From: a virus
Reading direction: 5' to 3' (one strand)
DNA: 47,169 bases
Virus record (IMG/VR): IMGVR_UViG_3300030333_000376
Location: 1-47,169 of that record
In this document: positions 1 through 47,169 of the stretch, piece after piece
Position numbering within the stretch: position 1 is the stretch's first letter
How the letters are laid out: every line of letters begins with the position of its first letter
Translations under genes and position numbers: made by a program
The notes under the pieces: model-generated
Database searches by the model: none
Seen by the model: only the letters and a program-made list of their open reading frames with translations
What the model was told of the DNA's origin: nothing

Positions 1-3000
1 TCTGTATCTGCGACAACAAATTGATTACCACTATTATCGTTATCTTTTCGGACATCTAAGAAAGCAGCAGCACTTGTGCCACCTATTGCCAAATTACTAT
101 CTATATATATTCCTGCCGTGCTAGTTCCAATATTTCCAACTGTTGAGCCATCTTTTCTTATGCTTAAAACATCACCATCACTTGTAAGTCTATTTAAAGA
201 CAATGGACTGCCACCATCTCTAGTAATATGACTACCTACACTAGAAAGTAAAGCACCTGCTGTTGATATGCCTGAAGAAGTTTTGTTAACTATTAAATAG
301 CCATCTGTATTTATCCTTGCTGCTTCACTACCATCAACTTTAAAATTTATAATAGAACTAGATTCGGCATCACCATAGTCTGCATCTAATGTTATATTGC
401 CTGAACCAAAATTAATCTTAGCACCACCACCATCTGTATCTGTTCCTCTAATAACTGGTGAAGCTCCTGATAATTCTAAAAGATCGCTTGGTGAGCCAGT
501 TCCGATACCAGTTTGACCAGTATCATCTATTACGAATCTTGTATATTTAGTGCCACCCTCACTTGCAGCTTCTTGTATTAAAAACCTTCCATTAGAATCA
601 ATACCTTGTTGCCATATTTGCCCTGTTCCTGTTCTGGATAATCTAAAATTAGGAGCAGTTGCGTGAGAAATGTGTAAAGGGGCATTTACTGTACTCGCAC
701 CTATACCTAAATTTCCAGAACTATCAATCCTTACTGCTTCTGTTCCTGATGCATTCTCAAATCGTATATCATCACCTTTTACTTTTAATGCACCATCACC
801 CACCAAATCTAAGAAGCCATGGCTTCCATTATGATAAATTTTGAAATCATCACCTGTTCCAAGAACTAAGTCTTTTGAATCTGCTAATTTAATTTGTTCA
901 AGGTTGTATAAGACACGACCACTATTTAAAACATTAGTCGTACCCATTTTTAAATTACCAGAATGAATATAAAAATGTCCGTCAGTATCTACAGTCAACT
1001 TGACTAGATTATTAGCTAAAAAAGATAGATTGTGATTAGTATGAGCACCTACATAAGCAGTTGTATCATCTGCCATTATCTTAGAAGTAACAGTATTGGT
1101 TGTGTCTGTTGCTCTTACTTGTGCTGAATTTGCGTGACTTACTTCTATATTGCCACCGAATGTAGCTGCACCTGCATCACTTATAGTTAATCTATAAGCA
1201 GAGTTCGTTACGTCATAAATACCAAAAGCACCATCATTATTAATGATTGAATAATCAGAATTATGGTCAGTGTCAGTTAAATTTATTCTTGGATATGTGT
1301 AACTGAGAGTTAAATTACCACCTAATGTTGCTCCTGAATTTAATGTAGCTGCACCTGCTTCTGACATATCAAGGGTAAGGGCAGTAATTGTACTTCCACC
1401 ATCGTTGCCTTGAAATATTATATCTTTATCGCTAATTGCATTCTTAATAGTTACGTCATTTGCCGCCATACTAATATGACCAACTTCCCCTGCCGCATAT
1501 AATTTAATTTCTCCACCAGCTGCATCAAGAATAATGTCTCCTGCAACATCTAAAGTTAAATCTCCACCATCAGATATAGTTGAGCCATCTATGGTTATAT
1601 CGTCAACTGTAAGTGAAGTAGATGTTATAGCACCTGTTACATTAAATGGTTTATTAACACTTAATCTAGTATTTGAGTGTTCCCAAGTTAAAGTTGGGGT
1701 AGTGCCTGATGACCAAGCACCAAATGTTAAACCTGCTCCATCTGTTGCTGAACTTGTTGTGGCACTCTTACCTACAGTAATATTTAAGTCAGCAACATCT
1801 AAAGTTGTACTATTAACTGTAGTCGTTGTTCCACTTACTGTTAAATCGCCTGTAACTGTTAAATTATCTGCAACGGTTACTTCTGAAGTAGTATGTCCTA
1901 TTGTGATAGGTACACCACTTGTTTCAGTTGCTATTTTTAGGGTTCCTGTAGAGTTTTCAATATATGAGTTAGAACCATCATGATAGATTTCTAAGTCTTG
2001 AGCAGCTCCTAGTCTTATTTTTTCACTATCACCTACATCTACTCCATCAGAGGTAACTACACCTGTTACTGTTACACCACCTGATGAAGTGGCTAGTTTT
2101 ACACTACCTGCATGTCTTAAATCAACTGCACCACCTGTTAAGGCTTGTATATAAGTTTGTGATCCATCTCCTCTTTGTAGTAAAAGATTATCAGCAAGAA
2201 TTTTTAAGTTTCCTGTTCCTATATCTTTTACATAAGAATGAGAACCATCGTGATAGATTTCTAAATCATCACCAGAACCAAAGATAGCTTTACTATCATC
2301 GCCAAGTTTTACATCATGGTTAAAAGATGCAGTACCTGCGTCTGACATATCCAGAGTTAATGCAGTTATTTCTGAATTATTATCTGTCCCTTTAAAAAGC
2401 ATATTTGCATCATTAACATTTGCTTTAAGAACAGCATTGTTAGACACATTATGAATACCTAGTATTGTTGTTCCTGCATCAGAAAATGTCCAATCACCAC
2501 CATCTGCATCAAGAGTAATATCTCCACCTACATCTAATGTAAGATCACCTGAATCAGAAATAGTAGAGCCATTTATAGTAATGTCATCTACTGTTAAAGT
2601 TGTTAATGTTCCTAAACTGGTAACATTAGTTTGTGCTGCAGTTGATAGAGTTCCTGCCAATTCTCCACCAGAACCATAAACAACAGCTTTGCTGTTTACG
2701 ACTGTATTAGCTGAAGAACCATCTAATAAATTTAGTTCGGCTGCTGTTGAAGTTATTGTAGTACCATCAAAGTTAATGGCATCTACATAAGCTGTACCAT
2801 CAATATATAAATCTTTCCATTCAGAACCTGTAGCACCTATATCATAAGTATTATCAGCACTTGGTAAAAGATTAGAAGCTACATCAGCACTAAAGGCTAC
2901 TGTATCAGAAGCTGCATCTCCAAATGTTAGATTACCTGCTATAGTAGCTGTACCTGTAACTGTTAAATTTCCACCTACTGCAAGATTTCCTGAAATATCT

Positions 3001-3560
3001 GTAGCACCATTAATATCTATAGTTGTTGCAGCTATTTGTACTTCTGTATCTGCAACTATATCAAGCTGACCATCAGCACTAGAGTTTATGTATAAACCAC
3101 TGTCTCTGAATTGTATTTTCTGGTTTGTGGTTGTGGTATTGCCATTAGCTAATACTTCTGGAAGTGTATCTACAGTAGCTACCTGTGCATCCACATAGGC
3201 TTTAATGGATTGCTGTGTAGCCAGTTTTGTTGCACTATTTGAACTTAAATTATCTTCATCCAATACCCCAGTTACAGAAGCACCACCTGCTGTAAAAGTT
3301 AAACTTGCTAATTTAGTGACCAAAGATGTTGCATTACTGGAAGTAGTTGCCAACCATCTTGTATTTGAGTGGTCATATATTACAGTTGAACCTGCATCAG
3401 ACGCACCTAGGGTTTCTGCTGTGGTTGTTATTCCTAATAATGCTTCAGTTCCTGCAAGTCCCTGTGTTCCTACTGTTATTACGCTAATAGCGTCTGCATC
3501 TGTAACAGTTACTTTGTTTATCGTGTTTGTATTAGTTGTTGATACCTTTGATATTGCCAT
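1..3560 (-). CDS. Giant tail fibre protein, C-terminal part missing (runs off left edge)
   Basis: I read this frame codon by codon from the ATG at 3560 to base 1 and found no stop, so at least 1186 residues are encoded and the 3' end lies outside the window. It begins MAISKVSTTNTNTINKV and is a low-complexity, Thr/Ser/Gly/Asp-rich beta-type protein. Three near-copies of a motif of the form DLEIYHDGS occur (about 2243-2290, 1972-2012 and 823-865), as do two copies of a DDITI-GSTIS block. The part nearest the edge (TGIGTGSPSDL) is typical of marine phage fibres that end in an S74 chaperone. The start overlaps the upstream stop as TAATG. Role: distal virion fibre for host recognition, inferred from composition and position after the capsid genes. 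It may be the same gene as the fragment at the right edge. Confidence 0.88.
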   Translation of the reverse strand, partial: MAISKVSTTNTNTINKVTVTDADAISVITVGTQGLAGTEALLGITTTAETLGASDAGSTVIYDHSNTRWLATTSSNATSLVTKLASLTFTAGGASVTGVLDEDNLSSNSATKLATQQSIKAYVDAQVATVDTLPEVLANGNTTTTNQKIQFRDSGLYINSSADGQLDIVADTEVQIAATTIDINGATDISGNLAVGGNLTVTGTATIAGNLTFGDAASDTVAFSADVASNLLPSADNTYDIGATGSEWKDLYIDGTAYVDAINFDGTTITSTAAELNLLDGSSANTVVNSKAVVYGSGGELAGTLSTAAQTNVTSLGTLTTLTVDDITINGSTISDSGDLTLDVGGDITLDADGGDWTFSDAGTTILGIHNVSNNAVLKANVNDANMLFKGTDNNSEITALTLDMSDAGTASFNHDVKLGDDSKAIFGSGDDLEIYHDGSHSYVKDIGTGNLKILADNLLLQRGDGSQTYIQALTGGAVDLRHAGSVKLATSSGGVTVTGVVTSDGVDVGDSEKIRLGAAQDLEIYHDGSNSYIENSTGTLKIATETSGVPITIGHTTSEVTVADNLTVTGDLTVSGTTTTVNSTTLDVADLNITVGKSATTSSATDGAGLTFGAWSSGTTPTLTWEHSNTRLSVNKPFNVTGAITSTSLTVDDITIDGSTISDGGDLTLDVAGDIILDAAGGEIKLYAAGEVGHISMAANDVTIKNAISDKDIIFQGNDGGSTITALTLDMSEAGAATLNSGATLGGNLTLSYTYPRINLTDTDHNSDYSIINNDGAFGIYDVTNSAYRLTISDAGAATFGGNIEVSHANSAQVRATDTTNTVTSKIMADDTTAYVGAHTNHNLSFLANNLVKLTVDTDGHFYIHSGNLKMGTTNVLNSGRVLYNLEQIKLADSKDLVLGTGDDFKIYHNGSHGFLDLVGDGALKVKGDDIRFENASGTEAVRIDSSGNLGIGASTVNAPLHISHATAPNFRLSRTGTGQIWQQGIDSNGRFLIQEAASEGGTKYTRFVIDDTGQTGIGTGSPSDLLELSGASPVIRGTDTDGGGAKINFGSGNITLDADYGDAESSSIINFKVDGSEAARINTDGYLIVNKTSSGISTAGALLSSVGSHITRDGGSPLSLNRLTSDGDVLSIRKDGSTVGNIGTSTAGIYIDSNLAIGGTSAAAFLDVRKDNDNSGNQFVVADT

Positions 3561-3913
3561 TATCTACTTATATTCCTTCTTACTGTGTAAGTTCCTTCAA
3601 GTATTCTATAAACATTTGATGAACCATCTACTATTTCTAAATCATACACCCCATCACCTGCAGTTAAATTAGCTGTATCTGAAGCAGATATACTTAATGT
3701 TACAGTACCTGCAGCACCACCTAGAGCAATTCTGCTATTTGAAGTTGTTAGTGTAATTATTGTTGAAGAACTTTCAGGATTTTCCCTCAAGTCCATTTCT
3801 GCTGATGCGTAACCAGATAAATTGATTACTGTGTCGCTTGAATCTTTAAGCGTTAGGGTCTGACCAAATGTTGCCCCTTGTTCTATTATAAAATGATGAT
3901 AACCTGCACTCAT
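3560..3913 (-). CDS. Small virion protein next to the tail fibre, possible fibre-base protein
   Basis: 117 residues, beginning MSAGYHHFIIEQGATFGQT. The pattern of an early EQGATF segment followed by a Leu-Ser-Gly-Tyr turn and alternating hydrophobic strands recurs in small proteins placed beside phage fibres and resembles baseplate-upper N-terminal domains. A Shine-Dalgarno-like GGAAAAAGG lies directly before the ATG. The stop overlaps the fibre start (TAATG), so the two are translationally coupled, which suggests a structural or attachment partner of the fibre. The function is inferred only from position and fold-like pattern. Confidence 0.7.
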   Translation of the reverse strand: MSAGYHHFIIEQGATFGQTLTLKDSSDTVINLSGYASAEMDLRENPESSSTIITLTTSNSRIALGGAAGTVTLSISASDTANLTAGDGVYDLEIVDGSSNVYRILEGTYTVRRNISR

Positions 3914-4021
3914 ACCTTTTTCCTATATCTAGTATGGTATCTACCATCATAAGCGTCTGCTTCGTTAATCTTATCACTATGTACCTAAGATACAATAATG
4001 AAATATCAGTAGAGTTATAGG

Positions 4022-4375
4022 TTACGAACTTTTCTTCTTAGTAGTTCTCTTTTTAGTAGTCTTTTTAGCAGTAGACTTCTTCTTAGGAGCCTTACCACCT
4101 TCCCATGCTTCATTCACATCTGGTGTATCAGGGTCATCTCCTTTAAGCGTTCCATCTTCATTTCTTGCTCTTACTGGTTCGCTTGTTTCTTCTGCCCCAG
4201 TCTCTGCTTTGACTTCCATCGCCCAACCATTCTCTACAAAAGTGTTCATTACGTCTTGTTGCCAATCCTCTTTAGCTTCTACTAATTCATCAACAACATA
4301 CAATTTTGTATCTGTGCCTAATTCATTAGCTGCAGCAGGTTTGGGAACTATAATTTTAAATGTCTTTTTTGCCAT
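4022..4375 (-). CDS. Small head-region protein with a Lys-rich C-terminal tail
   Basis: 117 residues with the start placed at the ATG at 4375 (MAKKTFKIIV), which has AAGGA eight bases upstream. An in-frame GTG at 4417 is less likely because that codon lies in a hairpin arm. The middle contains RARNEDGTLKGDDP and PDVNEAWEGG, a pattern I recognise from small proteins in phage head modules. The last 20 residues are almost all Lys, Thr and Ser, like a histone H1 tail, and could touch packaged DNA or acidic surfaces. Placed between the putative decoration protein and the fibre-base gene. No enzymatic motif is visible. Confidence 0.7.
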   Translation of the reverse strand: MAKKTFKIIVPKPAAANELGTDTKLYVVDELVEAKEDWQQDVMNTFVENGWAMEVKAETGAEETSEPVRARNEDGTLKGDDPDTPDVNEAWEGGKAPKKKSTAKKTTKKRTTKKKSS

Positions 4376-4397
4376 GTCTTTTTCCTTGTTGAAGGTA

Positions 4398-4417
4398 GTG
4401 GGGGCATACACCCCCAC
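4398..4417 (-). other. GC-rich hairpin between two head genes
   Basis: GTGGGGG (4398-4404), a six-base loop and CCCCCAC (4411-4417) form a perfect seven-pair stem in the 54-base gap between the genes ending at 4430 and starting at 4375. No T-run follows on either strand, so it is not a standard intrinsic terminator. An mRNA-processing or stabilising element downstream of a highly expressed capsid gene is possible. Confidence 0.5.
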
Positions 4418-4429
4418 ATCCTATTCTCC

Positions 4430-4894
4430 TTACGAGTTATGTGCTGTAAAAGCGTTGTCTGTGCTATGTCTAGCACTTCCTCTCACAACCATCGCACCAA
4501 TAGGTGTTCCGTTTGAGTGAGTTCCAGTCTTAGCTAGTACAACTCTGATATACCTCTTGTTGCCTACATAGCCGATTCTAAAGATACCACCTGCTGTGTC
4601 AGGGTTACCATTAGCAGTACCATCTAGTTTCAGGAATATTCCACCTGAATCAATAGTACCATCTACTACACTGGCTTGGGCACAATCAGTGTAAGTTGAG
4701 TCGTCATCAGATTCCTCTAAAGAAACCTCAAAATAAACAGAACTAGAAAGAGTATCTCCTTCTGCTCCAACATCAACTAATACAGTTGCACTTTCATAAC
4801 CTTGTAAATCAACGCCAGTACCATTACCTGCTGCAGTTTTAACTGCATTGATAATAGAAACAGCAGGAGATATGTTATTGGATAAGTCTTTCAT
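4430..4894 (-). CDS. Putative capsid decoration or head-stabilising protein
   Basis: 154 residues of predicted all-beta character, rich in Gly, Thr, Ser, Val and Asp, with no signal peptide or membrane segment. It starts MKDLSNNISPAVSI and has the strong SD TAGGAGTAAATT before the ATG. It lies 14 bases after the major capsid gene, where HK97-type phages often encode decoration or cement proteins, and the segment RIGYVGNKRYIRVVL looks like a core strand pair. The assignment rests on position and composition. It could also be a head fibre or a minor head protein. Confidence 0.6.
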   Translation of the reverse strand: MKDLSNNISPAVSIINAVKTAAGNGTGVDLQGYESATVLVDVGAEGDTLSSSVYFEVSLEESDDDSTYTDCAQASVVDGTIDSGGIFLKLDGTANGNPDTAGGIFRIGYVGNKRYIRVVLAKTGTHSNGTPIGAMVVRGSARHSTDNAFTAHNS

Positions 4895-4908
4895 AATTTA
4901 CTCCTAGC

Positions 4909-6126
4909 TTACGCTGATACTTTTTGTTTAACAACTGCTTCAGCCTGTATGACCTGTCCACCAACCCTTCTTCTAGCAACGTATCTTACGTTACCTGAAG
5001 TAGCTTGTGTGAATGGGTCTCTGCTTACAGACAAAGCAACCCTGTCTACAATCATGTATGCCCTTCTGAAATCACCAAACAGTATAGGATAAGCATTAGC
5101 TGCTACGTCTGGCATATCAGTAGCTTCTACATAAGGGTGCCCTAATATAGTATTAGGAACTCCTGCTTGTAGAGACATACCTGTTTGAAACACATACTGT
5201 CCTGCAGTATCTTTAAGTTTTCTTATAGCAGAAAGTGTGCTTCTATTTAGAACAAAAGTACCATTTCTTCCATAATCAGACTTAATGCTGTGAACTAATG
5301 TGATCAGACCATCAGCTAATAATGTACTAGCATGACCTGAATTAGATTCACTAACATCACTATTGGTTAATAAACCTTCAGGTTTACCAACAGCGTTTCC
5401 ACTTACAAATGCAGTACCTTCAGCCTTCGCAAATTGCTCTGCGAACTCTGATTGCATTTCAGCTTCAAGATCAAAGACTGAATCTTCTAAGTTTTGCTCA
5501 GAAATATCAACTAAGGCATACAACTCATGTGCAGGCAATTCTTCTAAAGCCACATTATATCCTGTGGTTTCAGACCTTGTTCCTGCTTCTGCTACCCATG
5601 AGGCAGAGAATTGTGCTGAACGCTTAGGCACTTGGATTGATCTTTGTCCAGTGCTTCTCACTCTTGCTATTGAACGAATAGGTGAGATTTCTGTTACTGT
5701 TTTCAGTAACTCTCTCACATACTCAGGTGGTGCAAGATATCCACCAGTGCTGTCATTGCTGACAGTTAGCGCTTTCTTTTCATCAGGTTCTAATCCTTCC
5801 AGACCTTTTCTGATAAATTTAGAGAACGACTCACAAGTTTCATCAATTTGCTTAACGTCATAGCCTGAGTTTGGTCTTTTCATGACCGTTTCAAGCTGTT
5901 CCATTTGCTCTTTGATTCCGTCTTGTGCAAGTTTGGCTTGGGTCACCTCTTGGTTGATTACTTCTAAGCCGTCAAGTTTGCTCTCAATGTTAGCAATCTT
6001 GTCGTCTAAAAGCGTATCATGACCCTTGCCTGATTCAAGTGCTTCTAACTTTTCGTCATTAGCTTTTTTAAATTCTTCAAAAGCTTGACCCAACTCAGAA
6101 ACAACTTCTTTTATATCATCAGACAT
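4909..6126 (-). CDS. HK97-type major capsid protein with N-terminal scaffold (delta) domain
   Basis: 405 residues. Residues 1-110 are charged and predicted coiled coil (DELGQAFEEFKKAND-like heptads), the delta scaffold of HK97 capsid proteins that is removed by the prohead protease. The folded part begins around residue 124 with SNDSTGGYLAPPEYVREL, followed by TEISPIRSIARV, SASWVAEAG and the conserved end DPFTQATSGNVRYVARRRVGG. Strong SD (AAGGAG, seven bases before ATG). It directly follows the protease gene. This fixes the phage as HK97-fold with protease-dependent maturation. The cleavage site is probably between residues 100 and 125, but I cannot place it exactly. Confidence 0.95.
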   Translation of the reverse strand: MSDDIKEVVSELGQAFEEFKKANDEKLEALESGKGHDTLLDDKIANIESKLDGLEVINQEVTQAKLAQDGIKEQMEQLETVMKRPNSGYDVKQIDETCESFSKFIRKGLEGLEPDEKKALTVSNDSTGGYLAPPEYVRELLKTVTEISPIRSIARVRSTGQRSIQVPKRSAQFSASWVAEAGTRSETTGYNVALEELPAHELYALVDISEQNLEDSVFDLEAEMQSEFAEQFAKAEGTAFVSGNAVGKPEGLLTNSDVSESNSGHASTLLADGLITLVHSIKSDYGRNGTFVLNRSTLSAIRKLKDTAGQYVFQTGMSLQAGVPNTILGHPYVEATDMPDVAANAYPILFGDFRRAYMIVDRVALSVSRDPFTQATSGNVRYVARRRVGGQVIQAEAVVKQKVSA

Positions 6127-6136
6127 AATTTGCTCC

Positions 6137-6925
6137 TTACAACTTATTTATGGTTAATGTTAAATGTTTAATGGCATCTACCAGTTCAGCACCATCATCA
6201 ACCTCTCGCTGAATAAATGCTTGGTTGACAGCCTTTGCTGCAACCTTAGATTCAGAACGAGATAAGTTGAAAGCATCACGCAGTCCGTTCTCCCATTCTC
6301 TAATAGAAATTTCCTCACCCTTCACCTGCCTTACGGTAGCTTTAGGGTTCATAGGAAAAGTCACAAGACTAATTTCCATTAGGTCTACTTCTTTGATAGT
6401 GCGTTGATTTTTACGCTTATCATAAGAAACCGATTTAGGGTTCACTCTAAAGCCTATACTAAGACCATCTAAAGCACCCATTTTTAATAATTCATAGGCA
6501 TCTTTGCCTGCTTGTGTTTTGAGAGCCAACCTCCCCTTAACATAAAGACCGTGAGAATCTTCCCTTATTTCGTCAAACACCCCTATAGGCATATCTGATT
6601 TATGTTGATAGAGAAGCTTGACTCCCTTCTCCCCCCTCTGGTCTAAACTTTTTTGGAAAGCACCTTTCTTAATGATGTCATTGCCCAAATCCGTGTTGTT
6701 GAATACCGAACCATAACCTTCAAAAGTTCCATCATCTGATTCAGCTTTTATTTCTGATTTAATTTCTATAAAGGACTTTTCTTCATAGTCAGCTTCAGTA
6801 GTTACTTCTTTATCTTCTACTACTTCCAGATGTTCTTTGTCATTCTCGTTGGAATCTTCAGGCGAATCGTACTGATCTGTACTGACAGCTTGTTCAGGTT
6901 CATTAGTTATTAACTCACTGCTCAT
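6137..6925 (-). CDS. Prohead maturation protease (HK97/U35, S78-like)
   Basis: 262 residues. The protease core runs from about residue 50 to 200: SFIEIKSEIKAES, GYGSVFNNTD, catalytic His108 in LLYQHKSDMPIG, Ser156 in GALDGLSIGFR and acidic Glu184 in LMEISLVTFPMNP. It processes the scaffold of the capsid protein encoded next to it. The first 48 residues form an unusually long, very acidic extension (Glu/Asp/Ser/Thr-rich) not needed for the fold. It may be a scaffold-interaction or self-cleaved segment. SD TTGGAGATAG precedes the ATG. A hairpin separates it from the MuF-type gene. Confidence 0.93.
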   Translation of the reverse strand: MSSELITNEPEQAVSTDQYDSPEDSNENDKEHLEVVEDKEVTTEADYEEKSFIEIKSEIKAESDDGTFEGYGSVFNNTDLGNDIIKKGAFQKSLDQRGEKGVKLLYQHKSDMPIGVFDEIREDSHGLYVKGRLALKTQAGKDAYELLKMGALDGLSIGFRVNPKSVSYDKRKNQRTIKEVDLMEISLVTFPMNPKATVRQVKGEEISIREWENGLRDAFNLSRSESKVAAKAVNQAFIQREVDDGAELVDAIKHLTLTINKL

Positions 6926-6943
6926 AGTGCTATCTCCAATTTT

Positions 6944-6969
6944 ATACTACATATAGTAGTATTTTTTTT
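6944..6969 (+). other. Hairpin followed by T-run on the plus strand
   Basis: ATACTAC (6944-6950), loop ATATA and GTAGTAT (6956-6962) make a perfect seven-pair stem followed by seven more T on the plus strand. That is terminator-like only in the plus direction, against the flow of the surrounding genes, so it could stop antisense transcription. In the minus direction it is simply a 5' leader hairpin ahead of the protease gene. Confidence 0.45.
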
Positions 6970-6973
6970 CATT

Positions 6974-7789
6974 CTACACAATATCTTGTTGATCTGCATA
7001 AATAATTACACATCTACAATTAATTACATTTCTAGCACCACCCCTTGAATCTCCTGTGTGTGCCATAGGTGCTCCCCCTATATCAAAATCTTCATCCATC
7101 ACCCTAGTTTGTCCATTTGCTGCTGCGTGGTGTGATCTAGTCCTGCCATCATTAGTTGCCATCCATTTTTTAACTATTATCCCACCGTAATCAGATTCTA
7201 CTTTTTTGTAGTATTTGTGATGTGCAAATCCTGCTGCGTTATGGGTTTCAGTTCTAGCTATAGTAGCAGCTCTCGCCCTTGATATGGGTCTTAATTTGGT
7301 ACTGATATTTGCTGCTATTTCTCTAAGTGTCAGACCTTCCTCTCTACCTTGTTGTATTATTTTCTCTACTCTACGAGCCATATTGGCTGAAATACCTGAC
7401 AATACTAACTCCCTAGACTTGTAATATTCTTCTATCCAAGCTTCTATATCTACGTTCCTATCAAAAACAAATACTTCATCTTCCTTTTTATCTAGTCTAT
7501 TGACATCATTATTACTATTCACAATGGTTCTAAAAACTCTGCGATAATGTTTGGTTATTGTCGGTGTGAGTTCTTCTTGTAAATCCCTTGATGCCACATC
7601 CACTTCATATTGACCATATTCTCTGTATAGAAAAGCTTTAGTGTTTATGAATTTAAAGAGTAAAGAAGTTAATTTTTTATAGAATGACTTTTCTAAATTG
7701 TTCCTTATTCTGCTTTGCCTTCTCAGTTCTTGTCGTGGATTAACCCTGCCCCTTCTGAAGCGTCTTAATTGCTTCTGTTGGGGTTTCAT
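6974..7789 (-). CDS. Phage Mu F-like minor head / head morphogenesis protein
   Basis: 271 residues. The MuF core lies at about residues 150-265: REGLTLREIAANI, RAATIARTETHNAAG, KKWMATNDGRTRSHHAA and the closing NVINCRCVIIY, the family's signature order. Proteins of this type sit inside or at the portal vertex and are needed for head assembly or ejection. The N-terminal 30 residues are strongly basic (RRFRRGRVNPR), perhaps contacting DNA. The start overlaps the portal stop (ATGA), so it is coupled to the portal, the usual neighbour of this family. Confidence 0.9.
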   Translation of the reverse strand: MKPQQKQLRRFRRGRVNPRQELRRQSRIRNNLEKSFYKKLTSLLFKFINTKAFLYREYGQYEVDVASRDLQEELTPTITKHYRRVFRTIVNSNNDVNRLDKKEDEVFVFDRNVDIEAWIEEYYKSRELVLSGISANMARRVEKIIQQGREEGLTLREIAANISTKLRPISRARAATIARTETHNAAGFAHHKYYKKVESDYGGIIVKKWMATNDGRTRSHHAAANGQTRVMDEDFDIGGAPMAHTGDSRGGARNVINCRCVIIYADQQDIV

Positions 7790-9468
7790 TCTTTAGTGTT
7801 TACTTCCTTTATAAAAGATACCTCTGCTTTACTTTCGTTTTCTATTTGTTCTCTTTTCTTTTTTGACCAACTAAAAGCTGCATCACCACCCCATAATGCC
7901 CAAGCTATTCTACCATTAGAAGGATAGCCCTTTTCACCCTGCTTGAATCCTTCTGCTTGTTTATCTACTTCATGTCTTTTGAAAAAACTATACATTCTTT
8001 TAACAGTATCTGGTGATAGGTTTTCTCTTTTAATAAGTTGACTTGCTCTAGTAGAACCTATATTAGTACCACCTCTGCCAAACTCTTTTCGCCAATCTAA
8101 ACCTCGTTGTGCTTCTTCAGCCATACCTGCTGTTGGTTTGAAGTCTATATCAGATATTGCTTTTTCATCTTCTTCATAGATGTCTAATTCTTCGTCATCT
8201 AAAGGGTCAGCAGGTTCTTCTGTGGCTTCTGCTCCTAATGGGAATAGGTTGGCTGATATATATAGTTCATCCCCACCATCAACAGGGCTAAGACCTATAG
8301 TTTGTCTTGCTTCATTCCTAGTCATTATTCCTTCTCTTACAGCAGAGGTTATATTTTCGTAGGTTTTTCTCTTTCTTTCAGCTAAGGCAGGTATAGCGTC
8401 TACATCAAAACAAAAATATATATCTTGATCAAACATAGGTACTAACCACTCATTTATATCTGACTCTATTTTTCTTAAATGAGGAATAATAGTTTCTTCA
8501 TATAAGGCAAGTCTTGCTTCTGCTACATTTGCATAAGTCTGTGCATCTGGAACTCCTACTAATTGACTTGGTACTCCAAAACACATAGCTATATCTGTAG
8601 CTGCCATGTGCTTCAAGTTCAAGAAGTCCATGTCTTTAGGTGATAATCCCATTTCTTTCCAATCAAAATCACCTTCTAACAACATTGGTCTACCTGCATT
8701 AGCAGTACCACTAAACCTATTATTAAGATCAGTTAATAATTGCTGTCTTTGTGATTCAGTAAGATTAACTGCATAACCTGCATCATCTTGTGGTTTAAAT
8801 ATAACTGCACCACTAGGTCTTGCACCATTATCTAGGAGATTCACATTATGCTTCCCTGCCATATTGTGTTGGTCAACTTCTAATGCTGCTGCCGACATAG
8901 GAGACAAGCCATAGTAATCATCTAATGGATTCCATAGCTTTATATGTTTAACTTCACTGAATCCTGTAGTGTCATCTACTAAGTAAGTGGCTTCAACCCT
9001 ACCATTAATAACATATTCATATCTATCTGGTATTGGTTTGTTTCCACCTTTTATATTAATTCTGTCAGGTCTAAGTAAGTGCAATTCTTTTGGTGCTCCA
9101 AGATCAGAACCTACTTTCAATATATAAGCATTACCACTTAACAGTAAGAATCCGAATACACTATTGAAGAACTCACTGTGTGACTGCAGGGGATTAGGAC
9201 GAGACAATAGAGATATTATAGGGTGACTCTCTAACACCTGATCCCCTGACTTGACCATAAAAGGCACTGCACTCGCACCTTTTGCTATTTCATTTACGCA
9301 TCTAAAGACTATGCTATTTTTCATATAGCCCTCTTTTGCTAAATCTTCGTATTTATAAACTTTGTTCCTTGAAGTGCCTACTCCAAAATAACCTACCATA
9401 TTACCTGCGTCTTTTTTTTCGGTAGGGTTTCCAGTGAAAACATTTTTGATATTGTCAAATATTGCCAT
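7786..9468 (-). CDS. Portal protein (HK97/phage_portal family) with a C-terminal extra domain
   Basis: 560 residues. Residues 30-420 match HK97-type portals: NSIVFRCVNEIAKGASAVPF, HPIISLLSRPNPLQSHSEF, the wing/stem segment GVPSQLVGVPDAQTYANVAE and MTRNEARQTIGL. The portal forms the dodecameric ring through which DNA is packaged and ejected. About 120 residues follow the normal end (roughly 435-550), containing RGLDWRKEFGRGG, LSPDTVKRMYSFFKRHEVDK and GRIAWALWGGDAAFSWSK. I recall this small domain elsewhere as a separate or fused piece in phage head proteins. Its function is unknown to me. The gene overlaps TerL at the start and MuF at the end. Confidence 0.93.
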   Translation of the reverse strand: MAIFDNIKNVFTGNPTEKKDAGNMVGYFGVGTSRNKVYKYEDLAKEGYMKNSIVFRCVNEIAKGASAVPFMVKSGDQVLESHPIISLLSRPNPLQSHSEFFNSVFGFLLLSGNAYILKVGSDLGAPKELHLLRPDRINIKGGNKPIPDRYEYVINGRVEATYLVDDTTGFSEVKHIKLWNPLDDYYGLSPMSAAALEVDQHNMAGKHNVNLLDNGARPSGAVIFKPQDDAGYAVNLTESQRQQLLTDLNNRFSGTANAGRPMLLEGDFDWKEMGLSPKDMDFLNLKHMAATDIAMCFGVPSQLVGVPDAQTYANVAEARLALYEETIIPHLRKIESDINEWLVPMFDQDIYFCFDVDAIPALAERKRKTYENITSAVREGIMTRNEARQTIGLSPVDGGDELYISANLFPLGAEATEEPADPLDDEELDIYEEDEKAISDIDFKPTAGMAEEAQRGLDWRKEFGRGGTNIGSTRASQLIKRENLSPDTVKRMYSFFKRHEVDKQAEGFKQGEKGYPSNGRIAWALWGGDAAFSWSKKKREQIENESKAEVSFIKEVNTKE

Positions 9469-10772
9469 TAACTTATTCTCCAGTTCACTTCACCCCTTGA
9501 TTTACTCAATTCGGTTAGACCCCATACTAAAGCATCTAGTCTGTCAGGGGAAGTATTAGTTTCTCCTGTATAGCTTACCATTTGTTGCTCTAACTCTGGT
9601 AAGTACCCTATATGATGTACTTTTTTCTGTTCATAAAGAGCACTTACAGGCTCTGCTCTTAACATCTTTCCTCTTGTTGCTCTCACTGCTCTATAGGGGC
9701 AAGTGGGGTCTATTGACCTTATAAGTCTTTCTACTAAATCCCCACCCTGATTTACCTCTGCTACTAAATGATTAGCGTCATATTCATAAACAGCTTGTAT
9801 AGCTTTTCTTGCCCACTGGTCAGGTGTATAAATTCCTGATATATCGTCTATAACATAATATTTATCGGCAAAGTCTTTTCCTACTATTACTATCCCAGTT
9901 TCATCAGAATTAGCGTGTGAAGTCACAGCAGGGTCTACTGCTACAACAATCTTTTTCAATTCTATGTCTGTTTCTTCTGAAAGCCTTGTTTCTTCTATCA
10001 TTTTGTTATTCCACAACGCACCTTCAAAATCCTCTAGTATCTCAGCGTACAATTCCTGTCTACCTAATACTGTGCCCTCATATCTTTCCTTAAACATAGA
10101 TAGGGCAGTTGCAGCAAGATTTTCTTCATTTTCAAATGTATTGCCTCTTGTAACAATAACGTCATCTCTTTCCACTAAATTTTTTATTAATGGTATAGGT
10201 TTCGGTGTTGTAGTAATAACGCATTGTGGGTTATTACCAAGCCTTAATCCAAACATTAATTGGTCAAATGCTTCTGAATATCTCCAAGCTGCTAATTCAT
10301 CACACCATGCCCTATGAAATTGTGCTCCTCTTAATCTCTCTGGATTGATGGCAGCATAACCAACTATTTTTGAACCATTATGTAAATGTATTTCCTCTCC
10401 CCGATAGGATGAATAACCTGAACCTTCTTTCCTAAAACATTCTTCAGGTATAACCGATAGTAAACCACTTTCTCCATCAAAACAGGTTCTTCTAAGGTCT
10501 CCATGTGTAGGTGCTACTACTGCACATATAACATTAGGATTTCTTAACGCATATAATGCTAAATCTTGTGCACCTGTTCTAGTCTTGCCCCAACCTCGTC
10601 CTGCTAGTATCAGCCATATTAAATGATCTTCTAATGGATTAATCTGCTTTGGTCTAGCAGTGTTAAGCCATTCAGTGTATTGGTTTATCGTCTGCCTTTC
10701 TGCGTTGTTCTGCAACTGTGTCCAAGAGTTCAAGAACTTCTGTGAAGGCTTCTGTTTGTTGTATGCTTCCAT
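9468..10772 (-). CDS. terL: Terminase large subunit (ATPase and nuclease of DNA packaging)
   Basis: 434 residues. ATPase: Walker A GRGWGKT at 58-64, preceded by LIWLILA. Walker B with catalytic acid is AWCDE (Asp158, Glu159), and the coupling motif is VITTTPKP. Nuclease: Asp280 in VVAVDPAV and a second acidic site at Asp290. The order and spacing resemble GTA-type/terminase_6 large subunits. The ATG at 10772 has no good SD and lies 101 bases inside terS, but the residues upstream of Walker A (TEWLNTARPKQINP) match the family's N-terminal pattern, so the long overlap seems real. The stop overlaps the portal start (TAATG). Confidence 0.95.
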   Translation of the reverse strand: MEAYNKQKPSQKFLNSWTQLQNNAERQTINQYTEWLNTARPKQINPLEDHLIWLILAGRGWGKTRTGAQDLALYALRNPNVICAVVAPTHGDLRRTCFDGESGLLSVIPEECFRKEGSGYSSYRGEEIHLHNGSKIVGYAAINPERLRGAQFHRAWCDELAAWRYSEAFDQLMFGLRLGNNPQCVITTTPKPIPLIKNLVERDDVIVTRGNTFENEENLAATALSMFKERYEGTVLGRQELYAEILEDFEGALWNNKMIEETRLSEETDIELKKIVVAVDPAVTSHANSDETGIVIVGKDFADKYYVIDDISGIYTPDQWARKAIQAVYEYDANHLVAEVNQGGDLVERLIRSIDPTCPYRAVRATRGKMLRAEPVSALYEQKKVHHIGYLPELEQQMVSYTGETNTSPDRLDALVWGLTELSKSRGEVNWRIS

Positions 10773-11241
10773 TTATATTTATTGAATCTGTTGATTCTCC
10801 AAAGGCTAACTTTGCTAACCTTTGTGCAGCTACTGCTGTATTTGCTAGGCTAAGAATCTGACTGGGGTTATCTGTTTTGTTGTCTTGCTCTAATGCTTTT
10901 AGGTTTCTATATACTTTGCCATATACTATTTCTAATAATTGATTGGCTACCTTTACACTTTTTGCATCAAACTTTTTAGACTCAACTACCATTTGTTTTG
11001 CTGTTTCTTCGTCTAACATAGCTTGTAGTTGCAGTTTAAATTCTTCTTTTTGTTGTCTCCAATTCTCTTTTTGAGACAACCTGAACAATGAAGTTTGAGA
11101 AACATTATACTTGCTGACCAATTCTACAATGGTTGAATAATGCCTTTCGCCTGTCTCTAACTCTACACCCTGCACAAATTCAGTTCTTAATTTAAGTGCT
11201 AAATCTTCTGATATTCTTTGTACTGTTGGTTTTTTATCCAC
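10672..11241 (-). CDS. terS: Terminase small subunit (DNA recognition)
   Basis: 189 residues from a GTG start at 11241. A helix-turn-helix lies near the N-terminus (TIVELVSKYNVSQTSLFRLS, about residues 39-58). It is followed by a charged helical region (EFKLQLQAMLDEETAKQM) for oligomerisation and a short acidic end. Placement immediately before terL and length fit small terminases, which bind pac or cos and recruit TerL. No strong SD is visible. It is the first gene after the early-region terminator, so it probably opens the late operon. Confidence 0.82.
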   Translation of the reverse strand: MDKKPTVQRISEDLALKLRTEFVQGVELETGERHYSTIVELVSKYNVSQTSLFRLSQKENWRQQKEEFKLQLQAMLDEETAKQMVVESKKFDAKSVKVANQLLEIVYGKVYRNLKALEQDNKTDNPSQILSLANTAVAAQRLAKLAFGESTDSININGSIQQTEAFTEVLELLDTVAEQRRKADDKPIH

Positions 11242-11302
11242 TGTTTGTTCAATAATTATTCAGCTAATTTTGCCAACTATATTACAGATTGTTCTTAAAC
11301 AC

Positions 11303-11328
11303 AAAAAAAAGGGAGTCTATTGACCCCC
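11303..11328 (-). terminator. Rho-independent terminator between early and late blocks
   Basis: On the minus strand GGGGGTC (11328-11322), loop AATA and GACTCCC (11317-11311) pair over seven positions with one G-U, followed directly by eight T (11310-11303). It lies 20 bases after the stop of the last early gene and 62 bases before terS. This is the best intrinsic terminator in the window. No convincing sigma70 promoter was found between it and terS. Confidence 0.88.
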
Positions 11329-11347
11329 TCTTTCTTTTGCTGTTTTC

Positions 11348-11644
11348 CTATAAATCTAATTTTCTATAGATGCTTATTGCTAGTGTTCTAGCCTTATCCC
11401 AATCTAAATCTTTGATATACTCTCCACCGTCCTCAGCAATTACTTGACAAGCGTGAATCAATCCTTCAGGGTCATCAGTTACTAATTCCGTAGCATAGGC
11501 TATTAGGAATTTTTCTTCTTGAGTAAGTTTGCTTTCCCTTCTTTTTATTTGAGCTTTGATATTCTTTTTTGCTTGCTCTATGGTTTCTGCTGAAGTAGTT
11601 AAACCCTTATATTTTCCTTTGTTTAATGTATATTGTGATTTCAT
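11348..11644 (-). CDS. Small hypothetical protein, last gene of the early operon
   Basis: 98 residues, beginning MKSQYTLNKGKYKGLTTSAE. The first half is basic and helical (EQAKKNIKAQIKRRESKLTQ), the second acidic (DDPEGLIHACQVIAEDGGEY). The start follows AAAGGAGATAAAATG, the same leader used by its upstream neighbours. No known domain is recognised. Its position just before the terminator and the shared leader support a real gene. Function unknown. Confidence 0.7.
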   Translation of the reverse strand: MKSQYTLNKGKYKGLTTSAETIEQAKKNIKAQIKRRESKLTQEEKFLIAYATELVTDDPEGLIHACQVIAEDGGEYIKDLDWDKARTLAISIYRKLDL

Positions 11645-11662
11645 TTTATCTCCTTTGCTGTT

Positions 11663-12016
11663 TTAAGATGACCAGAAAGTTTCTGAACTTCTGCTTGCAG
11701 AGTAAGGTGTGTTTAGTGGTTCTATAAAAGTATCACCAGTCATAAAACATTTTTTAATTACCATAGGCTCTTTACTTTTAAATTCGTTTTCTTCTATGAC
11801 CACTGCTCTTTGAAGAATCTCTAACTCTTTGCCAGTGTTATTATCAAATCCACCAACTCCGTATTCGTTTATGTACTCAGCATTTCTCGTTGCAACCTTT
11901 TTAATTTTAGATGTCAAAGAAGTTTTTGCACCTCTTACTGAGTCAAAGAATCTTGTTGAGCCATACTGATTGATTACAACCTTGTATGTTTGTGGGTCTA
12001 TTATTAAGTATTTCAT
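11663..12016 (-). CDS. Small hypothetical protein
   Basis: 117 residues, MKYLIIDPQTYKVVINQYGS. The N-terminal strand-rich start, a basic helix (RGAKTSLTSKIKKVATRNAEY) and a C-terminal Ser/Phe-rich end resemble small host-takeover or virion proteins of other phages, but no family can be named. SD AAAGGAGATAAAATG is perfect. It lies between two genes with the same leader at 18-20 base spacing. Confidence 0.68.
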   Translation of the reverse strand: MKYLIIDPQTYKVVINQYGSTRFFDSVRGAKTSLTSKIKKVATRNAEYINEYGVGGFDNNTGKELEILQRAVVIEENEFKSKEPMVIKKCFMTGDTFIEPLNTPYSASRSSETFWSS

Positions 12017-12036
12017 TTTATCTCCTTTGGTTTTAT

Positions 12037-12402
12037 CTATTGTATTTCGTCACTGGACTGGACGACATCTATCTTTTCACCATTGGTTCTTTGATAAGTC
12101 CAACCGTGTCTCTCATATCCAATGTCTGATTTTGTGTATCTGGTTTCAGCTACTTCCTGTTTGAAGTACGTTGGTATACGACCTGCCCATGACCAAACTT
12201 CATAATCTCCATTCCCTCTGATTTCTAAAAGATCATCTTCTATTATAAATTGTGTCTTTTGATGACCGTTAGTAAGTTCAAGTTTTTCTTGTTCTGCAAA
12301 CTCTTGTCTCATGTAACGGAATTTTAGACCTTTGGATTCAAGTGTGTCTTTTATCTCAGCCTGTGAGAACCCTTCTAGTTTAATTTGTTTGTGAAATTTC
12401 AT
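12037..12402 (-). CDS. Small hypothetical protein
   Basis: 121 residues, MKFHKQIKLEGFSQAEIKDT. A mixed alpha/beta pattern with a Trp/Tyr-rich centre (YEVWSWAGRIPTYF) and a C-terminal GYERHGWTYQR segment. No signal, membrane segment or catalytic motif. Start chosen by AAGGAGATAAAATG. Early-operon member of unknown function. Confidence 0.68.
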   Translation of the reverse strand: MKFHKQIKLEGFSQAEIKDTLESKGLKFRYMRQEFAEQEKLELTNGHQKTQFIIEDDLLEIRGNGDYEVWSWAGRIPTYFKQEVAETRYTKSDIGYERHGWTYQRTNGEKIDVVQSSDEIQ

Positions 12403-12431
12403 TTTATCTCCTTCAAGTTAAGTAACAGGCT

Positions 12432-12626
12432 TTATGCCTGCTTTTTGATGCTAAGTAAAAATCTTTCTTCTAACTCTTTTCTCACTTCATCATGACTGTT
12501 AGAAGCCTCAACTATCATTTCAACAGTAACCCCATTTACTTCTGCAACTTTTTTTATGAATGTTCTGTATGCAGATTCAAATAATTTTACTGTTTCATGT
12601 TGTATTTTTTGATTATTTTTTGTCAT
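12432..12626 (-). CDS. Small hypothetical helical protein
   Basis: 64 residues from the ATG at 12626 (MTKNNQKIQHETVKLF). An upstream in-frame ATG at 12641 lies inside the SD (AAAGGAGATAAAATG), so the later start is preferred. Predicted helical with an acidic C-terminal half. It follows the CmoA-like gene and the promoter-like element in that gene's 3' end, so it may open a separate transcript. Function unknown. Confidence 0.65.
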   Translation of the reverse strand: MTKNNQKIQHETVKLFESAYRTFIKKVAEVNGVTVEMIVEASNSHDEVRKELEERFLLSIKKQA

Positions 12627-12641
12627 TTTATCTCCTTTCAT

Positions 12642-13334
12642 TTAATTAACACTATCCATTATAGTCCCTTTTGGATTTATTGCAACACTTTTTTGCACCA
12701 CATAGCCCATAAAGTTATAGCTCTGCCAAACCTTAGTTACAGTTCCTAACTGTTCTAACTCATCCTGTAGCTCTGATTCTCGTTTGCAAAACATAGACAC
12801 TGATAGTTGCAAATCTTTATCCAGTATCTCTTTTTCTGTAAAACCTTTTCTTTTCTCTTGTATGTGCAACCTGTGTATAAGTGATTGCAACCTAGAGTCT
12901 TCCAAATATACTTTTTCTGAGATCAACAGCTTTGAACCCAACTTTATGTGTTGCTTTAAAAGATTGAGCACTCTAGCCCTCTTTTCACCACCTAAAAACT
13001 GTAAGAAAAACATACTGACAATAACAGAAGTAACAGCTTTGTTTTGCAACTGGTTTTCTAGCCACTTTTCTACATCACCTTCTATAAATAAAAAATTGTC
13101 CCTCCTTGTTTCCATGTCTACTGTGTCTACACCCACATACTTACAACCTTCTATCTGTGTCAAACCACTTAAAAATCTACCTGTAGAACAACCTATGTCT
13201 ACAACAGTGGTTTCTGGTTGAGCAAACTCATGTGTAATGTGTTTGAATATGTTGTCCAGTGTCAAATAATTTGGTATTGATAACTCTATGTGTTTTTCAA
13301 AATCATCAACCTTTTTAAAATCAAATCTCCCCAT
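12642..13334 (-). CDS. CmoA-like class I SAM-dependent enzyme
   Basis: 230 residues. Rossmann motif I VVDIGCSTGRFLSGL at 44-58, acidic end of strand 2 GVDT near 68-71, then FIEGDV and SMFFLQFL. The C-terminal half follows E. coli CmoA closely: LLISEKVYLED, H...K..GFTEKEI and W..YNFMGYVV. CmoA makes carboxy-SAM from SAM and prephenate. By ungapped alignment from memory, the residue equivalent to CmoA Arg199 (carboxylate binding) is Asp174 here, so the product may differ. It overlaps the DNA methyltransferase by 14 bases, which suggests a joint task. Alternatives: a tRNA or small-molecule methyltransferase. Family placement is firm at fold level, moderate at CmoA level. Confidence 0.75.
   Translation of the reverse strand: MGRFDFKKVDDFEKHIELSIPNYLTLDNIFKHITHEFAQPETTVVDIGCSTGRFLSGLTQIEGCKYVGVDTVDMETRRDNFLFIEGDVEKWLENQLQNKAVTSVIVSMFFLQFLGGEKRARVLNLLKQHIKLGSKLLISEKVYLEDSRLQSLIHRLHIQEKRKGFTEKEILDKDLQLSVSMFCKRESELQDELEQLGTVTKVWQSYNFMGYVVQKSVAINPKGTIMDSVN
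12658..12685 (-). promoter_or_regulatory. Promoter with operator-like element in the 3' end of the CmoA-like gene
   Basis: Minus strand: -35 TTGCAA (12685-12680), 16-base spacer, -10 TATAAT (12663-12658). The spacer holds TCCAAAAGGGA (12675-12665), an interrupted inverted repeat of type TCC-N5-GGA found at two other promoter-like sites. It would drive the four small genes 12626 to 11348. Hexamers are seen directly. Activity and regulator are inferred. Confidence 0.6.
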
Positions 13335-14397
13335 TGTGCACCTTCTTTAATCTGTCTCCTATATACTCCATAACATTGATTGACATAGCCCTACCACAGG
13401 CTTCATATCTTTTAGAAACAGGACATTCTTCTTTTGGTTTACCTCTGTATGGTATCTGTGTGTAGTTGTCTGGAAATCCTTGTAATCTCTCAGCTTCTAT
13501 TGGGGTGATTCTCCTTATAATGTTGTTTTTTCCTTCTGACTGTGTGTCTTCTGCAAACACTATAGGCTGTCTGTTACCTCCTGTCATGGCTGTAAGTGTC
13601 GGTGATATTTCATCTTTATATATACGAGGGCTTTTATCAGGTGTGCTAGTTTCAATGACAGTGTATCTATCATGTGCTGTTTGTGCCCAAGACACATCCT
13701 CATCAATTTTATACAAACTTTCTGTGTCTATTTTTTTCCAATATCTTTTTGTATCACTCTTTGCAAAGTCTGTTTCAGGGTTTTGGGTATTTTTGCTCCG
13801 TTTTCTTCTACTCGGTTTAGGATTTTCTGGCATTGAGCTTGAGTCAAATAATACTTTTCCTGCACTTCTCCAATCTCTAATATGTCCGATAACAAAGACA
13901 CGCCTTCTCCTTTGGGGGATAGCTCTTGGAAATCGTTGTGTTCTGACATACTCAGTGTTAAGAACCCTGTAGGCGAACCCATACCTGCATTCTGCCAAAC
14001 CTCCGAGAAAGGAAGCAAAGTCCCGTCCTCCATTAGACGACAAGACGCCGCACACATTTTCCCAGACGACCCAAGTGGGTTGGAGTCTCTGAGCCAATTT
14101 AATAAACTCAAGTGCGAGGTTTCCCCTTTCTGTATTGATACCTTTGCGAAGTCCAGCAATGCTGAATGTTGCACAGGGAGTTCCTCCCACAAGGACATCT
14201 GGTTGTGCTCTAAGGTCTGTTTTTTGGATTTTTGTGAAGTCGCCATAATTTTTTACCTCAGGATAATGATATTCTAAAACTGCTGACCTAAAGGGGTCAA
14301 TTTCTGATAAGCCTACTGGCTCAAAACCTAATGGATTCCAAGCCACACCTACTGACTCTATGCCACTACAAATTGATAGATATTTGATTTTGCTCAT
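13321..14397 (-). CDS. DNA (cytosine-5) methyltransferase with atypical motif X
   Basis: 358 residues and apparently complete. Motif I LSICSGIESVG (7-17), motif II SEID, motif IV GGTPCATFS with nucleophile Cys75, motif VI ENV (113-115), motif VIII QRRRRVFVIG (162-171), target-recognition region about 180-285, motif IX RRITPIEAERLQGFP and motif X CGRAMSINVMEYIG. In the usual motif X, GN(S/A), the Asn contacts the cofactor side; here it is Arg336 (AGG, read directly). No restriction enzyme gene is adjacent, so self-protection or hypermodification is more likely than restriction-modification. It begins at an ATG overlapping the stop of a 12-codon upstream frame and has no SD of its own. Confidence 0.93.
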   Translation of the reverse strand: MSKIKYLSICSGIESVGVAWNPLGFEPVGLSEIDPFRSAVLEYHYPEVKNYGDFTKIQKTDLRAQPDVLVGGTPCATFSIAGLRKGINTERGNLALEFIKLAQRLQPTWVVWENVCGVLSSNGGRDFASFLGGLAECRYGFAYRVLNTEYVRTQRFPRAIPQRRRRVFVIGHIRDWRSAGKVLFDSSSMPENPKPSRRKRSKNTQNPETDFAKSDTKRYWKKIDTESLYKIDEDVSWAQTAHDRYTVIETSTPDKSPRIYKDEISPTLTAMTGGNRQPIVFAEDTQSEGKNNIIRRITPIEAERLQGFPDNYTQIPYRGKPKEECPVSKRYEACGRAMSINVMEYIGDRLKKVHNGEI

Positions 14398-14432
14398 TTA
14401 GTCGTGGCAAAAACAATCCATATTTTCGTCAT
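14394..14432 (-). CDS. 12-residue leader peptide coupled to the DNA methyltransferase
   Basis: The frame MTKIWIVFATTK starts at the ATG at 14432, after AGGTAAGG, and its TGA overlaps the methyltransferase ATG (ATGA). The methyltransferase lacks an SD, so translation of this short frame probably delivers ribosomes to it. This could be only a coupling device rather than a functional peptide. Confidence 0.4.
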   Translation of the reverse strand: MTKIWIVFATTK

Positions 14433-14435
14433 GCC

Positions 14436-14603
14436 TTACCTGTGATGACCGTAATATTCATTGAATTTAGCTATGGCTTCTTCGTCTGTGTAAATCTTTT
14501 GATTAAATGATCTTTTTTCCTCACAGTCTAATGCCCACCAGTTATAGAAGTTATTAAAATAACTATTCTTAACATCATACTCAAATACTTCTTTCATTCT
14601 CAT
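14436..14603 (-). CDS. Very small hypothetical protein
   Basis: 55 residues from the ATG at 14603 (MRMKEVFEYDVKNSYF), chosen because GGAGG lies five bases upstream and the ATG overlaps the preceding gene's TGA. Aromatic-rich (YFNNFYNWW) and ending in EYYGHHR. No known domain. Part of the chain of tiny coupled genes. Confidence 0.6.
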   Translation of the reverse strand: MRMKEVFEYDVKNSYFNNFYNWWALDCEEKRSFNQKIYTDEEAIAKFNEYYGHHR

Positions 14604-14821
14604 TCTGTCCTCCAAACTCTGAAGCCATTTTCCCATTTTTTTGTTGTCCCTTTAAAACCATGGCGCTTTAATTTTAAACGTATTGCGCTAGCCATATTTT
14701 GAGTTGGACAGAAAACTGAATCACCTACTTCTAGACTGTATATGTCAAAATAATATTTTGATGATTTTAGTCGTTTGTTAGGTATAGGTATGTCCTTTTC
14801 AATTTTAAAATCTTCACTCAT
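14600..14821 (-). CDS. Small basic hypothetical protein
   Basis: 73 residues, MSEDFKIEKDIPIPNKRLKS. The central segment GDSVFCPTQNMASAIRLKLKRHGF resembles small phage proteins with an N-terminal strand hairpin and a helix bearing basic residues, possibly nucleic-acid binding. SD AAGGGGGAAAAATG. The stop overlaps the next start (ATGA). Function unknown. Confidence 0.63.
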   Translation of the reverse strand: MSEDFKIEKDIPIPNKRLKSSKYYFDIYSLEVGDSVFCPTQNMASAIRLKLKRHGFKGTTKKWENGFRVWRTE

Positions 14822-14835
14822 TTTTCCCCCTTATA

Positions 14836-14985
14836 TTAATTTTCTTTTGCTTGTATTTCTTCTACTTTAAGCCAAATCTCTCTACCTAAAAAATATGGCA
14901 TATATATCAAAAGCGTTAATATTACGAAACCCCCAAATAGTAATCCAATGAATGTATAGAATATAATGTCTCTAAACTTTTTCAT
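14836..14985 (-). CDS. 49-residue single-pass membrane protein
   Basis: The frame from the ATG at 14985 reads MKKFRDIIFYTFIGLLFGGF and continues through a hydrophobic segment to about residue 33 (ending LIYMPYFLG), then an amphipathic, charged tail ending QAKEN. SD TTTGGAGAG lies six bases upstream, and the ATG overlaps the stop of the previous gene (ATGA). The topology suggests an inner-membrane microprotein of the early region. Function unknown. Confidence 0.6.
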   Translation of the reverse strand: MKKFRDIIFYTFIGLLFGGFVILTLLIYMPYFLGREIWLKVEEIQAKEN

Positions 14986-15158
14986 GTGATCTCTCCAAAT
15001 ATTTTTCTTTCATGTTTTAGCTGTTGGTAGTTCTTTTCCTTCCTGTCATGTACCAAGATTAAGCTGAGTGCAGATTCTTGATTATTGCAAATAAAGCTCA
15101 CACATTCCTTTGTGGTTCCCTCAAAGACAACATTCTTATTTTTCACTACTTTAGTCAT
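14982..15158 (-). CDS. Small hypothetical protein
   Basis: 58 residues from the ATG at 15158 (MTKVVKNKNVVFEGTTKECV). This start overlaps the upstream stop as TAATG and has AGGAG eight bases before it, which is better than the ATG at 15164. Compact alpha/beta pattern (SALSLILVHDRKEKNY). Function unknown. Confidence 0.6.
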   Translation of the reverse strand: MTKVVKNKNVVFEGTTKECVSFICNNQESALSLILVHDRKEKNYQQLKHERKIFGEIT

Positions 15159-15274
15159 TAGCATTTCTCCTCTTTGTTGTTTTTTATAGGTCTACCCCAT
15201 TCATCATGAGGTTCTGTTGGTGCTTGTCCAAATTCTTCTTCCTTTAAATAATCACAATGTGTATTTTTTTTCAT
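15158..15274 (-). CDS. 38-residue acidic hypothetical peptide
   Basis: MKKNTHCDYLKEEEFGQAPT and onward to KNNKEEKC. The start overlaps the previous stop (ATGA), the stop overlaps the next start (TAATG), and GGGGGCAGGGAAAATG provides ribosome binding. The junctions on both sides are what make it credible. Confidence 0.5.
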   Translation of the reverse strand: MKKNTHCDYLKEEEFGQAPTEPHDEWGRPIKNNKEEKC

Positions 15275-15426
15275 TTTCCCTGCCCCCTATATTTAGATTT
15301 ACGCATACGCTTTTTGTGCTTGTTCATCGTGGCAGTTCCAACATTTCCTCTGCCTATGCTTGTTTTTTTCCCCCTAGACCCAGTAATGGGTTGGAAGCCT
15401 GTGTTGTTAAGTGTTGCTTTTCTCAT
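15271..15426 (-). CDS. 51-residue highly basic protein
   Basis: MRKATLNNTGFQPITGSRGK, continuing with KKTSIGRGNVGTATMNKHKK and ending RMRKSKYRGQGK. More than a quarter of residues are Lys or Arg. The composition suggests nucleic-acid or ribosome binding. ATGGAGAAAAAA precedes the start and the stop overlaps the following gene (ATGA). Confidence 0.55.
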   Translation of the reverse strand: MRKATLNNTGFQPITGSRGKKTSIGRGNVGTATMNKHKKRMRKSKYRGQGK

Positions 15427-15580
15427 TTTTTTCTCCATATAAATAATCAAATAATTTTCTAGCGTTATCCTCTGTATAAGGTTCTTGGTTGTGCATTTCT
15501 GCCAACAGGATATTAGCTAACCACCACCTTTGAAAGTTATCCTCATAAGATTCGTTTCTGCTGTATAAAAAACCTGCCAT
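15407..15580 (-). CDS. 57-residue hypothetical protein
   Basis: MAGFLYSRNESYEDNFQRWW, then LANILLAEMHNQEPYTEDNA and a helical C-terminus. The RNA upstream has only a weak purine stretch (AAAAAGATATACTA). Its 3' end overlaps the next gene by 20 bases in another frame. Plausible from chain position and composition. No family recognised. Confidence 0.5.
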   Translation of the reverse strand: MAGFLYSRNESYEDNFQRWWLANILLAEMHNQEPYTEDNARKLFDYLYGEKNEKSNT

Positions 15581-15595
15581 TAGTATATCTTTTTA

Positions 15596-15721
15596 TTACC
15601 CCCCTAATTGGTATATAAATAAAAACAAAAATCCCCCCATCAGGAAGCAATAAGCCAACTGATATAGGAAGTTATTTAACTGTGGAAATCTTGGTTTAGT
15701 TCTAGTTGCCATTCTTTTCAT
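15596..15721 (-). CDS. 41-residue membrane microprotein
   Basis: Starts MKRMATRTKPRFPQLNNFLY, with a basic N-terminus, then a hydrophobic stretch (LAYCFLMGGFLFLFIYQLGG) to the end. The start overlaps the stop of the preceding gene (ATGA). The layout suggests N-in single-pass insertion. Function unknown. Confidence 0.5.
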   Translation of the reverse strand: MKRMATRTKPRFPQLNNFLYQLAYCFLMGGFLFLFIYQLGG

Positions 15722-15906
15722 TTTTCTATCTCCAAAATATCTATGTTTCTTTTGACTTTTATAACCTCAGCTCTTGCGTCATATTTGCTCCTAGCCATTC
15801 TTTTTTTAAACTCTCCTTGTGCTAACCATCTAGCGTGTTTTTCATCACTAGCATCTACGCATACAGTTGCTTCTGCTATGTCTGTTATTTTTATTTTGTA
15901 TATCAT
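15718..15906 (-). CDS. Small hypothetical protein
   Basis: 62 residues from the ATG at 15906 (MIYKIKITDIAEATVCVDAS), chosen because AGGAGATAATATG precedes it. An upstream in-frame ATG at 15945 has no SD. Beta strand, helix (DEKHARWLAQGEFKKRMA), beta strand pattern. Function unknown. Confidence 0.62.
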   Translation of the reverse strand: MIYKIKITDIAEATVCVDASDEKHARWLAQGEFKKRMARSKYDARAEVIKVKRNIDILEIEK

Positions 15907-15917
15907 ATTATCTCCTA

Positions 15918-16139
15918 TTAAATCTTGGTTACTTTTATTGACCATCCATAAGGTGCAAAAACTTTAAATGATTGATCAACCTCAAGATTTTCTAAATTTT
16001 CTATAGTTAAATCACCATCACCATCTTCATCAATACCCCAATTTCCCTCTATGCCATCTTTTTTAAATTCTGACATAGTAACTATTTGAGGTTCTGTTTT
16101 GCCATAAGCATCATCATTCCACTCTACTAAAAATTTCAT
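15918..16139 (-). CDS. Small acidic hypothetical protein
   Basis: 73 residues, MKFLVEWNDDAYGKTEPQIV. Very acidic in the middle (GIDEDGDGDLTIENLENLE), which could be DNA-mimicking, but this is speculation from charge alone. SD ATAGGAGAGAGAAATG is good. Twelve bases before the next gene. Confidence 0.63.
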   Translation of the reverse strand: MKFLVEWNDDAYGKTEPQIVTMSEFKKDGIEGNWGIDEDGDGDLTIENLENLEVDQSFKVFAPYGWSIKVTKI

Positions 16140-16167
16140 TTCTCTCTCCTATAAAGGAAAGCAGGCT

Positions 16168-16503
16168 TTATGCCTGCTCCTCGTCAAATGATGTGCCACC
16201 ATAACCCATGCTTTTTCTCCATGCTTTACCTGCATTGCCATAGATTCTTGTAGCTTTGTAGTCGTTGTCCATATCAACCTCAACTTCTACTTTTCTTTTA
16301 AAACCCATTTCCCAGAGTTCTTCATATCCTCTATGTAACTCGTCAAACAATTCTGTAGCTTCTTGTAAGCTAATATTGCGAATTTTGCTCAATCTGCGTA
16401 TTGTAAAGTTTCTGTCCTCTAACTTCTCGTCTAAGAACTTTCTTATGGTTTTAGACTCTGGTGCTAGATTGATAGTCTTTGTTGTTTCGTATGTGTTTTT
16501 CAT
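16168..16503 (-). CDS. Hypothetical protein, first gene after an operator-bearing promoter
   Basis: 111 residues, MKNTYETTKTINLAPESKTI. It has a helical segment RKFLDEKLEDRNFTIRRLSK followed by ISLQEATELFDELH, a charged middle and the C-terminus GKAWRKSMGYGG. The first half could be a small helical DNA-binding domain but shows no clear helix-turn-helix. GAGAGGTAAATAAAATG serves as ribosome site. Upstream, 79 bases contain a promoter-like element. Confidence 0.65.
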   Translation of the reverse strand: MKNTYETTKTINLAPESKTIRKFLDEKLEDRNFTIRRLSKIRNISLQEATELFDELHRGYEELWEMGFKRKVEVEVDMDNDYKATRIYGNAGKAWRKSMGYGGTSFDEEQA

Positions 16504-16535
16504 TTTATTTACCTCTCAAGTTATTAATGACTCCT

Positions 16536-16564
16536 ATCTTATTCCCATTTGGATTATTTAGCAA
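16536..16564 (-). promoter_or_regulatory. Promoter with operator-like element
   Basis: Minus strand: -35 TTGCTA (16564-16559), 17-base spacer, -10 TAAGAT (16541-16536). The spacer contains TCCAAATGGGA (16553-16543), matching the TCCAAANNGGA element at 12.66 and 19.63 kb. It lies in the only sizeable gap (16504-16582) in this stretch of the early operon and would drive the small-gene chain down to the methyltransferase. Confidence 0.6.
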
Positions 16565-16582
16565 GCATTAATTTCCATTATT

Positions 16583-16918
16583 TTAGAAGGGCAAATCATC
16601 ATCAATTTCATAATAGAATTGTTTACTTTCATACAATGCCTTAGCCTGTTCTTTGCCATAGTTCTCTGGTAGACCGTAGTTCTCAAAGAAAGCCTTCTCA
16701 TTTCCATACTTAGTGTGCAATAGGGCATGATGTTTTCTGCATAAACTAATACATTCATTATCTCCTGCTTTTACTCCAGACCTGAATCCTGTATTCGGTT
16801 GCAATAAGTGATGTGCTTCTACTATTCCTTCGCAAGATAAGAACCCTGCTTTTTGAATAAGACATTGTTGTTGCCTTATCCATTGCAGGTGTTCTTTATC
16901 TACGAATCGTTTAGCCAT
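16583..16918 (-). CDS. HNH endonuclease (DUF968/recombination-nuclease type) with SSB-like C-terminal tail
   Basis: 111 residues. The HNH core is VEAHHLLQPNTGF, then GDNECISLCRKHHALLH, with the His pair and second His-rich half expected of a metal-binding HNH fold. The layout resembles small phage recombination nucleases. The last residues are EIDDDLPF, nearly the acidic hydrophobic tail of bacterial SSB (DDDIPF) that recruits repair proteins. The start overlaps the upstream stop (TAATG), and that upstream SSB-like protein also ends in a similar motif. It probably processes recombination intermediates with the annealing protein and exonuclease encoded upstream. Confidence 0.8.
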   Translation of the reverse strand: MAKRFVDKEHLQWIRQQQCLIQKAGFLSCEGIVEAHHLLQPNTGFRSGVKAGDNECISLCRKHHALLHTKYGNEKAFFENYGLPENYGKEQAKALYESKQFYYEIDDDLPF

Positions 16919-17328
16919 TAAAAGGGCACGTCAGACAAATCTTCTTTCCTTTGAACATACTGAGTTTTTTCTTCTTTAGGCTTGATGCTAATAGAAGTGT
17001 ACTCTTGGTTGTTCTTAGACATCTTCTTCCAACCACCTAGCTTGAACACTCTGGGTTCTGTACTGCCACTGCCACTAGAAGGTATGCTAATTGCTCCTCC
17101 AATGTCAGGACTGTTAGCAGAGACCTTCTCATGCTCTTGGTTAATGTGCAGTAGACCCAGTGACATCATGAACTCATACTTAGGTTGCCCTTCTGAGTTG
17201 TGTGATTCCACTATAGCTACATAGTGCTTTTTGCCATCAAGAGTCAGCGTTCCTTTCCTCATGACCCTAGAGTCTGTCTCATGCCATAAGAAACCAGTCT
17301 TTTCGTTATCGTATTGTTGTTTTTCCAC
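16918..17328 (-). CDS. Putative single-stranded-DNA-binding / DUF736-like protein
   Basis: 136 residues. The fold appears beta-rich (GTLTLDGKKHYVAIVES, RVFKLGGWKKMSKNNQEY, TSISIKP). The GWKK-SKNG-YTSISI pattern occurs in small phage replication-associated proteins, and the final residues SDVPF mimic the SSB C-terminal tip. A Ser/Gly-rich linker (SIPSSGSGSTEP) lies in the middle. Together with the neighbours (exonuclease, annealing protein, HNH nuclease) this suggests an ssDNA-binding role. I cannot confirm an OB fold by eye. Confidence 0.6.
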   Translation of the reverse strand: MEKQQYDNEKTGFLWHETDSRVMRKGTLTLDGKKHYVAIVESHNSEGQPKYEFMMSLGLLHINQEHEKVSANSPDIGGAISIPSSGSGSTEPRVFKLGGWKKMSKNNQEYTSISIKPKEEKTQYVQRKEDLSDVPF

Positions 17329-17337
17329 TTTTACCTC

Positions 17338-17619
17338 CTAAAATAAAGCGTGTTGTTGTTGTTTAAGAACCAGTTTGTATTCGTAGCCCTTACCTGAAGC
17401 CCTTCTTCTTTTCTGCAAAACCTCTCCGTAAGTTTCAAGATCATACTTTAAACGGACTTCTTGATGCCTGAACCTTCTAAGTCCTGCAGAAATCGTTGGC
17501 TCACCATAAAATTTATTTTCAAATTTTGTTGAGATAAGTTCTTGTAGTTGCCAAAAGCTATACCACCCCCCATCTTTCATAACCTGATAAAGACAATCTT
17601 CTAGTGTCATTTTGTTCAT
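17338..17619 (-). CDS. Small winged-helix-like protein
   Basis: 93 residues, MNKMTLEDCLYQVMKDGGWY. The helix-strand order SFWQLQELISTKF, then TISAGLRRFRHQEVRLKY and QKRRRASGKGYEYKLVL, is that of a small winged-helix domain with a basic recognition helix and wing. Probably DNA binding, perhaps regulatory. AGGAGAAATAAAATG precedes the start. Target unknown. Confidence 0.6.
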   Translation of the reverse strand: MNKMTLEDCLYQVMKDGGWYSFWQLQELISTKFENKFYGEPTISAGLRRFRHQEVRLKYDLETYGEVLQKRRRASGKGYEYKLVLKQQQHALF

Positions 17620-17629
17620 TTTATTTCTC

Positions 17630-17896
17630 CTAATATGTTTTCAATTTATTTTCACCAATATACGTCCCTAAGTCTTCCATTGACGAAAATTTTTGTTGAT
17701 ATAAGCCTATCCAGTCTCGGTCTGTACCATGAGGAACACAATAAAAAGATTCTTTGCCTGTTTCATTGTCTGTTTCTTGCCATGCAACGTAACCATAAAT
17801 AGAACCTTCAAGAATTTTTTTTGTAATCCCTGTATCTTCCTTCCAAGATGGTTTTTTGCCACAGTGCCTACAGGGTTCTACTATCTTTTGTTTCAT
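17630..17896 (-). CDS. Small protein with a Cys pair
   Basis: 88 residues, MKQKIVEPCRHCGKKPSWKE. An N-terminal CxxC (residues 9 and 12) and a later FYCVPHGTDRDWIG could together hold a metal, as in small zinc-ribbon phage proteins, but a complete second CxxC is absent. The start overlaps the preceding stop. Early operon, unknown function. Confidence 0.58.
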   Translation of the reverse strand: MKQKIVEPCRHCGKKPSWKEDTGITKKILEGSIYGYVAWQETDNETGKESFYCVPHGTDRDWIGLYQQKFSSMEDLGTYIGENKLKTY

Positions 17897-18549
17897 GACG
17901 ACTCTCCTAGTTCAATTAATGACTGAAATCCCTTCTTGGTTTCCTTGTCATCATCAGACAAACTATCATAGGCTCTTTGTATCTCGTCCTTGTTCATTAT
18001 GTATAGACCCTTAAATGAAGTCTTTTCATCTACTGTCTTTTGGAACTCTACTCTCATAGACACCAACAGGTCTTGTGCAGTTGCACAATTAGTCATAATG
18101 TTTCCATTAAGTTCTTTGATGTTGTAGCCAGAGGACGTATCAGGTGCTTCTGGTTTGCTGTTGATGGCATTGTCTACCTCAAAAGAAGAAGCGTATTCAG
18201 AGCCTCCGATACCACACGCAGAAAGTGCCCTGCCTATTGAGCTTGTGCAACAGTTTTCTAGTGCAGAAGTTTTGTTGACCATACCCTGATCTCTAAACTC
18301 CTCAGCATGGTCTCGTCCTATCAAATCCCACTTACCATCTTTGTAGATGTAAATGTCGGCTTGTACTACTACTCTTTGTAGATCGTTGACCAATATTTCA
18401 GTGACAATCTTTCCACTGCTTCCAAAATGTTTTCTGAATATTTCTACTCTTGTTGCTACTGTGGTGTAGAACTTACCTTTTATGTTTACCTTATCTTCAT
18501 TAGAAAGACTGGCAATCTCATTGATACAATTTACTAATATATCATTCAT
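17893..18549 (-). CDS. Putative ssDNA-annealing (ERF/Rad52-superfamily-like) recombination protein
   Basis: 218 residues with the start at 18549 (MNDILVNCINEIASL), preceded by GGAGAGTATAAAATG. A longer frame to 18588 would run into the upstream gene. The signature is the central segment NKTSALENCCTSSIGRALSA followed by CGIGGSEYASS, a pattern of alignment blocks around 'S(A/S)IGRAL...GIG' that I associate with phage annealing or ssDNA-binding recombination proteins. N-terminal strands (YTTVATRVEIFRKHFG, VVVQADIYIYKDGKW) fit that fold. It lies directly after an exonuclease gene, as in Red-type pairs. Family assignment is moderate. Confidence 0.62.
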   Translation of the reverse strand: MNDILVNCINEIASLSNEDKVNIKGKFYTTVATRVEIFRKHFGSSGKIVTEILVNDLQRVVVQADIYIYKDGKWDLIGRDHAEEFRDQGMVNKTSALENCCTSSIGRALSACGIGGSEYASSFEVDNAINSKPEAPDTSSGYNIKELNGNIMTNCATAQDLLVSMRVEFQKTVDEKTSFKGLYIMNKDEIQRAYDSLSDDDKETKKGFQSLIELGESS

Positions 18550-18550
18550 T

Positions 18551-19333
18551 TTATACTCTCCATATTTTCTTGGCTTCAGTAATTTCAAAATCTGACCACA
18601 TCCAATCGGAAAAGTCTGGGTACATCACTGAAGTTATTTCATGTAAATCGCCCAAAGCCAGAAGGTTCTGCATTGCTATTGCAGCACCTTTGACTTGTGA
18701 CATCCATTTGTCCACATCGTTTACCTGCATTGTGACCACCTCTGCCTTTCGGCTAGTCACATATACATAGTCCACAAGTGGCACATATCCGTCTAAGGCT
18801 GTACTGTAAATGGACAGTTGCCTGTTGACTGAATCTGGTATCTCAGAAGGTAGTCTGCCAGTGGTCTTGATGTCCCTGACTATGCCTTCTTTATAAGTTA
18901 GATCGCAATACCCAATAATTTTTACTGGAAGTTCGTCTAACTGTAATTCTATTTTCTTTTGATAAGACTCAGGCTTACCTAAGTTCTTGTAATGTGGTAT
19001 GGCAAGTTCAAGATACTTGGCTAAGTTCTGTTTCTCTTTGAGTTCTTTTTCATCGTCTACCTCAAAACCATCTTCTTTCTTTAGTTGCTTTATGGTTGTG
19101 TCGTATTCAAGAACTGCTCTTTGTATTGATTCTTGCAGTGGCAATGGGTCGTCAACCTGCCTTCCTATTTCGTGGTCACTTACTGTTCCTCTAATCATAG
19201 CTGAGTTGGTCTTACCTCTAATCTTGTGTAGATAGTTTAAAACCCACTTAGGGGGGTTAGAGATAAATAAGCTAAGGCTTGAGTTGGATAGGTGATCTAT
19301 CTCAAAGTTATCAAACGGATTATTACTATTCAT
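18551..19333 (-). CDS. PD-(D/E)XK exonuclease (RecB/Cas4-like, recombination exonuclease)
   Basis: 260 residues. N-terminal LSNSSLSLFISNPPKWVLNY and GTVSDHEIGRQVD are the lead helices and His-bearing motif of phage RecB-like nucleases. The catalytic core is GYCDLTYKEGIVRDIKTTGR (Asp, then D-x-K) followed by RQLSIYSTAL, which supplies the motif III Gln. No Cas4 iron-sulfur cysteines are present. Paired with the annealing protein two bases downstream, it should resect DNA ends for single-strand annealing and concatemer formation. Complete and of normal length. Confidence 0.85.
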   Translation of the reverse strand: MNSNNPFDNFEIDHLSNSSLSLFISNPPKWVLNYLHKIRGKTNSAMIRGTVSDHEIGRQVDDPLPLQESIQRAVLEYDTTIKQLKKEDGFEVDDEKELKEKQNLAKYLELAIPHYKNLGKPESYQKKIELQLDELPVKIIGYCDLTYKEGIVRDIKTTGRLPSEIPDSVNRQLSIYSTALDGYVPLVDYVYVTSRKAEVVTMQVNDVDKWMSQVKGAAIAMQNLLALGDLHEITSVMYPDFSDWMWSDFEITEAKKIWRV

Positions 19334-19334
19334 T

Positions 19335-19583
19335 TTATATCTCCCCTTTTTTTTCTAGGTAATTCTCTAACCACTCTCTTGCTTCTTTAAAATTCATACC
19401 ACTAATAGTTATGGTGTTGATCTGTTCTTCTCCTTTGTAAACATTCCAACCCATGTAGTAGTCATCTGTTTTAATAAAGTAGTCTTTATATCCATAAAGA
19501 GACTTGCTTGAGTCATGCACATAGTTGTTATAGCAATTCTGTTGATGTTTGCCTTTGTGTAACCTTTTAAGTTTTACTTTCAT
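19335..19583 (-). CDS. Small hypothetical protein, first gene of the early operon
   Basis: 82 residues, MKVKLKRLHKGKHQQNCYNN. Basic N-terminus, then a Tyr-rich beta region and a C-terminal helix (FKEAREWLENYLEKKGEI). AAAAAGGTGAAAAAATG precedes the start. It is immediately downstream of the operator-bearing promoter at 19.63 kb, so it is likely among the first products made. Function unknown. Confidence 0.62.
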   Translation of the reverse strand: MKVKLKRLHKGKHQQNCYNNYVHDSSKSLYGYKDYFIKTDDYYMGWNVYKGEEQINTITISGMNFKEAREWLENYLEKKGEI

Positions 19584-19600
19584 TTTTTCACCTTTTTAGT

Positions 19601-19629
19601 TTTCATTTAATATAACTTAGTAGTATAAT
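19601..19629 (+). promoter_or_regulatory. Plus-strand promoter for the Cro-like gene
   Basis: A perfect -10 TATAAT (19624-19629) with a weak -35 TTTCAT (19601-19606) at 17 bases. It overlaps the -10 of the opposing early promoter, so the two transcripts should interfere and could be controlled by one bound repressor. Confidence 0.5.
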
Positions 19630-19650
19630 TCCTGTTTGGATTTTTTGCAA
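19622..19650 (-). promoter_or_regulatory. Leftward early promoter with operator-like element
   Basis: Minus strand: -35 TTGCAA (19650-19645), 17-base spacer, -10 TATACT (19627-19622). The spacer contains TCCAAACAGGA (19640-19630). It faces the Cro-like gene and precedes the recombination genes. This is the best-formed of the three related promoter sites and the natural place for repressor control. Confidence 0.65.
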
Positions 19651-19672
19651 ACCATTTAGGAATATATAAATC

Positions 19673-19876
19673 ATGAAATTAGCAGACTATTTAAATAATA
19701 AATCATTAACTCAACACCAGTTTATTGAAGTGTGTAAAGAAAAAACTGGGCACACATTTACTCAAGGTTGCGTCAGCAAATGGGTTCTTGAAAAAAGACG
19801 ACCCAGAGCAGACGAATGTAAAGTCATTTACAATTCCACTGATGGGAAAGTTTCCCCTAACGACTTTTACCTTTAA
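19673..19876 (+). CDS. Cro/YdaS-like helix-turn-helix regulator
   Basis: 67 residues, MKLADYLNNKSLTQHQFIEV. The order is a Leu-rich first helix, SLTQHQFIEVCKEKTG and then FTQGCVSKWVLEKRRPRAD. The latter is the recognition helix and following turn typical of Cro/YdaS proteins, and the end KVSPNDFYL also fits. ATG at 19673, TTAGGAA about a dozen bases upstream. It probably binds as a dimer at the TCCAAANNGGA sites, including the one beside its own promoter. No CI partner is visible, so this may be a timing regulator rather than a lysogeny switch. The 3' end overlaps the convergent replication gene by 20 bases. Confidence 0.8.
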   Translation: MKLADYLNNKSLTQHQFIEVCKEKTGHTFTQGCVSKWVLEKRRPRADECKVIYNSTDGKVSPNDFYL

Positions 19877-20681
19877 CATTTTTTATTTTATGTTTAAGTG
19901 CAATTTCGGCTAACTTCTTGCTTGCCTTTGGATTTGTCTTAGGAACTGTTTTAAGGTCGTTTTGTATTGACCATGTGGTATTGACCCTCTTTTCCGTTTG
20001 TGCGTCTAAGAAGGCTTTATCTTTCGCCCATTGAGGCTTCCTGTCCTGTTCGCTAGTCCTCTTTTCGTGGCACTTAACTATTTGCTCTATGGTCTTGTTT
20101 TCGTAATCCAGATAATATTTCTGATTTAGCCATGTAGTGCAATGGGGTATGTAATTCTCTGGGGTCTTATTTAGTTCTGTTTCAACGGAAAACTTGTGGA
20201 CTAATTCTTGTAACTTTTCTTCATCGTAGTCACCTATAGTTTCCTCATACTTTTGCCTAGCTTTATACTTTTTATTTTTTCTGGGGTACTCCTTCCAAAA
20301 CTTTTCAAAACATTCATTAATATAATTATCTTTCTTATCATCTTTAGTATTGGAGGGTTCTGGAACGGTAAGGGTCACCGTACTGAGACCCCTATCCGTT
20401 TTTCCACCCATAGCCTTGCAAAAGTGGTATCTGTTGCTTGTGTGACCTCCTAATTCGTTTTTTCTATGCTCTATACTAATAAGACCTAAACTCTCAAATT
20501 CTTTTATAGCTCTTTGTACTCCTTTTGTATCTTTCAATCCTACTATGTCTGCAATGTGTCTGTAAGATGGGTAACAAGTTCCAAGTTCATCTGCGTAGTT
20601 TCCTAAGATCACTAATATAAATTTTTTACTTGGGGTTAAGCCTTCTACTTTTAAGGCTGAGTTCAAACATTCTATGGACAT
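19857..20681 (-). CDS. Replication initiation protein, O-like with N-terminal winged helix
   Basis: 274 residues. Residues 13-75 form a winged-helix DNA-binding domain: LTPSKKFILVILGNYADELG, CYPSYRHIADIVGL and VQRAIKEFESLGLISIEHR. A linker follows, then the C-terminal FEKFWKEYPRKNKKYKARQK and YIPHCTTWLNQKYY, which is the pattern of phage O/DnaT-like proteins that recruit the host helicase. No polymerase, helicase or primase is present, so host machinery is presumably used. GGAGGATAG precedes the ATG. The origin may lie within or near this gene, but I see no iterons. Confidence 0.82.
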   Translation of the reverse strand: MSIECLNSALKVEGLTPSKKFILVILGNYADELGTCYPSYRHIADIVGLKDTKGVQRAIKEFESLGLISIEHRKNELGGHTSNRYHFCKAMGGKTDRGLSTVTLTVPEPSNTKDDKKDNYINECFEKFWKEYPRKNKKYKARQKYEETIGDYDEEKLQELVHKFSVETELNKTPENYIPHCTTWLNQKYYLDYENKTIEQIVKCHEKRTSEQDRKPQWAKDKAFLDAQTEKRVNTTWSIQNDLKTVPKTNPKASKKLAEIALKHKIKNVKGKSR

Positions 20682-20710
20682 CTATCCTCCTTTTTTTTTG
20701 TGGGTTTAGA

Positions 20711-20739
20711 ATACTAAATCCGTTCTGGTCTTGGGTCAA
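20711..20739 (-). promoter_or_regulatory. Promoter for the replication gene
   Basis: Minus strand -35 TTGACC (20739-20734), 17-base spacer, -10 TAGTAT (20716-20711), 30 bases ahead of the replication gene ATG. It lacks the TCCAAANNGGA element, so it may escape the control proposed for the other early promoters. Confidence 0.55.
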
Positions 20740-21602
20740 CTCCTTCTGTCAATTAATACTAATGCTTGGTCGTAAGCCTGCTTCCAAGTCCAAGTACAAT
20801 ACTCGCCACCAGAACCTTCTTCAAAATAATCTTCATTTAGTTCTAAGTCATTTTGATCATAAACATCCAATCTCATTTCTCCTTCAAACCATTCCTCATT
20901 TCTTTCTATTCTGAGCCATTCATGTTTTGTAAGGAGTTCTTCGCATTTTTGCTTATAGCTTTTTACTGGTTTTCTTTTTACAGGCTCTTTGTATTTTGAA
21001 GTTAGCTTTTCTTCGTCATACTTCTTCTCATATTTAGCAATGCTTTTCTCAACCTTCTTCAAACTATTAGCTACTCTTTTAAGATTAGATTCATACTGCT
21101 TCTGTTTCTTTAAAAGATTCTCTTGTCTTGACTTGAGTTGGTTGTAGTTCTTATGAACTGGGTTGAGAATTTTCTTCTTTGGTTTATCGGCTAAAGCCTG
21201 CCTAGACTTTTCTATATAACCACCATCAAAAACAAATTTCGTCAACCTTAATTCTAATACTGCATGGTTGGCACTATGTGGTCTTTCATTGGGATATTTT
21301 TTATAGTGTGTTAGGTGTCCTATATCATGAACTATATTACTCCAACCACTTTCAGGATTAAGAGTTAAGACCTTAGTTCTCCAAGTAACCCAATTATCTC
21401 TATTACCTGAACCTTCTCTAATTTCATAAGGTAATTTCTTACCTATTTCTTTTTTCCAAAAAGTCCTTACAACTTTTTTTGCAATTTCAAAATCAACCTT
21501 TTCGGTTTTTTCGTTAGACCTAGAACGAATTGGAAACCCATTCTCTTTCCAAATGGTATTTATTTGTTGATACCTTTCTAATGCTTCTTTTGATGTTTTC
21601 AC
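20736..21602 (-). CDS. Zincin-like putative metallopeptidase with HDIGH motif and coiled coil
   Basis: 288 residues. The segment GWSNIVHDIGHLTHY (H92, D93, H96) occupies the place of a zincin HExxH helix but has Asp for Glu. RPHSANHAVLE (H109, H113, E117) follows, reminiscent of SprT-type third-ligand segments. From about residue 145 to 215 it is a long, Lys/Glu-rich coiled coil, then an acidic Trp/Tyr-rich end. Asp in place of the catalytic Glu could weaken or abolish protease activity, so metal binding without catalysis is possible. The start overlaps the upstream stop (ATGA). It may degrade or bind host protein early in infection. Confidence 0.55.
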   Translation of the reverse strand: MKTSKEALERYQQINTIWKENGFPIRSRSNEKTEKVDFEIAKKVVRTFWKKEIGKKLPYEIREGSGNRDNWVTWRTKVLTLNPESGWSNIVHDIGHLTHYKKYPNERPHSANHAVLELRLTKFVFDGGYIEKSRQALADKPKKKILNPVHKNYNQLKSRQENLLKKQKQYESNLKRVANSLKKVEKSIAKYEKKYDEEKLTSKYKEPVKRKPVKSYKQKCEELLTKHEWLRIERNEEWFEGEMRLDVYDQNDLELNEDYFEEGSGGEYCTWTWKQAYDQALVLIDRRS

Positions 21603-21850
21603 CTCATCCTCCTTTCTTTAGCTTTGCGATTATTGTTCTCTCTAACTCTTTCGTTTTCTTCAGCGAACCAGTCTTGAATAATATTCGCCTTGAGATCAGA
21701 GTCAGACAAATCGGTTTCATTAGATAGAAGTTTTAAGTGATTAGGTTTCACTATAAGACTTGCATAGTTGTTGTGCTTTTCTTCTTTAAAAGAAAATTTA
21801 TATCCTTCACCTTCGTAAAGGACAGTGTTATTTTGCAATTTTGCTTTCAT
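21599..21850 (-). CDS. Small hypothetical protein
   Basis: 83 residues, MKAKLQNNTVLYEGEGYKFS. Beta-rich first half and a charged helical end (FAEENERVRENNNRKAKE). SD GAAGGAGATAATATG. First gene leftward from the divergent region at 21.9 kb, coupled to the zincin-like gene. Function unknown. Confidence 0.62.
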   Translation of the reverse strand: MKAKLQNNTVLYEGEGYKFSFKEEKHNNYASLIVKPNHLKLLSNETDLSDSDLKANIIQDWFAEENERVRENNNRKAKERRMR

Positions 21851-21882
21851 ATTATCTCCTTCAATTTATAAATAACTACTCC

Positions 21883-21910
21883 ATTATACACACTTTAAGC
21901 CAAATTGGAA
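21883..21910 (-). promoter_or_regulatory. Candidate leftward promoter with palindrome
   Basis: Minus strand -10 TATAAT (21888-21883) with a poor -35 TTCCAA (21910-21905) at 16 bases. The -35 overlaps the palindrome CCAAATTGG (21900-21908), related to the TCC/GGA operator-like sites. The perfect -10 and the position before two coupled genes support it. The weak -35 argues for an activator or for a different element. Confidence 0.4.
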
Positions 21911-21941
21911 TAGTTAATTTATCTTTTTTACTGTTCAATTT

Positions 21942-21970
21942 TTGACCAGTTGGTAAAATAGACCTTTAAT
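21942..21970 (+). promoter_or_regulatory. Candidate rightward promoter for the oxygenase pair
   Basis: TTGACC (21942-21947), 17-base spacer, TTTAAT (21965-21970). The predicted start of transcription falls near 21977, leaving a very short leader before the ATG at 21987. An internal TAAAAT (21954-21959) is an alternative -10. Confidence 0.4.
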
Positions 21971-21986
21971 CATGGGGGAAAATGCA

Positions 21987-22175
21987 ATGACGCAATATGA
22001 TTATAAAGTTGATTCGGTTAGACAAAGATTGAAGGCTGAAGAACTGGACAGACAGATAGAATCTTACTATGCTGATTCTAAAATGGTCAGAACTAGATAT
22101 AGGAGTGGACGTATTTTAATAAAATACAAAGACCCTAATCTACATTCAGTTGAAATATTTGAAGAACCTATATGA
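21987..22175 (+). CDS. Small hypothetical protein upstream of the oxygenase
   Basis: 62 residues from the ATG at 21987 (MTQYDYKVDSVRQRLKAEEL), because GGGGGA lies seven bases upstream. The in-frame ATG at 21972 would have none. Helical and basic first half, then a strand-rich end (GRILIKYKDPNLHSVEIFEE). The stop overlaps the oxygenase ATG (ATGA), so the two are coupled and may act together. No family recognised. Confidence 0.6.
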   Translation: MTQYDYKVDSVRQRLKAEELDRQIESYYADSKMVRTRYRSGRILIKYKDPNLHSVEIFEEPI

Positions 22176-22732
22176 ATAGTTGGTGGTATGCTTGGGATGC
22201 AGAACTTTCTGAGTCTGCTTGTGATGAACTTCGTATGCTCATCACCCAAGTTGACACCAAGCTAGGAGAAGTTGGTCACGACAATACCAGTCTTAACAAA
22301 AAGATAAGGTCATCTGAAATAGTAGGCATTGATTACAACAATCCTTATTCAGACTTTATCAACAGCCTTGTCTACAAATATATAGTCATGGCTAATAGGG
22401 AAAGTTTTGGCTTTAACTTAAATGGAATGTATGAGTTCCAATTAGGTAAATATAAAGCAGGAGACTTCTACACTGAGCACATGGACTGTAACTTGTTGAA
22501 TAATGCTTCTCAAAGAAAGCTAAGTGTTACAGTTCAACTTAGTCACAGCAAAGAATATGAAGGTGGAGACTTTGTTTTTACTAAAGATATACCCACACCT
22601 GACAAAGAATTAATTAGGCAGAAGGGAACTGTTATAGTGTTTCCTTCTTTTTTATATCATCAAGTAATGCCAGTAACTAAAGGAACTAGATATTCTTTAG
22701 TGGGTTGGTATGAGGGTAATGATTGGATTTAG
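22172..22732 (+). CDS. 2-oxoglutarate/Fe(II)-dependent oxygenase (prolyl-hydroxylase-like)
   Basis: 186 residues. Iron ligands are H103 and D105 in FYTEHMDC and H163 in FLYHQVMPV. R173 in KGTRYSLVGW binds the 2-oxoglutarate carboxylate. The segment LSVTVQLSHSKEYEGGDFVF between them is the double-stranded beta-helix signature of P4Hc/PiuC-like hydroxylases. Such genes are common in marine phages and hydroxylate proteins or, in some cases, bases. The substrate here is unknown. Only this gene and its coupled partner occupy the plus strand in this region. Confidence 0.88.
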   Translation: MNSWWYAWDAELSESACDELRMLITQVDTKLGEVGHDNTSLNKKIRSSEIVGIDYNNPYSDFINSLVYKYIVMANRESFGFNLNGMYEFQLGKYKAGDFYTEHMDCNLLNNASQRKLSVTVQLSHSKEYEGGDFVFTKDIPTPDKELIRQKGTVIVFPSFLYHQVMPVTKGTRYSLVGWYEGNDWI

Positions 22733-22736
22733 AGAA

Positions 22737-22766
22737 GGGCAGAACGAATGTCCTACCCAGTTTTTT
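22737..22766. terminator. Weak bidirectional terminator between convergent genes
   Basis: GGGCAG (22737-22742) and CTACCC (22753-22758) pair, with one C-A mismatch on the plus RNA and a G-U on the minus RNA, around a ten-base loop. Six T follow on the plus strand (22761-22766). It separates the plus-strand oxygenase from the end of the late operon. Weak stem, so low confidence. Confidence 0.35.
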
Positions 22767-22986
22767 CTCCGTCTTTCTCACTTTGATACATAATGTTTAG
22801 CCCTGCTAGGGTACAAAGCCGATTTTTCTCTGAAAGTCCTTTTGGAGTGATAGTAAAGCCTTCTTCTTCTTTGGCTACAAAGCCATCTTTGACTACTTCT
22901 TCTAAATGTTCTTGTGGAGTTTCTTCTTTGAACATTACTGACAGTATTGCCCCAAGTCTTTTAGTCTGTGTCTTTGATAGTGCCAT
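22753..22986 (-). CDS. Small winged-helix-like protein at the end of the lysis region
   Basis: 77 residues from the ATG at 22986 (MALSKTQTKRLGAILSVMFK), which overlaps the lysozyme stop (TAATG). An ATG at 23001 would lie within the lysozyme gene. The pattern TPQEHLEEVVKDGFVAKEEE then FTITPKGLSEKNRLCTLAGL is that of a small phage family I recognise but cannot name, often next to lysis genes. Winged-helix-like. Last gene of the late operon. Confidence 0.62.
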   Translation of the reverse strand: MALSKTQTKRLGAILSVMFKEETPQEHLEEVVKDGFVAKEEEGFTITPKGLSEKNRLCTLAGLNIMYQSEKDGEKTG

Positions 22987-23432
22987 TAGACTGAGTACCA
23001 TTCTCCACCTTGAAACATAATAGCTTCTGCTTCTCTACGTCTAACTAAACCATTTAATACTTCACCACCTGCTTTATTCCATCTTCGCATTTGGGCAGGA
23101 ACTTCGTCATACTTACCTTCATTTAAAACTTTTAACATTGTGCTTTCTTGAAGGTTTCCTGAACCTAAGTTAAAGACCCAAGCAACCAATGCATCAAATT
23201 GACATTGTTTTAAAGGAACTTTGACCATCTTATTTATATAATCTTCATATTCAGGCAGTTCTTCCTGTAATAAATGTTCTGCTTCATCTTGGTTTATTTT
23301 GTCGCCTTCCCTTACTCCTTTTATAGTTCCATATCCTATTGTCCATATTCCTACACTGTCCTGATACGCTTCTAACCTACAACCTTCAAACTTTTTAATT
23401 AACGAGATTCCTTCTTCGCTTATTATTTGCAT
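22986..23432 (-). CDS. Endolysin, T4-lysozyme type (glycoside hydrolase family 24)
   Basis: 148 residues from the ATG at 23432 (MQIISEEGISLIKKFEGCRL). The start is fixed by GGGGGAAATAAAATG and by the nuclease stop one base upstream. The catalytic triad Glu16, Asp25, Thr31 has the T4 lysozyme spacing, in KFEGCRLEAYQDSVGIWT, followed by IGYGT. The C-terminal FDALVAWVFNLGSGNLQEST and RRWNKAGGEVLNGLVRRREA are typical GH24. It cleaves peptidoglycan glycan strands. There is no signal sequence, so it needs a holin. Complete length for the family. Confidence 0.93.
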   Translation of the reverse strand: MQIISEEGISLIKKFEGCRLEAYQDSVGIWTIGYGTIKGVREGDKINQDEAEHLLQEELPEYEDYINKMVKVPLKQCQFDALVAWVFNLGSGNLQESTMLKVLNEGKYDEVPAQMRRWNKAGGEVLNGLVRRREAEAIMFQGGEWYSV

Positions 23433-23433
23433 T

Positions 23434-23844
23434 TTATTTCCCCCATGTTCCATCTTTTCTAACTCTTGCATTTTTTGTACCACCGTCATAAACACAAGCC
23501 AAACCTTCTTCAACCAATGTATCACCGACACTTTTGCCTTCCACATATAATTCACCTAATAATCGTCCATACTTATCTCTTTTAAGACAATGCAAGATAA
23601 CATCTCCAACTAATAATTCTTTGAGTCTCTCTTTAGCTTTCAAACCTAAAGCCTTCTCTGCTGTCCTTTCAGGATATTTCTTAATATTTACCCTAGATTC
23701 GGCTGTATCTATTTTAGCAATTCTGCAAGATTGATTAGTTAAAGTGATGCCAAAGCCTACGTCTGTATCTAAACGAACAGAATCTCCGTCAATTATTTTA
23801 ATAACCTTAACTTTGTAAGTATATAACTTTGGCACTTCACTCAT
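23434..23844 (-). CDS. Thermonuclease-like (SNase) nuclease
   Basis: 136 residues of SNase OB fold. KVIKIIDGDSVRLDTD holds the metal Asp residues (D19, D21). SCRIAKIDTAES carries R41, D46, T47 and E49 at the same spacing as R35, D40, T41 and E43 of the staphylococcal enzyme. DKYGRLLGELY carries R94, equivalent to R87. The catalytic set therefore looks complete. No signal peptide, so it acts in the cytoplasm or on released DNA after lysis. It lies in the lysis cassette, overlapping the small membrane gene upstream and ending one base before the lysozyme start. Confidence 0.88.
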   Translation of the reverse strand: MSEVPKLYTYKVKVIKIIDGDSVRLDTDVGFGITLTNQSCRIAKIDTAESRVNIKKYPERTAEKALGLKAKERLKELLVGDVILHCLKRDKYGRLLGELYVEGKSVGDTLVEEGLACVYDGGTKNARVRKDGTWGK

Positions 23845-24029
23845 TTCTTAGGTGCTACTTGTTTCGCCTTATGCACATTAAGAGCACACCAATCCAAGAT
23901 ACGGTACATCTTGCCTAAAAATTGGTCGTCTTTAGGTGTTGGAGTTAAGGCACACACTAATGATGCAGCCATAACTATAAAGGGAATAACTTGTGCTACT
24001 CTAACTAGCCACTCTATGATTTCTAACAT
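23841..24029 (-). CDS. Small single-pass membrane protein, holin candidate
   Basis: 62 residues, MLEIIEWLVRVAQVIPFIVM, with one hydrophobic segment (about 10-28). Then CALTPTPKDDQFLGKMYRIL and a short basic end. The TPTPKDD-LGK pattern after a membrane helix is common in small proteins beside lysis genes of marine phages. The position between spanins and the nuclease-lysozyme pair makes it a candidate holin or lysis regulator. The start follows a good AGGAGGTAAT. No experiment-based family known to me. Confidence 0.58.
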   Translation of the reverse strand: MLEIIEWLVRVAQVIPFIVMAASLVCALTPTPKDDQFLGKMYRILDWCALNVHKAKQVAPKK

Positions 24030-24073
24030 AATTACCTCCTACTATGTTTAGATAATTCCGATTCTATAACAGA

Positions 24074-24445
24074 TTATTCCTTTTTTGTATCATCTTCTTC
24101 TTTATCTAGACTTCTGTAATACTTAATAATGCTTAAAATATCCTTTGTATATCTAGTTATTTCAGCCATGTCCATGCTTAGATTTTCGTATTCTTTACTG
24201 GTTAAAGAATAATAAGCACGCTTCGGAGCATCTCCATTTTCAAGATTTTTAAGATATTCTTCCATTCTTTCTGGGGTCATAACCTCCCAATCAACTTCTG
24301 ATAAACTCATAGGATATGGTAATGGTGGGTGATAGATAGGTGGTCTCTCAGCTATAGTTTTTACTTGCACAGGTTTCACTTGAGGTTGCATTAGAGAACA
24401 ACTTGCCATAAATATACTCAAACTAATTACTGCTATGTGCTTCAT
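24074..24445 (-). CDS. Outer-membrane spanin-like lipoprotein (Rz1-type role)
   Basis: 123 residues from the ATG at 24445. Signal MKHIAVISLSIFMASC with lipobox MASC and Cys16. Then a Pro-rich linker (TIAERPPIYHPPLPYPMSLS) and a charged helical C-terminal region (TPERMEEYLKNLENG). It overlaps the preceding membrane coiled-coil gene by 23 bases, like Rz/Rz1 pairs. The likely role is to bridge to the inner-membrane partner and fuse the envelope membranes in the last step of lysis. Longer than classical Rz1. Confidence 0.72.
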   Translation of the reverse strand: MKHIAVISLSIFMASCSLMQPQVKPVQVKTIAERPPIYHPPLPYPMSLSEVDWEVMTPERMEEYLKNLENGDAPKRAYYSLTSKEYENLSMDMAEITRYTKDILSIIKYYRSLDKEEDDTKKE

Positions 24446-24821
24446 CAAACTGGTTTGGATTACTTATCTTTTCAAGAGTTGCCATGACTCTTGCTGATGC
24501 TTTATTAATTCTATTCTGTAAATCTTCTGGGTTAGCTAACGCAGATTCATCTAAATCTAAGTTGGAAAATGTTTTTCTCAACCTATTAACGTCTTTCATG
24601 GCTTGTCTATTTTCTTCAGCTAAATTATTCATCTGCTGCTGTTGTTGTTTTGCTTGTTCTAAATGCCTTTCTATGGCTTCGTTCTGTTCTTCTATTTGTG
24701 TCTCAAGGACTATTTGATTCCCTTTCAGGGTAGCTATCTGGTCGTTTAGATAATCAATGTAATACCAAGAACTCGCTAATGATACTAATAACAATCCCCC
24801 TAGTATTAATGATAATTTCAT
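24423..24821 (-). CDS. Inner-membrane spanin-like protein (Rz-type role)
   Basis: 132 residues from the ATG at 24821, which overlaps the cyclase stop (ATGA). A single N-terminal membrane segment (KLSLILGGLLLVSLASSWYY) is followed by a long Gln/Glu-rich coiled coil (about 25-90) in the periplasm and a short helical end. Topology, coiled coil and overlap with a lipoprotein gene match Rz-type i-spanins. No sequence motif is diagnostic, so the call is by architecture and context. Confidence 0.72.
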   Translation of the reverse strand: MKLSLILGGLLLVSLASSWYYIDYLNDQIATLKGNQIVLETQIEEQNEAIERHLEQAKQQQQQMNNLAEENRQAMKDVNRLRKTFSNLDLDESALANPEDLQNRINKASARVMATLEKISNPNQFDEAHSSN

Positions 24822-26602
24822 TCCCATGTATACACTTGTAATGGTTTTTCTTTACCTTTGACCTTCAAAGGTTGCAACAATCTTAACTCATAATCACATT
24901 TAATGGCAGTGTTATATCCAATAACTGTATTGACACCTAATTCTTTACAAGCCGATTCTAGCCTTGCTGCTGTATTCACACCATCACCTAGACTTGTAAA
25001 CCTGACAGATGACATCTCTCCTTTACCACCTATCTTACCTATTGAGCCTTGAGATACCCAGTCTGTATTTATACCACAACCTATGCCTAACTCTGGATAA
25101 CCGTCTGCTTTTAGTTCTTTGTTAAGTTCTTCCATCTTTTCGTGCATCTTTAAAGCACACTCTAAAGCTGCGTTTTCATGTTTGTCTAAAGGAACTACTG
25201 AATTCCAACTGGCATAAATGCAGTCACCGATTGTATTGTCATGCAAACCGTTGGTATTATGTACTTGGTCAATCAACATTGACAAAATTCGGTTAAGCAT
25301 GGCTGTTACTTCGGTTGCCTCCATTTGCTCTGATAGGGTCGTATAATTCCTAATGTCTACGAATAGGTGGCTTGAGTAAACACGCTCACCGTCTAGTTTT
25401 ATATCTTCCTTAATAATCTTTTTTACCTGTCTTGGATGTAAATAAGAAGAAAAAAGTTTTTGTACCTGCTTTCTTTTTTTCCATTGCTCTCTAAATCTCA
25501 TATAAAAAGCTACAGAACCAGTTATAAATTGAGATATTAATGCCCAAGTTACATCTATTAGTAATCCTTGTTGAATAGTCCAGAAGCCAAAATAAGCCGT
25601 TGTAAGCATCAAACCTATAAATAGTGTAATACCTAAGGTAATACCAAAAACGTACAGCAGAAGCCACGCAAATAGCACTGACAGGGCAAATATACCTACC
25701 TCTAGTGCTAGAGCATAGTCAGGAATATAAGGACTGTTTTCAATAAGTATAGATTCTGCTAATGCAGCCTGAATCTTATGTGGCTCCAAAAGTTGATTAT
25801 TAGGTACAGCTAATTGAGGCATTATTCCTTTCGCAGTAAAACCAACAAATACAAACTTATTTTCTACATCCATTTCTTTGAGGTCTGTCTGTGGAGTATC
25901 TACCCACGAAACCCATTTACGACCAAGAGCATCAGTTTTTACAGGTGGTAAACCTTTTACTCTTATTTCCTCTATTCCTATTTCATTAGTTTTAATAACG
26001 TATGTATCAGTCCCTGTTAATATTTTTAATACTTCAGTACCATAAGCAGGAACCCAACCATCAGGAGTCCTTAGTAATAAAGGTAATCGCCTTATTAATG
26101 AATCAACTTCAACTCTAGCAACTGCTATACCTTGATTGGCGTTCTCTTTAAGTATATCTATGTTTTGAATAACTCCCTGTGCATCAATTCCACCTTTGTC
26201 ATCACCCATAATGACTGTTCCTGTTGTCGGTGGAAAATCTCCGTTATCATTTTCAAACATTGCTAGAACACTAGGTGCATAAGATAGAACTTGAGAGAAT
26301 TGGGGGTCGCCTCCGAATCTATCTGGTTGTGGAAAGGCAATAACCCAACCCACACCTAGTGCTCCGTTATTTAATAATTCTAAATGAATTTCAGCTAGTC
26401 TTTGTCTGCTTAGTGGGTAACCACCTTCTCTAGCTATATCATCTTCTGTAATATTAAGTATTGTGAAATATCCAGAAGGTTGTTGTTCTGGAACTAATGC
26501 ATCAAATGTTTTTAGTTTTAAGGTTTCATAAGGAACATTTTCAAATACTAAGGGCATACCCAATAGAACTAAAAGAACTATTGGTATTAACCTCTTAATC
26601 AT
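24818..26602 (-). CDS. CHASE2 sensor fused to a class III nucleotide cyclase
   Basis: 594 residues. An N-terminal membrane anchor (about 4-20), then a periplasmic CHASE2 sensor to about 295 (FDALVPEQ, YPLSRQRLA, VFVGFTAKG), three membrane helices (about 299-368) and a cytoplasmic cyclase domain from about 405. Metal-binding Asp416 (LFVDIRNYT) and Asp460 (IGDC), transition-state Asn543 and Arg547 (DGVNTAARLE) are present, and Thr536 is in the second purine-contact position as in class IIIb. The usual purine-specifying Lys is Asn456 (HDNTIGD), so specificity for ATP is uncertain. It overlaps a curlin-repeat gene upstream and a spanin downstream. It makes a cyclic nucleotide if active. Confidence 0.9.
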   Translation of the reverse strand: MIKRLIPIVLLVLLGMPLVFENVPYETLKLKTFDALVPEQQPSGYFTILNITEDDIAREGGYPLSRQRLAEIHLELLNNGALGVGWVIAFPQPDRFGGDPQFSQVLSYAPSVLAMFENDNGDFPPTTGTVIMGDDKGGIDAQGVIQNIDILKENANQGIAVARVEVDSLIRRLPLLLRTPDGWVPAYGTEVLKILTGTDTYVIKTNEIGIEEIRVKGLPPVKTDALGRKWVSWVDTPQTDLKEMDVENKFVFVGFTAKGIMPQLAVPNNQLLEPHKIQAALAESILIENSPYIPDYALALEVGIFALSVLFAWLLLYVFGITLGITLFIGLMLTTAYFGFWTIQQGLLIDVTWALISQFITGSVAFYMRFREQWKKRKQVQKLFSSYLHPRQVKKIIKEDIKLDGERVYSSHLFVDIRNYTTLSEQMEATEVTAMLNRILSMLIDQVHNTNGLHDNTIGDCIYASWNSVVPLDKHENAALECALKMHEKMEELNKELKADGYPELGIGCGINTDWVSQGSIGKIGGKGEMSSVRFTSLGDGVNTAARLESACKELGVNTVIGYNTAIKCDYELRLLQPLKVKGKEKPLQVYTWE

Positions 26603-27377
26603 ATTGAGTAATGGTTACAGTCTTGGTGCAATTAGTTACACAGTTATAGTTAGCTGTGAATGATTTATTGGTAGTTCCACTTTGAGTAACTGCTACATTA
26701 TAGTCATCAGTCCAAAAATTAAGTCTTGCAGTATGATTACCTGAACCTGATTGATTTATAGACGCTGTTCCATTATCTGCGTCTGAATACCAGAACACAT
26801 CAGCATCATGATTTCCAGAGCCAGTCTGTGTAATCGTTGTAACATTACCATCAGCATAATTATAGTTATAGACGTAAGCGTTATGTTGTCCTGTTCCTGA
26901 TTGAGTAATGGTCGTAGTAGCATCATCTCCAAATGCCCATATTTTTGCGTACTTGTTGTTTCCAGTTTGTGATATTGAATAGGTAGTGTCATCTCCTGCC
27001 ATTAATATTTCACCATGATTATCATCTCCATTCTGAGTTATAGTGGCTGTATTATCATCTTGGTCTAAATCTAAATATCCATAATTATCATCGCCTGTCT
27101 GGGTTATGGTGAAGTTATTGTCTGTGTGGTTAGACCATTGAGAATAGGCTTTAGTCGTATTTCCTGAGCCTGTAGTGGTTAAATTGATGGTCGCCCTAGT
27201 GCAAGTATGGGTTTGGTATATTCCGTTGCTTAAACCACAATATACAGTGGCATTATTTGTATATCCTACCTGCTTAATATTGATAAGAGAATCATTACCT
27301 TTTTGCTGAATAACAGTTGAGTTGTTTCCTGCAAAAAGGGGAAAACTAATCAGACTGATTAATAATAATCGTACCAT
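26595..27377 (-). CDS. Second curlin-repeat secreted protein
   Basis: 260 residues from the ATG at 27377 (MVRLLLISLISFPLFAGNNS), with a signal peptide cut after about residue 16. The ATG at 27389 would add four residues. The mature part has about seven repeats of roughly 22-26 residues, each with a core such as ITQTGDDN, ITQNGDDN, ISQTGNNK or ITQSGTGQ. This is the Gln/Gly/Asn spacing of curlin strand-turn repeats that stack into amyloid. Two Cys pairs flank the array. It overlaps the FecR gene by 32 bases and the cyclase by 8. Likely a CsgG-exported fibre subunit or nucleator. Confidence 0.82.
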   Translation of the reverse strand: MVRLLLISLISFPLFAGNNSTVIQQKGNDSLINIKQVGYTNNATVYCGLSNGIYQTHTCTRATINLTTTGSGNTTKAYSQWSNHTDNNFTITQTGDDNYGYLDLDQDDNTATITQNGDDNHGEILMAGDDTTYSISQTGNNKYAKIWAFGDDATTTITQSGTGQHNAYVYNYNYADGNVTTITQTGSGNHDADVFWYSDADNGTASINQSGSGNHTARLNFWTDDYNVAVTQSGTTNKSFTANYNCVTNCTKTVTITQYD

Positions 27378-28410
27378 CACCTCCACCATTTACTGTTATA
27401 TTTATAAATTTTCCACCTGATAATATTTGAATGTTATAAGCACTCCTCTTTTCTATCTGTAAGTCTATCGTATTTTCCACACTTCTGAAAAAATTTAGCA
27501 TCTCACCTTCTACAAAACTATACACTTGAGCCTTTGGGTCATAGCCTGCAATGATGCCTTCTAAGGTAACATCACCTATTTTAGAGACTTCATCTTCGCC
27601 TTCTATAAAAGCTAATAGGTCTATTAAGAAATCTACGTTTAATAAATCTATGGATAACCTGTCTATTTCCAGTTCATCTTCTTCTAATTCATCTTCATCA
27701 AAGTTTTCTTCTAAAAAGTCCACGTCCAATACATTAGTGCTTCTGGTGTTTTGTTCATCTACTGCTTGTTCTACTTCATCTGGTGGATTAACTATTAAAA
27801 GGTTATTAATGAAGTTTAAGGTCATATTTACTAAAGTGACTGGTTTGGTAGGGGGTGCTTCAGAAACGCTTACCATGGTAGCCTGAAAGGGCTTATTTAG
27901 GATTTCTATACCTGCTGCAGTCTCTACTGTTATTTCCCCTGAACTTGTACCATCTTCATTGGGAAGCAATATCACCAGTGATCGCCCTATTTCGTCTACT
28001 GTCGTAGTGAAGTCTGTGCCACGAATTGAGATGATTGCACTTGGAGTCTTGATAGATATATTCTTTTTATCTATTTTTCCTAGCTTACCTGTAATAAATC
28101 TAGCAGTACCACTAGCCATATTAAGAGCCAGTCTTGATTTACTTGGATTTGGGTCATAGATGTATTCATCAACAACTATTTTAGAATGTTCAGTCAATTT
28201 AATAACTGAATCATCTAAGAACTGTATAGCCATACGACCATTGCCAGTCCTTACATCATCATTACTAAGTATGCCTAAAGCCAACTCAGCTAATAATTTA
28301 TCTCCACCATCACTTCGGAGAACTTCACCATTTCCCCTTAGTTCAGATATAGAGCCTATATCTGCGTATAAAGAACTAGATACTAACCCTATTAACAACC
28401 ACTTGTGCAT
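27346..28410 (-). CDS. Secreted FecR-domain protein
   Basis: 354 residues. Signal peptide MHKWLLIGLVSSSLYA. The FecR domain spans about 45-150: DDVRTGNGRMAIQFLDDSVI, ALNMASGTARFITGKL and TPSAIISIRGTDF. An acidic-hydrophobic segment follows (about 225-270) with repeated patterns such as FDEDELEEDELEID, then a beta-rich end. No membrane segment follows the signal and no sigma factor or receptor gene is nearby, so this is not a classical Fec system. Free FecR proteins accompany CHASE2 cyclases in bacteria, as here. It may bind carbohydrate or curlin in the periplasm. Overlaps both curlin genes. Confidence 0.82.
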   Translation of the reverse strand: MHKWLLIGLVSSSLYADIGSISELRGNGEVLRSDGGDKLLAELALGILSNDDVRTGNGRMAIQFLDDSVIKLTEHSKIVVDEYIYDPNPSKSRLALNMASGTARFITGKLGKIDKKNISIKTPSAIISIRGTDFTTTVDEIGRSLVILLPNEDGTSSGEITVETAAGIEILNKPFQATMVSVSEAPPTKPVTLVNMTLNFINNLLIVNPPDEVEQAVDEQNTRSTNVLDVDFLEENFDEDELEEDELEIDRLSIDLLNVDFLIDLLAFIEGEDEVSKIGDVTLEGIIAGYDPKAQVYSFVEGEMLNFFRSVENTIDLQIEKRSAYNIQILSGGKFINITVNGGGDGTIIINQSD

Positions 28411-29078
28411 TGGTCAATGTTTATCGTACCGCTTGTAGAAGCTGCGACTATATTGATTGTGTCTGTTACACCTGATGCACTTGTTGTTTGGTCAATGTCT
28501 ATATCGTTACTGTCTCCTGTAATACTGGCTGTTATGCTCTTATCATCAGTTCCTATCTGAGTAACATCTATGTCATTGCTGTTGCCATCTATAGTCCAAT
28601 TATTGACTGCTCCAATAACCTCACTTCTGATGTTTAAATCATTAGAGTTACCAGTTATAACTGCGTCAAAATTACCACCTGTAGCAGCACTTGAACTACC
28701 TTGTAACCAAGTCAAAATGTTTTGGTTACCTGTGGCAGAATAGTCAAAGTCAGAACTTGTTACAGCACCACTACCTCCTGCAGTTATAGAGCTCGTATTA
28801 GAATCACCAATTTGGTACATAGTCCAAGAAGAACTTGCTGCCTGAGCTATAGAATTCGCCAAAGTGTTTGAGTTACCTTGTTGCTTTATATCAGCAGTTA
28901 TTGAAGCACCTGCAAAAGTAGACCTTGTACTTGAAGTACCCACTTTATTAGTATGACCAATTTGATCTATCGTTAGATTAAATGCTCCACCACCTGATTG
29001 CGTGATGTAAATATCATTGTCTCCTGACCACAGATTAAACGTTGCTAGTATTAATAAAAGTTGTAATAAATATTTCAT
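28392..29078 (-). CDS. Curlin-repeat secreted protein (CsgA/CsgB-like)
   Basis: 228 residues. Signal peptide MKYLLQLLLILATFNLWSG, then repeats with cores such as IDQIGHTN, IKQQGNSN, MYQIGDSN and VTQIGTDD, often followed by GNSNDI. These are curlin-type strand-loop-strand units. The spacing is less regular than in CsgA, with more Ser/Ala/Asp. It ends CTSGC, a Cys pair also found in the second curlin. SD AAGAGGATAATG. The start overlaps the csgG stop (TAATG), so translation is coupled to the pore that should export it. Confidence 0.82.
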   Translation of the reverse strand: MKYLLQLLLILATFNLWSGDNDIYITQSGGGAFNLTIDQIGHTNKVGTSSTRSTFAGASITADIKQQGNSNTLANSIAQAASSSWTMYQIGDSNTSSITAGGSGAVTSSDFDYSATGNQNILTWLQGSSSAATGGNFDAVITGNSNDLNIRSEVIGAVNNWTIDGNSNDIDVTQIGTDDKSITASITGDSNDIDIDQTTSASGVTDTINIVAASTSGTINIDQCTSGC

Positions 29079-29926
29079 TATCCTCTTACTCCATCTATAG
29101 GGTTTGGAATCTCAATATAATTGTAATCCCATAACTCCTTTTGTAAGCCTTCCATTACTAACTCGTAGACTGCTGTTTCTATGGCAGACCTAACTGCATA
29201 CCCTGTGGCTTCCGTCTGTGTATAGCCTGTTTCTATTTCTACTAATTCGGTATCACCTACTTCTGTAAATCTAAAAACATCTCTGCTTACACCTGCACTC
29301 AGTATTGTCTTGCTTACTGTTACATTCAATATAACTTCGCCTGTCTGTACGAGAACTGCCCTCATGGACACAGTTACATCATCTATTCGGTATTGGTTTG
29401 TATTCCCAATCCCCAAATACCTTGCACCATTTCCACCAGTCCTTATATCAGACTCATAGGAAACTATGCCACCTTCCAAGATTATACCTGCATATAGAAT
29501 TGGCTTCAGTTTATTAGCACCTTTACCATCGTAGGTTTCTCTTGTTGATTTAATTAATTGACGTTCCTTCGTTAAATTGTTGAGTCCTTTCCTTTCTACA
29601 ACCACAAACCATTCACCATTGCCTGCACTCCTCAATGCCTGTATTAAATAGTTTTCTGCCCCTTGTGTTACTGCTGTAGAAAATAAAGCCATTCTATTTG
29701 AAGGCTTACGCTGTCCAGTTAAGTCATCAAAATTATATACAGCCACAACTGCCTTTTGGTTAGGTGGTCTTAAGTCTAATAGTCGTTGTAAAGTTGTTCT
29801 CTCTACTCTTGCATCTTCAGGGCAAGTTAGTCCATGTAATAAACACTTATCTGCTCTAGGTGGTGCAAAAGAAGCACAACCTGTTAAGGCTAGTATTAGG
29901 ATTATATTCCACAGTCTGCAGTACAT
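29078..29926 (-). CDS. csgG: CsgG outer-membrane curli secretion channel
   Basis: 282 residues. Lipobox LTGC with Cys17. The CsgG core follows throughout: AVYNFDDLTGQRKPSN, LFSTAVTQGAENYLIQALRS, WFVVVERKGLNNLTKERQLI, AGIILEGGIVSYESDI, GGNGARYLGIGNTNQYRIDD, VNVTVSKTILS-like strands, DVFRFTEVGDTELVEIETGY and the C-terminal AIETAVYELVMEG. CsgG forms a nonameric pore that exports curlin. In the constriction loop the Phe is kept (F82) but the neighbouring Asn and Tyr positions appear changed. It overlaps csgF and the first curlin gene. Assignment is firm; its role in a phage is not. Confidence 0.95.
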   Translation of the reverse strand: MYCRLWNIILILALTGCASFAPPRADKCLLHGLTCPEDARVERTTLQRLLDLRPPNQKAVVAVYNFDDLTGQRKPSNRMALFSTAVTQGAENYLIQALRSAGNGEWFVVVERKGLNNLTKERQLIKSTRETYDGKGANKLKPILYAGIILEGGIVSYESDIRTGGNGARYLGIGNTNQYRIDDVTVSMRAVLVQTGEVILNVTVSKTILSAGVSRDVFRFTEVGDTELVEIETGYTQTEATGYAVRSAIETAVYELVMEGLQKELWDYNYIEIPNPIDGVRG

Positions 29927-30420
29927 ATCCCAAATATTCCTATCGGTATTACAATTTCTGTTATAGAGCCATCTTCTGCTATAACTGTTAAGGTAATGAA
30001 TTCTCCATCATTAGAGAATGTTATCGTATTACCTTCTAATTCTATTGAACCCCCAGTTCCTCCATCTTCATTAAATAACATATCTGATATGTCTCTAGAT
30101 AGATTACTGAAAATACGACTCTGTAAATTGTTTAAGAATTTGTTGAGTGTGCTGTTTTCTATTTCCCTTTCTATTTCTTCTAATTCTGACTGTATTTTTT
30201 CAGCCAGTTCATCTCGTCTCTTTCTTTCCTGTTCATCAATGGTTAAATAATGTGCAGATGTTCCTACTCCACTGAAGCTAGGATTTTTAAATTCGTGAAC
30301 TATCGGTGAAGCATTAACATTAATAGCAACCACACTTAGTAACAAAACTAAACCTATTATGACTGCAACTTCATTTCTGTTTAGTTTTGGTTTCTTTTGT
30401 ACCTTTTTGTTTTTGCTCAT
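29902..30420 (-). CDS. csgF: CsgF curli assembly factor
   Basis: 172 residues. A Lys-rich N-terminus, membrane/signal segment about 18-36 and a likely cut before SPIVHEF. The mature N-terminus PIVHEFKNPSFSGVG matches the CsgF element (F-x-F-R-N-P-N-F-G-G) that inserts into the CsgG channel. A charged helix and a C-terminal beta domain follow (NTITFSNDGEFITLTVIAED, ITEIVIPIGIFG), as in CsgF. CsgF couples secretion to fibre nucleation at the cell surface. It lies directly upstream of csgG with a 25-base overlap and overlaps the preceding membrane gene by 50 bases. Confidence 0.9.
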   Translation of the reverse strand: MSKNKKVQKKPKLNRNEVAVIIGLVLLLSVVAINVNASPIVHEFKNPSFSGVGTSAHYLTIDEQERKRRDELAEKIQSELEEIEREIENSTLNKFLNNLQSRIFSNLSRDISDMLFNEDGGTGGSIELEGNTITFSNDGEFITLTVIAEDGSITEIVIPIGIFGICTADCGI

Positions 30421-30646
30421 TTTCTTTTAACTCCAAGACAGTGTTCACTTTCTGTTGTAATCGTATCATATCTTGGTCTAAAAGCCGTAATTGGTCGGTC
30501 AAACGAATTATTGTAGTTTTCATTTGATCTACTGCAGGGTCTATTTTGTTGGTTATAGTTTGCCAAACAAAGTAAACGAAATAGCCAAGTCCAACCACCA
30601 TGACTGTTGAGAAACCAAACTTGTCTATTAAAGCAACTATATCCAT
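30371..30646 (-). CDS. Small membrane protein with cytoplasmic or periplasmic coiled coil
   Basis: 91 residues, MDIVALIDKFGFSTVMVVGL, with one membrane segment (about 11-31) and then an amphipathic coiled coil (TIIRLTDQLRLLDQDMIRLQ) and a Lys-rich tail. Resembles BhlA/holin-like marine phage proteins. It shares its layout, and the DMIRL segment, with the next upstream gene, so the two may be paralogues. The start overlaps the previous stop (TAATG). Possible holin or envelope protein supporting the curli or lysis module. Confidence 0.6.
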   Translation of the reverse strand: MDIVALIDKFGFSTVMVVGLGYFVYFVWQTITNKIDPAVDQMKTTIIRLTDQLRLLDQDMIRLQQKVNTVLELKENEQKQKGTKETKTKQK

Positions 30647-30939
30647 TAATCTCTGCGAGCATCTATCTTCCCATCTTCTACAAAGTTTTCTGCTCTCGCT
30701 ATCCTATCTAGGTCAGGTGCTAAATTTAAAGCACTAGATACACTTGTATCAATGCGAATCATGTCGTTATTCATTATTGATGCTCTTGTTATGAGCATGG
30801 TTGTTATTCCCTGTACTGTTTTAATATCAGCCACCAGTTGTCCCATAAGCTGTTTCATAATAAGAAATATAAAATATCCCATTACTAGACCACCTGCTAT
30901 GGGCAAACCAACATCTTCAATTAAGTTAAATACTTCCAC
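30646..30939 (-). CDS. Small membrane protein, paralogue-like to its neighbour
   Basis: 97 residues, MEVFNLIEDVGLPIAGGLVM, with a membrane segment (about 11-32) followed by a helical region with NNDMIRIDTSVSSALNL. The same topology and DMIR block are seen in the 91-residue neighbour. The start and stop both overlap neighbouring genes. No enzymatic motif. Holin-like role possible. Confidence 0.6.
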   Translation of the reverse strand: MEVFNLIEDVGLPIAGGLVMGYFIFLIMKQLMGQLVADIKTVQGITTMLITRASIMNNDMIRIDTSVSSALNLAPDLDRIARAENFVEDGKIDARRD

Positions 30940-31325
30940 TATTTATCTTCACCTTTGAAACTTTTAGATGCTCCTGAAGTTCCTGCGTATAAGCCAAACC
31001 AAGCTGCACCTGCTCCAACTATTACTGATATTAAGCCTGACTGTTCAAACGTAGGATTAGGTAAATCCATGAACCAAACCACAGTGTAATATAGCAATAC
31101 TATATATACAGTTAAAAAGGCTCTTGGAAATATTCTCCAAGAATCTACTGCTTGTGCTAAGAATATCCATTTCTGATGTGGGTTTCTCATACCTTCATCT
31201 TCCAACTCTCTGATTCTATCTTTTAAATCAGCTTTTTCCTGAAGCAGTTCCATGAATTTATTGAGGTCAATTTCCACCTCATTTCTATCCATGTCTCCAC
31301 CAAATCTACCTGAACTTTCATTCAT
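30939..31325 (-). CDS. Membrane protein with N-terminal coiled coil, holin-like
   Basis: 128 residues. Residues 1-45 are charged and helical (DLNKFMELLQEKADLKDRIR). Two membrane segments follow: WRIFPRAFLTVYIVLLYYTV and LISVIVGAGAAWFGLYAGTS, separated by WFMDLPNPTFEQ. The FM(A/D)LPxPT-GAGAAWFGLY pattern is common in marine phage small membrane proteins and suggests a holin-type hairpin. AAGGAG lies six bases before the ATG. It precedes the other small membrane genes and the curli cassette. Confidence 0.65.
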   Translation of the reverse strand: MNESSGRFGGDMDRNEVEIDLNKFMELLQEKADLKDRIRELEDEGMRNPHQKWIFLAQAVDSWRIFPRAFLTVYIVLLYYTVVWFMDLPNPTFEQSGLISVIVGAGAAWFGLYAGTSGASKSFKGEDK

Positions 31326-31401
31326 AGCCTTCTCCTTTGTTAAGTATTAAAAAAATAATTTCCATATCCTCAAAACCACAAGTATATCCAAATCCTTCCA
31401 T
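31318..31401 (-). CDS. 27-residue microprotein
   Basis: The frame starts at the ATG at 31401, after AATAGGAGAAAATA (a strong SD), and reads MEGFGYTCGFEDMEIIFLIL, then NKGEGYE. The stop overlaps the next gene's start region by eight bases, and that gene's SD lies inside this frame. It fills the only gap between the GNAT-like gene and the membrane genes. Either a translated coupler or a small hydrophobic peptide. Confidence 0.45.
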   Translation of the reverse strand: MEGFGYTCGFEDMEIIFLILNKGEGYE

Positions 31402-31414
31402 TATTTTCTCCTAT

Positions 31415-32098
31415 TTAAACATCAATATACCTTTCCATTAAGAAAGTTGCATCTTTGTCAGCCTGTTTATCTGATTGATTCATATACGCTGTGTACTCGT
31501 CTTTAGTGAATTTGTTTTCTATATAGTCTACAGGGTCTATTCTATCCACACAGGTTTTGGCAACTGAAGCGTAAGGGTCTGAAACATAATAACTAGACTG
31601 TCCTCTAGGAGTAAAATGCACAGAAGATTCGCCCTCACAGAATAAAAACCATGCCTTAGACGACATTACTGCATAATCATTGTGGTAACCTTTACCTCTT
31701 TTATCAGGATGAAAACAAGTTAGTATGTGTTCTGCTTTAGTACCATCTAACCATGTTCTAGTAAAACCTATAAAATCATTACTGGATTTCTCATATATCA
31801 TCTCAGTTAAATAAAATGGTTTAGGAAAAAATGATCTAGGCAGTATGGTGTTATTGCCTGTTGGTATTCCTACTCTTTCTGCTTCTGCCTTAGTTAAATC
31901 GTTCATACCAGTATTTCTCCAAGTCAATTCCATCTCCTCTACCCACGTTGGAAATACCTTATCAAATTGTTTGGTTGGTACGACACCATCTGCTCTCCAA
32001 TCTGCTCTTGCCAAAAGTATGTTGGCTTTATCTTCATCTCTATTCAACATAGGTTGAATGTAGATGTTATCACCTGTATATCTATAAGAAGCTATCAT
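31415..32098 (-). CDS. GNAT-like acetyltransferase-fold protein, tail-linked
   Basis: 227 residues. The GNAT acetyl-CoA-binding pattern appears in ILTCFHPDKRGKGYHNDYAV, where the R-G-K-G-Y loop follows a beta strand. FLTEMIYEKS-like strands precede it and FLFCEGESSVHFTPRG follows. N-terminal ASYRYTGDNIYIQPMLNRDE resembles the first strand and helix of such folds. It follows a related 193-residue gene by one base, both after the tail tip. Whether it acts enzymatically, for example on virion or host-surface proteins, is unknown. Confidence 0.62.
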   Translation of the reverse strand: MIASYRYTGDNIYIQPMLNRDEDKANILLARADWRADGVVPTKQFDKVFPTWVEEMELTWRNTGMNDLTKAEAERVGIPTGNNTILPRSFFPKPFYLTEMIYEKSSNDFIGFTRTWLDGTKAEHILTCFHPDKRGKGYHNDYAVMSSKAWFLFCEGESSVHFTPRGQSSYYVSDPYASVAKTCVDRIDPVDYIENKFTKDEYTAYMNQSDKQADKDATFLMERYIDV

Positions 32099-32099
32099 A

Positions 32100-32681
32100 T
32101 TAAGACCATGATAATGAATAAGCGTGTGCTTTATAAGCAGACTGGTTTGAATGGTTAATCCAAGTTGACCAATCTGAAGCAGAAATACTGCTCCATCTCC
32201 AAGTGCCTTGATTGAATATGGGTTCTTCTTTATCTGTTGCTGTGTATAAAGTGTCTAGGTAATGACCAGTAGTAGGTAGCTTCATAGCTGACTTTGTAGC
32301 TTCTAAACCTTCAAAGTAAAATTTATGTCTTAAAATTCCTACTTCCTTATAAAATCCATTACTTCTAGCTGAAGGAGTTATGGCAGTAAAAGCCAATTCT
32401 ATTGCTTGGTTCAAATAGACCAACCTATGATAACCAATAATACTATCATCACTGTTTTTACATATACTTAATAACATTGAGCCATGTCCTGTATTTGATT
32501 TTAAAGCTGCAGTAACTGCCAACCCATTAGCTTTATTTTCTCTATACCAATATGCTTTTTGTGAATCAGAATCTGGCGTTACGGAACCTATACTAAAATT
32601 AGCAGCACTAGCCAATGTAGCCATATCTGACTCTTGTGCTTTTCTTAGGTAAACGTTTTGTCCTGTTATTTTAAATGCCAT
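32100..32681 (-). CDS. GNAT-like protein, first of a tandem pair
   Basis: 193 residues, MAFKITGQNVYLRKAQESDM, whose YLRKAQESDMATL is the usual opening of GNAT proteins. SIIGYHRLVYL-like strands, AFTAITPSARSNGFYKEVGI (R-x-N-G, a degenerate acetyl-CoA loop) and a helix follow. A Trp/Ser-rich end (WRWSSISASDWSTWI) is unlike a normal GNAT. Probably a structural relative of its downstream neighbour. Position between tail tip and membrane genes could make it a tail-associated or receptor-modifying factor. Confidence 0.58.
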   Translation of the reverse strand: MAFKITGQNVYLRKAQESDMATLASAANFSIGSVTPDSDSQKAYWYRENKANGLAVTAALKSNTGHGSMLLSICKNSDDSIIGYHRLVYLNQAIELAFTAITPSARSNGFYKEVGILRHKFYFEGLEATKSAMKLPTTGHYLDTLYTATDKEEPIFNQGTWRWSSISASDWSTWINHSNQSAYKAHAYSLSWS

Positions 32682-32719
32682 TATTTCTACTCTCTTTCTG
32701 AGCCTTTTGGTCTGGGGGG

Positions 32720-35305
32720 CTACCCCGATTTAAAATCCCATCCTGAGCCATCAATTATTTGTGCTGATAGCGAACAAACTATACTGTTCAATGTAACAGT
32801 GGTAACTTGAAAACTACCTGCACTGACTGCCCCTCCTAAACTTACAGTTGCACTTGCTCCATTGCTTTGAGTAGTCATTGCTAATAAAGAAGTGTTATTT
32901 GATGTATTCACTGCAGCCCTTATGACTGTAGTCCCTAAAGATGTTCCTGCCCCATTTAACCAAGTAATAGTCCAATCATAAGTAGTCGCAGCAGGTGTTA
33001 AGTTGTCTGATAAATTAGACCATATTAATACTTGTGCTTTATCTACAGTAAATGTTGTTACATTAGTGTTCAATAAAGTAGCTGTACTGGTTAATCCTGT
33101 TCCTCCAATACTGGCAGGCAAAGTCCCAAAAGAAAAGGTTCCACTACTAACGGAAAGTGCCCCTGTTTTGCTTGATACATCTTCACCAAAGCCTCCTCTT
33201 GCTTTGGCTAATGTTCCTGATGTTACATTGCTTATATCTCGCATATCAACATTTGGTACGTTACCTAAACCTACATCTGATGCTGTTGTATTTGAGTTTA
33301 AAAGTGTAGATACGCTTGTCAATCCAGTTCCACCTCTACCTGCAGGCAAAGTTCCTGTTCCATCAGAACCATAATTAACAGTAGAGTTAGTTATAGCAGA
33401 AGTAGCTACAGCAGTACCACCTACTGTGTGATTAACCACTGAAGTATATGAGGAAGATGTTCCTGATGCCCCAACGTGTCTTATTCTAAAGTTATATTGG
33501 ACACCCATTTCCATACCACCTGCTATGTTCACACTCGTTACTCCTTTTCCTGCTATTGAGTGTGTGAAATAAGTAGACCCTGAATTCTTTTTATATTGTA
33601 CCTCTGTACCATTTACTAAAGGCGATGCACTATTAGTCCAAGATACAGTTACTGAGGTCATATTGAAGGCATCTACATCTAATGAGTCAGTTGCTACAGC
33701 AAGATTAGAAGGTGCTGCCATTGCATAACCACCTATTGCTAAATCGCTTCCCTGTGCTATAGCTGATGCATAATCACTGGTTGCAAATGTAAAGAAAGCC
33801 GATTCAACTTCTTTTAAAACTAATTGTGTAGCTAAGAACTGTGCATCTGCTTCTCCTCCTATTTCTAAATTTACAGATACTACCTCAAAAACCTTGGATG
33901 AATAACTAAGCCTACTATTGGTTACATAAACCCAATCAGCAGGTTGTAATTGCATAAACTCTAAACTTACCATACAACTAATAGTCTGTGTTTTTCTTTG
34001 TGATTTTAGAGCTATTCTCCCTATTCTCTGTGCCATTGTATGAGTTGTTGTGAATGGCAATCTAAGTTCCATTTGCTTAACGTAGTTAGGCTTATCATCA
34101 GCAGTTCCATTAGGTGTATCTTCTGTTAAATATGTTGCATCTTGATACACAGGGGCATCTGCAGCTATGTAATTATTGGCAGCGTCTATGTAGGTAGGTT
34201 TCACAGTATTATAAAGTGCACCAGTATTAGATTTAGTATCTACTGATATAGGGGCAAGTAAATCATCATCAGTTATAGTTAATGAAGGAGTTTGTGCTGC
34301 ACCTGCAAAAAGATTAAATTTTCCGTTTACATAAGTTACTTTTCCTACCATTGAACTTAACATACCTTCTAAAACACTTGACCCACTTGCAGAAAAGTTT
34401 GTAAAACCATTTAGGGTATATCTTTTTTCCGTTGAACTTCCATCGGCTAAAGTAACATCTTGATCACAGATATTCGCAGCAGAAGCAAATCCACCTGCAT
34501 TTGTAGTGTCATTTATTTCAGAACTTAATGCCTTCAGACCATAAGTTGTATTGGCGATATAATCTCTTATACATAAAGCAGGGTTACTGCTAAAGGCTGT
34601 ACTACTATCTCTAGGGTCATATACTTTTTTTCCTTTAACTTCAAAAGATGCTGCAGGCATACCTCCACCAAACTTTTCAGAGTCAAATACCATTTGTATA
34701 TACACATAAGCACAATCTAAAAACTTATCTGATGTTGTTATAGAAGATAGCTGTGCATCCATGTACCCATCAACAGCAGTTTGTGAACCATCCACAAATG
34801 TATATCTTATTAACCTTCCATTGTTGTCAAAAGCATTATCATTATCGGTATTAGTAAATTCTGCATTAGTAACTGTATAGACTGTTGAACCACTGATAGT
34901 GCTAGATGAAGTTGTTAAATCTATATCATTTAACCTTACACTTTCTAAACTTTGTATTTCATGTCCTGCTAAAACAACTACCATGTGTAGTAAATAATTA
35001 TCTACACCTGTAGTTTCCATGTGTACTATTGTTCCACCTACACGACATTCACCATAGACTAACTGTCTAGGTTCAGTTGGTGCTCTCGCAGCGAACTTTG
35101 AGCCATAATTTGCACCTACAGCCTCTATTCCTTTTTGTGTTATTGAGCCTACGAATGCCATTGCTGCGATTGCCCCTACTGCATCCATAGCTTTTTTGAA
35201 TCTTGTTACCCATGTCGCTCCACCAAAGGGTAAAATAGCGCCTATGGTAGAAATTATGACATACTGAATTACTGCTTTTACAGCTGCTTTAAGATGTTTA
35301 GCCAT
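32720..35305 (-). CDS. Tail tip attachment protein (J/GTA gp15-like) with fibronectin III domain
   Basis: 861 residues. An N-terminal hydrophobic region, then RQLVYGECRVGGTIVHMETT, the family's early signature. LNDIDL, FEVKGKKVYDPRD and CIRDYIANTTYGL are typical of phage J-type proteins, as are GKVTYVNGKFNLFAGAAQ and MELRLPFTTTHTMAQRIGRI. A fibronectin type III domain lies at about 540-640 (APSNLAVATDS to TVGGT). The C-terminal third is Thr/Ser/Gly-rich. It caps the tail and joins fibres to it. The 5' end overlaps the upstream gene by eight bases. Confidence 0.88.
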   Translation of the reverse strand: MAKHLKAAVKAVIQYVIISTIGAILPFGGATWVTRFKKAMDAVGAIAAMAFVGSITQKGIEAVGANYGSKFAARAPTEPRQLVYGECRVGGTIVHMETTGVDNYLLHMVVVLAGHEIQSLESVRLNDIDLTTSSSTISGSTVYTVTNAEFTNTDNDNAFDNNGRLIRYTFVDGSQTAVDGYMDAQLSSITTSDKFLDCAYVYIQMVFDSEKFGGGMPAASFEVKGKKVYDPRDSSTAFSSNPALCIRDYIANTTYGLKALSSEINDTTNAGGFASAANICDQDVTLADGSSTEKRYTLNGFTNFSASGSSVLEGMLSSMVGKVTYVNGKFNLFAGAAQTPSLTITDDDLLAPISVDTKSNTGALYNTVKPTYIDAANNYIAADAPVYQDATYLTEDTPNGTADDKPNYVKQMELRLPFTTTHTMAQRIGRIALKSQRKTQTISCMVSLEFMQLQPADWVYVTNSRLSYSSKVFEVVSVNLEIGGEADAQFLATQLVLKEVESAFFTFATSDYASAIAQGSDLAIGGYAMAAPSNLAVATDSLDVDAFNMTSVTVSWTNSASPLVNGTEVQYKKNSGSTYFTHSIAGKGVTSVNIAGGMEMGVQYNFRIRHVGASGTSSSYTSVVNHTVGGTAVATSAITNSTVNYGSDGTGTLPAGRGGTGLTSVSTLLNSNTTASDVGLGNVPNVDMRDISNVTSGTLAKARGGFGEDVSSKTGALSVSSGTFSFGTLPASIGGTGLTSTATLLNTNVTTFTVDKAQVLIWSNLSDNLTPAATTYDWTITWLNGAGTSLGTTVIRAAVNTSNNTSLLAMTTQSNGASATVSLGGAVSAGSFQVTTVTLNSIVCSLSAQIIDGSGWDFKSG

Positions 35306-35723
35306 TTATCCTCCAAGCCTTAACTACTTCTACGTTAGTTTTCACTACCATTCCTTCATCATTAACACCTAAAGCGTTCACACCGTCAAATACACAACTT
35401 AATTCGCTTTCTTCCTTATAAACTCCAAAATCGCCCTTTTGTATATAGTTAGGTTTGACTTCTATTATGCCTGTGGTTTTCTTTATTGCATTAGCCATAG
35501 CATTAGCTAATCCTTTACCTTTCCCATATTCTTGTATTTTTTCCATGGCACTTTCTTCGTCTTTCCATGTCCAGTTTTTAGGTAATAAACTTTCCTTAGT
35601 CATAACCTTTATAAAACCATTAGTGAAATGTATACAGTCCCATTTACCCCATATGAAAGGCTTGGTTCTATTCTTTATGATGTATTTATCAAATGCTATT
35701 TCCCAGTCAGGTAATTTTTTCAT
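35298..35723 (-). CDS. Tail protein of DUF6950 / NlpC-P60-like type
   Basis: 141 residues. FIWGKWDCIHFTNGFIKVM contains a W-x-C element (Cys30) at the start of a helix, as in NlpC/P60-type tail peptidases. The His expected in a full catalytic set is not obvious, so activity is uncertain. The second half (KGDFGVYKEES, VNDEGMVVKTNV) fits the beta part. In lambda and GTA a peptidase-like protein sits exactly before the tip protein, as here. Confidence 0.75.
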   Translation of the reverse strand: MKKLPDWEIAFDKYIIKNRTKPFIWGKWDCIHFTNGFIKVMTKESLLPKNWTWKDEESAMEKIQEYGKGKGLANAMANAIKKTTGIIEVKPNYIQKGDFGVYKEESELSCVFDGVNALGVNDEGMVVKTNVEVVKAWRING

Positions 35724-35730
35724 AAGGTAT

Positions 35731-36363
35731 CTACCTCATAATGTGTGTGTAGCGATCATCACGACCTGCACCACCATGCATACCTGTACTGTTGCTTTGT
35801 TTTTGACCCCAAGATATTTGTTTGTCCTGTAATTTTTGTACTCTACTAAAACAAGTATCTCCATTGTGTAAAAACTGTTGTGATTCTAATGTGTATCTAA
35901 GGTTAGAAGGTCTTTCCAAATCAACCAATCTGTTCTCACAATCAACATTTATCATGGCACCTTCTGGCGTATCATTAATAGTTAAATTAACCATGCGACC
36001 TTTAAACATGGTAAGCGTTCCTGCAACTTCATTACTTCCACCCATCAAAAAACCAAGATATACAGCAACTGGTCTATGCTGATAATTTTCTGTAAGTGCA
36101 TAACTCATTACAGTTGAATCCATTCCAGATATAGCTATTGATATTCCTGAAGATTTCAATTCTGTGTTTTCTTCAGAACCACTAATTGTAAGTAATGAGC
36201 CTGCACCTGTATAAGTTTCTGAATTTATAGTTAGATCATCTCCTCCAGTCCATATTCTTATATCATCTGTATCAAATTCTGCTTTTACAGCTACAAATAA
36301 ACTTTGGTGTTCTGCACCAAGTCTTGTTGTTATTGAACTGTCTAATCCTTGTCTTGTTGCCAT
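35731..36363 (-). CDS. Tail protein of DUF2163 / GTA gp13-like type
   Basis: 210 residues from the ATG at 36363 (MATRQGLDSSITTRL), which overlaps the upstream stop (TAATG). The middle IRIWTGGDDLTINSETYTGA and the C-terminal GDTCFSRVQKLQDKQISWGQ match a family placed between distal tail and tip genes in marine siphophages and gene transfer agents. Probably a hub component of the tail tip. The longer frame to 36381 adds a poor MCGGGV start. Confidence 0.82.
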   Translation of the reverse strand: MATRQGLDSSITTRLGAEHQSLFVAVKAEFDTDDIRIWTGGDDLTINSETYTGAGSLLTISGSEENTELKSSGISIAISGMDSTVMSYALTENYQHRPVAVYLGFLMGGSNEVAGTLTMFKGRMVNLTINDTPEGAMINVDCENRLVDLERPSNLRYTLESQQFLHNGDTCFSRVQKLQDKQISWGQKQSNSTGMHGGAGRDDRYTHIMR

Positions 36364-37211
36364 TACACCACCTCCACACAAGAAAAACTCATTCCATATA
36401 ATGATGACTTGTCAGCATCCCAATCCACTGAATTATCTACCAATCTAAACTTACCTTTTGGTGCTTGAAATAGAACAAAATGACCATTACTTAGATTTGA
36501 CCTTAATTTAGGTTCTGTTTGTACTGAAAATTGGTCAGGACTAGCATCTGTTACCACTGCATCTTCTACTGCCATCACTAATTGTACTGGGTCTGCTGTA
36601 GCTGAAGCTGCACCCAAAACTCCTAAATAATCTCCTTTTTTTATAGTCCCAGTATAACTTCCTGATGTTTTTAGATTTAAACCTGTTGAACCTTTAACAT
36701 TCATTTGAACTTTACAACCACTGGTAGAACTAACATTGGTTAATGTGCTATCCACTACCACTACAGTAGCACTGGTAACTGCTGTTATTTTATGTGTTCC
36801 GTTATTTTCTTCATTAGCCATTCCAGTAACATGAATGAAGTCTCCAACTATTGCATTTCCAAATGTACTTGCTCCTGCTGTAAATGTGTTCGTATTTGTA
36901 ACAGTTAAGGCTACGTTGGTGTTAGACACCCTATTCTCGCCAATTAGGTGCGTGTGGTTGAACGTTCCTGTGTTGGTTAGGGCATCAGGGTCACAAAACT
37001 TAAAATAGTTCGTAGTGCCCTTTAATTGCAATAAGAAAGATTGCCACTCTACAGCTTGTGATCTGTTCATGGCAGGCAAAGTTACGTCAGCTTGCCAAAA
37101 CACTGCATCAAATTCTTGGGTTAGTTGTTTACCAGTGAAAGGTGATGCTGTCTGTCCGATTGCTCGGAACAAGCTAAAATTACTTCTAACAAAGTTAGGA
37201 GTATTTGGCAT
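36363..37211 (-). CDS. Distal tail / hub protein (GTA gp12-like position)
   Basis: 282 residues from the ATG at 37211 (MPNTPNFVRSNFSLFRAIGQ), ten bases after the tape-measure stop, preferred over the start at 37259 inside the tape measure. FDAVFWQADVTLPAMNRSQA, EWQSFLLQLKGTTNYFKFCD and the C-terminal FSCVEVV are strand-rich. It occupies the slot after the tape measure normally held by the distal tail protein. Central region includes an insertion about 100-175 rich in Thr/Val/Asn, probably an extra beta domain. Confidence 0.72.
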   Translation of the reverse strand: MPNTPNFVRSNFSLFRAIGQTASPFTGKQLTQEFDAVFWQADVTLPAMNRSQAVEWQSFLLQLKGTTNYFKFCDPDALTNTGTFNHTHLIGENRVSNTNVALTVTNTNTFTAGASTFGNAIVGDFIHVTGMANEENNGTHKITAVTSATVVVVDSTLTNVSSTSGCKVQMNVKGSTGLNLKTSGSYTGTIKKGDYLGVLGAASATADPVQLVMAVEDAVVTDASPDQFSVQTEPKLRSNLSNGHFVLFQAPKGKFRLVDNSVDWDADKSSLYGMSFSCVEVV

Positions 37212-37221
37212 AGCTATTAAC

Positions 37222-39024
37222 TTAGCCACCTTGTAATCCCCTTCTAAATGCTCCTCCACGCATAGCAGCTTCTAATACTGCTCCTTTAGTAACATCTGAT
37301 ATTTGAGGTAACATCTTTGTAACCTCTGCTCTAACTGTAGGCACAACGCCTGTAGCAAAGTTTATAGATTGATTTACTATAACAGGAGAACCACCACCCA
37401 TAGCATTTCTACTGTTCATGTTGTTCATTATTGTTCCACCAGTATTAGGAACAAATATTTCTGCTCCACGTTCTCCTACCAATGTAGGCATACCTTTTTG
37501 TACCGTTCCACCACCTGCATTTTTGCCCCAATCGCCCTTTACACCATCATTAGAACTACCATCAAATAAACCAGTACCTACTGTTCCTTTAAAATTAGGA
37601 AATATATTTGCTAATATTCTATTAACCACTTCCATTTGTAAAAATATAGCTATTATTTGGGAAACTATATTTCTAGCAAAGTTTTTGAATGATTCAAGTG
37701 CGTTTTGTCCGTCTAAAAGGGAATCAACAAAATCTTTAGTAAATGCTTGTGAAGTGCTAACTACTGCTTGTTGCAATTCTTCATCAAATGTTTTTGCTAC
37801 TTCTCCTACAGTTTCACCTACATTATGTGTAACATCACCTACTTTATTTAATTTATTTTCTAAATCAGAAGTATCAATAGTAAGACCTTGTATTATTTCG
37901 TCAAAGGTAGCTGTAGCACCTATAGCTTCATCAAAGTCACCTATTATCTCTTGTATCTTTTTGCCTAAATCATCTAATGACTCAGTTAAATACCCTATAC
38001 CTGCTATAAATAAAAATACAGGACTAGCTTTCATAGCTAAACTGAAAAGTTTTGTTGCTGCAGTAGCTACGGTCAAGCTTTTTACCAGTTTGAGTAAAGC
38101 TAGTCCCATAGAAGCTAATTTAACTGCAATAGCTATGCCCATTATTGCTATAAGTTCATCTTTAAATTTTTTGACAAAATCAAATGCATTACTTATTGCT
38201 TCTCCTGTAAGTTCAAATGCTTTTTTGACTACTCCACCTATAACTTTTGCTGTTTCTAAAGAATCAACTAATAAGACACTCATATCTCTAGCTAAATCTA
38301 AAAGAACATCATTTAAACCTCCTTGCCCTATTTCATCCATAAATAAGGAAGTAGCATCACCTAAGTTTGAAAATGCACCAGTTAAAGTATTTGCTCTTTG
38401 GGTTATAGCTTCTGGAAACTTAATTTCTCCGACAGAACGTACAAACTTCATAACACCTTCTGCTGACTTATCAACAGTGTCTGTTATCTCACCAAATTTC
38501 AAAGTTATTTTGTCGCCTTCTGTTTTACCTTCAAAACCTAAAGCCTGTAGTGATTCTATTGATGTTGTACCTGCTTTAAATATTGCTTGTGCTATTTGGT
38601 CAATCCCTACTCCCTGTGCTGCTGCTACATTACCTATTCCTCTCAAATCTTCTTCGGTAGGTTTGATGCCTATTCTTCTAAATTCAAGAAATGCTCTAGT
38701 AACTTCATCAATTTGGAAAGTGGTTTGGGCTGTAAATATTTTTATCATATCTAAAGCCTGTGCTGTTTCTACAGAACTACCAGTGTTAGCTTGTAATGTA
38801 GCTTCCAAATCTTCAAACATTTGGGTTGTCTTAACTATGTTCCTGCCTAAAGAAACTAATCCTACAGTTGCAAAAACTTTGCTAAGATTGCTAAAGGTAA
38901 GCATAGAAGATTTTGCTGTCTTATTAACATTACCTAATTGAGACTGCACTTTATTAAGACCTTGCCTAAGACCTTTGGTTTCAGCTTGTATCTCTATTAT
39001 TAATTTATCTATTGGTGCTGTCAT
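37222..39024 (-). CDS. Tape measure protein
   Basis: 600 residues. N-terminal LIIEIQAETKGLRQGLNKVQ and a long helical stretch to about 120, then phage-tape patterns (FQIDEVTRAFLEFRRIGIKP and SIESLQALGFEGKTEGDKIT). Two hydrophobic regions are AIMGIAIAVKLASMGLALLK and PVFLFIAGIGYLTE. The end (TVGTGLFDGSS, GMPTLVGERGAEIFVPN) is typical of tape measures. It sets tail length. At about 0.15 nm per residue that would be roughly 90 nm, an inference. It follows two chaperone genes, as in GTA-like tails. Confidence 0.93.
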   Translation of the reverse strand: MTAPIDKLIIEIQAETKGLRQGLNKVQSQLGNVNKTAKSSMLTFSNLSKVFATVGLVSLGRNIVKTTQMFEDLEATLQANTGSSVETAQALDMIKIFTAQTTFQIDEVTRAFLEFRRIGIKPTEEDLRGIGNVAAAQGVGIDQIAQAIFKAGTTSIESLQALGFEGKTEGDKITLKFGEITDTVDKSAEGVMKFVRSVGEIKFPEAITQRANTLTGAFSNLGDATSLFMDEIGQGGLNDVLLDLARDMSVLLVDSLETAKVIGGVVKKAFELTGEAISNAFDFVKKFKDELIAIMGIAIAVKLASMGLALLKLVKSLTVATAATKLFSLAMKASPVFLFIAGIGYLTESLDDLGKKIQEIIGDFDEAIGATATFDEIIQGLTIDTSDLENKLNKVGDVTHNVGETVGEVAKTFDEELQQAVVSTSQAFTKDFVDSLLDGQNALESFKNFARNIVSQIIAIFLQMEVVNRILANIFPNFKGTVGTGLFDGSSNDGVKGDWGKNAGGGTVQKGMPTLVGERGAEIFVPNTGGTIMNNMNSRNAMGGGSPVIVNQSINFATGVVPTVRAEVTKMLPQISDVTKGAVLEAAMRGGAFRRGLQGG

Positions 39025-39227
39025 TATTCGTCTGGGTATAGTTCCATTAATTCATTTAGTTCTGATCTTTGTAAGGGTGCTTCTTTTTTTGCTCCGTTAA
39101 ACTCCATAAACCCTTCTATTGCAGGATATATTTCGTGAAGCGTTGAGTTCCAAAAGGTTGCAGGAGACCAACCTATCATGCCAGTGCATATTTCCATAAA
39201 CCTTCGTACTGGTAAAGTTTCTTCCAT
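39024..39227 (-). CDS. Tail assembly chaperone (rcc01693/GTA gp10.1-like)
   Basis: 67 residues. GMIGWSPATFWNSTLHEIYP matches the conserved centre of the small GTA-type chaperone (P-x-x-FW-x-x-T-x-x-E-I). It is translated separately by a TAATG start overlapping the previous stop, not by ribosomal frameshift. It would hold the tape measure during tail tube assembly together with its upstream partner. Confidence 0.82.
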   Translation of the reverse strand: MEETLPVRRFMEICTGMIGWSPATFWNSTLHEIYPAIEGFMEFNGAKKEAPLQRSELNELMELYPDE

Positions 39228-39580
39228 TAACTCTCCATGTCCTGAAGCTTTTTTTCAGATTCATCTTCTCCAGATTCCACCGTTAAAACGCTTGTTAAAA
39301 GTTCTGCTACTATAGATGTAGCAGCAACAATACCTGCATCTTGTATAATCTTAGACACTTTTCTTTGGTCAAAATCATTACCCCCACCTCTAAGTGCAGG
39401 TAATAATACAGCCACCATATCGGAAACTGATATATCTCCTTCTGACATTTTAGTTGCAAGTTTTATGATGCCACAGCCAACAGACTGCTCTATCGTCATA
39501 ATTGCATCTATAGTTAATCTAGCCTTATAGGTTTTTTCACCTAAAGTTACTTCAATCTCGCCCTTTAGTGGGTTTGTCAT
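39227..39580 (-). CDS. Tail assembly chaperone (GTA_TAC/gp10-like)
   Basis: 117 residues from the ATG at 39580 ([20 protein letters not shown]), set by AGGAGAAGTCAG just upstream. The frame extends to 39613 but without an [22 protein letters not shown] is the family's opening and [14 protein letters not shown] its helical middle. Overlaps the preceding gene by 29 bases. Partner of the 67-residue chaperone. Confidence 0.82.
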
Positions 39581-39797
39581 CTGACTTCTCCTGTTTTGTA
39601 CTTGCCATTGCAAGTTTGATTAAAATTACATTATCTCGTTCATCCACTGAACTAGATAATATTTTGTAGGTTTTGCCATCTACTGAAACCTCAGATGGTT
39701 TTTTTCCTAACTGGTTAGGCAGTTCAAGGACATCCCCCTTAAGCATAGCAGGGATGTCGCCCTTACTGCCTTTAACTTTTACCTGCTCCCAAGCCAT
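39552..39797 (-). CDS. Small tail-region protein
   Basis: 81 residues, [20 protein letters not shown], with strand-rich segments ([20 protein letters not shown]) and a Lys/Asp-rich end. Placed between the tail tube and the chaperones. No family is recognised; possibly a head-tail joining or tail terminator accessory. The start is two bases after the tail tube stop. Its 3' end overlaps the next gene. Confidence 0.6.
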
Positions 39798-39799
39798 GA

Positions 39800-40213
39800 T
39801 TAGACTGTAGCGAATGTAATAGCACCTGCACTTTCAAAAGATACACTGTAAGTGACCTCTCCGTTGTACTCACCTGCATATTCTAGGGAAGTAACTTGGA
39901 AAGCACCTGTGAATGTACCGAAATCAGGAACTAAGAATTGGTAATTATTTTGCGTGTCTGCTAAAGCGTTAGTCTTTAGAGTTGTTTCACTTGCTCCATC
40001 TGTGAATACACCACTGCCTGAAACACTAATAGACTGAACCCCTGCGTCTGCTAATAAAGTTCTGTTATTAGAACTGTCTTTATTAGTAACGTCTACGGAT
40101 TCATTATTAACTGTAAGACTTGTTGACCTTAGACCTGCTATTGTTGTGAAAGTTTCAGGAGAACCACCATTCCCCACTTTCATTAGCATTGCACTACCTT
40201 TTTGTGCTGCCAT
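39800..40213 (-). CDS. Major tail tube protein
   Basis: 137 residues. KGSAMLMKVGNGGSPETFTT, LRSTSLTVNNESVDVTNKDS and the C-terminal SLEYAGEYNGEVTYSVSFES are the pattern of TP901-1/phi13/GTA-type tail tube proteins. It polymerises to the tail tube around the tape measure. Unlike its neighbours it is preceded by an 87-base gap with a stable hairpin, fitting separate control of an abundant virion protein. SD AATTGGAG. Confidence 0.88.
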   Translation of the reverse strand: MAAQKGSAMLMKVGNGGSPETFTTIAGLRSTSLTVNNESVDVTNKDSSNNRTLLADAGVQSISVSGSGVFTDGASETTLKTNALADTQNNYQFLVPDFGTFTGAFQVTSLEYAGEYNGEVTYSVSFESAGAITFATV

Positions 40214-40230
40214 ATTTATACTCCAATTAC

Positions 40231-40253
40231 GAAAGTATTAGTTAGATACTTTC
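40231..40253 (-). other. Leader hairpin before the tail tube gene
   Basis: GAAAGTAT (40231-40238) and ATACTTTC (40246-40253) form a perfect eight-pair stem with a seven-base loop, 18 bases before the tail tube ATG. There is no T-run, so it is a leader structure rather than a terminator. It could stabilise the mRNA or mark a processing site. Confidence 0.5.
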
Positions 40254-40260
40254 TAATTAA

Positions 40261-40274
40261 AAAAGCCAACTGGC
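40261..40274 (-). terminator. Weak terminator candidate before the tail tube gene
   Basis: On the minus strand a short GCC-AGTT-GGC stem is followed by TTTTTT. Only three or four pairs are possible, so termination would be partial at best. It could lower read-through from the connector genes. Confidence 0.25.
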
Positions 40275-40300
40275 ATCCAAAATTTATTAGCAACAGCTAG

Positions 40301-40708
40301 TTAAGAAGTTCCTAATATTATGGCTCGGAATCGCATGACACCGTGCCTTGTTATCCCATCTGGGTCTATCAAAATGTCACCAAATTCAAACCTTAGATTT
40401 ACTAAGTTATAACCTGTAACACTTAAACTGTAATCATGAAGCAAATCATGGATTCTGTCCATAATTTCTTTTGTTTCTTTGCTTCCTTTGTACTGTGACC
40501 AAATATCAAAATTAACTGTATATTCAGAACCATCTACATCTTTTGTTGAATAATCTATAGAACTATCCCTACCTATTGTTACAAATGGGTAGCTGTTACC
40601 TTCTTGTACTTCATCATAAACACCTGCACCTAATGTATTAGTTAGGTTAGAATCAGTGTTTAGCCTTGAATATAAAGCAGTTTGTATAGCAAATTGTCCT
40701 AAAGCCAT
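40301..40708 (-). CDS. Tail completion / tail terminator protein (DUF3168-like)
   Basis: 135 residues. FAIQTALYSRLNTDSNLTNT opens the family, followed by VYDEVQEGNSYPFVTIGRDS and DGSEYTVNFDIWSQYKGSKE, typical of DUF3168 proteins that cap the tail before head joining. It overlaps the preceding gene by one base and is followed by the tail tube region. Role by homology and order. Confidence 0.85.
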   Translation of the reverse strand: MALGQFAIQTALYSRLNTDSNLTNTLGAGVYDEVQEGNSYPFVTIGRDSSIDYSTKDVDGSEYTVNFDIWSQYKGSKETKEIMDRIHDLLHDYSLSVTGYNLVNLRFEFGDILIDPDGITRHGVMRFRAIILGTS

Positions 40709-41154
40709 TAGTCTATATACCCTCCCTTTTTAAATATCCTTTTTATTTGTGGTCTATTTTTTTCTAATGCAGGCTGCATATAAGGTCTCGGTCTCATATT
40801 CGTAGTACCAAATTCTAAATCTTTAGCATAAGGTGTCACATTAAATGAATTAGCTATTATCTGACCTATTACTTTTGTTCCTTCTGTCTTAACTTTTGTA
40901 GTTATACCTTCTATTAATTTACCAGTATCAGTTGCAGGTGCTTCTCCTGCTGCCGATGCTGTATGTGGTTTTCCTCCTCTCATGTAAGTCCTACCTGATT
41001 TATTACCACTAGCTATACTTTTTTTTGCTTCTCCTTCTACCAATGAAGCCGACCTTTGTACCAAATCTTTCAAATGATTTTCTGGATTAGTCACCAATCT
41101 TTTTTTTAATTTATTCTGCACAGCTTTGAGATTTTTTATACCAATTCTAGCCAT
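40708..41154 (-). CDS. HK97 gp10-like head-tail joining protein
   Basis: 148 residues. A basic N-terminal helix (IKNLKAVQNKLKKRL), then KSIASGNKSGRTYMRGGKPH and VTPYAKDLEFGTTNMRPRPY, whose E-F-G-T...RP-Y/F end is the gp10-family signature. Part of the connector-tail interface. Start and stop overlap neighbours. Confidence 0.88.
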   Translation of the reverse strand: MARIGIKNLKAVQNKLKKRLVTNPENHLKDLVQRSASLVEGEAKKSIASGNKSGRTYMRGGKPHTASAAGEAPATDTGKLIEGITTKVKTEGTKVIGQIIANSFNVTPYAKDLEFGTTNMRPRPYMQPALEKNRPQIKRIFKKGGYID

Positions 41155-41480
41155 TACAATGCAACTCCTAATTCACACTCTAAAACCATAAATCTGTCTC
41201 TATTATCAACATTCTTTATAGTTTTAATGTTGTAGTTGTCAGAGTCGTAAACTATCCTGTAGTTAGTCCCTATATCCCTTCTATAACGTATAATAAACTC
41301 GTATACGGTACGTTCTTGTACTTGCCCCTGCCTAAGTGTCTCTGAACCTGATTTCGGTCTTATATCAGCCCATAAATTAGCCAGAGTAGTCCATGCTTCC
41401 GTTAATCCACCACCTGTGTCTCTAGTATTAGTAGGTTTTTGTAATTCTATTTGGAATCTCATGTGTCCAATATTAGGCAT
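41154..41480 (-). CDS. Head-tail adaptor / stopper protein (SPP1 gp16/HK97 gp7-like)
   Basis: 108 residues. MRFQIELQKPTNTRDTGGGL and TLANLWADIRPKSGSETLRQ are the opening beta segments of this family, with IIRYRRDIGTNYRIVYD and FMVLECE closing the barrel. It lies between the connector and the gp10-like gene, the standard order. Length normal. Confidence 0.88.
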   Translation of the reverse strand: MPNIGHMRFQIELQKPTNTRDTGGGLTEAWTTLANLWADIRPKSGSETLRQGQVQERTVYEFIIRYRRDIGTNYRIVYDSDNYNIKTIKNVDNRDRFMVLECELGVAL

Positions 41481-41484
41481 GATT

Positions 41485-42147
41485 TTATCCTAAAGACATT
41501 AAAGAACTTGTACCAAAACCCTTTTGCACAATATAAGGTGCATAAAGCATTTTAATCATATTAGGTATTTGTCTTGCTTGAAGATATTCGCCCATATCTC
41601 CTCTATGCTCATACATATGTGCTATATGTTGCAACATTCCTAATCTTATGGGTTGTGGTACTGCATAAGCAGAAGTGTAACCTGCTACATAAATAACTTC
41701 TATAGCGTTAGCTACCCTTAAAGCTGAAGGAAATGTTTCTCCGTTTCTTAGAACTATCCTAGAAGGCTCTCTAGCAGTATCAACGTAGTATTTACTGGCT
41801 GCAAAGGTAGTAGCTGTGTCTGCATCATCATATGTTTTAACTGATGTAACACTTTGTACTGGTGCTTTAGGAAGAATAATATAATTTTTATAATAGTTTA
41901 GATCAGGTGCAGTTCTCATGCCTTCCCATAATGGGTCATCTATATCCAATATAGTATCTACAGTTAATGTTAAAGTTTGTTGCATTAGTGCCCTCCCTAT
42001 ATGTTCTTCTGCAAATTGTCTTGCAGCTTCTATCATAGGTCTTACAACTCTTTCATCTGTTGAATCTTCAACCCTTAAATATTCTTTTACCTCTTGTAAA
42101 GATAAAGGTTCTTCTGTGGGTGCTGTGCTTACTACCAATCCTGCCAT
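41485..42147 (-). CDS. Head-tail connector protein (HK97 gp6-like)
   Basis: 220 residues. EEPLSLQEVKEYLRVED, ARQFAEEHIGRALMQQTLTL, IILPKAPVQSVTSVKTYDD and GYTSAYAVPQPIRLGMLQHI are the usual gp6-like blocks. It forms the adaptor ring under the portal. The first connector gene after the small genes that follow the fibre. TAATG overlap at the start. Confidence 0.92.
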   Translation of the reverse strand: MAGLVVSTAPTEEPLSLQEVKEYLRVEDSTDERVVRPMIEAARQFAEEHIGRALMQQTLTLTVDTILDIDDPLWEGMRTAPDLNYYKNYIILPKAPVQSVTSVKTYDDADTATTFAASKYYVDTAREPSRIVLRNGETFPSALRVANAIEVIYVAGYTSAYAVPQPIRLGMLQHIAHMYEHRGDMGEYLQARQIPNMIKMLYAPYIVQKGFGTSSLMSLG

Positions 42148-42338
42148 TACATTATTACTCCTAATACTCCTGAAGTAATCAATACACCATAAAGACCCCA
42201 GATTAGATATTCAATGCGAACAAATCTAGCAGAGCCTGATTCCAACCTCTTTTCTAGATTTTCGTACCTAATAGCACATATTTGTTCGTGCAGTTCTAAA
42301 GCACTAACATCATTGCTTGGTTTCGCCATCTCCTTCAT
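42147..42338 (-). CDS. Small membrane protein upstream of the connector
   Basis: 63 residues, MKEMAKPSNDVSALELHEQI. A helical, charged first half is followed by a membrane segment (IEYLIWGLYGVLITSGVLGV) at the C-terminus. A second ATG (42329) is also possible. Placement among virion genes suggests a membrane-contacting accessory protein, perhaps in ejection or assembly. Coupled to the connector gene. Confidence 0.55.
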   Translation of the reverse strand: MKEMAKPSNDVSALELHEQICAIRYENLEKRLESGSARFVRIEYLIWGLYGVLITSGVLGVIM

Positions 42339-42630
42339 CTTCTTCTATTACCTCAACATCATCTTCTTCAGGTTTGTTGATTTCGTTTTCCATTATCCAA
42401 TCACGTCTGCGTTCGGTATTGGCTACATTATCTTGTATATCTAACTGTAAATAGAGCATAGCTTCATTCAGTTTTGCTAATTGCACTTGATAATCTAATA
42501 GTCTTTTGAATTGTATTTTTCCTTCATCAGAAAAACTTTCATTCACATCTATATCTATTGTTTCACCATCTTCTTCATAACGGAAAGTTGGTTTAGGGTT
42601 TTCATTTGAATCGTCTTTGGTATCTACCAT
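42310..42630 (-). CDS. Small acidic protein
   Basis: 106 residues, MVDTKDDSNENPKPTFRYEE. Highly acidic at both ends, with a central helix (GKIQFKRLLDYQVQLAKLNE then AMLYLQLDIQDN). A scaffolding- or chaperone-like composition, but no family is recognised. It lies between fibre-associated and connector genes and overlaps the next gene by 29 bases. Confidence 0.6.
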   Translation of the reverse strand: MVDTKDDSNENPKPTFRYEEDGETIDIDVNESFSDEGKIQFKRLLDYQVQLAKLNEAMLYLQLDIQDNVANTERRRDWIMENEINKPEEDDVEVIEEDEGDGETKQ

Positions 42631-42655
42631 GTTTTTTCTCCTAAGTTAAAAAATA

Positions 42656-43009
42656 TTATTTTACACCTATTGTTTTCTGAACAGAAGTAGGTGTTTTATC
42701 TTCTGTAATACGGTTATCCAAGGAAGTTTTAATGGCTGCAACTTCATCTGTGCCCATTGCAGTTTCTACCCACTTCTGTACGTTACTTTCTGTAACATCT
42801 GCAAATGCAGTGAATTTTGATAAATCTGAAACGTCTAACTGTTGTGAACCATAAGACTCAGCTGTATAAGTATCACTACCAGTCTTTTCAGTTGCTGATA
42901 ACCTCCAATGTACATTGTAGATTACATCGTCTTGACTTTTCCCATTATCATCTTTCTTGGTTGGGTATGTATCAACAGTAGATACATTCCAAGTGTATGT
43001 TGTTGCCAT
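42656..43009 (-). CDS. Small virion protein after the fibre (DUF7936-like)
   Basis: 117 residues. MATTYTWNVSTVDTYPTKKD, YNVHWRLSATEK and SKFTAFADVTESNVQKWVET recur in a family of small proteins found after phage fibres. Probably structural or a fibre chaperone. SD AGGAGTAATCATG. Function inferred from neighbours. Confidence 0.7.
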   Translation of the reverse strand: MATTYTWNVSTVDTYPTKKDDNGKSQDDVIYNVHWRLSATEKTGSDTYTAESYGSQQLDVSDLSKFTAFADVTESNVQKWVETAMGTDEVAAIKTSLDNRITEDKTPTSVQKTIGVK

Positions 43010-43017
43010 GATTACTC

Positions 43018-43290
43018 CTAGCTATTATCTTTTATGTACTTATTACCAGTAGTTATTGCACCTGTATAAGATGATTTATCTGCACTACTTCCTTTTACAT
43101 TAGGTGTATCATCATCAGAATCAACAGGAGCGTATTCTAGAATTGTAGATAAATGATCTACATTTCTTTGAACCATCTCGTTGATTTCAGCTTGAGTCAT
43201 TCCTGTTGTATCAAAAGAACCTGCTTTAACACCATCTATAAGCGTTACGCTATCAGTAGCTGCTTTAAGTACCTCTGTTACTGTTGCCAT
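43018..43290 (-). CDS. Small protein after the fibre
   Basis: 90 residues, MATVTEVLKAATDSVTLIDG. Helical start, then MTQAEINEMVQRNVDHLSTI and an acidic, Ser/Gly-rich end. The MTQAEINEMVQRNV pattern is seen in small phage proteins next to fibres. Good SD AAAGGAGAAAAATATG. Likely fibre-associated. Confidence 0.65.
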   Translation of the reverse strand: MATVTEVLKAATDSVTLIDGVKAGSFDTTGMTQAEINEMVQRNVDHLSTILEYAPVDSDDDTPNVKGSSADKSSYTGAITTGNKYIKDNS

Positions 43291-43357
43291 ATTTTTCTCC
43301 TTTATTTTTATTTAAAATTAATACTCTACTAAGCTTTTCCAGTTAAATCTAGGATTT

Positions 43358-46300
43358 CTACTTAGTTTCTATAATCTTCTCCAATTCTTCAACTTTTGAA
43401 GATAATTCTTGTATGGCTTTGGTCAACATAGGGACAAGTTTGGAATATTTAATTCCATACATTTGTCCGTCTTCGCTTATGTTAGTTATAAGATTGGTTT
43501 TGTCCTCTACTTTATAACCATATTGTGCTTCTAAAGCCTGTACATCTTGTGCCAAAAATCCACCATCAAGTTGTTCTTCTTTATGTGTTCCATCAGGAAT
43601 TATGCTTTGATCTTCGCTATACAAACTACGTTTATCCCAACGGTAAGTTACTGGGACAAGTTGATTGATAAAATCTAATCCTAGCTCTAATTGTTTAACA
43701 TCTGTTTTATCTCTTTTATCTGAAGCAACTGTCCAATCTACTTGAATATGAGCTTCAGTTATATTTTCATCACCTAAAACTATTTCATTACTGCCTGTGG
43801 TAATTGCTCCTCCTGGACTACCTGATACTCCTGCATCTTTTCCTAAAAATAAATTATTATCTCCTGTTGTAACTGACTGACCTGCCCCAATACCTAATGC
43901 AGTATTGTATTCTCCTTCAGTATTTACATATAAAGCTCTCCTACCTATTCCAGTATTTCCTGCACCTATAGTATTAGCAGTTAAACTTTGAAAGCCTAGA
44001 GATGTGTTGTTAGCAGCAGTTGTATTAGCAGTTAAAGCGTAAGCACCTACAGCAGTATTTGCTTCACCTGTGGTATTAGCACCTAGAGCTGCTTCACCCA
44101 CTCCTGTATTGTAGTCTGCTGTTGTGTTAGCGTCTAAAGCATTTGCTCCAACAGCTACGTTAGCATCGCCTTCAGTATTTACATATAAAGCTCTCCTACC
44201 TAATCCGACATTATTAAATCCTGTTGTATTAGCATTTAAAGAGGCAGTTCCGACTGCTGTATTACTGTTAGCAGTAGTATTAGCTGCTAAAGCTCCGTAC
44301 CCTACAGCTACAATATCACTACCTGTTGTATTGTTTAATCCTGCGTTTTGTCCAAATGCTGCGTTATAAGTACCTGTGGTGTTTGCACTTAATGAAGTAT
44401 TACCTACTGCTGTGTTACTGTTAGCATTATTAGCGTCTAAACTACCTACTCCAATAGCAACGTTACTAGCTCCTGTTGTATTAACGTCAAGTGCTCCATA
44501 TCCTATAGCTGTGTTATTGACACCTGTGGTATTGGCTTGCATTGCTCCTCTACCTACTGCTGTGTTACCACCACCTGTAGTATTTCCTTCTAAAGCTTGA
44601 GTACCAATACCTGTATTATTATCAGCTGTAGTGTTAGCATTTAATGCAGCATAACCCATTGCAACATTATTATCTCCATCTGTATTTAGTGCTAAAGCAG
44701 CATTACCAACTGCTGTATTTATCATACCTGTAGTATTCGCACTTAATGCACTTGCTCCTACGGCAGTATGACTACTTTTATCTGTATTAGCATCTAAAGC
44801 TTGCCTTCCTATAGCTGTGTTGTTATATCCAGTTGTATTTGCAAATAGTGCGTTTTCTCCTATAGCAGTATTACTACCACCTGTATTATTGTATAAAGTA
44901 TTTTGACCAACAGCTACACTATAGTCTCCTTGTGTTCCTGAAGACATCGCTTGATAACCTATTGCTACGTTGCCTGCAGCAGTTGTAGCATTAGTTAGTG
45001 AATTTTTACCTACTGCAGTATTATAAGAAGCAGTTGTGGCAGTTGTTAAAGAGTTATATCCAACTGCTGTATTTGAACCACCTGTAGTGTTGGCATCTAA
45101 AGAATACATACCAACAGCTGTATTGTCAGCACCTGTTTCATTAGCTACTAAAGCTTGACTTCCTACAGCAGTATTATTAGCTCCTGTTGTATTTGCATAT
45201 AAAGCTGCTGCACCTAAAGCTGTATTATGATCTGCTGTTGTAGCAGCTTGTAATGCTCTAGCACCTATTGCTGTGTTTTGATCTCCCTCAGTAATAGCTT
45301 TACCTGCATCTTTACCAAATGCTGCATTTTTTGTACCTGTTGTATTAGCTTTAAGTGAATCATAACCTACTGCTGTGTTGTCTGAAGCTGTAGTGTTAAG
45401 TGCTAATGCACCTTGACCAACAGCTACGTTATAGTTACCAGTTGTATTAGTCAATAAAGCCTCTCTACCTATACCAGTATTTTGTTCTCCTGTAGTATTT
45501 CCTGATAAAGATAAATATCCTAAAGATGTATTGTAACTACCTGTAGTATTAGCATCTAAGGCATAAGTACCAACTGCTGTATTCTGGTTTGCAGTAGTAC
45601 TTTCTTCTAAAGCTTGTAGTCCTATTGCTACATTACTTGATCCTGTAGTAGTTTTTTGTAATGCTTCATTTCCTATAGCTACATTATAATTTCCTGTAGT
45701 TGTTTCTGCACCTGAACCCCACCCCATATAAGTATTCGAAGACCCTGTAGTAACTGAACCACCTGAAACATAACCAATTGCTGTATTATAAGTACCTGTT
45801 GTATTAGCATCTAAAGCATAAGACCCTACGGCTGTATTACCACTACCTGTAGTTATTGCAACACCTGCAAAATACCCAACCATAGTATTATCACTTGGTG
45901 AGTTTGCTACATTTAATGCTCCGTAACCTAATGCTGTATTTCTATCTCCATCTACATTTAATTTTAATGAATCTTTACCTAATGCTGTATTGGAATGTCC
46001 TTCTGTATTTGCAGCCATAGATAGGTAGCCTACGGCAGTATTACCAGTTGCAGTAGTATTTTCTTCTAAAGCGTGATAACCGACTGCTGTATTGTAAGAA
46101 GCAGTAGTGTTTTGTTCCATAGCTTGATAACCAATAGCCACGTTATAGTTACCCGTTGTATTTTCTTCTAAAGCATAATTACCTACTGCTACATTACTAG
46201 CGCCTGTAGTATTTGCATATAGTGCTTGTCTGCCTACTGCTATATTATTGTCTGCTGTCGTATTAGAATATAAAGCTAAAAGCCCAACAGCAGTATTACT

Positions 46301-47169
46301 ATCACCAGTAGTGTTTGTGTATAACGGACTGTAACCAATAGCTGTGTTTCTTATACCAGTTGTATTATTAAGTAATGCTATTCCACCTATAGCAGTGTTT
46401 TCCTTCCCCGTAGTGTTATCTTCTAGTGCAGCATAACCTACTGCTGTATTATATGAATCTTCATTACTATCAGGATTGTAAGCTGTTAATGCGTTATAAC
46501 CGACTGCAACATTTCTGTCACCTACTGTATTTGCATCTAAGGCATAGTTACCTACAGCTGTATTAGTATTTCCAGTGGTATTTGCTCCTAAAGCACCTTG
46601 ACCAAGAGCAACATTCTGAGTACCTGTCGTATTTGCATCTAACGAATAAGCACCTATAGCTGTATTATTACCTGCTGTAGTATTTGCTCCTAAAGCATTA
46701 TAACCTACTGCAGTATTATTAGCTGCATCAGTGTTAGCATCTAAAGCATAGTTACCTACAGCAACATTTTCTGAACCAGTAGTGTTAGAAGTTAAAGTAT
46801 TATATCCAATCGCTAAATTATTATTGGCAGTTGTATTAGCTGCAAGTGCTACCCTACCTATTGCAATATTATAACCACCTGTAGTATTGCCACCTAAAGC
46901 ATCATTACCTACAGCTACGTTACTTCCACCTGTAGTGTTAGCGTCTAAGGAATCTCTACCTATTGCTACGTTATATGCACCTGTTTCGTTTAATTCTAAA
47001 GCATCTCTACCTATGGCAGTATTATCTGATGCTGTGGTATTTGTTTTTAGAGCTCCATAACCTAGTACAGTATTTCCTGCTCCTGTAGTATTGGCGTTCA
47101 TAGCTAAACCACCTACTGCAGTATTAGCTGTTCCTGTTGTTGCTGCACCTAATGCGTTGTAACCAACTG
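43358..47169 (-). CDS. Giant tail fibre with beta-roll repeats and S74 chaperone, N-terminal part missing
   Basis: The frame is open from the right edge (it reads VGYNALGAATTGTANTAVGG before the first ATG at 47101), so the 5' end lies outside the window. About 65 repeats of 17 residues follow, consensus N-T-A-V-G-x-x-A-L-x-A-N-T-T-G-x-x, the YadA/Hep_Hag left-handed beta-roll. After residue about 1085 comes NNLFLGKDAG, then the S74 intramolecular chaperone, where ASDKRDKTDV carries the self-cleavage Ser (codon 43723-43721). VPVTYRWDKR, GGFLAQDVQALE and a final coiled coil complete it. It should trimerise, then cleave off the chaperone. Host recognition is inferred. Confidence 0.92.
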   Translation of the reverse strand, partial: VGYNALGAATTGTANTAVGGLAMNANTTGAGNTVLGYGALKTNTTASDNTAIGRDALELNETGAYNVAIGRDSLDANTTGGSNVAVGNDALGGNTTGGYNIAIGRVALAANTTANNNLAIGYNTLTSNTTGSENVAVGNYALDANTDAANNTAVGYNALGANTTAGNNTAIGAYSLDANTTGTQNVALGQGALGANTTGNTNTAVGNYALDANTVGDRNVAVGYNALTAYNPDSNEDSYNTAVGYAALEDNTTGKENTAIGGIALLNNTTGIRNTAIGYSPLYTNTTGDSNTAVGLLALYSNTTADNNIAVGRQALYANTTGASNVAVGNYALEENTTGNYNVAIGYQAMEQNTTASYNTAVGYHALEENTTATGNTAVGYLSMAANTEGHSNTALGKDSLKLNVDGDRNTALGYGALNVANSPSDNTMVGYFAGVAITTGSGNTAVGSYALDANTTGTYNTAIGYVSGGSVTTGSSNTYMGWGSGAETTTGNYNVAIGNEALQKTTTGSSNVAIGLQALEESTTANQNTAVGTYALDANTTGSYNTSLGYLSLSGNTTGEQNTGIGREALLTNTTGNYNVAVGQGALALNTTASDNTAVGYDSLKANTTGTKNAAFGKDAGKAITEGDQNTAIGARALQAATTADHNTALGAAALYANTTGANNTAVGSQALVANETGADNTAVGMYSLDANTTGGSNTAVGYNSLTTATTASYNTAVGKNSLTNATTAAGNVAIGYQAMSSGTQGDYSVAVGQNTLYNNTGGSNTAIGENALFANTTGYNNTAIGRQALDANTDKSSHTAVGASALSANTTGMINTAVGNAALALNTDGDNNVAMGYAALNANTTADNNTGIGTQALEGNTTGGGNTAVGRGAMQANTTGVNNTAIGYGALDVNTTGASNVAIGVGSLDANNANSNTAVGNTSLSANTTGTYNAAFGQNAGLNNTTGSDIVAVGYGALAANTTANSNTAVGTASLNANTTGFNNVGLGRRALYVNTEGDANVAVGANALDANTTADYNTGVGEAALGANTTGEANTAVGAYALTANTTAANNTSLGFQSLTANTIGAGNTGIGRRALYVNTEGEYNTALGIGAGQSVTTGDNNLFLGKDAGVSGSPGGAITTGSNEIVLGDENITEAHIQVDWTVASDKRDKTDVKQLELGLDFINQLVPVTYRWDKRSLYSEDQSIIPDGTHKEEQLDGGFLAQDVQALEAQYGYKVEDKTNLITNISEDGQMYGIKYSKLVPMLTKAIQELSSKVEELEKIIETK
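43846..47169 (-). repeat. Tandem array of 51-bp coding repeats (beta-roll units)
   Basis: Each unit encodes 17 residues. Units keep Asn at the start, AVG or AIG near positions 3-5, A-L near 8-9 and N-T-T near 12-14. They vary at the solvent positions, so the array is old rather than freshly expanded. About 65 units are in the window, and the array continues past the right edge. Confidence 0.9.

Follow-up and report, generated by a model that had tools for sequence, protein, structure and literature searches.

The analysed DNA (hereafter the window) is a 47,169-base IMG/VR virus record that encodes terminase, portal, protease, head and tail genes. The nearest terminases share less than 60% identity with that of the window and come from varied hosts, and no host is assigned from them. 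On the minus strand, the gene of a C5-cytosine methyltransferase (MTase) overlaps a CmoA-like gene, and a further probable gene lies in the +1 frame within the MTase gene (Table 1). Elsewhere in the window, a curli-like cluster (24818-29926, minus strand) comprises CsgG, two curlin-repeat proteins, a FecR-domain protein and a CHASE2-cyclase protein; curli genes have been reported in pelagiphages (PMC9599517, PMC7029224). A 2OG-Fe(II) oxygenase gene (PF13640) is located on the opposite, plus strand (22172-22732) and has matches in ten fetched relatives.

Table 1. Features of the MTase/CmoA-like locus, with the evidence used to identify each.
Feature	Coordinates	Strand	Evidence
C5-cytosine MTase, putative carboxymethyltransferase (CmoX-like), 358 aa	13321..14397	-	PF00145, TIGR00675, motifs, AlphaFold2
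Arg336 codon AGG, motif X, HhaI Asn304 position	13390..13392	-	HMMER and MAFFT alignments
Catalytic Cys75 (TGT) and Ala76 (GCA; HhaI Q82 position)	14170..14175	-	Clade alignment
CmoA-like protein, putative carboxy-SAM synthase, 230 aa	12642..13334	-	4GEK, TIGR00740, phrog_4752
14-nt MTase/CmoA-like overlap	13321..13334	-	Coordinates
Very probable overprinted +1-frame gene, 172 aa, inside the MTase gene	13728..14246	-	ORF conservation, synonymous suppression
Two small ORFs, 66 and 73 aa; site of the CmoY ligase in some relatives	14436..14821	-	

The MTase matches PF00145 (E 1.6e-49) and TIGR00675. Its frame is open and the catalytic Cys, ENV and QxRxR motifs of the C5-MTase fold are all intact, which rules out a pseudogene. 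Motif X reads KRYEACGRAMSINVME. The first-pass annotation had proposed that the normally conserved Asn of this motif is replaced by Arg336, and HMMER and MAFFT alignments bear this out, placing Arg336 opposite both Asn304 of HhaI and Arg350 of CmoX from phage S-B43. An AlphaFold2 model, computed from input alignments of window and contig sequences only, superposes on HhaI with a Z score of 26.3 and on the CmoX structure 8YF3 with 21.9. Motif X falls within the aligned range. Chance or a sequencing error can be ruled out, since Arg is invariant across the clade of the window MTase (30/30 distinct full-length sequences); all 138 relatives outside this clade have Asn.

The adjoining gene had been likened to CmoA, and the database matches agree. 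Its best PDB match is E. coli CmoA of the tRNA cmo5U pathway (4GEK, E 1.5e-15, residues 4-213), to which it is homologous over nearly its full length, with about 28% identity in the best-covered stretch. Its best NCBIfam match is TIGR00740 (CmoA, E 7.6e-20), at 71.6 bits against an equivalog cut-off of 193.3 bits, and it also matches phrog_4752. The assignment of this protein as CmoA rests on homology. No CmoB partner was seen adjoining the gene, unlike in the E. coli cmo5U pathway. The majority of the cofactor-contacting residues of E. coli CmoA are retained (Tyr39, Asp62, Gly64, Ser66, Asp89, Asp117 and Glu164), while Asn90 is replaced by Thr and Asn132 by Met. Arg199 of E. coli CmoA binds carboxylate (PMC3663124). 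The equivalent position is Asp in the window protein, Asp or Glu across its clade and Glu in S-B43 CmoA, an enzyme measured to be about 10 times faster than E. coli CmoA (PMC12783734). We therefore reject the loss of Arg199 as a disproof of CmoA-like function, because the active S-B43 enzyme has Glu there.

The general idea of the first-pass annotation, a natural phage pair altering cytosine, was published in December 2025 for another phage lineage. In Synechococcus phage S-B43, CmoA is encoded together with CmoX, a C5-MTase of the Arg type, and CmoY, a ligase resembling AsnB (Yang et al., Nat Commun 2025, PMC12783734). CmoA and CmoX together produce 5-carboxymethylcytosine (5cxmC), detected by LC-MS; CmoX requires a GC motif, and its Arg350 contacts the carboxylate of carboxy-SAM (Cx-SAM) in PDB 8YF3 (PMC12783734). 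CmoX uses only Cx-SAM and not SAM, and the R350N variant is inactive with either cofactor (PMC12783734). CmoY attaches glycine to 5cxmC, and S-B43 phage DNA contains the glycine amide only, without free 5cxmC (PMC12783734). Engineered precedents also exist. M.MpeI N374K is an engineered carboxymethyltransferase (cited in PMC12783734), and the first-pass annotation had described this Asn-to-Lys variant correctly. In M.HhaI, Q82A/N304A is a pair shortened by engineering to admit extended SAM analogues (PMC10666283).

Co-occurrence of motif X variants and CmoA-like genes, which had been suggested as a check, shows a clear association within the family of the window MTase. Among family MTase loci with their fetched flanks, CmoA is present in 52/53 Arg loci and 0/146 Asn loci, a count that includes loci found via CmoA and contigs listed twice under separate locus identifiers. 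Among loci from the family-profile MTase scans, the proportion of Arg loci with CmoA is 5/6. The 52 positive loci are not 52 independent events, because Arg and CmoA are co-inherited within one clade; the S-B43 lineage is a second independent case of the pairing. In all Arg-type relatives measured, the start of CmoA overlaps the end of the MTase by 1-46 nt. Considering that this overlap is always present while the outer neighbours of the pair vary freely, the two genes act as a cassette.

The single Arg-type MTase locus lacking CmoA is L058 (5010-6744). A CmoA gene just beyond the fetched flank was ruled out, as the whole 58,965-base record has none; this MTase may use the Cx-SAM of its host. 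By eye, the gene after it resembles a flavin-dependent thymidylate synthase (ThyX). In another locus (L047, 5039-6645), a CmoA that is 44% identical to that of the window overlaps a C5-MTase without the Arg, which has Thr at the Q82 position and Met at the N304 position. Staphylococcus phage vB-SscS-F1 (L218, 4977-7495) encodes CmoA, a CmoY-like protein (35% identical to SpCmoY) and a distant C5-MTase consecutively; the motif X region of the latter is VVGGVIN, in which Arg is not evident.

A second residue of the cofactor pocket has changed together with motif X. At the HhaI Q82 position, directly after the catalytic Cys, Ala is found in 30/30 sequences of the Arg clade and Gln in 137 of the 138 Asn relatives. 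In the S-B43-type family the pair is Ser at Q82 and Arg at N304 (80/80); an Aphanizomenon phage supplies its Asn neighbour, in which Gln and Asn occupy these positions. Both Arg lineages have thus altered the same two positions, Q82 to Ala or Ser and N304 to Arg. These are also the positions altered in M.HhaI Q82A/N304A; the window MTase differs in having Arg rather than Ala at N304, which would suit a charged carboxylate and not just bulk. We regard this match between natural lineages and M.HhaI engineering as the best of the new evidence that the window MTase takes a larger cofactor. As in M.MpeI N374K, the Asn of motif X has given way to a basic residue, but the window MTase is natural, has Arg and not Lys, is also naturally altered at Q82 and has an apparently dedicated CmoA. 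Arg in motif X, combined with a small residue directly following the catalytic Cys, would offer a simple sequence rule for finding more such enzymes.

The window MTase does not belong to the S-B43 CmoX lineage. At motif IV it has GTPC, like the rest of its clade, and not SPPC. It consequently lies outside the filter of the published survey, which retained 5,615 sequences with both SPPC and Arg (PMC12783734). Its family profile matches HhaI (E 1.7e-35) better than 8YF3 (E 3.9e-12). The first tree had several long branches, the worst of which were removed before the tree was rebuilt and the AU test run. In the resulting 50-sequence tree, the Arg clade (n=23, support 100/97.5) joins the Asn enzyme L061, so that the window MTase nests among ordinary Asn methyltransferases, and the AU test rejects a single clade of the window Arg group and S-B43-type CmoX (p = 0.0038), with the long branches between the groups as a caveat. 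L061 is the nearest Asn relative (55% identity to the window MTase); it has Gln and Asn at the pocket positions, and its 32-kb record contains no CmoA match. Together with the MTase of Roseobacter phage CRP-821 and the Dmt of phages P1/P7, it represents the ordinary GTPC C5-MTases that form the parent family of the window enzyme. These share with it the GTPC motif IV and the overprinted +1-frame gene, but have Gln and Asn in the pocket and no CmoA neighbour.

Judging from its sequence, the window MTase is a convergent CmoX-like enzyme. We use this label because it would work like CmoX, but has GTPC at motif IV and is separated from the S-B43 lineage by the AU test. In both systems, a CmoA homologue adjoins a C5-MTase whose pocket has Arg at the N304 position and a small residue in place of Q82, and close relatives of the window also share a homologous CmoY. 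The window differs from S-B43 in its MTase lineage, in the overlap of the MTase and CmoA genes, in the absence of CmoY and in the overprinted gene carried by its family. As part of the best explanation, carboxymethylation would have arisen among phage 5mC methyltransferases of the ordinary kind, separately from the S-B43 CmoX lineage.

It is very likely that the two window genes form a phage DNA-hypermodification pair, which makes carboxy-SAM and places its carboxymethyl group on cytosine C5. The interpretation in the first-pass annotation thus appears right in kind. We infer the cofactor, product, role and target site of the pair along the following lines. The CmoA-like enzyme would convert SAM and prephenate to carboxy-SAM. 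The MTase would bind this cofactor, with Arg336 pairing with the extra carboxylate and Ala76 giving room, and, using Cys75 and Glu113 in the usual mechanism, would transfer the carboxymethyl group to cytosine C5 within its target sites. The modification would probably protect the phage against host restriction. The Arg-CmoA association, the change at Q82 and the CmoY of relatives all point the same way as the S-B43 chemistry. Weighing against this reading are the score of the CmoA-like protein below the NCBIfam cut-off, its Asp at the Arg199 position, the L058 locus without CmoA and the Met of the L047 MTase. In three relatives (L012, L018 and L032), the MTase genes have 494-538 codons and contain an insert of about 150 residues in the variable region, absent from the window MTase, that looks helix-turn-helix-like by eye. 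This insert suggests that their target recognition differs from that of the window enzyme.

The end product is predicted with less confidence than this first step. A CmoY that is 49-53% identical to that of S-B43 is encoded directly upstream of the MTase in four relatives (L009, L014, L015 and L057), and further relatives with CmoY are found among later loci. In these close relatives, the adjoining CmoY probably adds glycine. CmoY is common but not universal near CmoX, being absent beside it in S-CRM01 according to the annotation. The window was also searched for CmoY at other positions, without success: homology searches gave no homologue at E up to 10, and Pfam and PHROG scans of the larger genes gave no ligase, in a record that is possibly incomplete. 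Plain 5cxmC is therefore the probable end product in the window phage. Alternatively, 5cxmC could be only an intermediate whose carboxylate is capped by a phage or host enzyme, giving another mature base. The exclusive glycine amide of S-B43 DNA, the CmoY genes of relatives and several window genes without known family (e.g. 20736-21602) fit such capping. Against it, besides the searches of the window, L007 carries the same cassette cleanly without CmoY, in synteny with the CmoY-bearing L009. We regard capping as unlikely, but as the most credible of the alternatives.

Much less probable is an ordinary 5mC methyltransferase that tolerates Arg, located beside a CmoA-like gene serving tRNA modification or another methylation. 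The PF00145 fold and the full set of catalytic motifs are those of 5mC MTases, L058 has the Arg without CmoA, and E. coli CmoA does serve tRNA cmo5U. However, the Arg-CmoA linkage, the Q82 change and the CmoY adjoining the MTase in relatives are difficult to reconcile with plain methylation, and the Arg-bearing CmoX of S-B43 takes Cx-SAM and not SAM. Least probable of all is a CmoA-like enzyme producing some other SAM analogue, with a group other than carboxymethyl on the base, as the Asp/Glu replacing Arg199 in the clade might suggest, but S-B43 CmoA makes Cx-SAM with Glu at this position and relatives are accompanied by a CmoY close to the proven 5cxmC ligase.

The family also carries an overprinted ORF within the MTase gene, a feature absent from the first-pass annotation. 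It was found in 201 family MTases, always in the +1 frame, in Arg and Asn types and in phages and prophages. It is also present in dam/dmt of phage P7 (L220, from about 2299; E 3e-28) and, more weakly, in L047, and was not found in S-B43-type CmoX. Shuffling of synonymous codons introduces a median of 3.7 stops across the ORF, and 6.9 in the window, where none of 200 shuffles stays open. In the +2 frame of the MTases, the median longest open run is 66 codons. Synonymous differences are fewer in the overlap than downstream, both in the Arg clade (0.28 vs 0.50; 435/435 pairs) and in the Asn enzymes (0.41 vs 0.64; 768/780 pairs), the pair counts being descriptive as pairs share ancestry. Shine-Dalgarno-like sequences precede many of the ORF starts. 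Considering its conservation, its freedom from stops relative to shuffles, the suppressed synonymous change and these start signals, the ORF very probably represents a genuine gene that is under selection. Of the overprinted family, 71/74 members are matched by PHROG 16143, so some phage annotations already include the gene, labelled as DNA methyltransferase; literature searches found no description of it. The predicted structure of the protein has a mean pLDDT of 58, with only the C-terminal helical part predicted well. As regards any part in the modification pathway, the gene is a candidate only.

The mechanism itself is known from S-B43; what is new is the independent origin and the two-residue rule. 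On balance, we favour a second independent family of phage cytosine carboxymethyltransferases, with the same two changes and shared CmoA/CmoY modules, and with an overprinted protein that may take part in the modification or control it. If this is true, DNA carboxymethylation has evolved at least twice from ordinary methyltransferases through the same two residues, as a natural replay of the protein engineering on M.HhaI and M.MpeI. 5cxmC would then reach phages missed by the SPPC-based survey. Carboxymethyltransferases with different recognition domains would also be on offer, a practical gain given that the carboxylate can be loaded with cargo by ligases.

Follow-up and report, generated by a model that had tools for sequence, protein, structure and literature searches.

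The window analysed here, the whole of IMG/VR virus record IMGVR_UViG_3300030333_000376 (positions 1-47,169; 47,169 nt, the numbering used throughout being that of the whole stretch), belongs to a siphovirus-type marine phage that infects bacteria, and one segment of it can be read, with a probability of about 0.68 on the evidence of the sequence, as a viral module for type VIII (curli) secretion whose genes are expressed late, as part of the lysis operon. According to the mechanism proposed, CsgG and CsgF would form an outer-membrane pore, and both curlins, once exported, would pass through it and polymerise into amyloid at the surface of the dying cell. The role of the FecR-domain protein may be to anchor or cap the fibre rather than to act as an iron or sigma regulator, and the cyclase would sense the envelope through its CHASE2 domain and make a cyclic nucleotide. 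Fibres made shortly before lysis could glue or coat the cells, so that progeny are held near new hosts or competing phages are kept off. The product is probably a secreted fibre; that its benefit lies in aggregation or in superinfection exclusion, two effects inseparable here, has about an even chance of being right. The clumping of infected cells was not seen with phage Melnitz (Buchholz et al.), which counts against the fibre reading.

Table 1. Genes of the curli cassette and of the adjoining lysis block in the window
Product	Position	Strand	Match and remarks
Small membrane protein, 128 aa, N-terminal coiled coil, bounding the slot on the left	30939..31325	-	phrog_10198, unknown function
TM + coiled-coil protein, 97 aa, type A, C-terminus DARRD	30646..30939	-	phrog_18771, 3.9e-24
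TM + coiled-coil protein, 91 aa, type B, paralogue of the 97-aa type A	30371..30646	-	phrog_18771, 6.6e-26
CsgF, extracellular curli assembly factor	29902..30420	-	PF10614, 6.4e-14, profile 5-132/132
CsgG, outer-membrane curli pore lipoprotein, lipobox LTGC	29078..29926	-	PF03783, 2.1e-52, profile 6-207/210
Curlin-repeat protein 1, signal-like N-terminal segment, C-terminal CTSGC	28392..29078	-	PF07012, 1e-7
Exported FecR-domain protein	27346..28410	-	PF04773, 4.9e-12
Curlin-repeat protein 2, predicted beta-solenoid	26595..27389	-	PF07012, 1.4e-14, six repeats
Cyclase, CHASE2 sensor + transmembrane part	25487..26602	-	PF05226, 1.6e-20
Cyclase, linker + class III catalytic domain	24818..25486	-	PF00211, 1.4e-15
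Rz-like spanin, bounding the slot on the right	24423..24827	-	phrog_739, 1.7e-11
Rz1-like outer-membrane spanin, overlaps Rz	24074..24448	-	phrog_812, 3.6e-17
Lysozyme (endolysin)	22986..23555	-	PF00959, 1.7e-49

The HMM search confirmed the six overlapping genes that the initial annotation had placed at 24818-30420, all of which clear the curated Pfam cut-offs by which they were judged, and the genes were found to overlap or abut throughout from 31325 to 24074. The spanins noted beside the cassette are real, as is the adjoining lysozyme. The proposal that a phage carries, in its lysis region, a cassette for curli secretion and amyloid is supported. The 128-aa protein possesses a hydrophobic segment near residue 70 and matches nothing in Pfam over the cut-off, and it can be called "holin-like" from its position only.

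The claim that CsgG and CsgF keep their defining segments also holds. Both profile matches are nearly full, CsgG aligns with the solved E. coli CsgG almost from end to end (residues 4-268, 6.5e-48), and the CsgG-binding segment of CsgF, as defined in PMC12311626, is present as FKNPSFSG, in which F26, N28, P29, F31 and G33 are kept and G32 is replaced by S. CsgE, which usually serves as the gate and was reported as not present, was sought with PF10627 and found in 0/28 phage records (the window and 27 others), the E. coli control being positive. The missing gate counts against the fibre reading, although csgE is generally missing from Alphaproteobacteria (PMC3521004); its absence is therefore unremarkable, and its interpretation as a special trait was rejected. 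It has been suggested (PMC7029224, PMC9599517) that such a channel serves uptake, a CsgG without CsgE staying open and admitting nutrients, cofactors or siderophores for replication; the uniform lack of CsgE and the known occurrence of FecR domains in iron signalling agree with this proposal. We consider it improbable, because the curlins and CsgF would be needless for uptake yet are always kept, CsgG is seen only together with curlins, the late site by the lysis genes is a poor moment for uptake, and the FecR protein has no cytoplasmic anti-sigma portion. The fibre subunits always accompany the pore in viral loci: curlin 1, the FecR protein and CsgF are each present in 36/36 fully flanked loci, and curlin 2 in 35 of the 36.

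The cassette genes are under strong purifying selection (dN/dS 0.04-0.19), which indicates that the secreted subunits and the pore are both maintained. Compared with the related contig L007, the values were 0.044 for curlin 1, 0.066 for curlin 2, 0.063 for the FecR-domain protein and 0.19 for CsgG. The AlphaFold model of curlin 2 (pLDDT 84, pTM 0.85) is an all-beta solenoid, and a Foldseek comparison of the curlin model with the PDB gave no confident match to any solved structure. Chance similarity as the origin of the curlin repeats was rejected by the Pfam scores, the solenoid model and the dN/dS values. The FecR-domain protein contains a flexible linker and a C-terminal beta domain whose last strand is curlin-like (TIIINQSD), and its model (pLDDT 68) resembles FecR/PupR signalling domains (4m0h, 6ovk) and also the cell-surface anchoring domain 5ix9. 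The FecR domain is common to this protein and to the FecR anti-sigma regulators, but the cytoplasmic anti-sigma domain and inner-membrane helix ahead of it were not found in the window protein, where only a short signal-like N-terminus occurs, no segment reaches the TM threshold and no further Pfam domain was detected. The label "iron regulator FecR" used in the literature merits correction, as does that of "histidine kinase" for the small upstream proteins.

The initial annotation regarded a set in which two curlins are joined by FecR and a cyclase as unreported, which proved incorrect: the order CsgF, CsgG, curlin, FecR, curlin, cyclase was described in pelagiphages by Wittmers et al. 2022 (PMC9599517). 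The pelagiphage T8SS module (PMC9599517; Zaragoza-Solas et al. 2020, PMC7029224) agrees with the window in its small upstream gene(s) followed by the six-gene order, in the lack of CsgE and in its marine origin. The cultured phages HTVC008M (KC465899) and Melnitz (MZ577097), whose genomes are T4-like and of 141-147 kb, carry all eight genes in the order seen in the window, with identities to it of 47-49% for CsgG, 36-38% for FecR and 27-29% for the cyclase. The module was thus previously known from myo- and podovirus-type pelagiphages (the T4-like myoviruses and the HTVC023P-type podovirus), whereas the carrier in the window is of siphovirus type, its cassette lies within the lysis operon, and its cyclase has an exchanged catalytic domain devoid of the specificity lysine. 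The gene set itself is already known; the siphovirus-type carrier with the cassette in the lysis operon is new here. Together with the replacement of the cassette by another exported cargo, the siphovirus-type backbone and the lysis-operon site indicate a device for late surface display that moves between phages and is not peculiar to those of SAR11.

CsgG, CsgF and the curlin repeats are shared by the window with bacterial curli (csg) operons and type VIII secretion. The FecR gene, the CHASE2 cyclase and the small TM pair were found beside csgF/csgG in 0/37 bacterial loci, within about 8 kb, which points to a distinct viral module, and in the CsgG tree the viral sequences form one clade against the 37 bacterial ones with a support of 99. 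A search of genome contigs for CsgG returned only L022 (a contig in a Flavobacteriaceae MAG, likely viral and mis-binned), a Polaromonas curli locus and one fragment. Curli operons are common in bacteria, and the segment could in principle be a host fragment joined by misassembly, as the annotation had allowed, or a decaying host remnant. This explanation can be given almost no weight: the junctions of the window cassette recur in the independent contigs L004, L007 and L008, relatives occur in at least 590 viral contigs, the FecR, cyclase and TM genes are missing from the bacterial loci, the genes are under purifying selection, and the G+C content is even across the window (0.35-0.39).

The window carrier combines an HK97-type portal and capsid with a gpJ-type siphovirus tail, and the nearest relatives of its TerL, capsid and gpJ are mixed in host, all at less than 52% identity. 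No exact terminal repeat of at least 10 bases was found in the record, and the frame across its joined ends soon hits a stop. Cassette carriers comprise at least three unrelated backbones (myo-, podo- and siphovirus-type) with unrelated tails, and a search for the same gene order in other phages recovered it in 34/36 viral loci with enough flank, which rules out chance and misassembly as the source of the arrangement. The diversity of backbones and tails argues against released fibres that attach to or bundle the virions after lysis, and secretion via an outer-membrane pore would place the fibres on cells and not on cytoplasmic virions; although the late operon site beside tail and lysis genes and the exported, sticky nature of all known curlins would suit such a decoration or aggregation of the progeny, it seems a poor candidate.

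Late co-expression of the cassette with the lysis genes can fairly be inferred, because many related contigs, of siphovirus type and of DNA-polymerase-A type, repeat the adjacency to spanin or lysozyme genes. In the window the reading frames of the cassette also overlap with Rz. The linkage is not universal, the cassette lying outside a lysis block in the myophage carriers HTVC008M and Melnitz. After the 128-aa gene, relatives of the window carry the curli cassette, a different exported cargo, or Rz directly. The site behind this gene is a slot that holds curli, other exported cargo or nothing, which is new here. CsgG is an outer-membrane pore and alone cannot depolarise the inner membrane. 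The embedding of the cassette in the lysis operon of the window and many relatives, as well as the holin-like size of the paired small TM proteins, might otherwise favour a function in lysis timing, in which CsgG/CsgF would act as a gated pore or as a pinholin-like trigger depolarising the envelope, an idea that Buchholz et al. 2022 put forward for Melnitz. This function is unlikely, since the lysozyme and both spanins already adjoin the cassette, siblings have the membrane-gene/Rz/Rz1 block without curli, and a role of the pore alone leaves unexplained why conservation is strongest in the curlins. For the first of these reasons, among the functions listed in the initial annotation, a lytic opening of the outer membrane is the least likely. 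No holin, endolysin or spanin was found to be replaced by the cassette, as the lysozyme and both spanins are present, and CsgG as a lysis substitute was judged unlikely also because curli-empty sites exist; these findings weaken the idea of the pore as a stand-in for lysis genes.

Besides the fibre genes, the secretion module includes the cyclase, which differs from that of L007 in an uneven manner: the CHASE2 sensor is 94-96% identical and the catalytic domain 49-50%, with a rise of the synonymous divergence from 0.28 to 1.9 at the junction. The catalytic domain is instead 94-95% identical to that of L250/L251, the matching phage being only about 62% alike elsewhere, and its dN/dS compared with L251 is 0.04. 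Trees of the CHASE2 and catalytic domains disagree (AU p as low as 1e-41), chiefly due to L006; restricted to the window and L007 the test is not significant (p 0.165), and the exchange in the window is therefore argued from the jump in identity and from the match to L251. Judged by these comparisons, the window cyclase is a mosaic whose catalytic end has been exchanged by recombination between viruses, which is new here. Fast point divergence of the catalytic domain was rejected in view of the synonymous jump, the match to L250/L251 and the tree conflict.

The window copy shares with CHASE2 class III adenylate cyclases (e.g. Pseudomonas CyaB) the CHASE2 domain, the TM helices and the catalytic domain, in which both metal-binding Asp residues and the transition-state Asn and Arg are kept (VDIRNYT, IGDC, VNTAARLE). 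It differs from them in the base-specifying residue, DNTIGD replacing DKxIGD, so that the adenine-specifying Lys becomes Asn. This Lys is kept in 66/67 aligned viral cyclases, the window having Asn, and the L250/L251 cyclases also have Asn. It is tempting to speculate, though only tentatively, that the lysis-operon slot takes cargo for late display at the surface, be it curli or an exported pair rich in Asn/Thr, or stays empty, that the cyclase end of the curli cargo is swapped like a cartridge, and that the product of the window cyclase is a cyclic nucleotide distinct from cAMP. A Lys-less cyclase under strong purifying selection and with a non-cAMP product would then mean that phages vary the second messenger that they release as the host dies, which might help them to suit or evade different hosts. 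The domain exchange and the maintained Lys-less variant raise the questions of which nucleotide is made and why phages changed it.

The cassette starts with two paralogous small membrane/coiled-coil genes (Table 1), which were outside the set of the initial annotation. A phrog_18771 member is present in 36/36 fully flanked viral cassettes, in the phage collection the family occurs beside curli cassettes only, and members of this small-TM family also stand ahead of the cassettes of HTVC008M and Melnitz. The upstream "histidine kinases" of the pelagiphage module (PMC9599517) probably equal these 91/97-aa proteins, for which a kinase function was rejected, no kinase family being matched in Pfam or NCBIfam. 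Their status as strict curli partners is weakened by L333/L334, in which the pair lies between the 128-aa gene and a spanin and the curli genes are absent; this pair is likely, though not proven, to be a deletion remnant.

The window carries tailed-phage genes (terminase, portal, head protease, HK97-type capsid, tape measure, distal tail and gpJ-like proteins) on 47,169 bases of this IMG/VR virus record, and its G+C content is even at 0.35-0.39. The curli genes belong to a single run of overlapping or abutting genes. All family assignments of the initial annotation passed curated cut-offs; CsgG aligned over almost its whole length with the E. coli pore of known structure, the known CsgG-binding residues were mostly kept in CsgF, and curlin 2 was modelled as an all-beta solenoid (pLDDT 84, pTM 0.85). 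The junction with tail genes recurred in three viral contigs from independent datasets (L004, L007 and L008), and in two of them, L004 and L007, so did the junction with the spanins at the opposite side. Between the window and L007, dN/dS was 0.04-0.19 across all cassette genes, the lowest values being those of curlin 1 (0.044), the FecR-domain protein (0.063) and curlin 2 (0.066). The cassette recognised in the initial annotation is thus real and maintained, given the shared junctions and this selection.

Positions of the features discussed, in the window and in compared viral contigs
Feature	Contig	Position	Strand	Remark
Overlapping or abutting gene run	window	31325 to 24074	-	order: 128-aa membrane protein gene, 97-aa and 91-aa TM/coiled-coil paralogues, CsgF, CsgG, curlin 1, FecR-domain protein, curlin 2, CHASE2-cyclase, Rz, Rz1
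CsgF	window	29902-30420	-	ends in CTADC
Curlin 1	window	28392-29078	-	ends in CTSGC
Curlin 2	window	26595-27389	-	ends in CVTNC
Nuclease-like gene	window	23434-23844		between spanins and lysozyme
Lysozyme	window	22986-23555		after Rz1
Large gene	window	1-3560		at left record end, incomplete
Large gene	window	43358-47101		at right record end
Alternative cargo	L255	6182-9962
Alternative cargo	L284	419-4307
Alternative cargo	L292	10384-14067
Alternative cargo	L281	1507-5323
TM/coiled-coil pair	L333	10381-10925		locus without curli genes
TM/coiled-coil pair	L334	10381-10925		locus without curli genes

The large gene at the right end has virion structural and tail spike family matches and 12-13 repeated stretches.

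CsgG relatives were encoded in at least 590 viral contigs. Viral loci counted as fully flanked, with 2 kb or more of upstream and 6.5 kb or more of downstream sequence around csgG, numbered 36; the small TM family, CsgF, curlin 1 and FecR were in every one of them, curlin 2 and the cyclase were each in 35, and the gene order was identical in 34. The initial annotation had taken this combination as unreported, a claim that was not borne out: a conserved arrangement of CsgF, CsgG, CsgA/B, FecR, another CsgA/B and adenylate cyclase, with one or two 'histidine kinases' ahead of it, has been described in myophages and in HTVC023P-type podophages (Wittmers et al. 2022, PMC9599517). Pelagimyophages with CsgF/CsgG were reported earlier, 'sibling capture' being suggested (Zaragoza-Solas et al. 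2020, PMC7029224), and a role in lysis timing was proposed for phage Melnitz (Buchholz et al. 2022). The records of HTVC008M and Melnitz have the published order. The INPHARED relatives of FecR and the cyclase were confined to these podophage and myophage groups, as were those of CsgG save for one 1.5-kb record, and no description of the module in a siphovirus-type phage was found in the open-licence literature. The module is therefore known as a kind; the siphovirus-type carrier, the slot and the cyclase exchange are added here.

The 91/97-aa proteins, which L086 and L098 encode on the other strand, gave no kinase match, and are equated with the published 'HK' from their position and copy number.

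The window's terminase type was found in 3 of the 25 other cassette-bearing contigs tested, many cassette contigs being fragments. T4-type portals occurred on cassette contigs of 114, 340 and 31 kb, family-A DNA polymerases on five, and an HK97-type portal in the window, its three relatives and one further contig; gpJ-like tails were restricted, among those tested, to the window and the same three relatives. Two carriers are very large phage contigs, L080 (217 kb) and L081 (340 kb, with a T4-type portal). In the CsgG tree, viral sequences of all backbone types grouped in a single clade, apart from the 37 bacterial sequences (support 99), which is consistent with a single entry into viruses and later spread. 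Of 37 bacterial csgF/csgG loci, a sample of Pseudomonadota searched with viral profiles that could miss dissimilar loci, none had the FecR protein, the cyclase or the small TM family within about 8 kb; at least in that sample, these genes are therefore viral additions. A 10-kb contig binned as a Flavobacteriaceae MAG (L022, PAHL01000002.1) has the full viral cassette and probably belongs to a phage, the binning being wrong.

The cassette adjoins Rz/Rz1, lysozyme or the 128-aa gene in many contigs of the siphovirus and DNA-polymerase-A types; the product of the 128-aa gene is labelled a membrane protein, not a holin. Scanning viral contigs for this gene and Rz revealed three states: curli beside the 128-aa gene, with the TM pair first in 69 loci; Rz directly behind it (9 loci); or another cargo, made up of two predicted exported proteins, one Asn/Thr-rich and one of about 770 aa, together with a small TM/coiled-coil protein. 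The Asn/Thr-rich protein is of low complexity, and the ~770-aa protein had neither a convincing Pfam match nor a relative in the annotated phage collection. When loci were located via the 128-aa gene and had 3 kb or more of sequence following it, 20 had curli (scored within 7.5 kb), 20 the other cargo, 0 both and 8 neither (Fisher p 1.9e-7, relatedness of contigs uncorrected); L074 has both cargos. From the three states and the near-exclusive counts, the site is therefore a slot for late surface cargo. In L333 and L334 the TM/coiled-coil pair is flanked by the 128-aa gene and by a spanin-like gene, either as a remnant of cassette loss or through independent use.

The cyclase of the window was 94% identical to that of L007 in CHASE2 and 96% in the TM part; the linker (50%) and the catalytic domain (49%) were far less alike, and identity returned to 97% in the spanins beyond. 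Near residue 372, synonymous divergence climbed from 0.28 to 1.9. Contig L251 showed the reverse pattern (FecR 56%, CHASE2 62%, Rz 73%; linker 94%, catalytic domain 95%), and L006 combined a CHASE2 close to the window's with a catalytic domain like that of L009 (89% identity). The CHASE2 and catalytic-domain trees were in conflict, a test on the window and L007 alone being not significant. The exchanged stretch begins where the TM part meets the linker and ends near the start of Rz. The staphylococcal-nuclease-like gene, with ~47% identity to its L007 counterpart between neighbours of ~95%, appears to be another local exchange.

As read from alignment of 67 viral cyclases and with CyaB, the window's catalytic domain retains the Asn/Arg pair as well as the metal aspartates, and has DNTIGD where a lysine is kept in 66 of the 67. 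Since L250 and L251 also have asparagine for lysine, and dN/dS against L251 is 0.04 in the catalytic part, we infer that the enzyme is probably active with altered substrate preference. One cyclase clade (L003, L073, L075, L077, L080, L081) deviates from the usual active site in another way, with Ser replacing the transition-state Asn (AVSTAAR).

The FecR-domain protein has a signal-like N-terminal segment and is without the anti-sigma part. Its model (pLDDT 68, linker low) is similar to signalling domains of the FecR type and, for 62 residues, to the cell-surface anchoring domain 5ix9. The last strand resembles a curlin strand, and 75 of the 84 copies, some of which are truncated, have IxIxQ close to the C-terminus. 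The protein may thus be a fibre anchor or cap.

Gene families and selection point to fibre secretion: late transcription of the lysis operon would yield the CsgG/CsgF pore and two curlins polymerising on the outer surface, where the FecR-domain protein would anchor or cap the fibre, while the cyclase may report the envelope state. The gain could be either aggregation of hosts or exclusion of rivals. Lysis through the pore itself is the less likely role, since the cassette already has lysozyme and spanin genes beside it and siblings without curli presumably lyse. Copies with a C-terminal CxxxC motif number 51 of 91 for CsgF, 56 of 95 for curlin 1 and 48 of 72 for curlin 2, and disulfide pairing in the fibre is possible.
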